Source of the DNA: Oscillospiraceae bacterium
Lineage (GTDB): Bacteria > Bacillota > Clostridia > Oscillospirales > Oscillospiraceae
Assembly: GCA_017518445.1 (NCBI GenBank)
Contig: JAFWVB010000006.1
Coordinates: 1-39,514, forward strand
Direction of reading: 5' to 3'
Length of the DNA stretch: 39,514 bases
Below, in pieces: positions 1 through 39,514 of this stretch. The notes under the pieces are model-generated. The model ran no database searches and was not told where the DNA came from. It was given only the letters and a program-made list of their open reading frames with translations. How positions within the stretch are numbered: position 1 is the stretch's first letter; the number at the start of each line of letters is the position of its first letter. The position numbers were made by a program, and so were the translations under genes.

Positions 1-58
1 CCCGCCTGCGCCAAGGTTTTGCTTCGCAAAACGCTTGTGACGCGCGACCTCGCGCGAG
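1..58. repeat. 58-bp direct repeat, copy 1
   Basis: This stretch is identical base for base to 188-245. It contains two self-complementary parts. One is a hairpin with arms GGTTTTGC and GCAAAAC around TTC. The other is CGCGCG-ACCT-CGCGCG. The copy begins at the window edge and may extend further left. It is followed directly by another hairpin (59-78), which copy 2 lacks. The structure resembles REP/BIME-like palindromic intergenic repeats, but the family is not identified. Confidence 0.85.
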
Positions 59-78
59 GTTTGCCCTGTCGGGCAAAC
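59..78. other. Short perfect inverted repeat
   Basis: GTTTGCCC-TGTC-GGGCAAAC forms an 8-bp stem with a 4-base loop. It abuts repeat copy 1. No clear T-run follows on either strand, so a terminator role is not supported. Confidence 0.5.
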
Positions 79-187
79 TATAGCCCGCATATATAATAGC
101 AGCTTCGGCGTGTCTTTTATTTTGGGTTTCGCTCGCTTTTCTCGCTCCACCCCCCAGAGTGATTTAACCTGCTCGGCGGAAATGAAT
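79..187. other. Non-coding spacer between repeat copies
   Basis: I see no credible gene here. Open frames that cross it carry no recognisable domain and run through the repeat. With the two repeat copies and the following 75 bases, this makes a gene-free stretch from 1 to 353. Confidence 0.5.
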
Positions 188-245
188 CCCGCCTGCGCCA
201 AGGTTTTGCTTCGCAAAACGCTTGTGACGCGCGACCTCGCGCGAG
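188..245. repeat. 58-bp direct repeat, copy 2
   Basis: An exact second copy of bases 1-58, 187 bases downstream of the first. The two copies diverge immediately after the shared 58 bases: GTTTGCCC in copy 1, TTTTTGAA in copy 2. The repeat therefore has a defined right edge. Confidence 0.85.
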
Positions 246-320
246 TTTTTGAATTATGCCGTCGTTTTTTTGTTGAGTTATTCAATTTTCTATTGCTCCT
301 CACCCGTCGCAGACTAAAAC

Positions 321-349
321 GCCCGTATACGGAAACTCCGTATACGGGC
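321..349 (-). terminator. Rho-independent terminator of the mltG-U32 operon
   Basis: A perfect 12-bp stem (GCCCGTATACGG / CCGTATACGGGC) with a 5-base loop. On the minus strand it is followed by GTTTTAGT, five bases beyond the TAA of the U32 gene. The plus strand also has a T-run (351-355), so it may work both ways. Confidence 0.85.
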
Positions 350-353
350 ATTT

Positions 354-1571
354 TTAATCCTTCTTCCCTTTTCGTACGAACGAAAACCGAGGCGCGCACA
401 CGGGCAGCTTCATTCGCAGCTCCATCATCGGGTGCGGCGTCGAGTCTATCTCCTCGCCGTCGGCGTTAAATATCCGCTCCGCGACGAACTCAACCGGCTC
501 GCCGTTTGGGCGTATAAGCTCGAGCGTATCTCCTTTATAAAACTTATTGCGCTGTGTGAGAGTCGCGTTGCCGCTTTCATCACAGCTCTCGACCTGCGCC
601 GCAACGTCGCAGTCGGCAAAGTACGACGACTCCTCATAATGCTGCCCGGGACCGCGCCTATCGAAGAAAAATCCGGTGGAATACGGGCGGTGGCTTACCT
701 TGTATACCTCCCTTTTCCACACCTCTCCGAGCGCCTCCCCCGCCATCGCCGCGTCCGCCGCGCGCCTGTAGGCGTTCGTGATCACCGACACGTAGTAAGC
801 AGATTTCGTGCGCCCCTCTATCTTCACGCTGTCCACTCCGGCATCCAAAAGCTCCGGTATGTGCTCTATCATGCACAGATCTCGCGAGTTCATTATATAT
901 GTCCCGCCGTCCTCGGTTATCTCAAAATGTTCACCGGGGCCGCGCTCCTCGACGAGGTGGTATTTCCATCTGCACGGCTGCGCGCACGCGCCGCGGTTGG
1001 CGTCCCTTGCGGTCATGTAATTCGACAGCAGACACCTGCCCGAAAACGACACGCACATGCTCCCGTGCGCGAACACCTCTATCTCAAGTTCTCTCGGCGT
1101 TTTAGCGCGTATCTCCGCGACCTCGGAGAGCGTCAGCTCCCGCGCGAGTATCACGCGAGACGCGCCCATATCGTGTAAAATCCGTGCGCTCTCGTAATTT
1201 GCCACGCCCGCCTGTGTGCTGACGTGTATCGCGGCATTCGGCGCATACCGCCTCGCCATCGCCATAACGCCGATGTCCGAGACTATCACCGCGTCCGCGC
1301 CGATATCCCCGACATTCTCCAAAAACGCGGAAATATCACGAACATCGCCGTTTCTCATCACGTTGTTGCACGTTATATAAGCCTTTACTCCGGCGGCATG
1401 GCAGAGCTCCACCGCCGTTTTCAGCTCGTCGCGGCTGAAATTCCCCGCCTGCGCGCGCATACCGAATCGCTTGCCGCCCATGTACACGGCGTCCGCGCCG
1501 TAGAGTATCGCCATTTTAAGGCGCTCCATGTCTCCGGCGGGTGACAGCAATTCGAGCTTCTTATCCTCCAT
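354..1571 (-). CDS. Peptidase U32 family protein (TrhP/RlhA-like RNA hydroxylation factor)
   Basis: A 405-residue U32 family protein. It opens with the typical ELLSPAGDMERL N-terminus. The U32 signature lies at about residues 163-182 (EVFAHGSMCVSFSGRC). Conserved cysteines at about 173, 180, 196 and 200 are the set proposed to hold an iron-sulfur cluster in this family. Characterised members (TrhP/YegQ, RlhA) take part in 5-hydroxylation of tRNA uridine or rRNA cytidine, and the name peptidase is historical. The ATG at 1571 was chosen because family homology starts there. No Shine-Dalgarno site precedes it, and it overlaps the end of mltG by 11 bases, so translation is probably coupled. In Bacillus, U32 genes also sit close to mltG (yrrL-yrrN-yrrO), which supports the TrhP reading. 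Confidence 0.9.
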   Translation of the reverse strand: MEDKKLELLSPAGDMERLKMAILYGADAVYMGGKRFGMRAQAGNFSRDELKTAVELCHAAGVKAYITCNNVMRNGDVRDISAFLENVGDIGADAVIVSDIGVMAMARRYAPNAAIHVSTQAGVANYESARILHDMGASRVILARELTLSEVAEIRAKTPRELEIEVFAHGSMCVSFSGRCLLSNYMTARDANRGACAQPCRWKYHLVEERGPGEHFEITEDGGTYIMNSRDLCMIEHIPELLDAGVDSVKIEGRTKSAYYVSVITNAYRRAADAAMAGEALGEVWKREVYKVSHRPYSTGFFFDRRGPGQHYEESSYFADCDVAAQVESCDESGNATLTQRNKFYKGDTLELIRPNGEPVEFVAERIFNADGEEIDSTPHPMMELRMKLPVCAPRFSFVRKGKKD

Positions 1572-3000
1572 AAGCGTCGCTGTTAACAAATTCAGTGTGC
1601 GCTGCCGCCGTCTTGAAGAACTCATGCATGCCGCTCGTGCTGAGAGCGTAGTAGTAATAATTCGTGCTGTCCGGCCAGAGCGCCGCCTTTATCGACGCTA
1701 TACCCGGATTTGCTATCGGTCCCGCCGGCAGGCCTTGCACATAATATGTGTTGTACGGGCTCTCCAGCTCGGTCGAAAATTCCTCTCCGGTAAGGCTCAT
1801 GGCATAGTAAATGGTGGCGTCGATGTTCAGATAAAGGAAATCTCTGCTGTTTAAGCGGTTGTATATTACCGACGCTATCGTCGATCTCTCCGAATCGCCC
1901 GCTGCCTCACGCTCTATCATCGAGGCTATGTTCACTATGTCGTTCACGCTGTATCCGAGATTTGACGCTCGTTCCGCGTAATCTGACGTCCACTTGTTCT
2001 CAAAGTTTGAGAGCATCTTGTTTATGGCGCGCGTCGGCTCGTCGCCGACATAGAACGTATAGGTATCCGGGAATAAAAAGCCCTCAAGTCTCTGCGGGTT
2101 GCCTATCGTCTCTTTGTCGAGGAAATCGTAATCGAAGTCATAGTTTTTCGCCGCTTCGCTGAGCTCTTCAATTTCGCAGACCCCGTTTTTCTCCATCAGT
2201 TCGAAGATCTGCGCCATTGTGAAGCCCTCGGGTATCGTTATATCTATCGACGCCTTCGTGCCCCAGCTCTTCGTCATGCCCGATACGAGCGCACGGTAAT
2301 CGTAATTTCCGTTGAGCTCATAAGTTCCGGGTGAGACTTTCGTCCCGGCATGCGAAAACTTGCCGTAAAACGTGAACAGCCACTTATATTTTATAAGCCC
2401 CTGATCGTACAGCACCTCGGCGATATAATCCACATCGGTAACTCGCACTGTTTTCGTGCCGGTTACCTCGCCCTCGTCGTTTTTGACATCTATCTCCTCA
2501 TCGCGGAACATACTCTCGTCGAGCGTGACCTCCACCTTGCGGTTCTCCTTGCCGAACGCGAGCACATCGGTCGCGGCGATCCACAAAAACGCCGCGAGCG
2601 CAAGGCTGACAGCGAGCACAAACGCAAAATACAGTATGCCGCCGAGACATCCCGTGCGCCGCTCGCGGCTGCGCTTTATCGGTCTGTATTCTCGCGTGCT
2701 CTCGTATTCGCGTTCAAAATCGAAGTTTATCTTGAAATTATCCGGACCCTTGTCGCTGTCGTCGTCATATACAGCGCGTTTCGGCGCATCCGTGCTCTCC
2801 CGCGCCGCGCTTTCGCGCTCCGGCGCCTTGAATGTCTCAATATCGAACTCCTCAAACGCCGCCTCTCCGGTGCTGCTTCTGACTATAGTCGGCTCGTCTG
2901 TCTCAAAATAGGCGTCATCCGCGCCGCCGCTCTCCTCGATCTGCGACTCGTCAAAATCCTCGCCCATGAGCTCTTTCCAAAAATCGTTTCTGTCGGACAA
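1561..3000 (-). CDS. mltG: Endolytic murein transglycosylase MltG
   Basis: A 479-residue MltG (YceG) protein, a membrane-anchored lytic transglycosylase that cuts nascent peptidoglycan and influences glycan chain length. Residues 1-118 are an acidic, low-complexity cytoplasmic region. One transmembrane helix spans about 119-143, and the rest is extracytoplasmic. Diagnostic motifs are EGFLFPDTY (306-314), ASMIEREA (359-366, with E363 as the likely catalytic acid) and NTYYVQGLPAGPIANPG (417-433). The start is taken as TTG at 3000 because GGAAAGGACGG lies just upstream. The frame stays open to 3189, but that extension has no family similarity. It is first in a two-gene unit with the U32 gene. 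Confidence 0.92.
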   Translation of the reverse strand: MSDRNDFWKELMGEDFDESQIEESGGADDAYFETDEPTIVRSSTGEAAFEEFDIETFKAPERESAARESTDAPKRAVYDDDSDKGPDNFKINFDFEREYESTREYRPIKRSRERRTGCLGGILYFAFVLAVSLALAAFLWIAATDVLAFGKENRKVEVTLDESMFRDEEIDVKNDEGEVTGTKTVRVTDVDYIAEVLYDQGLIKYKWLFTFYGKFSHAGTKVSPGTYELNGNYDYRALVSGMTKSWGTKASIDITIPEGFTMAQIFELMEKNGVCEIEELSEAAKNYDFDYDFLDKETIGNPQRLEGFLFPDTYTFYVGDEPTRAINKMLSNFENKWTSDYAERASNLGYSVNDIVNIASMIEREAAGDSERSTIASVIYNRLNSRDFLYLNIDATIYYAMSLTGEEFSTELESPYNTYYVQGLPAGPIANPGIASIKAALWPDSTNYYYYALSTSGMHEFFKTAAAHTEFVNSDAYGG

Positions 3001-3190
3001 TGCTTTCCGTCCTTTCCGTAATGCGGCGGGCAGTCCCGCCTGAAATTTTGATTTTTTCCGTCTATCCGCTGTAACCCGATTTGAATGGGCTGCATAGAAT
3101 ATCTCAGATGGCTGAAGATCAGCCGTTGCCCCTGAAATTTCAGGGAAAAAGCGCACCTTTTGCGCAATGGTGCGGAAATAAATTATCAAA

Positions 3191-3206
3191 GCCGCTGCGC
3201 AGCGGC
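3191..3206 (+). other. GC-rich palindrome before the small Cys/Gly gene
   Basis: GCCGCTGCGCAGCGGC is a perfect 16-base palindrome 15 bases ahead of the small gene's start. A second palindrome, CCCTGAAATTTCAGGG, lies at 3130-3145. They sit in the divergent gap between mltG and the small gene and could be operators or RNA hairpins. No T-run follows. Confidence 0.4.
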
Positions 3207-3221
3207 AGAATGGAGAACAAT

Positions 3222-3362
3222 ATGTGCAATAACTGCTTTGGCGGCAACTCCTGGCTCTGGATCATCCTAATACTTTGCGTTATCTTTGGCTGCAACGGCG
3301 GTCTCGGCTGCGGCGGAAACTGCGGCTGCGGCAATGATAACTGCGGCTGCGGCTGCAACTGA
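3222..3362 (+). CDS. Small Cys/Gly-rich membrane protein
   Basis: A 46-residue protein with one hydrophobic segment (about residues 11-22, WLWIILILCVIF) followed by a tail of repeated CG/GCGN units. It has about ten cysteines. Short Cys/Gly-rich membrane proteins of this style occur in spore-forming Firmicutes (YjcZ-like), but no function can be assigned. The ATG at 3222 is preferred over the one at 3210 because GGAG lies six bases ahead of it. It is alone on the plus strand, divergent from mltG and followed by its own terminator, which supports a real gene. Possible roles, all inferential, are metal binding, a spore or envelope structural role, or a disulfide-rich peptide. Confidence 0.65.
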   Translation: MCNNCFGGNSWLWIILILCVIFGCNGGLGCGGNCGCGNDNCGCGCN

Positions 3363-3425
3363 ACAAGCGGCAGAGGCTGATGCGCGGGAAATTCACGCGC
3401 ATTGCCGTCGGGTGTCCCGTCAGAG

Positions 3426-3453
3426 GCCGGCGTGATAATTCGCGCCGGCTTTT
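3426..3453 (+). terminator. Rho-independent terminator of the small Cys/Gly gene
   Basis: A 7-bp GC stem (GCCGGCG / CGCCGGC) with a 10-base loop, followed by TTTT on the plus strand, about 65 bases past the small gene's stop. Confidence 0.65.
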
Positions 3454-3487
3454 CGCCATGCAAAGGCTCGTCCCAAAGCCGAAAATC

Positions 3488-4036
3488 TCATCTGTGCTCC
3501 CAATACATCTCCGCGCTGACCGCGTCCGCGGCGGCTTTCCCGCGGAGCGCCTCTAAAAGCGCAAACCCGAAATCCATTGAGGCGCCGGGGCCGCGCCCGG
3601 TCGTGAGTCTGCCGTCGCGAACCGTTGACAGCCGCGGCAGCATCTCTCCTGCGTCGAGCTGTGTTTCAAGTCCAGGATAGCACGTCGCCCTTTTGCCCCT
3701 CAGTATGCCGAGGCGCGACAGAACTCTCGGACCCGCGCATATCGCGGCGATCTCTATCCCGCGCTCATGCGCCGATTTTATTATGTCGAGCGTCTCGCGG
3801 CTCGCCTCTATGCACTCAACTCCGCCGAGTCCTCCCGGCACGACGATCATCTCCGCCACGCCGAGGTCTATGTCTCCGACGGTGCAGTGCGCGGTGTATT
3901 CTATACCGTGCGAGCTAATTACACGCCTTCCGGCGACTCCTGCGAAAACGGCGTCAACGCCGCCGCGGCGCAGAATATCGTAAGAAGCCGTCGCCTCTAT
4001 CTCCTCAAAGCCGTCTCCCAAAAGGATATATACCAT
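3488..4036 (-). CDS. DJ-1/PfpI family protein
   Basis: A 182-residue DJ-1/PfpI superfamily protein. The N-terminus reads VYILLGDGFEEIEA. E14 matches the conserved glutamate that polarises the active-site thiol, and C100 in AAICAGP is the nucleophile-elbow cysteine. The DJ-1 subfamily is reported to have glyoxalase, deglycase or chaperone activity, but the substrate here is unknown. The ATG at 4036 follows GGGAGG at good spacing. It overlaps the upstream tmk stop as TAATG, so the two are translationally coupled. It is last in the tagA-tmk-DJ-1 operon. Confidence 0.88.
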   Translation of the reverse strand: MVYILLGDGFEEIEATASYDILRRGGVDAVFAGVAGRRVISSHGIEYTAHCTVGDIDLGVAEMIVVPGGLGGVECIEASRETLDIIKSAHERGIEIAAICAGPRVLSRLGILRGKRATCYPGLETQLDAGEMLPRLSTVRDGRLTTGRGPGASMDFGFALLEALRGKAAADAVSAEMYWEHR

Positions 4037-4701
4037 TATAATACCTCCCGCGTAACGTAGTCGAATATCTCCTCGCTTATGTCCTCGGCACGGCGCATAA
4101 CGCCGCCCTCTGTACAGCCTATGCGCTTCCAACCGTAATGCTCCGCCGCCTGCACCGCGCACTCGCGGCATTTTTTGAGATACGCGCTGTCCGTCTCGTG
4201 TATGTCTCCGGCGGTGTTTGTCTCCGCCTCGCGCCTCCGCATCTGCTCAAGCGCCGTCTCGAGGGGCACGTCCATATAAATGACCGCGTCCGGCTCCGGC
4301 ATGCCCATTAGCGTGAACTCAAACTCATACAGCCAGTCGAAAAACGCCGCGCGCTCCGCTTCACCGAGCTTCGACGCCTGATGCACCGCGTTGCTTGTCG
4401 TGTACCTGTCGCTTAAAAGCACGCCGCCCGCGTCGTAATATTTCTTCCAAACCTTTTTATAGGACGCAAATCTGTCCACCGCGAAAAACGCGGACGCGGC
4501 GTATGCGTTCACATCCTCCGGCGATGTGCCGAACTCGCCGCCGAGATACATTTTTATAAGCGCGCTCGACGGCTCCGAATACTGCGGGAACACGAGCCTT
4601 CTGAATTCCGCCCCGCTCTTTTCAAGCCTTGAGCAGAGCATTTGAAACTGCGTCGATTTTCCGCTCCCGTCTATGCCCTCCAGCACGATCAGCTTTCCCA
4701 T
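4036..4701 (-). CDS. tmk: Thymidylate kinase
   Basis: A 221-residue dTMP kinase that makes dTDP from dTMP and ATP for DNA synthesis. The P-loop GIDGSGKST is at 9-17. The DRYTTSN motif matches the conserved DR(Y/F) nucleotide-binding loop of the family, and a lid region with RRREAETN follows. Length fits the family (200-225). The start has GGGAG upstream. It lies 39 bases after tagA and shares one base with the DJ-1 gene, so it is the middle gene of the operon. Confidence 0.93.
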   Translation of the reverse strand: MGKLIVLEGIDGSGKSTQFQMLCSRLEKSGAEFRRLVFPQYSEPSSALIKMYLGGEFGTSPEDVNAYAASAFFAVDRFASYKKVWKKYYDAGGVLLSDRYTTSNAVHQASKLGEAERAAFFDWLYEFEFTLMGMPEPDAVIYMDVPLETALEQMRRREAETNTAGDIHETDSAYLKKCRECAVQAAEHYGWKRIGCTEGGVMRRAEDISEEIFDYVTREVL

Positions 4702-4740
4702 TTTACCATCGCTCCCAATCCGATTTTCCGTCCGTACATA

Positions 4741-5463
4741 CTATTTGCCGGCTATGCGTCTGCCGACCATGCTTATGAGAAACGCCGGCAGCACGCTCAT
4801 TCGCTTTATGCGCTTCGGCTCCTTTTTAAGCCTGTAAAGCCACTCAAGTCCGAGCTTTTGCCATTTTTCCGGCGCTCTTTCGACAATACCCGCGAATACG
4901 TCGAGCGAGCCACCGAGTCCCGCCATGAGGCGTACGTCAAGCCTTTCCGCGTTCGCCGCCATCCATTTCTCCTGCTTCGGCGCGCCGAGGCAGACCAAAA
5001 GCAGATCCGGCGATACCGCGTTTATCCTTTCCACAACCGGGGCGTCCTCCTTGAAATACCCGTCGGACGTGCCGACGATTTTCAATCCCGGAAACTGCGA
5101 CGACAGATTTTCAGCCGCCTTTTCAACCACTCCGGGCTTCGCGCCGAGCAGATAGACCGTCTTGTCCGTATCCTCCATTCGCGCGAACATGTCTAAAATG
5201 AAATCGCACCCCGCCACCTTGCCCTTCATCGGGCGTCCGAGTATTTTCGCCCCGTAAACTATGCCTATCCCGTCCGCGAGGACGAGGTCGGCTCCGTTTA
5301 CTATCGCCTTCAGCTCCGCGTCACGGCGGCACGCCCACGCGATCTCCGGATTCGGCGTGACGATATACGAAGCGCCCGGCGTATCCAAAAGCGCCATGCC
5401 GCGCTCTACCGCCTCATCCGGTGTGAGATCGTCAAATTCTATATCGCAAACGTTTATCTTCAT
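4741..5463 (-). CDS. WecG/TagA/CpsF family glycosyltransferase
   Basis: A 240-residue WecG/TagA family glycosyltransferase (GT26). It shows the family blocks TPNPEIAWACR, LADGIGIVYGAKILG, VYLLGAKPGV and CLGAPKQEKWM in order. Members transfer N-acetylmannosamine(uronic acid) to a lipid-linked GlcNAc in wall teichoic acid or surface polysaccharide synthesis at the inner membrane face. The acceptor here cannot be told. The C-terminus (LIS, basic residues) may attach to the membrane, as in TagA. The ATG at 5463 starts the family homology. A TTG at 5481 in the same frame is an alternative, and neither has a strong Shine-Dalgarno site. It is first in the operon with tmk. Confidence 0.87.
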   Translation of the reverse strand: MKINVCDIEFDDLTPDEAVERGMALLDTPGASYIVTPNPEIAWACRRDAELKAIVNGADLVLADGIGIVYGAKILGRPMKGKVAGCDFILDMFARMEDTDKTVYLLGAKPGVVEKAAENLSSQFPGLKIVGTSDGYFKEDAPVVERINAVSPDLLLVCLGAPKQEKWMAANAERLDVRLMAGLGGSLDVFAGIVERAPEKWQKLGLEWLYRLKKEPKRIKRMSVLPAFLISMVGRRIAGK

Positions 5464-5510
5464 AAAATACTGTCCAATCAAATGCTGTTTGTTATCCCGA
5501 CCGATTTTAT

Positions 5511-5540
5511 ATTATACCACGAGCATATGCTCTCTGTCCA
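5511..5540 (-). promoter_or_regulatory. Sigma-A-type promoter for tagA-tmk with palindromic spacer
   Basis: On the minus strand, TGGACA (5540-5535) is followed after 18 bases by TATAAT (5516-5511), with a TG one base ahead of the -10 (extended -10). The spacer holds a perfect palindrome, GAGCATATGCTC (5521-5532), which could be a repressor operator. Confidence 0.7.
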
Positions 5541-5612
5541 GCATTTGAACGCCTCCCGCCGCGCATGAGCGGTAAAATTTCAAAATATTTTAAATTCTTC
5601 CGAATTTTTCTC

Positions 5613-5641
5613 TTGACAGCGCCGCATCTCTCTGATAGAAT
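5613..5641 (+). promoter_or_regulatory. Sigma-A promoter of infC-rpmI-rplT
   Basis: TTGACA (5613-5618), a 17-base spacer, then TAGAAT (5636-5641). A/T-rich sequence lies just upstream (about 5579-5610) and could act as an UP element. It leaves a leader of about 155 bases before the infC start. Confidence 0.85.
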
Positions 5642-5721
5642 TTAGCGGTCAAAACAGAGAAGGTATCGCATATGCGTCCTCACCCGGCCAATTTATTGCG
5701 CCGCGGTCAACATCGATTTAT

Positions 5722-5774
5722 GCGCCGAAAGGCGTTTTCTGTGTGCGTGGATGCTGTGTGTATCCGCGTTTTTT
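5722..5774 (+). promoter_or_regulatory. infC leader attenuator (putative L20 autoregulatory leader)
   Basis: Within the leader, a small hairpin CGCC-GAAA-GGCG (5723-5734) is followed by a second stem CGTGGAT (5746-5752) / ATCCGCG (5762-5768) and six T residues (5769-5774). The second structure looks like an intrinsic terminator placed before the coding region. In Bacillus, ribosomal protein L20 binds the infC-rpmI-rplT leader and causes early termination. The same gene order and position make this role likely, but the L20-binding fold was not verified. The gene-free stretch 5464-5805 holds this element and the two promoters either side. Confidence 0.6.
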
Positions 5775-5791
5775 CATGTGACGTCAAAAAT

Positions 5792-5796
5792 GGAGG
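5792..5796 (+). promoter_or_regulatory. Shine-Dalgarno site that fixes the infC ATC start
   Basis: GGAGG lies nine bases ahead of the ATC at 5806-5808. No ATG, GTG or TTG in the infC frame follows it at usable spacing. Confidence 0.8.
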
Positions 5797-5805
5797 TGTC
5801 TTAAC

Positions 5806-6324
5806 ATCAGCAAGGAAGCTCATCAGATCAACGAAGACATCACCGACAGCGAGGTTCGTCTGATCGGTGAAGACGGCGCCATGCTCGGCATAATGTCGGC
5901 GGAGGCCGCGCTTGAGGCGGCGGAGGAGGCGGGGCTCGACCTCGTCAAGATCGCGCCTAACGCAGTTCCCCCCGTCTGCCGGATCATGGATTACGGCAAA
6001 TTCCGTTTCGAGCAGTCGAAACGCGAAAAAGAGGCGCGTAAAAACCAGCACGTCGTTGAAATAAAAGAAGTCCGCATGTCTCCGAGCATCGACACTAACG
6101 ATTTTAACACAAAGCTCAAAAACGGACTCCGTTTCTTGAACGACGGGAACCGTCTCAAGGTCGCCGTGCGTTTCCGCGGCAGAGAGATGGCTCACACCGA
6201 GATCGGAGAGGCGCTGCTTCTTCGCTTTGCCGACGCCTGCGCGGAGGTCGCCGTTATGGACAAAAACCCCAAGCTCGAAGGACGCCACATGAGCATTTTC
6301 CTGTCCCCGAAAACCGGAAAATAA
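5806..6324 (+). CDS. infC: Translation initiation factor IF-3 with ATC start codon
   Basis: A 172-residue IF-3, which binds the 30S subunit and proofreads start-codon and initiator-tRNA choice. The N-terminus reads ISKEAHQINEDI, with SEVRLIGEDG after it. The linker and C-domain show PPVCRIMDYGKFRFEQ, KEVRMSPSID and AVRFRGREMAH. The first in-frame ATG (5881) would remove 25 conserved N-terminal residues, so the start is the ATC at 5806 behind GGAGG. Rare AUU or AUC starts are typical of infC and let IF-3 repress its own translation by rejecting non-canonical starts. It is the first gene of infC-rpmI-rplT. Confidence 0.93.
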   Translation: MSKEAHQINEDITDSEVRLIGEDGAMLGIMSAEAALEAAEEAGLDLVKIAPNAVPPVCRIMDYGKFRFEQSKREKEARKNQHVVEIKEVRMSPSIDTNDFNTKLKNGLRFLNDGNRLKVAVRFRGREMAHTEIGEALLLRFADACAEVAVMDKNPKLEGRHMSIFLSPKTGK

Positions 6325-6363
6325 CTGTCTTTTTATACAAAATACTGGAAGGAGAAATCAACA

Positions 6364-6561
6364 ATGCCGAAAATCAAGACCCACAGCGGCGCGAAAAAGA
6401 GATTCAACCTTACCAAATCCGGCAAGGTTAAACGCGCGTGCGCTTATAAGAGCCACATCCTCAACAAAAAGACCTCAAAGCGCAAGAGAGGTCTGCGCAA
6501 GGGCGCTTACGCCGACGTCACAAACGCCGCCGCCGTAAAGCGCATGATACTGTACAAATAA
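6364..6561 (+). CDS. rpmI: Ribosomal protein bL35
   Basis: A 65-residue bL35 of the large ribosomal subunit. It begins [20 protein letters not shown] and has the basic [15 protein letters not shown] core, at the normal length. An AGGAG site precedes the ATG. It lies 39 bases after infC and 15 before rplT, in the conserved operon order. Confidence 0.97.
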
Positions 6562-6576
6562 GGGAGGGTATGAAAA

Positions 6577-6936
6577 ATGGCAAGAGTTAAGGGCGCGCTG
6601 AGTACGCGCAAGAGAAGAAGCAAGGTTTTGAAGCTCGCTAAGGGCTATTGGGGCTCCAAATCCAAGCATTACAAGATGGCGAACCAAGCCATGATGAAGT
6701 CCCTCACCTACGCTTACATCGGACGCAAGCAGAAAAAGCGCGACTTCCGTCAGCTCTGGATCACCAGAATAAGCGCCGGGTGCAAGGCAAACGGCATGAA
6801 CTACAGCCGCTTCATGCACGGGCTCAAGCTCGCGGGCATCGAGATGAACCGCAAGGTCCTCTCCGAGACCGCGATCCACAATCCGGAGGCGTTTTCCGCT
6901 CTCTGCGAAACCGCCAAAAAGGCTGTAAACGCCTGA
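6577..6936 (+). CDS. rplT: Ribosomal protein bL20
   Basis: A 119-residue bL20, an early 50S assembly protein that binds 23S rRNA. The typical N-terminus [19 protein letters not shown], then [12 protein letters not shown] and [20 protein letters not shown], are all present. GGGAGGG precedes the ATG. In Firmicutes L20 represses this operon through the leader, and a fitting attenuator is seen at 5722-5774. Confidence 0.97.
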
Positions 6937-6954
6937 TTTCCACGCCAAATTAAG

Positions 6955-6985
6955 CGTCGCTCCGCTGTGCGGGGCGGCGTTTTTT
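6955..6985 (+). terminator. Rho-independent terminator of infC-rpmI-rplT
   Basis: A 10-bp stem CGTCGCTCCG / CGGGGCGGCG (with two G-T pairs) and a 5-base loop, followed by TTTTTT, 18 bases beyond the rplT stop. Confidence 0.88.
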
Positions 6986-7038
6986 GTTCCCCGCGCGCCG
7001 TTTTCACACGCCGTTTTACAGAAAATCGTCAAAACAGG

Positions 7039-7067
7039 TTGACAAGCGCGCGCGCGGCGTTTATACT
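7039..7067 (+). promoter_or_regulatory. Sigma-A promoter ahead of the lysine riboswitch
   Basis: TTGACA (7039-7044), a 17-base spacer made mostly of alternating GC, then TATACT (7062-7067). Transcription would start near 7074, just before the riboswitch P1 stem. Confidence 0.88.
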
Positions 7068-7086
7068 AACACATAATCAAAAAGCT

Positions 7087-7246
7087 ATGATAGAGGCGCG
7101 GTTGACAAGAGTAGGCTTTATTAACGCGGCAGACACGCAAAGCCGAAAGGGGATACCGCCGAGGCGTCGGTCGATTGTCTGCATTTCCGACAGCCGGGCC
7201 GCCGGAGAATATCCGGCGGACTGTCACTTAGGTGGAGCGCTGTCAT
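7087..7246 (+). promoter_or_regulatory. Lysine riboswitch (L box) aptamer
   Basis: The conserved L-box blocks occur in order: AGAGGCGCGG, AGAGTAGGC, GCCGAAAGGGGATACCGCCG, GACAGCCGGG, CTGTCACTTAGGTGGAGCGC. A P1 stem can form between 7087-7093 (ATGATAG) and 7240-7246 (CTGTCAT). A long stem GCCGCCGGA-GAATA-TCCGGCGG lies inside. It senses lysine in the nascent RNA. The downstream terminator and the NhaC-type transporter fit transcriptional shut-off of uptake when lysine is plentiful. With the promoter and terminators it accounts for the gene-free stretch 6937-7333. Confidence 0.93.
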
Positions 7247-7279
7247 TGTTCAAAAGTACCCGCATAATGTCGTACTTGG

Positions 7280-7318
7280 CCATGAAGCAGTCTCACACTG
7301 TTTCATGGTTTATTTTTT
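7280..7318 (+). terminator. Riboswitch expression-platform terminator
   Basis: An 11-bp stem CCATGAAGCAG (7280-7290) / CTGTTTCATGG (7298-7308) with a 7-base loop, followed by TTTATTTTTT. It lies between the lysine aptamer and the nhaC start at 7334, so it is the attenuator that lysine binding would favour. Confidence 0.9.
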
Positions 7319-7333
7319 CGGGAGGGAAAGAAA

Positions 7334-9061
7334 ATGAAAAACCGCATCGCAAAAATCCTTATCGTCGCGCTGCTCGCCTCCGCGCTTTTGTCGGCATTCG
7401 CGCTCCCCGCGCTCGCCGCCGAGGAGACAGGCTCGGAGAGCGGCAACTCCATAAAATGCACCTACTGCCACGGTGACGGCTGTGACGAATGCGAGGGCGA
7501 GGGCGTCGTCTATTCGGACAGCAACATGGCGTTCACGTTCTGGGCGCTCGTGCCGCCGCTCGTCGCCATCGCGCTCGCGCTGATTACGAAGGAGGTCTAC
7601 TCCTCGCTGTTTATCGGCATACTTCTCGGCTGCTTCTTCTATTCAAACGGCAATCCCGTCGGCGCGCTCAACGCGCTCACAAGCGACGGGCTTATCGCCG
7701 CGATCTCCGATAACGCCGGCATCTTCCTGTTCCTTGTCATTCTCGGCGCGCTCGTCGCGCTAATAAACAAGTCCGGCGGCTCCGCCGCGTTCGGACGGTG
7801 GGCGGAGAGACGTATAAAGACAAAATTCGGCGCCATGATAGTCACATTCTTCCTCGGCATATTCATTTTCATCGACGACTATTTCAACTGCCTCACCGTC
7901 GGCTCCGTCATGCAGCCGATAACCGACCGCCACAAGGTCTCACGCGCAAAGCTCGCCTATATCATCGACGCGACCGCCGCGCCGGTCTGCATGATCGCGC
8001 CGATCTCATCATGGGCGGCGGCTGTGTCCGGCGTTGTTGAGGGCGATCAGGGCATCGAGCTTTTCGTCAAAGCGATACCGTGGAACTACTACTCCATACT
8101 GACATTTGTGTTTATAATCGCCATCTGCCTTATGAAATTCGACTACGGTCCGATGAAGATACACGAGATGAACGCCATGCTGAACGGCGATCTCTATACG
8201 ACGGGCGACCGTGTCGACAAGGGCGTTGAAATCGAAAAATACAGCGAGCGCGGCAGAGTCATAGACCTGCTGCTGCCCGTTATCGTTCTGATCGCCGCAT
8301 GTTTCGTCTCACTTCTTTATGTCGGCGGCTATTGGGACGCAGCCGGCGATGTTTTCCACGATTTCCCGAGGGCGTTCGGCAACACAGATGCGTTTGTCGC
8401 CCTGCCGTGGGGCTCGCTGATCGCGCTCATCTTCACGATGGTCTATTTCTGGCTCCGCCGCGTTGTAAATTTCAAGGACTCCATGAAATGTATACCGCAG
8501 GGCTTTATCAACATGGTCCCCGCGATAACGATACTCGTGCTCGCAAACGCGCTTAAAAACGTCGTAAACGGGCTTCTCGGCGCGAAATTCTTCATCGGCA
8601 ACGCGATGAGCGGCGCGGCAAGCGGGCTCTTCATCTTCCTGCCCGCCGTCATTTTCCTCGTCGCCTGCGTTTTGAGCTTTTCCACCGGCACGAGCTGGGG
8701 CACGTTCGGCATACTTATTCCGATCGTCTCCGTCATCTTCACGCCCGATACGACGCTGTTTTACATCGGCGTCTCCGCGTGCCTTGCGGGCGCGGTGTTC
8801 GGAGACCACTGCTCGCCGATCTCGGATACGACGATCATGGCCTCCGCCGGCGCGATGTGCAACCATGTGAACCACGTCTCGACACAGCTTCCATACGCCA
8901 TCACGGTCGGCGCGATCTGCTATGTAAATTACCTGATCGCGGGACTTCTGCAGGATTGGCGCTTGTGCCTCGCCACCGGCATCGTTATTACCGTCGCTAC
9001 GCTGATCGTAATAAAGCTTATTGCAAAAAACGATGCTTCGGCGCATACAATAAAGCAGTAA
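7334..9061 (+). CDS. nhaC: NhaC-family Na+/H+ antiporter-like transporter (putative lysine transporter) with Cys-motif N-terminus
   Basis: A 575-residue polytopic membrane protein of the NhaC/ion-transporter superfamily. Residues 1-29 look like a signal peptide (basic start, hydrophobic core, ALAA then EE). Next comes a short soluble stretch with C42, C45, C50 and C53 (CTYCHGDGCDEC), like the zinc-binding repeats of DnaJ. About 11-12 membrane helices follow from residue 66, including FIDDYFNCLTVGSVMQPI, FSTGTSWGTFGILIP and FGDHCSPISDTTIMAS, which are typical NhaC motifs. NhaC homologues under L-box control are generally taken as lysine transporters, and the riboswitch here supports that over pure sodium/proton exchange. 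The start follows GGGAGG. The Cys-rich segment would lie outside the cell and is unusual. Confidence 0.9.
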   Translation: MKNRIAKILIVALLASALLSAFALPALAAEETGSESGNSIKCTYCHGDGCDECEGEGVVYSDSNMAFTFWALVPPLVAIALALITKEVYSSLFIGILLGCFFYSNGNPVGALNALTSDGLIAAISDNAGIFLFLVILGALVALINKSGGSAAFGRWAERRIKTKFGAMIVTFFLGIFIFIDDYFNCLTVGSVMQPITDRHKVSRAKLAYIIDATAAPVCMIAPISSWAAAVSGVVEGDQGIELFVKAIPWNYYSILTFVFIIAICLMKFDYGPMKIHEMNAMLNGDLYTTGDRVDKGVEIEKYSERGRVIDLLLPVIVLIAACFVSLLYVGGYWDAAGDVFHDFPRAFGNTDAFVALPWGSLIALIFTMVYFWLRRVVNFKDSMKCIPQGFINMVPAITILVLANALKNVVNGLLGAKFFIGNAMSGAASGLFIFLPAVIFLVACVLSFSTGTSWGTFGILIPIVSVIFTPDTTLFYIGVSACLAGAVFGDHCSPISDTTIMASAGAMCNHVNHVSTQLPYAITVGAICYVNYLIAGLLQDWRLCLATGIVITVATLIVIKLIAKNDASAHTIKQ

Positions 9062-9080
9062 AGCATAAGGGGGCGTCAGC

Positions 9081-9683
9081 TTGAACAAAATAATAACCGT
9101 CAGCCGCGAGTTCGGAAGCGGCGGCAGAGAGCTCGGTCGCCGTCTTGCGGACGCGATGGGCATGGAATATTACGACAAGGAGATCATAACGGAGATATCC
9201 AAGCACACCTCCCTGTCCGAAAACTACGTCCGGCAGATAATCGAGCACAAGCCGCACAACCTCTATCCCATCACGATAGGGCGAAGCATACTTTACGTTG
9301 AAAGTCCGGAGTTCTCTCACGCGCAGTCCGTCTACTCGGCTCAGCGCGACATAATCTGCGACCTCGCCGAAAAATCCGACTGCGTGATAGTCGGTCGGTG
9401 CGCCGATTACATTTTGAAGGATATGAAGCCCTACCGTCTGTTCGTCTACGCGGATATGGACAGCCGCGTCCGCCGCTGCATGGATCGCGTAAACCCGGAG
9501 GAGAGCTTTACCGAAAAGGAGCTTCTCCGCCGCATAAAAAGCATAGACAGGGACCGCGCGAAGTATTACGAATATTACACGGGCATGAAGTGGGGCGACA
9601 GACTCAATTACGATTATTGCATAAACACGACGAACATCGTTATAAAAGACGAGATACCAAAGCTCGCGGCGCTGTTCATGTGA
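9081..9683 (+). CDS. Cytidylate kinase-like family protein
   Basis: A 200-residue protein of the cytidylate-kinase-like (Cytidylate_kin2) family. It starts with NKIITVSREFGSGGRELGRRLA, a P-loop-type motif (GSGG). CVIVGRCADYIL and the lid-like RRIKSIDRDRAKYYEYYTG follow. A phosphotransfer role is likely, but members differ from true Cmk and the substrate is unknown. The start is TTG at 9081 behind AAGGGGGCG. It lies 19 bases after nhaC with no terminator between, so it is under the same lysine riboswitch. Confidence 0.85.
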   Translation: MNKIITVSREFGSGGRELGRRLADAMGMEYYDKEIITEISKHTSLSENYVRQIIEHKPHNLYPITIGRSILYVESPEFSHAQSVYSAQRDIICDLAEKSDCVIVGRCADYILKDMKPYRLFVYADMDSRVRRCMDRVNPEESFTEKELLRRIKSIDRDRAKYYEYYTGMKWGDRLNYDYCINTTNIVIKDEIPKLAALFM

Positions 9684-9700
9684 AATTACGGCTTTTGAAA

Positions 9701-9745
9701 ACTGCGTCCACCCGAAAATCGGGTGGACGCAGTTTTTATTTTTTT
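9701..9745. terminator. Bidirectional terminator between convergent genes
   Basis: A perfect 15-bp stem (ACTGCGTCCACCCGA / TCGGGTGGACGCAGT) with a 3-base loop. It is followed by a long T-run on the plus strand and by TTTTC on the minus strand. It serves the nhaC operon and the facing UPF0210 gene. Confidence 0.92.
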
Positions 9746-9760
9746 CATCGCCTCGCCATG

Positions 9761-11119
9761 TCAGTTTCTGAGGCTGTGGAGCGGCGCAGGTATTCTGCCG
9801 CCGCGCGCTATGAAGTCCGCGCTGCCGCAGGCGTTTACGGGCATAACTGGCGCGGAGCCCAAAAGTCCGCCGAATTCGACCTTGTCGCCCACGGTCTTGC
9901 CGGGGACGGGTATTATACGAACCGCCGTGGTCTTGTTGTTTATAACGCCTATCGCTGCCTCGTCCGCTATCATCGCGGCTATTGTCTCCGCCGGCGTATC
10001 TCCGGGTACGGCTATCATATCAAGCCCGACGGAGCAGACGCACGTCATCGCCTCGAGCTTTTCGAGCGTTATCGCGCCCTTCTCCGCCGCCGCTATCATG
10101 CCCGCGTCCTCGGATACGGGTATGAACGCGCCGGAAAGTCCGCCCACATGGCTCGACGCCATGACGCCGCCCTTTTTGACCGCGTCGTTGAGCAGCGCGA
10201 GCGCGGCAGTCGTGCCGTAAGCGCCGACGCTCTCAAGCCCCATCTCCTCAAGTATCGCCGCGACGCTGTCGCCACGCGCCGGAGTCGGTGCGAGCGAGAG
10301 ATCTACTATGCCGAACGGGACGTTCAATCTCTGCGACGCTTCCCGAGCGACGAGCTCGCCCATGCGCGTCACCTTGAACGCCGTCTTTTTTATCGTCTCC
10401 GCGACGACGTCGAACGGCTCTCCCCTGCATTTTTTCAGCGCGTTATAAACCACGCCGGGACCCGATACGCCGACGTTTATCTCGCACTCCGGCTCGCCCG
10501 CGCCGTGGAATGCGCCCGCCATGAAGGGGTTATCCTCGACCGCGTTTGCGAACACGACGAGCTTCGCACACGCCATGCCGCCCTCGTCCGCCGTCAGCTC
10601 CGCCGCGCGCTTTACGGTGCGCCCCATCTCCGCGACCGCGTCCATATTTATGCCCGCCCGCGTCGTGGCGACGTTCACGCTCGCGCAGACCCGCTCGGTC
10701 TCGGAAAGCGCCCGCGGTATCGCGGCGATAAGCCGTCTGTCGCCGGCGGTGAAGCCCTTGTGTACGAGAGCGGAAAAGCCGCCTATGAAGTTCACTCCGG
10801 TTTCAGCCGCGGCGCGGTCGAGCACCTTTGCGAACTGAACGTAGTCGTCGGTCTCGCACGCCTCGCACGCGATGGCGATCGGCGTGACGGAGATGCGCTT
10901 GTTCACTATCGGGATGCCGAATTCGCGCTCGATCTCCTCGCCCGTTTTTACGAGATTTCCGGCGCAGCGAGTTATCTTGTCGTATATCTTGTCGCAGCAC
11001 TTTTTCGGATCGGGATCCCCGCAGTCACGCAGGGATATGCCCATCGTTATCGTGCGCACGTCGAGGTGCTGCTGGTCGATCATGTCCAGCGTCTGGAGTA
11101 TTTCGCCGAAATTTATCAT
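9761..11119 (-). CDS. PFL family protein (UPF0210)
   Basis: A 452-residue UPF0210/PFL family protein, structurally related to pyruvate-formate-lyase-like folds but of unknown function. Family features include the start [62 protein letters not shown] and a C-terminal region with [14 protein letters not shown]. It follows the ACT protein by 12 bases. That pairing (UPF0237 ACT plus UPF0210) is conserved in many bacteria and suggests that the ACT protein senses a small ligand for it. No catalytic chemistry can be assigned. Confidence 0.92.
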
Positions 11120-11131
11120 AGCCTACACCCC

Positions 11132-11401
11132 TTATATCCTGTGCATCGCCTCAAAGATGTCCTCGCGCTGGATGCGTATGCTCATGCCGATATTTTTGCC
11201 GTCCTCGTCGAGTATTCCGGCGAGCTCCGTGAAGCTCATTTCGCATTTCCCGAGATCGACGAGCATGACCATTGTAAAATAGTCCTGCAATACCGTCTGG
11301 CTTATGTCGAGCACGTTCACTCCGTTTTCCGCGAGGAGCGTGCAGACCTTCGCGATTATGCCTATCTGGTCTTTTCCTATCACCGTAACTATCGCCTTCA
11401 T
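11132..11401 (-). CDS. ACT domain protein (UPF0237)
   Basis: An 89-residue stand-alone ACT domain. The N-terminus KAIVTVIGKDQIGIIAKVCTLLAENGVNVLDIS is the classic ACT beta-alpha-beta start with a GKD-x-x-GI ligand loop. ACT domains usually bind amino acids, so this is a likely regulatory partner of the UPF0210 protein next to it. The ATG follows CGGAGG. It lies 12 bases after the nucleotidase gene. Confidence 0.92.
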   Translation of the reverse strand: MKAIVTVIGKDQIGIIAKVCTLLAENGVNVLDISQTVLQDYFTMVMLVDLGKCEMSFTELAGILDEDGKNIGMSIRIQREDIFEAMHRI

Positions 11402-11413
11402 TTTGTCCTCCGA

Positions 11414-11998
11414 TCAGTCTATTGAGTAGTTTAGCTCGTCGAGCGTCAGCTCAAACGCGGGCAGGAAGCGTTCCATAAAATAATCCGCCTCCGCCATGTT
11501 CATCGCCTCTATCTTCTCTCGCGTCTGTCTCGCGGCGAGCGCGAACTCCGCGTTGCCCGCCTTGAGTTCCTCCAAGCATTTTATATGCGCGGCGAGCGTG
11601 TCCGCCGCCTTGACAAGTTCCTCCGTCTCCGCGTCGCAGTCTATGAGATCGGCGTACGCCCCACGCATTTCCTCCGGCAGCGTGTCGAGAAGCCTCAAAA
11701 ACGCGAGCGCCTCCACGTCCTTGTATGCCTTTTTTATTTCCGGATTGAGATATTTTACGGGCGTGGGCATATCTCCCGTGAAAATTTCCGACGCGTCGTG
11801 AAAAAGCGCGGCGGCGGCGGCGCGGTCGGGATTCGCTCGCTTTCCGAAAATATCGCGCCGTATAACGGCAAGCGCGTGCGCGATAACCGCCACCATGTGC
11901 GAATGCTCCTGCACGTTTTCGGGGCAGGCGTTTCGCATTAGCGCCCACCGCCCGATATTCTTCATTCTCGATACAAACGCGTAAAATCCGTATTCCAT
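11414..11998 (-). CDS. yfbR: HD-domain 5'-deoxynucleotidase, YfbR-like
   Basis: A 194-residue HD-domain phosphohydrolase resembling YfbR, which removes phosphate from deoxynucleoside 5'-monophosphates. Metal ligands appear at H32, H67-D68 and D133. R18-W19 match the YfbR residues that select the deoxyribose. Length is close to E. coli YfbR (199). It is first in the yfbR-ACT-UPF0210 operon. A dCMP deaminase gene lies divergently next door, so both neighbours act on deoxynucleotides. The substrate is inferred from family similarity. Confidence 0.87.
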   Translation of the reverse strand: MEYGFYAFVSRMKNIGRWALMRNACPENVQEHSHMVAVIAHALAVIRRDIFGKRANPDRAAAAALFHDASEIFTGDMPTPVKYLNPEIKKAYKDVEALAFLRLLDTLPEEMRGAYADLIDCDAETEELVKAADTLAAHIKCLEELKAGNAEFALAARQTREKIEAMNMAEADYFMERFLPAFELTLDELNYSID

Positions 11999-12032
11999 AA
12001 GCCCTCACCCGCTGTGTATTTCTTTCTATTTG

Positions 12033-12061
12033 ATAATACCACGTCCGAAAAACAATGTAAA
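12033..12061 (-). promoter_or_regulatory. Sigma-A promoter for the yfbR-ACT-UPF0210 operon
   Basis: On the minus strand, TTTACA (12061-12056), a 17-base spacer, then TATTAT (12038-12033), 35 bases ahead of the yfbR start. Confidence 0.78.
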
Positions 12062-12096
12062 GAATATGAATTTCACGAAAAATGTAAAATACGCGC

Positions 12097-12125
12097 TTGA
12101 AATATGGTCGTTTATACAATATAAT
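12097..12125 (+). promoter_or_regulatory. Sigma-A promoter for the dCMP deaminase gene
   Basis: TTGAAA (12097-12102), a 17-base spacer, then a perfect TATAAT (12120-12125). It is back-to-back with the yfbR promoter, and the two -35 boxes are about 35 bases apart. Confidence 0.85.
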
Positions 12126-12201
12126 AAAAATACGGCGGTTATATATTTTAATCGCCTTTTCGAATGGCTTAAATACCGTAATATCAAACGGAGGTCGCAA
12201 A

Positions 12202-12684
12202 ATGGAAAGAAGAGATAAAATAAACTACTACCTCGACATCGCGGAGACGGTGTCGGAGCGCGCAACGTGTCTGCGCCGCAGGTACGGCGCGATAATCGTG
12301 TCAAACGATGAGATAATATCTACAGGCTACAACGGCGCCCCGCGCGGCAGAAAAAACTGCACGGATATGGGCGTCTGCCTCCGCGACAGGCTCAACGTGC
12401 CGAGCGGAGAGAGATACGAGCTCTGCCGAAGCGTCCACGCCGAGGCAAACTGCATACTGTCCGCATCGCGCCGTGACATGGTGGACTCCGTGCTGTATCT
12501 GGCAGGCCGCAACGCGAAGACCGGAGAGCTTCTTACAGATACCACACCCTGCTCCATGTGCCGCCGCCTTATAATAAACGCGGGCATAAGGGAGATCATC
12601 TCGCGCACCGGCGATGGAGATTTCACCGTCACTAACGTCCGCGACTGGATATTCAACGACGACTCGCTCGATATGCAGCTGTAA
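12202..12684 (+). CDS. Deoxycytidylate (dCMP) deaminase
   Basis: A 160-residue zinc-dependent dCMP deaminase (ComEB-like) that turns dCMP into dUMP for thymidylate synthesis. The zinc and catalytic motifs are H79-A-E81 and T-P-C117-S-M-C120. YNGAPRG (43-49) is the conserved nucleotide-binding block. The ATG at 12202 is chosen because GGAGG lies eight bases ahead and the family homology begins there. The frame upstream is open but runs through the promoter. It is a single-gene unit between its own promoter and terminator. Confidence 0.92.
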   Translation: MERRDKINYYLDIAETVSERATCLRRRYGAIIVSNDEIISTGYNGAPRGRKNCTDMGVCLRDRLNVPSGERYELCRSVHAEANCILSASRRDMVDSVLYLAGRNAKTGELLTDTTPCSMCRRLIINAGIREIISRTGDGDFTVTNVRDWIFNDDSLDMQL

Positions 12685-12700
12685 AAGGATATAAATAAAA

Positions 12701-12735
12701 ACATGCCGCGCACGACTGTGCGCGGCATGTTTTAT
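12701..12735. terminator. Bidirectional terminator between convergent units
   Basis: A perfect 13-bp stem ACATGCCGCGCAC / GTGCGCGGCATGT with loop GACT. T-rich sequence follows on both strands: TTTATT on plus, TTTTTATTTAT on minus. It ends the dCMP deaminase gene and the long heat-shock operon. Confidence 0.9.
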
Positions 12736-12968
12736 TCTTCTGTAAGCTCAGATATTTCCGGCGGTGCTTCTGCGGACTGCTCAGATAAAAACGGCACCTC
12801 GAGGCGAAGTCCGTTCTCGTCGGTGACGATATACTTCTTCAGTCCGAAAAACAGCGCCACGGCGCTTATCACCACGACGATGACGAGCGCCAAAAGCACA
12901 TGCAGCGCGATTTTCGCGGCGGAGCGCGTCTTATAGTATTTTCTTTTCCGTGACGCCAAAGCTCTCAC
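12732..12968 (-). CDS. Small predicted membrane protein, last gene of the heat-shock operon
   Basis: A 78-residue protein with a strongly basic N-terminus (about ten Arg/Lys in the first 19 residues), one transmembrane helix at about 20-43, and a short acidic tail. The family is not recognised. The layout predicts the N-terminus inside the cell. The start is taken as GTG at 12968, behind GGGAAAG. It sits 22 bases after rpiB and just before the shared terminator, so it is probably co-transcribed. Confidence 0.6.
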   Translation of the reverse strand: MRALASRKRKYYKTRSAAKIALHVLLALVIVVVISAVALFFGLKKYIVTDENGLRLEVPFLSEQSAEAPPEISELTEE

Positions 12969-12990
12969 CGCTTTCCCGTAAAATCCGTTT

Positions 12991-13440
12991 TTATCTGAAG
13001 TTGTTCTCGATCTCGCTTATCATGTTCACGCGCATTTCATGCCTGCCGCCCGATTCAAACTCCGCGCCTAAAAAGGCGTCCACGAGCTTGAGCGCGAGCC
13101 CCTTTCCGACGACCGACGCGCCGAAGGCGAGCATATTCGCGTTGTTGTGGCGGCGCGTCATCTCCGCGGAAAACGTGTCGGAGCAGCACGCACAGCGCAC
13201 GCCCCTCACCTTGTTCGCCGCGATCGAAATGCCGATACCCGTGGTGCAGATAACTATGCCGAGGTCACATTCGCCGGACGCGACGGCGCGCGCCGCCGCC
13301 TCGCCGTGTTCTGGGTAGTGCGCCCTGTCGGTCGAATAGCAGCCGAAATCCTTATACTCATGTCCGAGCGACGTCAGGTGCTCTTTGACCTCCTGCATTC
13401 TTTCAAAGCCGCCGTGGTCACAGCCGAGAGCGATTTTCAT
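12991..13440 (-). CDS. rpiB: Ribose-5-phosphate isomerase B
   Basis: A 149-residue RpiB/LacAB family isomerase interconverting ribose-5-phosphate and ribulose-5-phosphate in the pentose phosphate pathway. CDHGGF (7-12), the catalytic C65 in CTTGIGISIAANK (65-77) and H98 in RRHNNANML are conserved. The ATG follows TAGGAGGCG. It is 11 bases after the PHP phosphatase gene, inside the extended dnaJ operon. Confidence 0.94.
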   Translation of the reverse strand: MKIALGCDHGGFERMQEVKEHLTSLGHEYKDFGCYSTDRAHYPEHGEAAARAVASGECDLGIVICTTGIGISIAANKVRGVRCACCSDTFSAEMTRRHNNANMLAFGASVVGKGLALKLVDAFLGAEFESGGRHEMRVNMISEIENNFR

Positions 13441-13451
13441 GTGAGCGCCTC

Positions 13452-14264
13452 CTAAATCTTAATAAACCGCGGCTTTCTTTTCTCGAAAACCGTCACATAC
13501 TTAAAGCCCGCCTCTCGCAGCATGGAAAATCCCCTGTCGACAAAAAGCCCCGCCTGCGATACGTCGTGACCGTCGGAGCCGACGGTTATTATCTCGCCGC
13601 CGAGCTCGCGGTAGAGCTTCAAAATCCACATACTCGGCTCGGAGTCGTTTATCTTCCGCCTGAAGCCCGATACGTTCAGCTCCATTCCGACGCCGCGATC
13701 TACAAGCTCCGAAACAAGCTCCCGCACGGTGTCTGTATGTACGGACAGGTCGAGCTCGAAGCCTCGCGCAAGCATACAGTTTAGCGGGTAGCCGATATGC
13801 GCGACAACGTCGCAAAGCCCGCTTTTCGCGATCTCTATGTTTTCAAGCAGATAATCGCGCAAAAGCTCACTGCACTCCTCACGGCTTTCATAGGGAATAA
13901 AGTAAAAATCCGCTTTTCCCCTGTTATTATGCACGGAGCCTATGACAAAGTCAAGTCCGTCGAGCGCCGTTATCGCCGCCGCGGTTTCAAGGTCGTGATT
14001 TATGCCGCCGAGCTCTATTCCGGCGCTTATATCAAGCCTTCCCCGAAACATTTCCCGCGTTTCGGCTATGGACGCGAAATAAGCCTCGCGTATCTCGTAA
14101 AAATCGCCGGGCTCGAAGCCGAGCGGCTCCGATGCGTTGCAGTTTTCGACGTGATCCGTAAAGCAGATGTGCTTTATGCCGCGCTCCGTTTCTGCGCGCG
14201 CCATGTCCGCCATCGACGATCTGCCGTCGGGGGAAAAAGTTGAATGAAGATGAAAATCCGTCAT
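13452..14264 (-). CDS. PHP-domain histidinol-phosphatase HisJ-family protein
   Basis: A 270-residue PHP-family metal-dependent phosphoesterase. The metal-binding motifs occur in order: DFHLHSTFSPDG at the N-terminus, CFTDHVE, GIELG, IGSVH, AHIGYP and GSDGHD near the C-terminus. The length and spacing match the HisJ/HisK histidinol-phosphatase group, which acts on L-histidinol phosphate in histidine synthesis. No other his genes are nearby, so the substrate may differ. It lies 19 bases after dnaJ. Confidence 0.85.
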   Translation of the reverse strand: MTDFHLHSTFSPDGRSSMADMARAETERGIKHICFTDHVENCNASEPLGFEPGDFYEIREAYFASIAETREMFRGRLDISAGIELGGINHDLETAAAITALDGLDFVIGSVHNNRGKADFYFIPYESREECSELLRDYLLENIEIAKSGLCDVVAHIGYPLNCMLARGFELDLSVHTDTVRELVSELVDRGVGMELNVSGFRRKINDSEPSMWILKLYRELGGEIITVGSDGHDVSQAGLFVDRGFSMLREAGFKYVTVFEKRKPRFIKI

Positions 14265-14283
14265 AATGCGCCCTCACGCTCCG

Positions 14284-15438
14284 CTATTTTTTCTTGCGTC
14301 CCTTGTCGAACATCTTGTGGCTCTGGCTCTTGAAATTCGACTTGTTCCCAAGCGACTCGTCGAATTTAACGAGCATTTCGCGCTGCTCCACCGTGAGATT
14401 TTTCGGGATGAACACGTTCACGGTGACGTATTGATCGCCGCGCGCGCCTGTTCGCAGATTTGCTATCCCCTTGCCGCGAAGCCGGAAAACAGTGCCCGGC
14501 TGCGTCCCCTCCGGTATGGTGTATTTGACCTTGCCATCGAGCGTCGGCACCTCTATCTCCGCGCCGAGCGCCGCCTGCGCTATGGATATGGGCATATCGA
14601 GCATGACGCTCGTGCCGTCGCGCGTGAAAAGCTCATGCGCCCTGACGCCGACAGTGACTAAAAGATCTCCTGCGGGCCCGCCGTTTGCGCCGTGGTTGCC
14701 CTGTCCTCTGACGGAGATCGTCTGCCCGTTGTCGATACCGGCGGGTATGTTTACCCTCACGGTGTGCTTGCGCTTTACAAGCCCCTTGCCCTTACAGGTC
14801 TGGCAGGGCTGATGTATTATCTTGCCCGTGCCGCCGCAATTCGGGCACTGCGCCTGCGACTGCATTATGCCGAACGGCGTGCGCTGTGACTGCATGACGA
14901 CGCCGCTTCCGCGGCAGTTTGAGCAGACCTCCGGCGTCGTGCCGTCGGCACAGCCGTTGCCGTGACACGCTTCGCACGCCTCTATTTTATACACTTCGAC
15001 GTCCTTTTTACAGCCGAACGCCGCCTCTTCAAATGTGATGTACACGCTCGCGCGAATGTCTGTGCCCTGTCGCGGGCCGGTGCGCGATCTCTGACCGCCG
15101 CCGAAAATATCTCCGAAGCCTCCGAAGCCGCCCCCGAAGCCGCCGAAAAGGTCGTTGAGTATGTCCGCAAAGCCCCCGAAGCCCTCCGCTGATGAGGCAA
15201 AATTGCTCGGGTCGAACGCGGAAAAGCCGAATTTGTCATACTTCGCCCGCTTGTCGGGATCGGAGAGCACCTCGTAAGCCTCGTTAGCCTCCTTAAAGCG
15301 CGCCTCGCACGCCTTGTCGCCGGGGTGGAGGTCGGGGTGGTTCTCCTTCGCCATGCGCCTGTATGCTTTTTTTATGTCGGCGTCCGTCGCGTCGCGTCCG
15401 ACGCCGAGCACCTCGTAATAATCTCTCTTGTCTGCCAT
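14284..15438 (-). CDS. dnaJ: Chaperone protein DnaJ
   Basis: A 384-residue full-length (class A) DnaJ, the co-chaperone that stimulates DnaK ATPase and delivers clients. The J-domain with H34-P-D36 comes first. A Gly/Phe-rich linker spans about 86-116. Four CxxCxGxG-type zinc motifs (about 155-218: [32 protein letters not shown]) precede the C-terminal substrate domain and a basic KGRKKK end. The ATG follows AGGAG. A 15-bp hairpin separates it from dnaK. Confidence 0.97.
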
Positions 15439-15458
15439 ATACGAAAACTCCTGAAACC

Positions 15459-15495
15459 GTTATTAGGAACCCGCTTAAAACGAGTCCCTAATAAC
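15459..15495 (-). other. dnaK-dnaJ intergenic hairpin
   Basis: On the minus strand, GTTATTAGG pairs with CCTAATAAC, and six more pairs (two G-T) extend the stem to about 15 bp around a TTTTAAG loop. No T-run follows, and the dnaJ Shine-Dalgarno lies just after. This is more likely an mRNA processing or stability element, or a partial attenuator setting the DnaK:DnaJ ratio, than a full terminator. Confidence 0.6.
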
Positions 15496-15515
15496 AAACT
15501 TGCGCTGTTTAAACC

Positions 15516-17408
<1,893 letters not shown>

Positions 17409-17421
17409 TTATTATAACCAT

Positions 17422-17964
17422 TTAATTTGCGACCTTGACCATCGAAAAGCGTATCACCTTTTCGCCGAGCATAAATCCCTTCTGAAATTCCTCCGCGACT
17501 GTATTTTCCCCAAAGCTGTCGTCCTCTATGTGCGTTACGGCGTTGTGCCTTTCGGGGTCGAATTTTTCGCCCTCCGCGGGTATCGCCTTGACGCCCAATT
17601 TATCGAAAATATCGAGAAGCTGTGTCATCGTCATCTCGACGCCCTTGTAAAACGCCTCGTCGGTCGTCTCCTGCTTGAGCGCGCGCTCGAGATTGTCATA
17701 GACCGGAAGCAGCTTTAATATCGTGTCCGCCTTCACGTCGGTATACAGCGCCTCGCGCTCCTTCTGACTGCGCTTTCTGAAATTATCGTACTCCGCCAAA
17801 AGCCGGAGGTATTTGTCCTTCTCTGCGGCAAGCTCGTTTATAAGCGCATCCTTTTCATCGGGTTCCGCCGCGGATGCCTCCTCGACGGGCGCCTCCGTTT
17901 CGTTTATCTGCTCGCGAGCTTCCTCTTCGGGGGCGTTATCCTGCTTTTTCTTACTCAAAATCAA
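17422..17964 (-). CDS. grpE: Nucleotide exchange factor GrpE
   Basis: A 180-residue GrpE, the ADP-release factor for DnaK. An acidic, disordered N-terminus (to about 38) is followed by a long coiled coil (about 39-100, including YDNFRKRSQKER) and the beta-wing end with the EVQKGF-like block AEEFQKGFMLGEKVIR. The start is taken as TTG at 17964, overlapping the hrcA stop as TTGA behind GGAGG. A second TTG two codons later gives slightly better spacing. The overlap implies coupling to the hrcA reading frame, so the nonsense codon in hrcA might reduce GrpE translation or transcription. Confidence 0.93.
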   Translation of the reverse strand: MILSKKKQDNAPEEEAREQINETEAPVEEASAAEPDEKDALINELAAEKDKYLRLLAEYDNFRKRSQKEREALYTDVKADTILKLLPVYDNLERALKQETTDEAFYKGVEMTMTQLLDIFDKLGVKAIPAEGEKFDPERHNAVTHIEDDSFGENTVAEEFQKGFMLGEKVIRFSMVKVAN

Positions 17965-19055
17965 TCATCCTCCGTAAAATCGTTGTTCTTTTGCTTTTTA
18001 TAATTGCCGTCCGTAAGCTCCGGCGGCATTTTGCCGCCCGCAAGTATGTGGCTCAATTCCTTTGTTATATATGAGAGCTTCGCGGCGACGCGGGAATAGT
18101 CCATTCGCGTCGGTCCGACGACGCCGAGTATGCCTTGAAGTCCGTTTCCCGCGTCGTATTTTGCGACGATGACGCTCGAATCCTTCAGCTCCTCCGCGAG
18201 GTTTTCGGGTCCTATCGTTATCTGCAGCTCCGCGTCGCCCGCGGGCGCGGGGAGCTTTAACAGCCTCTCGTCGTCGGAGAGGTATGCGAGCAGCTTTTGC
18301 GCCTTGCCGATGTCCTGATATTCCGGATGCTGTAAAAGCTGACCCGTTCCGGCGAGATACGCCTCGCTGTGCTTTACGGCGCTTAAAGCCTCTATCGCAA
18401 AGCCCGCGATCACGGCGACGACGCCGACCGTGTCACCCGTCGTGCGTTACGCCGTCTGTATAAGCTGAGTCGTTATTTTGTCCTCGGTTATCCCCGTAAA
18501 GCCGCCGTTGAACACGGCTGACATTTTTGCGAGAGTCTCCGCCTCAACCGGAAAAGTGAGGTGTATCAGCTTGTTTTTTACCGCTTTGTTCGACAGCATT
18601 ACGACCGCTATAAACGAATTTTGATCGACGGAAATAAAGTCGAAGCGAGATATCGTCACCTGCTGTGCCGCGGCGGACAGAGCGTATACCGGATAGTTTG
18701 TTAGCATACTCGTCAGTCTGCCCGCGTCCGACACGACCTTGTCGAGCTGCAGCATTTTGTCCTTGAGCCCGGCGTTTATCGTCTCCGTCTCCTCAAGCGA
18801 GAGCTTTTGACGGCGCATAAGCTCGTTAACATATATACGATAGCCGAGAGCCGACGGGATACGCCCCGCCGAGGTGTGCGGCTTTTCGAGATAGCCGAGT
18901 TCCTCAAGCTCCGCCATCTCGTTTCGCACGGTAGCGGAGGAAATTCCGAGACCGGCGTTTTCTACGATGGACTTTGAGCTTACGGGCTCCGCCGTCTCGA
19001 TGTACTCCTCGACGATGGCGCGCATTATTTTCTTTTTGCGCTCGCTGAGATCCAT
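17961..19055 (-). pseudogene. hrcA: Heat-shock repressor HrcA, interrupted by an in-frame TAA
   Basis: HrcA represses grpE-dnaK-dnaJ by binding CIRCE. The frame starts at ATG 19055 behind GGAGG. The N-terminal winged helix (SSKSIVENAGLGISSATVRNEMAELEELGYLEKPHTSAGRIPS) is intact. Codon 203 (18449-18447) is TAA, yet the same frame continues with clear HrcA C-terminal sequence (EAYLAGTGQLLQHPEYQDI, GVVGPTRMDYSRVAAKLSYI) to 17961. Against the Bacillus protein as recalled, the spacing across the stop is unchanged, so a single base substitution is the simplest cause, not a frameshift. GTG at 18413 could restart, but no ribosome-binding site is seen. It is either a true nonsense mutation, giving a truncated and probably inactive repressor, or a sequence error. 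Confidence 0.88.
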
Positions 19056-19086
19056 ACCGCGCCTCCGCTTTCGATTTCTCAAGTTT

Positions 19087-19113
19087 TTAGCACTCTCTCC
19101 ATTCGAGTGCTAA
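19087..19113 (-). promoter_or_regulatory. CIRCE operator
   Basis: TTAGCACTC-N9-GAGTGCTAA, a perfect match to the CIRCE inverted repeat bound by HrcA. It lies 31 bases ahead of the hrcA start and just after the promoter -10 on the minus strand, so it overlaps the transcription start. Confidence 0.98.
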
Positions 19114-19117
19114 GGAT

Positions 19118-19146
19118 AATTTAACACTATGGTCAGAGATTGTCAA
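19118..19146 (-). promoter_or_regulatory. Sigma-A promoter of the hrcA-grpE-dnaK-dnaJ operon
   Basis: On the minus strand, TTGACA (19146-19141), a 17-base spacer, then TAAATT (19123-19118). Its position next to CIRCE is the classic arrangement. Confidence 0.85.
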
Positions 19147-19194
19147 TACTTACCGCAAATGTTTTTATTTTATTCATTTTTAGGCTTCCGACAA

Positions 19195-19226
19195 CAAAAA
19201 ATACGGGGCGGCATAACGCCGCCCCG
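19195..19226 (-). terminator. Terminator of the carbonic anhydrase / Mrp operon
   Basis: A perfect 9-bp GC stem (CGGGGCGGC / GCCGCCCCG) with a 5-base loop, followed on the minus strand by TATTTTTTG. It lies 54 bases beyond the carbonic anhydrase stop. A second perfect 9-bp hairpin (19238-19259, CAGCTTATT / AATAAGCTG) without a T-run lies between the gene and this terminator. Confidence 0.9.
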
Positions 19227-19279
19227 AAGGAGTTGTGCAGCTTATTAAACAATAAGCTGTGGTACCGTATGCGCTTATT

Positions 19280-19852
19280 TTACAGCCAAATGACCTCGCC
19301 GCTTGCTATGTCGTAGATAGCGGGGACAACCGTCGTTCCGACGTGCTTGATGATCGGATCAGCCTTGATCTGCTCCGCCATCGCGATAGCGTTGGCGCGG
19401 GAGACCTCATTGACTGAAGCGCCTGCCTTTACGGAAGGCTGGATCTTCTTTACGATAGCCTCGATGTTCTCCGGCAACTCGCCGCCCTCACAGGCAGCGG
19501 TGACGGCGCCGCAGCTCGTGTGGCCGAGAACGACCATGAGCGGGCTTCCGAGATGCTCTGCGCCATACTCGATGGAGCCGAGAACGACCTCGTCAACGAC
19601 GTTGCCGGCGTTGCGGATAACGAAGATGTCGCCGAGCTTCTGATCGAAATAGATCTCAGGAGCCACGCGGCTGTCGGCGCAGCACAGGATTATCGCGAAC
19701 GGCTTCTGACCCATGGTCAGCTTTCCGCGAATCTCGGCGTAGTTGTCCTTGACGGACAGCTCTCCGCTCATAAATCTGGCGTTGCCCTCCTTCAGCATCT
19801 GCAGAGCTTCTTCTGCGCTTGTCACTTTGACTTCAGGATCATGTAACCTCAT
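19280..19852 (-). CDS. Beta-class carbonic anhydrase
   Basis: A 190-residue beta-carbonic anhydrase that interconverts CO2 and bicarbonate. The zinc site is C58-A-D60-S-R62 with H111 and C114 (HTSCGA), all intact. No signal peptide is seen, so it is cytoplasmic. The ATG at 19852 has AGGAGAG upstream and matches the family start. It is last in the Mrp-like operon, 84 bases after DUF1576 with no terminator between. A separate promoter in that gap cannot be excluded. Its position suggests supply or use of bicarbonate or protons for the membrane proteins upstream. Confidence 0.93.
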   Translation of the reverse strand: MRLHDPEVKVTSAEEALQMLKEGNARFMSGELSVKDNYAEIRGKLTMGQKPFAIILCCADSRVAPEIYFDQKLGDIFVIRNAGNVVDEVVLGSIEYGAEHLGSPLMVVLGHTSCGAVTAACEGGELPENIEAIVKKIQPSVKAGASVNEVSRANAIAMAEQIKADPIIKHVGTTVVPAIYDIASGEVIWL

Positions 19853-19936
19853 AATTATGCTCTCCTTCCTGTAATTAAAATATTGCAAATGGTTACTTTA
19901 CCCATAATAAGGTTCTTCTTTTATAGGGATATGCTG

Positions 19937-21322
19937 TTATTTCAGTTCTTTCTTGTTTCTCTTGAGCAGCAGCAGGACCATCGGTACAAAGAATGTCACG
20001 ACAATCCCGAGGCAGAAGCCGTTATTGTACAGGTTCATCCAGCCGTGAAGCGAGCCGGTGTTCGGCACGAGGACAGAATGTATCATGCCCGCGAAAAAGC
20101 CGACCAGCGGACCGTGCTTATATACTACCGGAGCCATGCCGCAGCCGTAGATCGCGGCGATGACCATGTTCTTGGAGCCGACATACGCAAAGGCGGTATC
20201 CCATACATTTGCGCCTGTCACAAGCGCCTTTATGGAGGTCAAGCCGAAGCTTGTCACATAGACTCCGACCATGATCGGCGCCATCGTGCGCACCGAGATG
20301 CCGTTCGAGGCAAAGCCTACCACGGTGAACAGCGCAGCGAAAACGGGACCGTTTGCCGTCGCATTCTTTGTGAGCACGAAGTAGAGAATGCACATCAGAC
20401 CGCACACGCCCATGTTGACGAGCGATGCGCCGAAGCCGAACTGCTCCACCGCGCTGCCGGAATATTTCGCAGCGACGATGCTGTCGATGTGTCCACGCTC
20501 CTTGATAGCGATAAGGAGACCGACTACCATCAGGTATACAAGAATTACCGCGATGCATATCATGAGCTTTCCGTCGGCAATGTCCGGATAATCATGGAAC
20601 GGACCGGAGGACGTGTGTCCAAAGCCGATAACCTTCATAATTGCGAAGATGAGGAAGCCCGTAAGTCCCGCCGCAAAGCCCGCGTTGTAAAGCGTGAGAC
20701 CGGAGTGCTTTTCAGGCAGGAAGCCCGCAAAGGTCGCCACGAGATAACCGGCGATAAGACCGATCACGACGGCGAGTACGAGTCCGCCGGCGGAAAACGC
20801 CGCGGTTTCGCCCATGACCTCGTTTGAGCTCGCGTCGCCTTTTATGTAGAGGGTGAGAATGCTGACCAGCGGAGAAAGCGCCGCCGAGAACCAGCCCAGA
20901 CCCGTAACGGTCTTGATCTCCTTTTTGTGCACGAGCGCGTGGATAATAACGCCGAAGAACAGCGGCCATACATTCCAGAGCGTTTTGCCGCAGAACGCGA
21001 AGCCGAAAACCATGAACGCCGCGGCGATAGCGCCGCCGTTTATGTTGGTCTTCGTGAGAAGATAGCTCAGCATTACGATTATCAGCAGAAGTCCCGCGTT
21101 GATAAACGGAACGCCTATCGCGCCGTCCACGACCGCGAAGGTGTTGATGTCAAGCAGTCCGCTTGCAGTCTGCTGCAGGACAAAACCTCTTGAGATCTCC
21201 GCAAACGACGGCGTCAAGATCATACCGATGAGGATCGATACAAGCCCCATTCCGATAAATACAATGGCGCGCAGCACATTACCTACCGGCACGACCTCCG
21301 CTTTGTTTCCATTTGTGTTCAT
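19937..21322 (-). CDS. DUF1576 polytopic membrane protein
   Basis: A 461-residue membrane protein of the DUF1576 family, found mainly in Firmicutes, with no established function. About 11-12 hydrophobic helices are visible. Conspicuous polar or glycine motifs include LYNAGFAAGLTGFL, GFASNGISVRTMAPIMVGVY and a near-C-terminal SLHGWMNLYNNGFCLG. The paired LYN(A/N)GF sequences suggest an internal repeat. The start follows AAGGAGG. It lies between the NuoL-like gene (27 bases) and the carbonic anhydrase. Transport of an anion such as bicarbonate is a possibility from context only. Confidence 0.85.
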   Translation of the reverse strand: MNTNGNKAEVVPVGNVLRAIVFIGMGLVSILIGMILTPSFAEISRGFVLQQTASGLLDINTFAVVDGAIGVPFINAGLLLIIVMLSYLLTKTNINGGAIAAAFMVFGFAFCGKTLWNVWPLFFGVIIHALVHKKEIKTVTGLGWFSAALSPLVSILTLYIKGDASSNEVMGETAAFSAGGLVLAVVIGLIAGYLVATFAGFLPEKHSGLTLYNAGFAAGLTGFLIFAIMKVIGFGHTSSGPFHDYPDIADGKLMICIAVILVYLMVVGLLIAIKERGHIDSIVAAKYSGSAVEQFGFGASLVNMGVCGLMCILYFVLTKNATANGPVFAALFTVVGFASNGISVRTMAPIMVGVYVTSFGLTSIKALVTGANVWDTAFAYVGSKNMVIAAIYGCGMAPVVYKHGPLVGFFAGMIHSVLVPNTGSLHGWMNLYNNGFCLGIVVTFFVPMVLLLLKRNKKELK

Positions 21323-21349
21323 TGTATCCTCCTTGTCTCTCGCAGCCTG

Positions 21350-23596
21350 TTACAGCGACTTTAACATCACATACGCGATGGCGATCAGCAATCCGGCTGC
21401 AAATATAATCAGAGCATAGGACATTGTCTGGCGCAGGAGCGACTTCAGACCGCTTGCCTGTGAGGACTCTGCGTCCACAAAATTCCCGATGTTCTTATCA
21501 ATGATACGGTTGATCCAGGATTTTTCCTTGCCGCGCTCACGAAGCGCATCCTCGATATCGTCCAGAACGGGAACGCGCTCTATCGGAGTGACGGTGCGGT
21601 TATCCTCGTCCTTATCCCAAACCTCGATGGCGCTTGTATCGTAGACCTTTTTCAGGAATGCGAAATTCTTCTGTCCGTCGATTTTATGGGCGGGATACCA
21701 CTCCTTGCTCTTTGCGATGAACTCATGCACGTTCGGCTTGCGCGGAGTGTACCAGTTTGCGAATTTCCAGAATACCTTGTACCCGATTTTTCCGACAAAT
21801 TCAACTATCGAACCGATAACGCGCGTCACAAACGCGCCGATAAACGGCAGGACCTTTACCATGATCGGGCGGTAGATGCGGTCCTCGATATCCACGAATT
21901 TCGGCCAGGCGTTGATGTAGACCTTTTTGCCGTTTTCATCGCGCGACATGAGACAGCCGCGGACGATGAATATGTAGATTATCGCGCCTATCAACAGAGA
22001 CGCGGCTGCGCCGCGGAGACATGCCCACTGGAAGAAGTGCACGTCATGCGGATGTCCGGTCATATAGAAGAAGTCCTTGGCAAACTGCGAGATCGGGATC
22101 ATGGTCTTGGTCAGCGTCATGCCTAATACGGGCAAAATCAAGGAGCAAAGCGTCAGCGTGATCGCGGAAGCCTTGTTCATGTACTTCTTGTTCGAGGAGT
22201 CCATTTTGTCCTGCTTGTACGGGTTCTTTTCCCAGAACACGCAGATGTATATCTTGGTCATGTACGCCGTCGTCAGACCGCCGGTGAGGGTGAAGATACT
22301 CTCGACGACCCTGAAGACATGTGCTGCAAACTCGTAGTCATGATAGGTCCAGATGCGTTCCACGATGGACTCGTGGATGAGCGTCTTACTCACATAGCCA
22401 CTCCAGAGGGGCATACCGATAATCGCCAAAACGCCCATGCCGAAGATGAACTTCAGCAGCGGCTTGCGGTAACCGAAGCCGCGCACCTCGTTGAGATCGA
22501 GCTGATGCAAATTCATATACACAACGCCGGCAGCCATGAACAGCACCAGCTTGATGAGCGAGTGGTTCATCATGTGAAGCACCGCGCCCTGCTGTGCGTA
22601 AAAGTGGTACTGCATCGTGTCCTCTCTGCCCATCAAGATGCACTGCATCGCGATGGCTGTCAGAATGAAGCCGATCTGCGACATCGACGAGCAGGCGAGC
22701 GTTCTCTTTAAGTCTACCGAGAACAGCGCCAAAAACGCGCCGCCGAACATCGTGATAACAGCGATGCCGAGAAGCACACAGTCCCATACCCAGTCTCCGA
22801 AGAGCATGTGGGCGGAGATGATTATAATTCCGTAAACACCGGTCTTTGTCAGAACGCCCGACAGCAGCGCCGAAGCCGGAGCCGGAGCGACCGGATGCGC
22901 CTTCGGAAGCCATACGTGCAGCGGGAACATTCCGGATTTTCCGCCGAAGCCGACGATCATAAGACCTGCCGCCCAGTAGATGGGCTTTTTATCCGGAAGC
23001 GCCGCGCAGAGCTCCTTTATCTTGTCGATGCGGAGCGTGCCGATCGTGCGGTACAGCAGGAAGATGCCCATCAGCGTAACGAGACCGCCGAATACGTTTA
23101 AGAACGTATAGGTGTCGGACGCGCGTCTTGCGCCGGGCTTTTCGTCATGTATGACCATGACGTACGACGTGAACGCCATGACCTCGAAGAAGGTGAACAG
23201 CGTCATTATGTCGCCCGATAAGAACACGGCGACCGTCGCGCCTTCCGTCATCAGCATAAACAGGTAGTAACGATTTCTGTTGCGGTAATGCGCGAAGTAT
23301 TCCGCCGAGAAAACCGTTGTTCCCGCCCACATGAGAGTGGTGATTACCGCGTAAATGCTGCGGAAGCCGTCCATTTGGAATAGCAGTCCGTCATGCCCCC
23401 AGAAGGGTACGCTGAAATACTGTGTTCCCTGTCCCGAAACAACCATCACCATATAGATGGCAATCAGAAGTTCCACTATGGTAACCGCGTCGGCGAACAG
23501 GTTCCTCGCTTTTTTGTTCTTCCTGCCGATAAAGTAGCTTATGAAAGCCCCCACCATCGGCCAAAAGACCAATACCGGCAATAACATTTGGTTCAA
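21350..23596 (-). CDS. NuoL/MrpA-like antiporter subunit with long C-terminal extension
   Basis: A 748-residue proton-conducting membrane subunit, the largest of five in the operon. The core (1-460) has the key charges of complex-I/Mrp antiporter-like subunits: E138 in FTFFEVMAF, K220 in GFGGKSGMFPLHVWLP, K251 in SGVLTKTGVYG, K349 in NHSLIKLVLF and K404 in SGYVSKTL. Residues 470-550 add helices. Residues 550-748 form an unusual, largely soluble, charged extension closed by one last helix (about 727-745). The extension could be a lateral or docking arm, as NuoL uses, but similarity is not evident. The start is TTG at 23596 behind AGGAGAGG. No hydrogenase or NADH-dehydrogenase module is adjacent. 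Confidence 0.88.
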   Translation of the reverse strand: MNQMLLPVLVFWPMVGAFISYFIGRKNKKARNLFADAVTIVELLIAIYMVMVVSGQGTQYFSVPFWGHDGLLFQMDGFRSIYAVITTLMWAGTTVFSAEYFAHYRNRNRYYLFMLMTEGATVAVFLSGDIMTLFTFFEVMAFTSYVMVIHDEKPGARRASDTYTFLNVFGGLVTLMGIFLLYRTIGTLRIDKIKELCAALPDKKPIYWAAGLMIVGFGGKSGMFPLHVWLPKAHPVAPAPASALLSGVLTKTGVYGIIIISAHMLFGDWVWDCVLLGIAVITMFGGAFLALFSVDLKRTLACSSMSQIGFILTAIAMQCILMGREDTMQYHFYAQQGAVLHMMNHSLIKLVLFMAAGVVYMNLHQLDLNEVRGFGYRKPLLKFIFGMGVLAIIGMPLWSGYVSKTLIHESIVERIWTYHDYEFAAHVFRVVESIFTLTGGLTTAYMTKIYICVFWEKNPYKQDKMDSSNKKYMNKASAITLTLCSLILPVLGMTLTKTMIPISQFAKDFFYMTGHPHDVHFFQWACLRGAAASLLIGAIIYIFIVRGCLMSRDENGKKVYINAWPKFVDIEDRIYRPIMVKVLPFIGAFVTRVIGSIVEFVGKIGYKVFWKFANWYTPRKPNVHEFIAKSKEWYPAHKIDGQKNFAFLKKVYDTSAIEVWDKDEDNRTVTPIERVPVLDDIEDALRERGKEKSWINRIIDKNIGNFVDAESSQASGLKSLLRQTMSYALIIFAAGLLIAIAYVMLKSL

Positions 23597-23612
23597 GGAT
23601 CCTCTCCTCCTT

Positions 23613-25067
23613 TCAGATGATTGCCATGCTGCTTATCGGCCCAACCAGTGCGCCGAAGGCGATAATTGCGACCGCCAATATAATAAGCGGTATCGTCATG
23701 TAGCGGTTCGGATCGCTCACGCCCTTGTTAGTGACCGCCAAGTCGGAGTCCTTACCGGGCATGAACGCGGATACGCATATACTGAACAGGTATATCGCCG
23801 TCAGCAATGCGGAGACCGCAAGTACTATCGTGCCGCCAAAAGCGAGTATGTTGCTTCCGCTTCTGAATACGGCAAGAGTCAAATACCATTTGCTGAAAAA
23901 TCCGGGAAGCGGCGGAACGCCGACAAGCGCGAACGACGCTATCGTAAATACGACCATCGTCACAGGCATCGCCTTGCCTATGCCGCGCAGCTCCCAAACA
24001 TATTCTCTGTGCGTCTTGTAGAGGATAGCGCCGGCGCACAGGAACAGCGTGATCTTAACTATCGCATGACCGACAAGGTGCATCATGCCGCCGACATAAC
24101 CGTCCGCGCTCATAAGAGCGAGACCGAACAGTATGTACGAGAGCTGAGATACCGTCGAATATGCGAGACGGCGCTTTAGGTGCTTCATCATCAGCGCCAT
24201 GGCCGAGCCGTACAAAATCGTTACAAGGCTCGCCGCGAGCACTATATACTGCGCCGTTGTGCCGCGAAGCGCGTCGGGTCCTATCGAGAAGTATGTGACC
24301 CTCGCCACCGCGAACACGCCCGCCTTTACGACCGCGACAGCATGGAGCAGCGCGGAAACCGGCGTAGGTGCGACAGATGCGACCGGAAGCCATGCGTGAA
24401 ACGGCATGACGGCGCTTTTGACGCCGAAGCCGAAGAACGCGAGGACATACGCGATCTGCAGAACGCTTGCTCCTGCGAGAGCGCCGCTTATCACGCCGCC
24501 GGGCACGAACGCAGTCGTTCCCGCGGTGAGCGCTATCATAACGATGCCCATAAGGGCTATCGTAGCGCCCGCGATCGAGAATATCAGATATACGCGCGCG
24601 GCGGTCTTGCTCTGCTCGCTCTCATTGTGGATAACGAGCGGCATGGTGATGAATGTCAAAAGCTCGTAGAACAGGTACATCGTGATGAGGCTGCCCGAGA
24701 AGCTGATACCCATCATAACGCCGAACGCCATTGTATAGAATGCGAAGAAGCGGTTTTCCCCTCCCTCGTGCGTCATATACTCAAACGCATAGAATATGCA
24801 GAGTATCCACAGAAGGCTTACAAGCGAGGCAAACATCGCACCCATCGTGTCCAGCTTGAACATCACCGGGTTGCCGGGGACGAGGTCAAACAGAGTAAGC
24901 TCCGTACCTCTCGCAAACGCCGACAGCGCAAGCACGATTACCGCGTTTATAATGACTGCGGCTGCAACGAAGCGCTCTCTTGACTTGCGCGTCTGAAAGC
25001 CCGCTTTGAGGATATAGAGTCCCGCCAATATGGGGAGGAGGACCGGTACAATAAGTAAAATGCTCAT
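23613..25067 (-). CDS. Antiporter-like membrane subunit (MrpD/NuoM/N type), copy 4
   Basis: A 484-residue, about 14-helix proton antiporter subunit. Conserved channel residues are E135 (LFYELLTF), K217 (GFGVKSAVMPFHAWLP) and K248 (LLHAVAVVKAGVF), plus the HAIVKITLF lysine and GFFSKWY. It is closest in visible motifs to the copy just upstream (25082-26557), both carrying FYAFEY/FYSFEY-MTHEG/VKHEG and IYKTH, so the pair looks like a tandem duplication. The ATG follows TAGGAGGAG. Confidence 0.9.
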   Translation of the reverse strand: MSILLIVPVLLPILAGLYILKAGFQTRKSRERFVAAAVIINAVIVLALSAFARGTELTLFDLVPGNPVMFKLDTMGAMFASLVSLLWILCIFYAFEYMTHEGGENRFFAFYTMAFGVMMGISFSGSLITMYLFYELLTFITMPLVIHNESEQSKTAARVYLIFSIAGATIALMGIVMIALTAGTTAFVPGGVISGALAGASVLQIAYVLAFFGFGVKSAVMPFHAWLPVASVAPTPVSALLHAVAVVKAGVFAVARVTYFSIGPDALRGTTAQYIVLAASLVTILYGSAMALMMKHLKRRLAYSTVSQLSYILFGLALMSADGYVGGMMHLVGHAIVKITLFLCAGAILYKTHREYVWELRGIGKAMPVTMVVFTIASFALVGVPPLPGFFSKWYLTLAVFRSGSNILAFGGTIVLAVSALLTAIYLFSICVSAFMPGKDSDLAVTNKGVSDPNRYMTIPLIILAVAIIAFGALVGPISSMAII

Positions 25068-25081
25068 AAGCTCCTCCTATC

Positions 25082-26557
25082 CTACATAATCGTTGCGGCA
25101 ATGCTTGAGAATGCCTGAATCAAAGGTTGTGCGAAAATTCCGACGCCGACCGCGAGGACGGTCAGAACGATCATCGGCACGGTCATGTAAGCATTCGCCT
25201 CGGTCTTGACCATCTTGTCATACGGATAGTCGTCGCCCGGGAAAAACGCCTTTGCCATGATCGTAAGCAGGTAACCCGCAGTCAGGAACGCGGAGGTAAG
25301 AAGCACCGCGGGACCTATGTACCTGAAGGCGCCGATTTCGGAGTTGAGCGCGCCGATCGCAAGATACCACTTGCTCTCGAAGCCGCTCGTCGGCGGAATT
25401 CCGACAAGGGCGATCGACGCGAGCGTAAAGCACCACATCGTGATCGGCATTTCCTTGCCGATGCCTTTAAGCTGTGTGACAAACGTCTTATGCGTCTTGT
25501 AGATAACGCTGCCCGCGCTCAAAAACAGGACGTTTTTGATAAGCGCATGAGCGACCATGTGAAGCAGCGCGCCGACGAAACCGAGCGTGTTCATCGTCAT
25601 AAGACCGAACAGAACGTAAGACACCTGTGAAACCGATGAATACGCAAGGCGCTTTTTGAACAGCTTCTCCTTAAACGCGAGCATCGAGCCCATAAATACC
25701 GTGTAGAGCGTAAGTCCCAGAAGGACGTACTGTACCCATGTGCCTTTCAAAAATTCAACGCCGACCATGTAGTACATAACGCGAATTATCGCAAGCACGC
25801 CCATCTTGGTGATGACGCCCGAGAGCACCGCGGAAGCCGGAGCCGGCGCAACGGGGTGCGCGTTCGGCAGCCACGCGTGCAGCGGGAACATACCCGCCTT
25901 GCAGCCGAAGCCGATTATGGTCAGAAGGACCATTATCTGGAACAGCAGCATTTTTCCGGCAACCTTATCCCTTATCAGAGTACCGCCCGCAACGAAGTTC
26001 GTTGTTTCGCAGTTTTCATAAAGGAAGAAGAATCCGGCGAGGGCTATCGTTGCCCCAACAAAGGAATAAATCAAATATTTTTTGCCGGCCTTGATCGACT
26101 GATCTGCCATGGAATGCATAACCAATGGGAACGTGATCAGGGTCATCATCTCATAAAAGAGGTAAAGTGTCTGCAGGTTTGCGGAGTAGCTTATGCCAAC
26201 CAGCACGCCTATCGTCGCGACGAAAAATGTGAAGTAACGCTCCTCCATTCCCTCGTGCTTTACATATTCAAAGGAATAGAAGGTCGCCGTGCACCACAAG
26301 AGCGAAGCGATGATGGAGACGAGGCGGCTCATCCCGTCTATTTTCAACGAGATGTCGACCACGCGGTTGAGCCTCAGCACCGTGAGGGAAGTCCCGTCCG
26401 GCTGCGTAAGGGCAATTATCAGTACAACCAAAAAGTTGATGATAACTACCGCGCTGACATACAGCTCTCGCTTTTTCCTGTCATGCAGCTTTAACGGCTG
26501 CACCAGCACACCCATGATGAGCGGGAATATGACCGGAAAGAGTAAAGCGATATTCAT
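25082..26557 (-). CDS. Antiporter-like membrane subunit (MrpD/NuoM/N type), copy 3
   Basis: A 491-residue antiporter-like subunit with E136 (LFYEMMTL), K220 (GFGCKAGMFPLHAWLP), K251 (SGVITKMGVL), HALIKNVLF and GFESKWY. All residues thought to form the proton path are kept, so it is probably active. PVAPAPASA, next to the second lysine, is shared with the 748-residue subunit. It lies 14 bases before copy 4. The ATG follows AAAGGAGAGG. Confidence 0.9.
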   Translation of the reverse strand: MNIALLFPVIFPLIMGVLVQPLKLHDRKKRELYVSAVVIINFLVVLIIALTQPDGTSLTVLRLNRVVDISLKIDGMSRLVSIIASLLWCTATFYSFEYVKHEGMEERYFTFFVATIGVLVGISYSANLQTLYLFYEMMTLITFPLVMHSMADQSIKAGKKYLIYSFVGATIALAGFFFLYENCETTNFVAGGTLIRDKVAGKMLLFQIMVLLTIIGFGCKAGMFPLHAWLPNAHPVAPAPASAVLSGVITKMGVLAIIRVMYYMVGVEFLKGTWVQYVLLGLTLYTVFMGSMLAFKEKLFKKRLAYSSVSQVSYVLFGLMTMNTLGFVGALLHMVAHALIKNVLFLSAGSVIYKTHKTFVTQLKGIGKEMPITMWCFTLASIALVGIPPTSGFESKWYLAIGALNSEIGAFRYIGPAVLLTSAFLTAGYLLTIMAKAFFPGDDYPYDKMVKTEANAYMTVPMIVLTVLAVGVGIFAQPLIQAFSSIAATIM

Positions 26558-26593
26558 ACGTTCCTCTCCTTTAACCGTTTCATAATACCGGCA

Positions 26594-28069
26594 TCAATGT
26601 GCAATACTTGTCAAGAATGAAATACCTTTATGCAGGAAGTCGGAAACCGGACCCGCATACACGCCGAAAACAATCACGCCGACCGCAAGAATGATAAGCG
26701 GCATAAGATCCTTTATCGGACGCTCCTTGCTTCCGAGAGGATCGGTCATCTCCTTTGCCTCCTTGCCGAAGAACGCGCGGATAACAACAGGCAGATAGTA
26801 GAGCGCGTTTAACAGTGCGGAAACAGACAGCGGGATAAGCAGCCAGTATCTGCTGCTGTCCACGATAGCCGTCGCAAAATTCCACTTACTGTTGAAGCCG
26901 ACGAACAGCGGGATACCTATCATCGACAGGCCGCCGATCGTGAACAGCGCCATCGTAACGGGCATGAGCCTTCCGATACCGCCCATCTTGGTGAGGTCGC
27001 GGTTGTGAGTCTGCTCTATGATGGAGCCGGCGACGAGGAACAGACCGGACTTCGTGACAGCGTGCGCCAAAATGTGGAACAGCGCCGCGAAGAGACCGAG
27101 CTCTGTGCCGATGCCGATGCCCATAAATATGTAACCCATCTGAGCGACGGAGGAGTAAGCGATCATGCGCTTGATGTCTGTCTGCATGATGGCGAGGACG
27201 GAGCCGCAGATCATGGCGACGACGCCGACTACCATAATGACATTCAGGAGATTGCGCATTCCCGTGCTTGCGATAAGCTCGAAGCCGACAGCGCCGAAGA
27301 GCATCTTCATATAGAATACGATGTATGCCTTCAGAACGAGGGACGAGAGGATCGCGGAGGACGGCGACGGCGCGGTGCCGTGCGCGTCAGGCAGCCATAT
27401 ATGGCAGGGGAACAGCGCCGCCTTGAAGGCGATACCGCCGGAGATGAGCGCGAACGACCAAATCACATAGGACTGCTTTTCCGCCATGAAGCCGGCGCTC
27501 TGTATGACAGCGCCGATTCCGCTTATCGAAAGCGAACCCGTCTGCGAATAGAGGATTATCATGCCCATCAGAACGAGCGTTGAACCGAGAATGGAAAGCG
27601 ACAGATACTTGAGACCCGCGTGAACGTTTTCCTTTTGGTTCTTTACGATGACTATGCCGGCCGCGGCAAAGCTCGAAAGCTCAATGGAAATGAACACGCC
27701 CAAAAGTCCCTCGAAGAATACGACGGCGTTCAGAGTGCAGAGAAGTATCAGCACCAGACCGTAGAACATCGGGATCTTTTTCTGTTCCACATCGTGCGAG
27801 ATCATGCTCACCGACGCCCATACGATAAGGAAGCCGATGATACCGAAGATGCACGCCATGAAGCATTCAAGGTATCCGATACGAATGGTCTGTCCGAACA
27901 GATTTGTTATCTGCTCGCCCTCCAAGCTAACTCTTACCGTCATGAAGATGGCAAGCGCAACGTTGACGAGTGCTACGCCGACGCCGATTATCCTTGCCGT
28001 TTTGTCATTTTTGCAGGCCCAAGCGGCGACTGCTCCTACCAGAAGTAACGCAATTATGGCAACTCCCAT
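26594..28069 (-). CDS. Antiporter-like membrane subunit (MrpD/NuoN type), copy 2
   Basis: A 491-residue subunit with E130 (FISIELSSF), K216 (GIAFKAALFPCHIWLPDAHG), K247 (SSLVLKAYI), HAVTKSGLF and GFNSKWN. The DAHGTAPSPSSAILSSLV block matches copy 1 (DAHGTATTASSSILSGVV), so copies 1 and 2 form a second related pair. The ATG follows AAGGGGG. It comes 41 bases after copy 1. Confidence 0.9.
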   Translation of the reverse strand: MGVAIIALLLVGAVAAWACKNDKTARIIGVGVALVNVALAIFMTVRVSLEGEQITNLFGQTIRIGYLECFMACIFGIIGFLIVWASVSMISHDVEQKKIPMFYGLVLILLCTLNAVVFFEGLLGVFISIELSSFAAAGIVIVKNQKENVHAGLKYLSLSILGSTLVLMGMIILYSQTGSLSISGIGAVIQSAGFMAEKQSYVIWSFALISGGIAFKAALFPCHIWLPDAHGTAPSPSSAILSSLVLKAYIVFYMKMLFGAVGFELIASTGMRNLLNVIMVVGVVAMICGSVLAIMQTDIKRMIAYSSVAQMGYIFMGIGIGTELGLFAALFHILAHAVTKSGLFLVAGSIIEQTHNRDLTKMGGIGRLMPVTMALFTIGGLSMIGIPLFVGFNSKWNFATAIVDSSRYWLLIPLSVSALLNALYYLPVVIRAFFGKEAKEMTDPLGSKERPIKDLMPLIILAVGVIVFGVYAGPVSDFLHKGISFLTSIAH

Positions 28070-28110
28070 AGTTAAACCCCCTTTTAATTTCGAAAGCGAT
28101 TAAAATTTAT

Positions 28111-29592
28111 CTACAATATTTCAACACCTTTTATCAGCATATCGTATACGAGTATACCGCCAACGCCGAGGGCGATATTGATCGCGGCAAACAGGCTGAT
28201 AACAAAAGCGTAATTCGACGCCGAGCCCTTTTCATCTGCGTAAAGGTCTTCGTCGGGCGACGGCTTTGAGAAGATACGGAGCGCTACCAGCAGGTAGTAC
28301 ATGGCGTTCAGACACGAGCTGATCGCCAAAGCTATCAGGAAGATGTACATCTTCCCTCCTGCGTTAAGCGCAAGGTACACCTTCGAGGTAAATCCGCCGA
28401 AAAGCGGTACGCCGATCATCGAGCAGGTTCCGACGAGGAAGCCCAGCCCCGCCAATTTGTTTCTCCGTCCGGCGCCCTTCATGTCGGCGATCAGCTTGCT
28501 GTGCCCGGAAGCCTCGATGAGACCGCCCGCGGAGCTGAACAGCAAGGGCTTTGTGAAGGCGTGTACCACCATGTGAAACAGCGCAGCCGCCAGTGCCGCC
28601 CATGTGCCGACGCCGATGCCGGCGTATATGTAGCCGATCTGAGCGACAGAGGAATACGCGATCATGCGCTTTAGGTTCTTTTCCCGCATTGCCATGACGC
28701 TTCCGATTATCATACCGGCGATACCCATCGCAAATACGATGTTCAGAATGCCCATGGAGCGGATGACTTCTATACCGAATACACGGTAGTAAATTTTAAT
28801 CAGCAGTATGATATAGCCCTTTACCACAACGCCGGAAAGGATCGAGCTTGACGCCGTGGTCGCGGTCCCGTGCGCATCTGGGAGCCAGAGGTGGAACGGG
28901 AACATCGCGCTCTTCACACCCATGGACACCGTTATAAGAATAGCCGTCGCCAAAAGCGGCCAGCGATAATCTCCAGATGACACGAGTGTCTTTACCGTTT
29001 CGGATAACGCGGGGATCAGAAGATGCCCCGTAATCGCATACATTATAGCGATAGAGATAAGGAACAGTCCTGAAGCCATAAGGCTTATTATCAGGTATTT
29101 AATTGTCGCCTTTAAGGTCTCTCCGCTCTCCTTTACCATGACGATGCCGCAGCTTGCAAGAGTGTTTATCTCAATGAAGACATACGCGGTGAAGATGTCG
29201 TTGGTATAGATTAGAGCAAGTAAAGAGAGCAGCAATAAGAGAAGGAGCGAGTAATAGCAGTGCTGCTTGCAGCTTTTTACGTCCTCTAAGACGCCCTTTT
29301 TCCCCGCGGCAACAGACAGGAACAATATCGCGGAGAAAGCGAACGCCAACACGCTCTCCATGAGGCCGAAGCGAAGCTCGTTGCCCCACGGCGACGGGAA
29401 GTGACCGAGCGTGTATGTGATCGTACCTCCGTTTTTAAGGAAGTACGGGATCAGCACAAACGAGAGCGCGGCGACGACCGCAAAAATGAACTGCATAAGC
29501 AGATATGCGGTTTTTTCCTTTTTGCCGAGCAGCAGGACGATTACCGATCCAACCATCGCTAAAAGAATTGTAATGAATGGTATGTTGTTCAT
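28111..29592 (-). CDS. MrpD/MbhH-like antiporter subunit, copy 1
   Basis: A 493-residue antiporter-like subunit in the MrpD/MbhH position, directly after MrpC. Key residues are E141 (YVFIEINTLAS), K227 (MGVKSAMFPFHLWLPDAHG), K258 (SGVVVKGYI), HAFTKPLLF and GFTSKVY. The start overlaps the mrpC stop (ATGA), which implies translational coupling and a fixed ratio of the two proteins, as in canonical Mrp and MBH operons. Confidence 0.92.
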   Translation of the reverse strand: MNNIPFITILLAMVGSVIVLLLGKKEKTAYLLMQFIFAVVAALSFVLIPYFLKNGGTITYTLGHFPSPWGNELRFGLMESVLAFAFSAILFLSVAAGKKGVLEDVKSCKQHCYYSLLLLLLLSLLALIYTNDIFTAYVFIEINTLASCGIVMVKESGETLKATIKYLIISLMASGLFLISIAIMYAITGHLLIPALSETVKTLVSSGDYRWPLLATAILITVSMGVKSAMFPFHLWLPDAHGTATTASSSILSGVVVKGYIILLIKIYYRVFGIEVIRSMGILNIVFAMGIAGMIIGSVMAMREKNLKRMIAYSSVAQIGYIYAGIGVGTWAALAAALFHMVVHAFTKPLLFSSAGGLIEASGHSKLIADMKGAGRRNKLAGLGFLVGTCSMIGVPLFGGFTSKVYLALNAGGKMYIFLIALAISSCLNAMYYLLVALRIFSKPSPDEDLYADEKGSASNYAFVISLFAAINIALGVGGILVYDMLIKGVEIL

Positions 29593-29963
29593 TTCTCACC
29601 TTTCAGTAGATGCTTTAATGTTGTCCAGTCAACTTCCAGTGAATTGTATTGCTGATACCAGCGAAGCGCAAGCGCGAGAGCAAACGCGGTGGTTGAAACC
29701 GCAACCACGATGCCCGTGAGCACCAATCCGCTCGGAATGGGATTGATGTACCGGCTTGCGTCCGTCACCCCGTCTCTTATTATCGGGCTCATTCTTCCCG
29801 CGATATAGCCCTTTGCCGCAAGAAACAGGAAAACCGACGTGTCCATGATGTTAAGACCGATGATCTTCTTGATCAGGTTACGCTGGATAAGCAATATCAA
29901 AAATCCGACCACAAACAGCAGCATCGACGCCAATTCATAATAATTTGAAAACAGATTACCCAT
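29589..29963 (-). CDS. mrpC: MrpC/NuoK-like antiporter subunit
   Basis: A 124-residue, three-helix NuoK/MrpC family protein. FLILLIQRNLIKKIIGLNIMDTSVFLFLAA is the typical helix 1-2 region, and DPIPSGLVLTGIVV-like sequence (here INPIPSGLVLTGIVVAVS) marks the third helix. It is the small subunit that contacts MrpD in Mrp complexes. The ATG follows AAGGAGGGAG, 15 bases after the MrpB fusion gene. Confidence 0.93.
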   Translation of the reverse strand: MGNLFSNYYELASMLLFVVGFLILLIQRNLIKKIIGLNIMDTSVFLFLAAKGYIAGRMSPIIRDGVTDASRYINPIPSGLVLTGIVVAVSTTAFALALALRWYQQYNSLEVDWTTLKHLLKGEK

Positions 29964-29978
29964 ACGCCACTCCCTCCT

Positions 29979-31154
29979 TTACGAGATCTTCCAGTCCGTA
30001 AACAGACTGTAAAGCGTGAACATGGTGCAGGAAACAACGAGACCTACGCAAATATTCAGAGGGAAAATAAGTCCGGCGGAAAGAATGCTGCCCGGAGTGC
30101 CGAGCGGGATAATGCTTTCAATTCCGTTTGCGCCAGTGTAAACAGAGTACGTTTTGAGTCCCATGTAAACAAGGAGCGCCGCCACCATCACCTTTGAGCA
30201 GCCGTCCACCGTGGCAAACCTTTTTGTGAAGCGTTCTCCGAACGCCAGGTGGCTTAAAATCAGCGAGGCTCCGATTATCGTGCCGCCTGAAAAGCCGCCG
30301 CCGGGAGACAGGTGACCGTTTATCACGACATAAATGCCGTACAGCAGCGAGAATGGAAGCGCGATCCTTATAATGACCTTCGCCGGAAGGGATCGCACGC
30401 CTGACAAATTCGCCTCCGTGCTTCCGATCTTGCCCTCGTTGTCCTTGCGCCTTGACTGCTGGAGCAGGAATATGACCGTGATCGTCGCGGTGAACAGAAC
30501 GATCGACTCGCCGAGCGTATCGAAGGCGCGGTAATCGAGGATCATTCCAGCGACCGTGTTTACGGCGCCCGTGTCCTTTATACCCTCCTCAAGATAGCGC
30601 CTGCTCACTTCGTTTACCGTCGGATTGTTCGCCATTCCGAATTTCGGAAGCAGCGCCACTGTTACGACAAGTATGAGCGCGAGCATTATTCCGCATATCG
30701 TGGCGACCGCGCGGTACGAGCGCTCTATAGCGCCGACCTCCGCGCAGAGCTTTGCCTCCTCGCTTACCGGTTCCTCCGGCTTTGCCGGTTCCGGCGCTTC
30801 TATCGGAGGCGGCGCTTCCGCCGCCGGAGCTTCGACGGCCTCCGCCGCGGGCTCCTCCTGCGGAGCTTCGGCTGCGGGTTCTTCGTGCGACGCTTCTTTT
30901 AAAGGTTCTTCGTGTAAAACTTCTTCGTGCGCGTGCGTCTCATCTGCATGAGCCGCCTCGCAGTGGTCATCGTGACCGTGGTCGTCATGACCGTGACCTC
31001 CGTGGTCATCATGGCCGTGGTCGTCGTGACCGTGGCCATGGTCGTCTTTTTTCGGCGGGTAAACCACCTCGGCAGGGATATCCGGAGAGTTCGCGCTTAC
31101 CCAATCTGAAAAAGACGTTAAGGTTTTCTTCCCTTTATCAGAGATTATGCCCAT
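29979..31154 (-). CDS. MbhE-MrpB fusion with His-rich N-terminus
   Basis: A 391-residue three-part protein. Residues 38-91 are His/Asp-rich (repeated HDDHGH), and 92-132 are an Ala/Glu/Pro spacer. One helix (about 149-169) leads to LDYRAFDTLGE (206-216) and a second helix, which is the MbhE or MrpA C-terminal motif. Residues 259-389 are a MrpB/MnhB domain with the hallmark GHLSPGGGFSGG (280-291). In most systems MbhE and MrpB are separate, or MbhE is the end of MrpA. The ATG directly follows the upstream stop (TAGATG). The histidine stretch could bind zinc or nickel, or sense pH. Confidence 0.9.
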   Translation of the reverse strand: MGIISDKGKKTLTSFSDWVSANSPDIPAEVVYPPKKDDHGHGHDDHGHDDHGGHGHDDHGHDDHCEAAHADETHAHEEVLHEEPLKEASHEEPAAEAPQEEPAAEAVEAPAAEAPPPIEAPEPAKPEEPVSEEAKLCAEVGAIERSYRAVATICGIMLALILVVTVALLPKFGMANNPTVNEVSRRYLEEGIKDTGAVNTVAGMILDYRAFDTLGESIVLFTATITVIFLLQQSRRKDNEGKIGSTEANLSGVRSLPAKVIIRIALPFSLLYGIYVVINGHLSPGGGFSGGTIIGASLILSHLAFGERFTKRFATVDGCSKVMVAALLVYMGLKTYSVYTGANGIESIIPLGTPGSILSAGLIFPLNICVGLVVSCTMFTLYSLFTDWKIS

Positions 31155-31409
31155 CTACTCCGCATCCCCCTCTTCTTTCAAAGCGTTGATTTTTTTCAGC
31201 ACCATAATGAACAGCAGCGTTGTTATGCCGCAGCCGACCGCCGCCTCGGTAATGGCGAGATCCGGCGATTCGAGCGAGAGCCACAGCACCGCCATGATCG
31301 CACTGTATGACATGAACACTATGACCGCGTTCATAATGCGTTTTATGAAGAAAACGCTGATGGCGCAGGCGATCAGAAACAGCAGCAGCATTATAGAAAA
31401 CCATGTCAT
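31155..31409 (-). CDS. DUF4040 / MbhD-like subunit (MrpA C-terminal piece)
   Basis: An 84-residue three-helix DUF4040 protein matching MbhD, or the penultimate part of MrpA. The family signature SPDLAITEAAVGCG is present. The ATG at 31409 overlaps the mrpG stop as ATGA and is preferred. An ATG at 31430 would add seven residues. It is one of the MrpA domains that here exist as separate genes. Confidence 0.9.
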   Translation of the reverse strand: MTWFSIMLLLFLIACAISVFFIKRIMNAVIVFMSYSAIMAVLWLSLESPDLAITEAAVGCGITTLLFIMVLKKINALKEEGDAE

Positions 31410-31729
31410 GGCAGCTCTTCCACCTCGCATTCATTCTCTAAGTTTTCGTTTGTTTCAACCTCTATTTTACATACAAGATGGCTCGCTACCGGGTTTGTGA
31501 GCCAAATGAACGCCGCGATCACCAACAGCTTTATTATCGCGCCCGCACCGGTCGAGAAAAACATGAGACCGATGCACACGAACAATGCCGCGAGCGAGTC
31601 GCATTTCGCCGCGACGTGTACGCGGTTCAATACGTAACTGAAGCGGAACAGTCCGAGTGTGGCGACGCCGAAAATGAACAGCCCGATGGCGATGAAAACG
31701 GCGCCGGCAATGAGCTTAAACATTTCCAT
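31406..31729 (-). CDS. mrpG: MrpG-type antiporter subunit
   Basis: A 107-residue MnhG/MrpG protein with three helices. GLFIFGVATLGLFRFSYVLNRVHVAAKCDS contains the family's R-x-x-x-x-x-R-x-H-x-A-x-K region. The end of the third helix reads LTNPVASHL, as usual, followed by an acidic cytoplasmic tail. The ATG at 31729 follows GGAGGGG and overlaps mrpF by 14 bases. Confidence 0.92.
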   Translation of the reverse strand: MEMFKLIAGAVFIAIGLFIFGVATLGLFRFSYVLNRVHVAAKCDSLAALFVCIGLMFFSTGAGAIIKLLVIAAFIWLTNPVASHLVCKIEVETNENLENECEVEELP

Positions 31730-32021
31730 TGGTCCCCTCCTCCTTTTCCTTCTTCGCCGCGCGCGCCAGCATGTTCCGCGCCAGACATACGACGGCAAGG
31801 AAGCTCAGCAGAACGTATACCATCGCGATGTCCATGAATTGGTTGTCATGGAGATACTGACCTATCAAAAGAATAAGGATAATACCCTTTATGCTTATGA
31901 TGTTGACGGCAACGAGCCTATCCGTCATACGCGGGCCGAGTACTGCGCGCAGCAGGCAGAAAAAGATAGTTACGGACAAAAAGCCCATGGCGATAAGTAA
32001 AATCAAATTCATTGTATCCAT
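31716..32021 (-). CDS. mrpF: MrpF-type antiporter subunit
   Basis: An about 101-residue MnhF/MrpF protein of three helices with the family block RAVLGPRMTDRLVAVNIISIKGI. The start may be ATG at 32021 or GTG at 32030. The GTG overlaps the mrpE stop (GTGA) but sits too close to the AAGGGG site, so ATG is preferred. It is followed directly by mrpG. Confidence 0.9.
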   Translation of the reverse strand: MDTMNLILLIAMGFLSVTIFFCLLRAVLGPRMTDRLVAVNIISIKGIILILLIGQYLHDNQFMDIAMVYVLLSFLAVVCLARNMLARAAKKEKEEGTNGNV

Positions 32022-32026
32022 CTCAC

Positions 32027-32497
32027 TCACAGCCCCTTTTCCATGCCTATCAGCTTCTTTTCAAGCGCGGAGTCTCCGAGCCCCTCGCGCGAGTTGTCGT
32101 CGATCGCGTGGACATACACGCATCCGTCTCCGACATCCACCGTTATCGTGCCCGGCGTCAGGGTGATGGAGTTTGCGAGAGCCACGCGCCCGACTCCGGT
32201 TTTGAGCGGAGTCTTGTGCTTGACGATCTTCGGTTGTATTTTCGCATCGGGATCCTTTGACAGGACAAGCCCTATCATATGTATGTTCGCGGCGATCACC
32301 TCTACGATCAAGCGGAGAACAAAAAAGATAAACGCGGGTATTCTCGCCGCAAATTTACCGTCCCGCTTGACGCTCCACCCGGTAAACTTCGCAAGAAACC
32401 ATGTCAGTATGGCGGTGGCTATGACGCCGCTGATGATAACATCCACGGTGAACCGCCCGTTGAACACCAGCCATAGTAAGAATAACAGTATTGGCAT
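32027..32497 (-). CDS. mrpE: MrpE-type antiporter subunit
   Basis: A 156-residue MnhE/MrpE protein. Two N-terminal helices are followed by a third (ARIPAFIFFVLRLIVEVIAANIHM) and a soluble C-terminal domain with the family motif NSITLTPGTITVDV. The ATG follows AAAGGAGG. In Mrp and MBH operons this is the first structural gene (MbhA position), as here apart from the His-rich gene before it. Confidence 0.93.
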   Translation of the reverse strand: MPILLFLLWLVFNGRFTVDVIISGVIATAILTWFLAKFTGWSVKRDGKFAARIPAFIFFVLRLIVEVIAANIHMIGLVLSKDPDAKIQPKIVKHKTPLKTGVGRVALANSITLTPGTITVDVGDGCVYVHAIDDNSREGLGDSALEKKLIGMEKGL

Positions 32498-32521
32498 ATA
32501 TTCCTCCTTTAGAAAAGCCGC

Positions 32522-32809
32522 TTAATGGTGCTCTTCTTCATGATGTTCTTCTTCATGATGTTCTTCTTCATGATGTTCATCATGATGCTCTTCTTCATTA
32601 TGGCCTTCCTCGCCATGTTCTTCGCCGTGCTCACCATGCTCGTCACCGTGACCCTCACCGTGCTCGGTATGCTCGGTGTGTTCGCCGTGTTCGCCGTGTT
32701 CATCTCCGTGATGACCGGGTCCGTGTCCGTGGTTGACGTCGGCAACAACAAATATGAGTATGCCTATGACCATTGCCATTGCCACGATAAAAGAAATAAG
32801 TTTTTTCAC
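32522..32809 (-). CDS. His/Glu-rich small membrane-anchored or secreted protein
   Basis: A 95-residue protein. Residues 1-24 form a hydrophobic signal or anchor helix. Everything after is built of His, Glu, Gly and Asp (HGEHGEHTEH, then HHEEE repeats), with about one third His. No family was recognised. A metal-binding (zinc or nickel buffer) or pH-sensing role is plausible from composition. GTG at 32809 follows GGAGG by eight bases. It lies between the regulator gene and mrpE in the operon, and a second His-rich segment occurs in the MbhE-MrpB fusion of the same operon. Confidence 0.8.
   Translation of the reverse strand: MKKLISFIVAMAMVIGILIFVVADVNHGHGPGHHGDEHGEHGEHTEHTEHGEGHGDEHGEHGEEHGEEGHNEEEHHDEHHEEEHHEEEHHEEEHH
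32539..32583. repeat. 15-bp coding tandem repeat
   Basis: Two exact copies and one slightly altered copy of CATGATGTTCTTCTT encode the HHEEE repeats at the C-terminus of the His-rich protein. Repeat number could vary by replication slippage without shifting the frame. Confidence 0.85.
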
Positions 32810-32825
32810 AATGATGACCTCCGAT

Positions 32826-33485
32826 TCAGCAGTCAGATGTGTTGATGTATTGCTTCAGCGCCTCCGGGTTTACGACCCTTATCTTGTTTCTTCCGGTCTC
32901 CACGAGACCGCAGTCTTTAAGTACGCTGATATTCCTGGTAATTGCCTCTCTTGTCGTACAGAGCTGTTCGGCAAGCTCCTCATGGCTCGTGTATATCATG
33001 TCGTCTCCGAAACGCTCACAGCTTCGGAGGAGGAACATCGACAGCCGCTTGCTTATATCCTTTTCCATGCGCGCGTAAAGCGTGAACGCAAGCGAGCTCA
33101 TCTGAAGGGAAAGGGCGTCCATCGAAAATTCACGAATTGAGGGGTGCATCTCCTGAATTTTGCGCCAATGCTCATAGGGGATGAAATAAATCTCCGAATT
33201 TTCTTTGACGATAAGCTCTATGGATATGTCTCTGCAATTCGATAAAAAGGACGGCGTAAGCAGCATGGTCTCTAAGGTGCCGGCTGACAAAACCATTCGC
33301 CGCTTGCCGTTTTCGTGTATGCTGTACGCGGCTATGCGCCCGTCGTTGACAAGATACACACCGGGATTGTATCCCAACCGTTCTCCCGCGTCATACTGGC
33401 GGATTATCGTATAATCGAGTATTTCCGCCTGTTGCAGAACGGTCAGAGCTTCCCAGAATGGAAATCCCCGATCATATAAAATCAT
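32826..33485 (-). CDS. Crp/Fnr family transcriptional regulator
   Basis: A 219-residue Crp/Fnr regulator. The N-terminal cyclic-nucleotide-type beta barrel (about 1-115) is followed by a dimer helix and a C-terminal winged helix with the recognition segment EELAEQLCTTREAITRNISVLKDCGLV. It lacks an Fnr-type N-terminal cysteine cluster, so oxygen sensing through iron-sulfur is not supported and the ligand is unknown. A palindrome matching the Crp half-sites lies 57-72 bases upstream, so it may control itself and the whole operon. It is 16 bases ahead of the His-rich gene. Confidence 0.9.
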   Translation of the reverse strand: MILYDRGFPFWEALTVLQQAEILDYTIIRQYDAGERLGYNPGVYLVNDGRIAAYSIHENGKRRMVLSAGTLETMLLTPSFLSNCRDISIELIVKENSEIYFIPYEHWRKIQEMHPSIREFSMDALSLQMSSLAFTLYARMEKDISKRLSMFLLRSCERFGDDMIYTSHEELAEQLCTTREAITRNISVLKDCGLVETGRNKIRVVNPEALKQYINTSDC

Positions 33486-33541
33486 AGATCATAAACGCCC
33501 CTTATCTTAATGATAATTTACAATTTATTAATATTATCTTC

Positions 33542-33557
33542 AGTGATTTTGATCACA
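33542..33557 (-). promoter_or_regulatory. Crp/Fnr-type operator upstream of the Mrp-like operon
   Basis: On the minus strand, TGTGATCAAAATCACT matches TGTGA-N6-TCACA with one end mismatch. A weak -10 (TAAATT, 33520-33515) would put transcription start near 33508. That centres the site close to -41.5, the class II activator position. The rest of 33486-33694 is AT-rich with no gene seen. Confidence 0.7.
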
Positions 33558-33694
33558 TAGCCGCAAAATTTATATCTGTTTTTGTGCATTTCGTCTATAT
33601 GCCGAAGCGCACGCTTACAACCGCCTCGAACTCAAAAAGATTAATACGGAAACACCAGCGCTTTCACGCGATTTACTGCTTTGTCATATATAAC

Positions 33695-33727
33695 AAAGAC
33701 GCAGCCCTCAAGGACTGCGTCTTTAAA
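33695..33727 (-). terminator. Terminator after the MscS gene
   Basis: A 10-bp stem AAAGACGCAG / CTGCGTCTTT with a 10-base loop, just beyond the MscS stop at 33737. On the minus strand the following sequence is TGTTATAT, only modestly T-rich. Confidence 0.65.
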
Positions 33728-33736
33728 TGTCGGTCT

Positions 33737-34609
33737 TTACTTTTCCTTGTCGATTATTACGGTTGTGTGCGGATATGCTATGCGGATGCCCGCCTCGGCA
33801 AAGCGGAGCTGCACGCCGAGCAGCACGTCGCTTTTGAGCGAAATCGACGCGCCCATATTCGCAGCCCAGATCCACGCGCGGATTATAACGGCAGACTCGC
33901 TGAATTTCACGACGGCGGTTCTGACCGGAGGCATACCGTTCGTTATATCGGCGTATGTGCGGTTGTCGCAGAAATCGGGATGCATTACGACAACGTCCGA
34001 GATTATCTGCATCGCGAGCACGGCGTCTGACTCATAGGTTATCGCAAAGTCGAGCAGCATGCATATTTTATCCCCGTTATAATTGGCGTTTTCTATAGGA
34101 TATTTGTTGAACGTGTTGTTCGGCACGATGAAGCGCTTGTTTTCAAACGTGCGGATAACAGTGTGGCGGAGATTTATCTCCTCTACCACGCCGGAGATGT
34201 CCTTCTCAACATAGCGTATTATATCCCCCGCCTTGAATGGCTTTGACGCGAATATAAGAAGTCCGCTGACAAGGTTTCCTATCGGCTCCTGCGCGGCGAC
34301 GGTTATGATGACCGCCGCGATTCCGGAACCGGCGAGCAGCGTTTTAAGGAAATTGCCGAGCGCGGGGATCGCGCTTATGATCTCCGCGAACGCCGCGATA
34401 TATACAAGTCCGAGCAGGATGTATTTGAGTATCTTCGCCGCCGTAGGGTGCGCGCCGCGCCTCGCCGCACTCTTTTCCACGCTTTTGAAAATGAGGTTTA
34501 TTATATTGACGACCAACACCATGACAATAAGCGTCACAAGCGCCGTCTTCAGAAATTCGACGAGCGTGTTGTCGCTTTCATTTTTGAAAAAGTCAATAAT
34601 AGCCTGCAT
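33737..34609 (-). CDS. mscS: Small-conductance mechanosensitive channel (MscS family)
   Basis: A 290-residue MscS channel that releases solutes when membrane tension rises after osmotic downshock. Three transmembrane helices end in the pore helix region LAGSGIAAVIITVAAQEPIGNLVSGLLIFASKPF. The beta domain AGDIIRYVEKDISGVVEEINLRHTVIRTFENKRFIVPNN and the alpha/beta C-terminal domain follow. Length matches E. coli MscS (286). The ATG follows AGGAG. It is probably a single-gene unit after the terminator at 34639-34663. Confidence 0.95.
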   Translation of the reverse strand: MQAIIDFFKNESDNTLVEFLKTALVTLIVMVLVVNIINLIFKSVEKSAARRGAHPTAAKILKYILLGLVYIAAFAEIISAIPALGNFLKTLLAGSGIAAVIITVAAQEPIGNLVSGLLIFASKPFKAGDIIRYVEKDISGVVEEINLRHTVIRTFENKRFIVPNNTFNKYPIENANYNGDKICMLLDFAITYESDAVLAMQIISDVVVMHPDFCDNRTYADITNGMPPVRTAVVKFSESAVIIRAWIWAANMGASISLKSDVLLGVQLRFAEAGIRIAYPHTTVIIDKEK

Positions 34610-34638
34610 TTATTTCTCCTATCAGATGCAAAACAAAC

Positions 34639-34663
34639 GGTGTGCGGAAGCCTTCCGCACACC
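34639..34663 (-). terminator. Terminator after the NlpC/P60 gene
   Basis: A perfect 12-bp stem GGTGTGCGGAAG / CTTCCGCACACC with a one-base centre, followed on the minus strand by GTTTGTTTTG, 33 bases beyond the NlpC/P60 stop. Confidence 0.85.
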
Positions 34664-34695
34664 ATTATAATTTAATATTCTCAAAAACACAAGAG

Positions 34696-35583
34696 TTATA
34701 CTATTCTCTTTGCGCCGTACCACACTCTCGTGTAATAATCGCTTCCGAGCTCGCTTATTATAACGCCGGTTTTTGAGGTTGAGGCGTGGACGAATTTCCC
34801 GTCGCCTATGTAGATGCCGACGTGCGTGACGCCGTCTCCGCTAGACGAGAAGAATACGAGGTCGCCGACCTTCAGCTCTGATTTTGAAACGGACGTGCCG
34901 TGGTTCTTATACTGCTGCGACGCGGTGCGCGAGAGCTTGTATCCGAACTGACCGTAGCAGTAATACACAAGACCGGAGCAGTCAAAGCCTCTCGACGGAG
35001 ACTCCTCACCGTAGACATAGGAATAACCGACATACTGCTGCGCAAGATCCGCGATCTGCTGTCCGACATCGGAGGAGTCCTTTGATGACGGTCCCGCGAC
35101 TATGTTGACAAAGTCGGATCTCATGTATCCGGTCTTGCCGCCGTGTACTACCTTATACCAACCGTTATTTATGCCGATAATATCTACAACGGCGTCCTTA
35201 TCCAAAGTCTTAACAACGGATTTGTTAGTTGACGGGCCGCTCCTCATGCGGACGTCCGATCCGGTCACGACCCCTATCGCGTTGAAGTTTTCGGCGGTCA
35301 GCACGTCGGTGAGATATTCGGCGGAGACATAGCCGACGAGCCCGCGGTAATTTATCTTGTACCACTTGTCCGTCGTTTTTTCGAGGATAACGATGATCGC
35401 GCCCTTTGTTAAAGAACCTTTTATATTCTTATCCGTGCCAATTCCCTCACGTACGTTAAGCCTTGACGCAGAGACGGTCGCCGCACCGTATGCGAGATTG
35501 TCTGCAAAAGCAAAGCCCGTAATACACGACGCAAGAACTGCGAATATAACGATAAGTATAAGTGATTTCTTTAGTAATTTCAT
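34696..35583 (-). CDS. Secreted SH3b-SH3b-NlpC/P60 peptidoglycan hydrolase
   Basis: A 295-residue exported endopeptidase. A signal peptide (1-27, cut near AFA-DN) is followed by two bacterial SH3 domains (about 37-93 and 104-163: RLNVREGIGTDKNI, VRMRSGPSTNKSVV). The NlpC/P60 domain (about 173-295) has catalytic C202 in FDCSGLVYYCY, H254 in THVGIYIGDG and H266 in FVHAS. Such enzymes cleave the D-Glu-meso-DAP type stem peptide during cell-wall turnover. It lies 19 bases after the small conserved gene and shares its promoter. Confidence 0.93.
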   Translation of the reverse strand: MKLLKKSLILIVIFAVLASCITGFAFADNLAYGAATVSASRLNVREGIGTDKNIKGSLTKGAIIVILEKTTDKWYKINYRGLVGYVSAEYLTDVLTAENFNAIGVVTGSDVRMRSGPSTNKSVVKTLDKDAVVDIIGINNGWYKVVHGGKTGYMRSDFVNIVAGPSSKDSSDVGQQIADLAQQYVGYSYVYGEESPSRGFDCSGLVYYCYGQFGYKLSRTASQQYKNHGTSVSKSELKVGDLVFFSSSGDGVTHVGIYIGDGKFVHASTSKTGVIISELGSDYYTRVWYGAKRIV

Positions 35584-35602
35584 GAAGCCTACCTCTTAAA
35601 AT

Positions 35603-35893
35603 CTATTTGGACGCGAGCGCCCTGTCGAGCCAGACAGCGGCAACGTCCATCGCGGCGTAAAGCCCGTCTTTTTCGGTTTTCTTAACGACGCGATCTCTCG
35701 ATTTTACATCGGGATCCGTGAGCTGAAGCTGTACGGAAACGCGCGTTGCCACATCGAGGTCGTCAACCTTTTTTGTATCCGTTATCTGGAGCATGATTAT
35801 ATATTCGTCCGCCATGCTGCCGTAATAAATCAGATTGTCCTTTCGCATCAGCGGATGACCCTTATATTCCAAAGGAATGTTTTTGTCTGCCAT
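35603..35893 (-). CDS. Conserved hypothetical protein of about 96 residues
   Basis: A 96-residue soluble protein beginning MADKNIPLEYKGHPLMRKDNLIYYGS, with no recognisable domain. The composition (mixed beta-like segments, then an amphipathic C-terminal helix KDGLYAAMDVAAVWLDRALASK) looks like a compact folded protein. The ATG at 35893 follows AAAGGA and lies 38 bases after a strong -10. Similar short proteins seem common in Clostridia, from memory and unverified. It precedes the NlpC/P60 gene in one operon. Confidence 0.75.
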   Translation of the reverse strand: MADKNIPLEYKGHPLMRKDNLIYYGSMADEYIIMLQITDTKKVDDLDVATRVSVQLQLTDPDVKSRDRVVKKTEKDGLYAAMDVAAVWLDRALASK

Positions 35894-35931
35894 GAAATAT
35901 CCTTTCTCCGGTAAAAAAGCAATGTAACCGA

Positions 35932-35960
35932 ATTGTAACACATTGTTTCCCTAATGTCAA
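35932..35960 (-). promoter_or_regulatory. Sigma-A promoter for the hypothetical-NlpC/P60 operon
   Basis: On the minus strand, TTGACA (35960-35955), a 17-base spacer, then TACAAT (35937-35932). Confidence 0.88.
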
Positions 35961-35997
35961 TGGCGGACGGCGGAAAAATTTTTGGTAAAATTATACA

Positions 35998-36028
35998 GGG
36001 GACGCCTTTTTACCTATAAGACGCCCCC
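35998..36028 (-). terminator. Putative terminator of the DUF1015 gene
   Basis: On the minus strand, GGGGGCGTC can pair with GGCGTCCCC (nine pairs, two G-T) around a 13-base loop. The following sequence TGTATAATTTT is only partly T-rich. It lies 23 bases past the DUF1015 stop. Confidence 0.55.
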
Positions 36029-36051
36029 GTATTTATTATATTGCGCTGCCG

Positions 36052-37266
36052 TCAATCCGTTATTTTCCGGCACTCGAGGTAATACCGCTTTTCGGGCGAC
36101 AGCCCGACGGAAAAGCTCTTTTTCGGGAACACCTTTCCCTCCGCGACAGTCGCGAAAAGCTCGCTTTTTCCCATACACGGCAGCAAAAACGCCGCGCAGT
36201 CGCGCCGAAGTCCCATCGTCTCCGCCGCGTCGTCGCCGTGGATATAGTCGATACTGCCGCCGTTTTCAGCCGTGAACTTCTCGAGCGCGTCCTGAAGCGC
36301 GGCTATCATATCGCCGAAGCGCATTGAGGGTAGCGCTATCTCGCCGCGCTCTCCCGCCGCTACATAATTTACGCGAGTGACCCCGCCGCCGAAGGCATTT
36401 TTCAAGCTCTCAATCAGCTTTTTCGGCTCTATTCCGAAAACAGCGCGGTGTATCGGCTCAAACTTTATGCTGTCATCGTATACATTGTTTATTTCGATTA
36501 ACGCAAAGCGCGCAGGGTGCGTCTCTCTCTGCTCCGGTGAAAGACTCGGCTTTATGCCGTTCCAATATTCCTTCACCGCGGCGAGGGAATGGTTCCCGTC
36601 TCCTATCACGAGCTTCGCGCCGTCGCCGCCGGACGCCGCGAGAGCCCTCATCGCCTCTCTCGCGCTTTCACCGTTTACGAGCCAACCGCGGATATTGCCG
36701 CCGTTTTCCATGAGGTCAAAATCATAGAGCTTTTTAAGCTCATGCTTTTTCGCGTCAATGCTCTCAAGCACGGTTTTTTGCTCATCGCTGAAAAACACCA
36801 TGACGTGCGGAAGCTCGATAAGCGCATTTTTGCGTATCTCGATACGCACGGGCAGACGCGAAACGACCGTCCGCTCGCTCGCCGCGACAGCCTTGCCGGA
36901 GCCGGGCGTGTAGTCATATTGCTCAAGATCGAGCTTTCCGACAAGACCGCGGCGAACACTCCCGTCGAGCTGTGTGCGCTCCACATAGACGAATGCGTCC
37001 GGATATTTTTTGAAAACGCCGCCGTCAAGATATTCCCGCATAACGCCGCTTATTCGCGCCGACTCCGCCGCCGCGGAGAGGCGTTCGAGATATGCCTCCG
37101 GCGTTATAAGACGCAGAGTCGATGGCGCGTCGCCGACAAAATCGTTCACCCTGTCCCAATACTCCGGCTCCGACGAATATTGGTCGCAGGCGACGACGCT
37201 CCATTTTCTCATGTCGGCGTCAGCGGGAATGAGTATATCCGCGGGCGAAAAAACAAATTTATCCAT
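36052..37266 (-). CDS. DUF1015 family protein
   Basis: A 404-residue DUF1015 protein, a widespread family of unknown biochemical role. It opens with FSPADILIPADADMRKWSVVACDQYSSEPEYW and has the diagnostic KLVIGDGNHSLAAVKEYW (about 222-239) and a late CAAFLLPCMGKSELFATVAEGKVFPKKS block. The GDGNH motif suggests a metal or phosphate site. The ATG at 37266 follows GAGGTGG. A GTG two codons earlier is possible. It appears to be a single gene. Confidence 0.9.
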   Translation of the reverse strand: MDKFVFSPADILIPADADMRKWSVVACDQYSSEPEYWDRVNDFVGDAPSTLRLITPEAYLERLSAAAESARISGVMREYLDGGVFKKYPDAFVYVERTQLDGSVRRGLVGKLDLEQYDYTPGSGKAVAASERTVVSRLPVRIEIRKNALIELPHVMVFFSDEQKTVLESIDAKKHELKKLYDFDLMENGGNIRGWLVNGESAREAMRALAASGGDGAKLVIGDGNHSLAAVKEYWNGIKPSLSPEQRETHPARFALIEINNVYDDSIKFEPIHRAVFGIEPKKLIESLKNAFGGGVTRVNYVAAGERGEIALPSMRFGDMIAALQDALEKFTAENGGSIDYIHGDDAAETMGLRRDCAAFLLPCMGKSELFATVAEGKVFPKKSFSVGLSPEKRYYLECRKITD

Positions 37267-37431
37267 AGCCACCTCGCAAATTTTTTATCATTATATGAAT
37301 TTTATCGGATTTGCGCGAAAAAGTAAAGGTCACCCGCATATTTTCCGCGATTTGGCTTCGCGTTTTGACCTATATGTCAATGATGCGCGGTGGCGTAGCG
37401 ATAATTTGTCAAAATGACGGGAATGTTTTGG

Positions 37432-37460
37432 TTGACAAGCGCAACTAAAGATGTTATTAT
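37432..37460 (+). promoter_or_regulatory. Sigma-A promoter of pyrR-uraA
   Basis: TTGACA (37432-37437), a 17-base spacer, then TATTAT (37455-37460). It leaves a leader of about 130 bases. The gene-free stretch 37267-37599 is accounted for by this promoter and the attenuator below. Confidence 0.88.
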
Positions 37461-37477
37461 CGTTTCGATCTTTAAAA

Positions 37478-37508
37478 GACAGCACAGAGAGGCTGGTAAG
37501 AGCAAGTT
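37478..37508 (+). promoter_or_regulatory. PyrR-binding loop (anti-antiterminator)
   Basis: GACAGCACAGAGAGGCTGGT followed by AAGAGC matches the PyrR recognition element of pyr leaders, whose core is CAGAGAGGCT. PyrR bound to UMP would stabilise it and let the downstream terminator form. Confidence 0.85.
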
Positions 37509-37546
37509 TATAGCCGCCGACGCAGATACGCGCCGGAAATCTATGT

Positions 37547-37578
37547 GTCTTTCAAGGATTTTGAAAGGCAATTTTTTT
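37547..37578 (+). terminator. pyr attenuator terminator
   Basis: A 9-bp stem GTCTTTCAA (37547-37555) / TTGAAAGGC (37561-37569), followed by AATTTTTTT, 21 bases ahead of pyrR. Together with the PyrR loop it forms the classic pyrimidine attenuation switch. Confidence 0.88.
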
Positions 37579-37599
37579 ATGTCTTAACGGAGGTCACGG

Positions 37600-38142
37600 A
37601 TGAAAACAAAGGCGCAGATACTCGACGAAACCGGCGTACGGCGCGCGCTCATGCGCATTGCGCACGAGATAGTCGAAAAAAACAAGGGCACCGACGGCGT
37701 GTGCCTCATCGGGATAAAGCGGAGAGGCGAACCGCTCGCGGAAATAATACGTGAAAACATCGCGAAAATAGAGGGCGTGGACGTTCCGTGCGGCGTTATC
37801 GACATAACTTATTATCGCGACGATCTCTCAAAAATATCCGAGTCGCCCGTGCTGAACGAAAACTCGCTCCCCTTTGAGGTCGGGGGCAAGCGTGTCGTCA
37901 TAGTGGACGACGTGCTTTACACCGGCAGGACGGCGCGCGCCGCGATAGAGGCGATATTCCGCCTCGGCAGACCGGAGTCGATACAGCTCACGGTTTTGAT
38001 TGACCGCGGTCACCGAGAGCTTCCGATACGCGCAGATTACGTCGGCAAGAACATACCGACCTCGCACAGCGAGAGCATTCGCGTCATGATACCGCCTTAC
38101 GATGACAAAACATGCGTTATGCTGTGCGAAAACGACAACTGA
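37600..38142 (+). CDS. pyrR: Bifunctional pyr operon attenuator / uracil phosphoribosyltransferase PyrR
   Basis: A 180-residue PyrR that binds pyr mRNA leaders in response to UMP and also has uracil phosphoribosyltransferase activity. The PRPP motif VVIVDDVLYTGRTARAAIEA, the RNA-binding and UMP-site regions GIKRRGEPLA and VLIDRGHRELPIRADYVGKNIPTS are conserved. The ATG follows ACGGAGG. A PyrR target lies in its own leader, so it is autoregulated. uraA follows 46 bases later with no terminator. Confidence 0.96.
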   Translation: MKTKAQILDETGVRRALMRIAHEIVEKNKGTDGVCLIGIKRRGEPLAEIIRENIAKIEGVDVPCGVIDITYYRDDLSKISESPVLNENSLPFEVGGKRVVIVDDVLYTGRTARAAIEAIFRLGRPESIQLTVLIDRGHRELPIRADYVGKNIPTSHSESIRVMIPPYDDKTCVMLCENDN

Positions 38143-38188
38143 AAAGCAATTAAAAATTATATATAATTATGTGGGAGGAAAACCAAAA

Positions 38189-39514
38189 ATGAACATGATC
38201 TACGGTATTAAGGACAAACCCAAATTCGGACAGGTCGTGCTGTTCGCGCTCCAGCAGCTTTTAGCCATAATGGCGGCGACCATCGCAGTACCCGCGTCGG
38301 TAAACGCCGCTACGGGCTCAGCGCTCACGGCGTCGGCGGCTCTCTTCGGAGCCGGCGTCGGCACGATAACGTATCTGCTTTTCACAAGAAGCAAGAGCCC
38401 CGTATTCCTCGGCTCGTCCGTCGCGTTCATCGGCTCCATGATCTCCGCGTTCGCGGGCGCCGCCTCGATGGCGGCGGGCTATATCGGGCTCATAATCGGC
38501 GCTGTCATGGCGGGTCTTGTGTATGTAATCATCGCGATAGTCGTTAAATTCTGCGGCACGAAATGGATTGACAAGCTCATGCCTCCCGTCATAATCGGGC
38601 CCACGGTCGCGACGATCGGACTCTCCCTCGCCGGAAGCGCAGTCGGCGGCATAACCTCCGCGAGTGCAGAGGGCGGAAGCGTCTATGTCTGCCTTATCTG
38701 CGGGCTCGCAACTCTCGCAGTCACGATGCTCTGCTCCGTCTACGGCAAAAAGATGGGCAAGCTCATACCGTTCATTCTCGGCATACTCGCGGGTTACGCG
38801 CTTGCGACGATATTCTACATAATCGGCAAGAGCGCGAACATGCCCTCCCTCATAGTTATAAATTACGGCGCTCTTCAAAACTGCGGCGCGTTTAAGCTGC
38901 CCGATTTCACATTCATGCTCGGCAAGGGCGGCTTTGGCGATATAACGGGTCCGTATCTGCTGACGCTCTTCGCGGCTTATGTGCCGGTAGGCTTCGTCGT
39001 CTTCGCTGAGCATTTGGCGGATCATAAAAATCTCTCGACCGTTATCGGCACCGATCTTCTCAAGGAGCCGGGTCTTACGCGCACCCTGCTCGGAGACGGC
39101 ATAGGCTCCATTGTCGGCACCTTCTTCGGCGGCTGTCCGAACACTACCTACGGTGAGTCCATCGCCTGTGTCGCCATAACCAAAAACGCCTCGACGATAA
39201 GCATTTGGGGCGCGGCTGTCGCCTGTCTTATCTTCTCGTTCGTCGGACCGATCGTCGCCTTCCTCGAGACTATCCCCGGCTGTGTGATGGGCGGAGTGTG
39301 CTTCGCGCTCTACGGCTTCATCGCCGTGTCCGGTCTTAAAATGCTCCAGAAGGTCGATCTCAACGATAACAGAAATCTGTTTGTCGCCTCGATAATCCTC
39401 ATCGCCGGCGTCGGCAACATGATGATCTCCTTCGGGCAGGTAGTTATCCGCACCACCGCCTGCGCGCTCATCCTCGGCATACTCGCGAACGTGATGCTCG
39501 GCAAGGGCGCAAAG
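38189..39514 (+). CDS. uraA: Uracil/xanthine permease (NCS2 family), runs past the window end
   Basis: The frame is open from ATG 38189 (behind GGGAGG) to the last base, 442 codons, without a stop. It encodes a polytopic NCS2 nucleobase permease: FALQQLLAIMAATIAVP at helix 1, SVAFIGSM, MPPVIIGPTVATIG, and the QN/GE-type region FFGGCPNTTYGESIACV, which carries the substrate-binding residues. The position behind pyrR and its leader identifies uracil as the likely substrate. Family length is 430-450, so only the last few residues are likely missing. Confidence 0.92.
   Translation, partial: MNMIYGIKDKPKFGQVVLFALQQLLAIMAATIAVPASVNAATGSALTASAALFGAGVGTITYLLFTRSKSPVFLGSSVAFIGSMISAFAGAASMAAGYIGLIIGAVMAGLVYVIIAIVVKFCGTKWIDKLMPPVIIGPTVATIGLSLAGSAVGGITSASAEGGSVYVCLICGLATLAVTMLCSVYGKKMGKLIPFILGILAGYALATIFYIIGKSANMPSLIVINYGALQNCGAFKLPDFTFMLGKGGFGDITGPYLLTLFAAYVPVGFVVFAEHLADHKNLSTVIGTDLLKEPGLTRTLLGDGIGSIVGTFFGGCPNTTYGESIACVAITKNASTISIWGAAVACLIFSFVGPIVAFLETIPGCVMGGVCFALYGFIAVSGLKMLQKVDLNDNRNLFVASIILIAGVGNMMISFGQVVIRTTACALILGILANVMLGKGAK

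Follow-up and report, generated by a model that had tools for sequence, protein, structure and literature searches.

A group 3 Mrp-type operon with five antiporter-like subunits, a DUF1576 membrane protein and a beta-carbonic anhydrase

A single compact gene run on the minus strand (33485-19280) of the window, a 39,514-nucleotide stretch of DNA from an Oscillospiraceae gut bacterium, was found by sequence to encode a group 3 (MBH-like) Mrp antiporter with conserved channel residues and predicted Na+/H+ exchange. Five large antiporter-like subunits (D1-D5) are encoded together with a DUF1576 membrane protein and a beta-carbonic anhydrase (CA), and this five-subunit, CA-linked operon is a previously undescribed variant of group 3 Mrp. 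Our literature search on this system and its nearest relatives found no description of it. The genes which distinguish this variant recur as a set in two phyla, and we give a probability of about 0.48 to the reading in which the complex would tie Na+/H+ exchange to CO2/bicarbonate handling through this co-inherited package.

Organisation of the block

The genes are arranged 5' to 3' as Crp-type regulator, HisR, MrpE, F, G, MbhD, MbhE-MrpB, MrpC, D1-D5, DUF1576 and CA, with intergenic spacing of -25 to +84 bases across the block. Terminator-like hairpins bracket the block at 19226-19204, just 3' of CA, and at 33725-33694, just upstream of the regulator; no comparable hairpin was found between them on the minus strand. 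The earlier note had described a Mrp/MBH-like gene order with five antiporters, DUF1576 and CA, which the Pfam searches confirm, and all the genes lie where that note had placed them apart from corrected starts for CA and MrpG. The CA start is most likely ATG 19852, giving a protein of 190 aa which matches its relatives.

32826..33485, minus strand: Crp/Fnr-type regulator, opens the block; HTH_Crp_2; kept as first gene in L161-163, L165 and L166 at 48-52%
32522..32809, minus strand: HisR, small His-rich protein; no Pfam match; motif ADVNHGHGPG
32027..32497, minus strand: MrpE (MbhA-like); PF01899, 5e-30
31716..32030, minus strand: MrpF (MbhB-like); PF04066
31406..31729, minus strand: MrpG (MbhC-like); PF03334; start corrected to 31729 from relatives and gene spacing
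31155..31430, minus strand: MbhD / DUF4040 subunit; PF13244
29979..31154, minus strand: MbhE-MrpB fusion with His-rich N-terminal extension; PF20501 and PF04039
29589..29963, minus strand: MrpC (MbhG, NuoK-like); PF00420
28111..29592, minus strand: antiporter-like subunit D1; PF00361; orthologues throughout the family
26594..28069, minus strand: antiporter-like subunit D2, the extra subunit of this form; PF00361; in a clade with D2 of Treponema, Defluviitaleaceae and Tissierella
25082..26557, minus strand: antiporter-like subunit D3; PF00361, tree
23613..25067, minus strand: antiporter-like subunit D4, sister of D3; PF00361; 45% to D3; absent from Treponema clusters
21350..23596, minus strand: antiporter-like subunit D5, 748 aa, NuoL/MrpA-like; PF00361; AF2 model pLDDT 82; Foldseek best MrpA/NuoL
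19937..21322, minus strand: DUF1576 membrane protein, two-repeat; PF07613, 3e-56; predicted urea-transporter/Amt-Rh/NqrB fold
19280..19852, minus strand: beta-carbonic anhydrase, closes the block; PF00484, 2e-33; zinc ligands intact
19204..19226, minus strand: terminator-like hairpin 3' of the CA gene; 10-bp stem, 9 G-C pairs, T-run

Proton_antipo_M (PF00361) was matched in all five large subunits, which are the only PF00361 genes in the 82%-complete host genome. The other Pfam matches in the block are MNHE, MrpF_PhaF, PhaG_MnhG, MbhD, MbhE with MnhB, Oxidored_q2 (MrpC), DUF1576 and Pro_CA. Group 3 Mrp is defined by the absence of a fused MrpA and the presence of at least one MrpD (PMC8415708). 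Our Pfam searches identify MrpB, C, E, F and G along with MrpD-type subunits, and there is no fused MrpA, MbhD and MbhE being separate from the large subunits. The TM5 glutamate and the TM7, TM8 and TM12 lysines are retained in each of D1-D5, in agreement with the earlier claim that the channel Glu and Lys residues are kept. Canonical Mrp does have two large subunits as had been stated, but group 3 systems with multiple MrpD were already described (PMC8415708) and four such subunits are common in the family. The block was also said to have no redox module, and none was found in it when linked NiFe large or PSST-like small subunits were sought. Neither DabA (PF10070) among the operon's proteins nor the NDH-1MS markers CupA/CupS with a redox arm in the block were found.

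The D5 model shows a lateral helix at residues 570-616 followed by a low-confidence insert at 617-712 and a terminal TM segment. Its C-terminal tail is 182-204 aa long in the loci which carry the package and has a median of 132 elsewhere. The lateral helix might, by its length, act as a ruler that sets five subunits, but this measure was not decisive, as the tail is also long in a few loci lacking the package. D2 shows a best identity of 38-40% to anything in the order. It is not a recent duplicate within this genome since it belongs to an old clade.

CA is a canonical beta-carbonic anhydrase with a predicted intact active site, its Cys-Asp-Arg and His-x-x-Cys residues being retained; the earlier note had also called it intact. 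The C-A-D-S-R and H-x-x-C motifs are intact in the window CA and in every full-length linked CA, and the closest solved structure is that of the M. tuberculosis CA (2a5v). Searches of the eight genomes with the package, the window's included, found no beta-CA other than the linked one; one treponeme carries the linked beta-CA twice.

Distribution of the package in relatives

The usual operon in relatives contains four antiporters (D1, D3, D4 and D5), and this common form carries neither CA nor DUF1576, so that neither of the two belongs to the operon in general. The package consists of HisR, D2, DUF1576, CA, a His-rich N-terminus on MbhE-MrpB and the long D5 tail. Besides the window, HisR, D2, DUF1576 and CA were observed to co-occur in an all-or-none manner in 7 of the 107 related loci, namely five from ruminant-gut Bacillota and two from Treponemataceae. 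In an exhaustive scan of named genomes, the gene order of the block was identical in the five close relatives, with different genes downstream; the two Treponemataceae have the same set in a rearranged order. The recurrence of the package in termite-gut Treponema suggests a new way to link ion gradients with carbon dioxide handling. D2 is the package-specific antiporter subunit, and it also occurs without CA in two loci (L180 and L185).

By the terms of the earlier note, its proposed system would be refuted if CA and DUF1576 lay beside the cluster only at random in relatives. The wider family mostly lacks both genes, but the five relatives with the exact order and the two rearranged Treponemataceae show that the association is real for a subset. 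An array of five antiporters is not in itself diagnostic because the Treponema clusters have four antiporter subunits and lack D4; likewise, since the four-D form without CA is common, the array cannot by itself be taken as a CO2 system. What stands of that proposal is the CA/DUF1576 association in the subset, with the coupling mechanism conditional.

The block looks to have been horizontally moved, as its identity is mostly 70-91% compared with 33% for the adjoining HrcA. Record titles give ruminant, deer and termite guts as the sources of the package relatives. Independent support for the package comes from two lineages only.

DUF1576 and the histidine-rich proteins

DUF1576 is predicted to be a channel-like protein with the urea-transporter/Amt-Rh/NqrB fold. 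Its model has a pLDDT of 74 and a pTM of 0.79, and with VIA-align the top 36 rows all belong to this class (Z 12.5-9.2, the next being 6.6), at 4.4-6.8 A rmsd over ~260 residues. The Foldseek E-values for the model are weak. A two-repeat fold is predicted to be shared with urea transporters, Amt/Rh and NqrB/RnfD with no detectable sequence similarity; the sequence matched nothing besides DUF1576 in PDB and Pfam, urea and ammonium channels included. DUF1576s from the package loci of both phyla group in a single clade (support 100/99). Outside the package, DUF1576 is usually encoded away from Mrp and CA. It was rejected as a general CA partner because no CA was found within ~9 kb, or as far as the contig extended, of 20 DUF1576 loci (19 from the class and one from the family). 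L151 was likewise rejected as a DUF1576-antiporter linkage, with ~8 kb of unrelated genes in between. No paper mentioning DUF1576 was found in our literature search.

HisR has one N-terminal hydrophobic segment and a tail rich in histidine, and its motif reads A(D/N)VNHGHGPG across loci. The motif was found in one of 368 genomes of the phylum, which is the window's own, and in two of 364 Spirochaetota genomes; it is confined to package loci except for one contig-edge match in another Spirochaetota genome. The His-rich N-terminal arm of MbhE-MrpB is found in package loci, and elsewhere a maximum of 6 His per 60 residues was observed. Zinc binding, or proton buffering close to the complex, is the probable role of HisR and this arm.

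Proposed coupling and comparison with known systems

We infer that the products form one physical complex with CO2 as its substrate. In this complex, D1-D5 would form an extended row within a group 3 Mrp assembly, with D5 and its lateral helix as the distal NuoL/MrpA-like end. DUF1576 may pass CO2, or another small neutral solute, through the membrane, and the cytoplasmic beta-CA would convert CO2 into bicarbonate, releasing a proton. This proton would be collected from the cytoplasm by the antiporter row and exchanged for Na+, such that the ion gradient powers CO2 trapping and steadies cytoplasmic pH. Previous studies offer precedents: protons from CO2 hydration re-protonate antiporter-like subunits in NDH-1MS, which has a putative gas channel (PMC6981117), a NuoL-like subunit is coupled to a CA-like protein in DAB2 (PMC13144422), and the Mrp of P. 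furiosus is believed to bring in external Na+ in return for internal H+ (PMC8415708). Outside the package, DUF1576 mostly lacks linkage to Mrp or CA, which leaves room for a substrate other than CO2. CO2 is also plentiful in the rumen and in termite guts, so that a shortage of it presents no obvious need, and this too counts against a CO2 role.

A fairly doubtful alternative is that the block is an ordinary Mrp for pH and Na+ homeostasis, in which CA and DUF1576 only help to buffer the cytoplasm and CO2 hydration is coupled to it neither physically nor energetically. By far most relatives do have the antiporter core but neither CA nor DUF1576, and the guts from which the package relatives come are bicarbonate-rich; however, this gives no reason why CA and DUF1576 should co-occur so strictly with D2, HisR, the extended D5 tail and the His-rich arm of MbhE-MrpB. 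A role of Mrp in pH homeostasis is itself established (PMC8415708; PMC5703873). It is unlikely that DUF1576 instead carries urea, ammonia or another solute in a Na+-energised uptake unit, with CA handling CO2 that arises in nitrogen or carboxylation metabolism. The predicted fold is nearest to urea transporters and Amt/Rh and DUF1576 is widespread without CA, but no nitrogen-metabolism gene was recognised adjoining the block in the package loci and CA is a stable partner in both phyla.

Shared inheritance or block transfer could also have kept CA, DUF1576 and HisR as neighbours with no joint function, as the set occurs in just two lineages, well separated from each other, and the block appears to have moved horizontally. 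The linkage outlasts reordering between phyla and different flanking genes, which makes this very improbable. A shade less probable again is a redox complex in which the row serves as membrane arm and the catalytic module is encoded at another site in the genome. The MBH-like order is compatible with it, as is MbhH (MBH/MBS, 6cfw and 6u8y) being the best solved match of all five large subunits, and the genome is only 82% complete. On the other hand, the [NiFe] hydrogenase large subunit (PF00374) was not found in that genome, so a hydrogenase arm with its catalytic genes at a distance was rejected; no catalytic genes were recognised beside ~100 related loci inspected, and the distal end is taken by D5 with its MrpA-like lateral helix.

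The coupled reading can be set against known systems. Group 3 Mrp (PMC8415708, PMC5703873), with multiple MrpD and no MrpA, shares E, F, G, MbhD/E, B, C, several MrpD-type subunits and the lack of a redox module, whereas here there are five large subunits including D2, a distal D5 with an MrpA-like lateral helix, and linked HisR, DUF1576 and CA. Archaeal MBH/MBS shares the gene order E-F-G-D-E-B-C-D, but extra antiporter subunits replace its hydrogenase or oxidoreductase genes. In NDH-1MS (PMC6981117), antiporter-like subunits also adjoin a carbonic anhydrase function, with a putative path for gas; that system uses a redox arm and CupA rather than a beta-CA, while here a canonical beta-CA and a separate channel-like protein occur with no redox arm. 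DAB2/MpsAB (PMC13144422) similarly pairs a NuoL/Mrp-type subunit with a zinc CA-type protein, whereas this operon lacks DabA and has a soluble Pro_CA of small size, along with multiple antiporter subunits and the Na+ module. A Mrp-type complex from the cyanobacterial mnh/mrp operon was proposed to aid bicarbonate uptake via Na+ (PMC4390856), where the SbtA symporter is linked by co-regulation and not by operon, and no CA or DUF1576 is described.

We only tentatively suggest, with the odds leaning against it, a third type of energy-coupled CO2 hydration, which would be driven by a cation gradient, beside redox-driven NDH-1MS and PMF-driven DAB, in fermentative gut bacteria and not autotrophs. 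Its parts, on the same doubtful footing, would be a Mrp-type row, a gas channel of urea-transporter/Rh fold, an ordinary beta-CA and a new His-rich protein. Complex-I-like inorganic carbon pumps are known in cyanobacteria, chemoautotrophs and staphylococci. If the coupling is true, this conserved cross-phylum set would extend such pumps to anaerobic gut fermenters, and neither a redox arm nor a dedicated DabA would be required. The package offers a testable function for DUF1576 and for HisR. Furthermore, three-, four- and five-D forms exist with and without CA and make MrpD stacking in group 3 Mrp testable; in one locus (L285), CA is also linked, upstream of a three-D cluster.

The fifteen-gene block

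The block consists of fifteen closely packed genes on the minus strand of the window (33485 down to 19280), with intergenic distances of -25 to +84 bases. Strong terminator-like hairpins are located directly 5' of the regulator and directly 3' of the carbonic anhydrase (CA). Pfam assigns a Crp-type regulator, MrpE, MrpF, MrpG, MbhD, an MbhE-MrpB fusion, MrpC, DUF1576 and beta-carbonic anhydrase, and Proton_antipo_M was found in all five large subunits, which are numbered D1 to D5 by their gene order in the window. These assignments agree with the gene set of Mrp/Mbh subunits, five antiporters, DUF1576 and CA read in the earlier note. The second gene encodes a His-rich small protein (HisR) for which Pfam gave no family match. 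The channel residues were said to be kept in all five antiporter subunits and this was observed to be so, as each retains the TM5 Glu and the TM7, TM8 and TM12 Lys found in MbhH. Likewise the CA is intact, with its zinc ligands present, and its closest solved structure is 2a5v, from M. tuberculosis. The window's genome (1.3 Mb, 82% complete) was found to contain no PF00361 gene outside the block and no [NiFe] hydrogenase large subunit; hydrogenase catalytic genes elsewhere in the genome were among the refuting conditions of the earlier note.

The hrcA gene adjoining CA (17961-19082) has an in-frame stop that leaves frames of 211 and 150 aa; at the same position in L161, the locus of a close relative, hrcA is intact (351 aa). 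The split could be a sequencing error in the MAG.

Distribution and strictness of the package

A D5 match was found in 38 of 150 sampled same-family genomes, and loci with a true match were read out. The usual operon in the family was observed to be E-F-G-MbhD-MbhE/B-C-D1-D3-D4-D5, without D2, CA and DUF1576. DUF1576 is present in 61 of 200 family genomes and is located away from Mrp in genomes having both (G001, G073 and G127, for example), while neither CA nor linked Mrp was seen near it at 20 loci (19 of the class and one of the family). Because the family operon lacks CA and DUF1576, and DUF1576 is unlinked elsewhere, the earlier interpretation of the cluster as a CO2/bicarbonate or pH homeostasis system seemed refuted at first. 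In genome G075 (L050:5911-7554) the four-antiporter operon has apparently decayed, with a stop codon in D5 and the other subunits as short remnants.

When the D5 alignment was scanned against 84,980 species genomes, five close relatives from ruminants and deer (L161, L162, L163, L165 and L166; D5 70-82%) were found to have all fifteen block genes in an order identical to the window. Downstream the loci diverge: L161 shares hrcA-grpE-dnaK with the window, L166 has ATP synthase genes there, and L162 and L163 have others, all named from their translations alone. Between the window and L161 the block genes are mostly 70-91% identical whereas the adjoining HrcA is 33% identical, which suggests that the block has moved as one unit. 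The closest relative after these five belongs to another phylum, a termite-gut Treponema (L167/L280), and a second Treponemataceae genome (L284) has a further arrangement.

Gene order of the package in Treponemataceae
L167/L280: CA - DUF1275-like - DUF1576 - CA - HisR - E-F-G-MbhD-MbhE/B-C-D1-D2-D3-D5
L284: CA - DUF1576 - HisR - E...D1-D2-D3-D5

As these orders differ, the linkage of the package (HisR, D2, DUF1576 and CA) outlasts rearrangement. The non-random association of CA and DUF1576 with the cluster thus fails in the wider family and holds in the five relatives and the two Treponemataceae. The two CA genes of L280 (7264-7836 and 10463-11035) encode identical protein sequences and flank the DUF1275-like gene and DUF1576, reflecting either a recent duplication or an assembly artefact.

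HisR, CA, DUF1576 and D2 were found jointly in 7 of 107 D5 loci, with none of the four in 93 and single ones in 7; the genomes compared are mostly metagenome assemblies and absences are provisional. Of these last seven, L164 belongs to the package type but is a contig fragment; in L207, L215 and L238, D5 is directly followed by a DUF1576 from a different clade, L180 and L185 have D2 alone and L285 has CA alone. The package loci are non-independent, coming from one Bacillota clade and one Treponema clade, and therefore no significance value is attached to the co-occurrence, which supports a single functional system. No beta-CA besides the linked one was found in the genomes of the window, G845-G847, G849, G850 and G1009; Treponema G851 has two copies of the same protein sequence, both inside the cluster.

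The HisR motif A(D/N)VNHGHGPG was confined to package loci in a six-frame scan. Among 368 genomes of the phylum a DNA pattern for VNHGHGP matched only that of the window, and among 364 Spirochaetota it matched two, namely the genome of L167 and that of L294. Both the His-rich N-terminal arm of MbhE-MrpB (8 to 25 His per 60 residues in six intact package relatives, at most 6 elsewhere) and the longer D5 tail (182-204 residues versus a median of 132) follow the package. At L294:1-302, in a Spirochaetota genome outside the other matches, the HisR gene lies at a contig end, where the locus is cut off, and a search of that genome gave no beta-CA.

Predicted structures and a possible mechanism

A sequence search gave no likeness of DUF1576 to solved structures or other Pfam families, and its predicted model (pLDDT 74, pTM 0.79) gave weak PDB matches in Foldseek. 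With a structural aligner the first 36 rows were all urea transporters, Amt/Rh/Mep2, RnfD and NqrB (Z 12.5 to 9.2; 6.6 in the row after). These matches belong to one known fold class, NqrB being reported to resemble urea and ammonium transporters closely (PMC10643135), and DUF1576 is therefore taken as channel-like in its predicted fold. Across 60 DUF1576 sequences, Asn75, Asn303, Tyr432 and several glycines do not vary. The D5 model (pLDDT 82) has the antiporter-subunit helix bundle and a lateral helix of 47 residues (570-616), followed by an insert modelled at low confidence (617-712) and a terminal helix. In structure it matches MrpA and NuoL best, and in sequence it is nearest to MbhH.

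With its several MrpD, the core belongs to the group 3 Mrp antiporters, a kind already described, while no description of the package and its strict co-occurrence was found in the literature searched. The block is not DAB/MpsAB, NDH-1MS or MBH because it lacks, respectively, DabA, both CupA and the redox arm, and the hydrogenase.

Mrp complexes are Na+/H+ exchangers, and the stand-alone Mrp of P. furiosus is thought to swap internal H+ for external Na+ (PMC8415708). The antiporter-like subunits of NDH-1MS are re-protonated by protons that CO2 hydration releases, and there is a putative gas path for CO2 (PMC6981117), while in DAB2 a CA-like partner is driven by a NuoL-like subunit (PMC13144422). 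By analogy, we infer that CO2 would enter via DUF1576 and be hydrated by CA, and that the proton would be removed by the antiporter row in exchange for Na+. Na+ is the favoured coupling ion because the block contains the E-F-G-B sodium module. The system might also run in the reverse direction, with CO2 released from bicarbonate and protons imported.

Subunit trees and variant clusters

In the trees, the D2s of the window clade, Treponema, Defluviitaleaceae and Tissierella form one supported clade that is sister to D1, and D4 is sister to D3; D2 is thus an old subunit type. The Treponema core subunits cluster with those of Defluviitaleaceae L180 instead of those of the window clade. For DUF1576, the package members from both phyla group in a single clade (support 100/99) separate from 54 others, and in loci of the L207 type DUF1576 was joined to Mrp on a second, separate occasion. 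In these Lachnospiraceae loci (L207:4555-8117, L215:11268-14917 and L238:11288-15100) the other-clade DUF1576 adjoins D5 downstream in a four-antiporter operon without CA.

In L180 (5537-8489) D2 occurs twice in tandem, giving five antiporters in total without linked CA or DUF1576, and the CA of that genome is located on a different contig among housekeeping genes. At the Treponemataceae locus L285 (4429-14349), CA and a DUF1275-like membrane protein are upstream of a three-antiporter Mrp cluster from which D2, DUF1576 and HisR are absent, possibly an independent CA-Mrp linkage. Another Treponemataceae locus, L287 (5579-16806), has two tandem, partly duplicated E-F-G-B-C sets 5' of the antiporter subunits.
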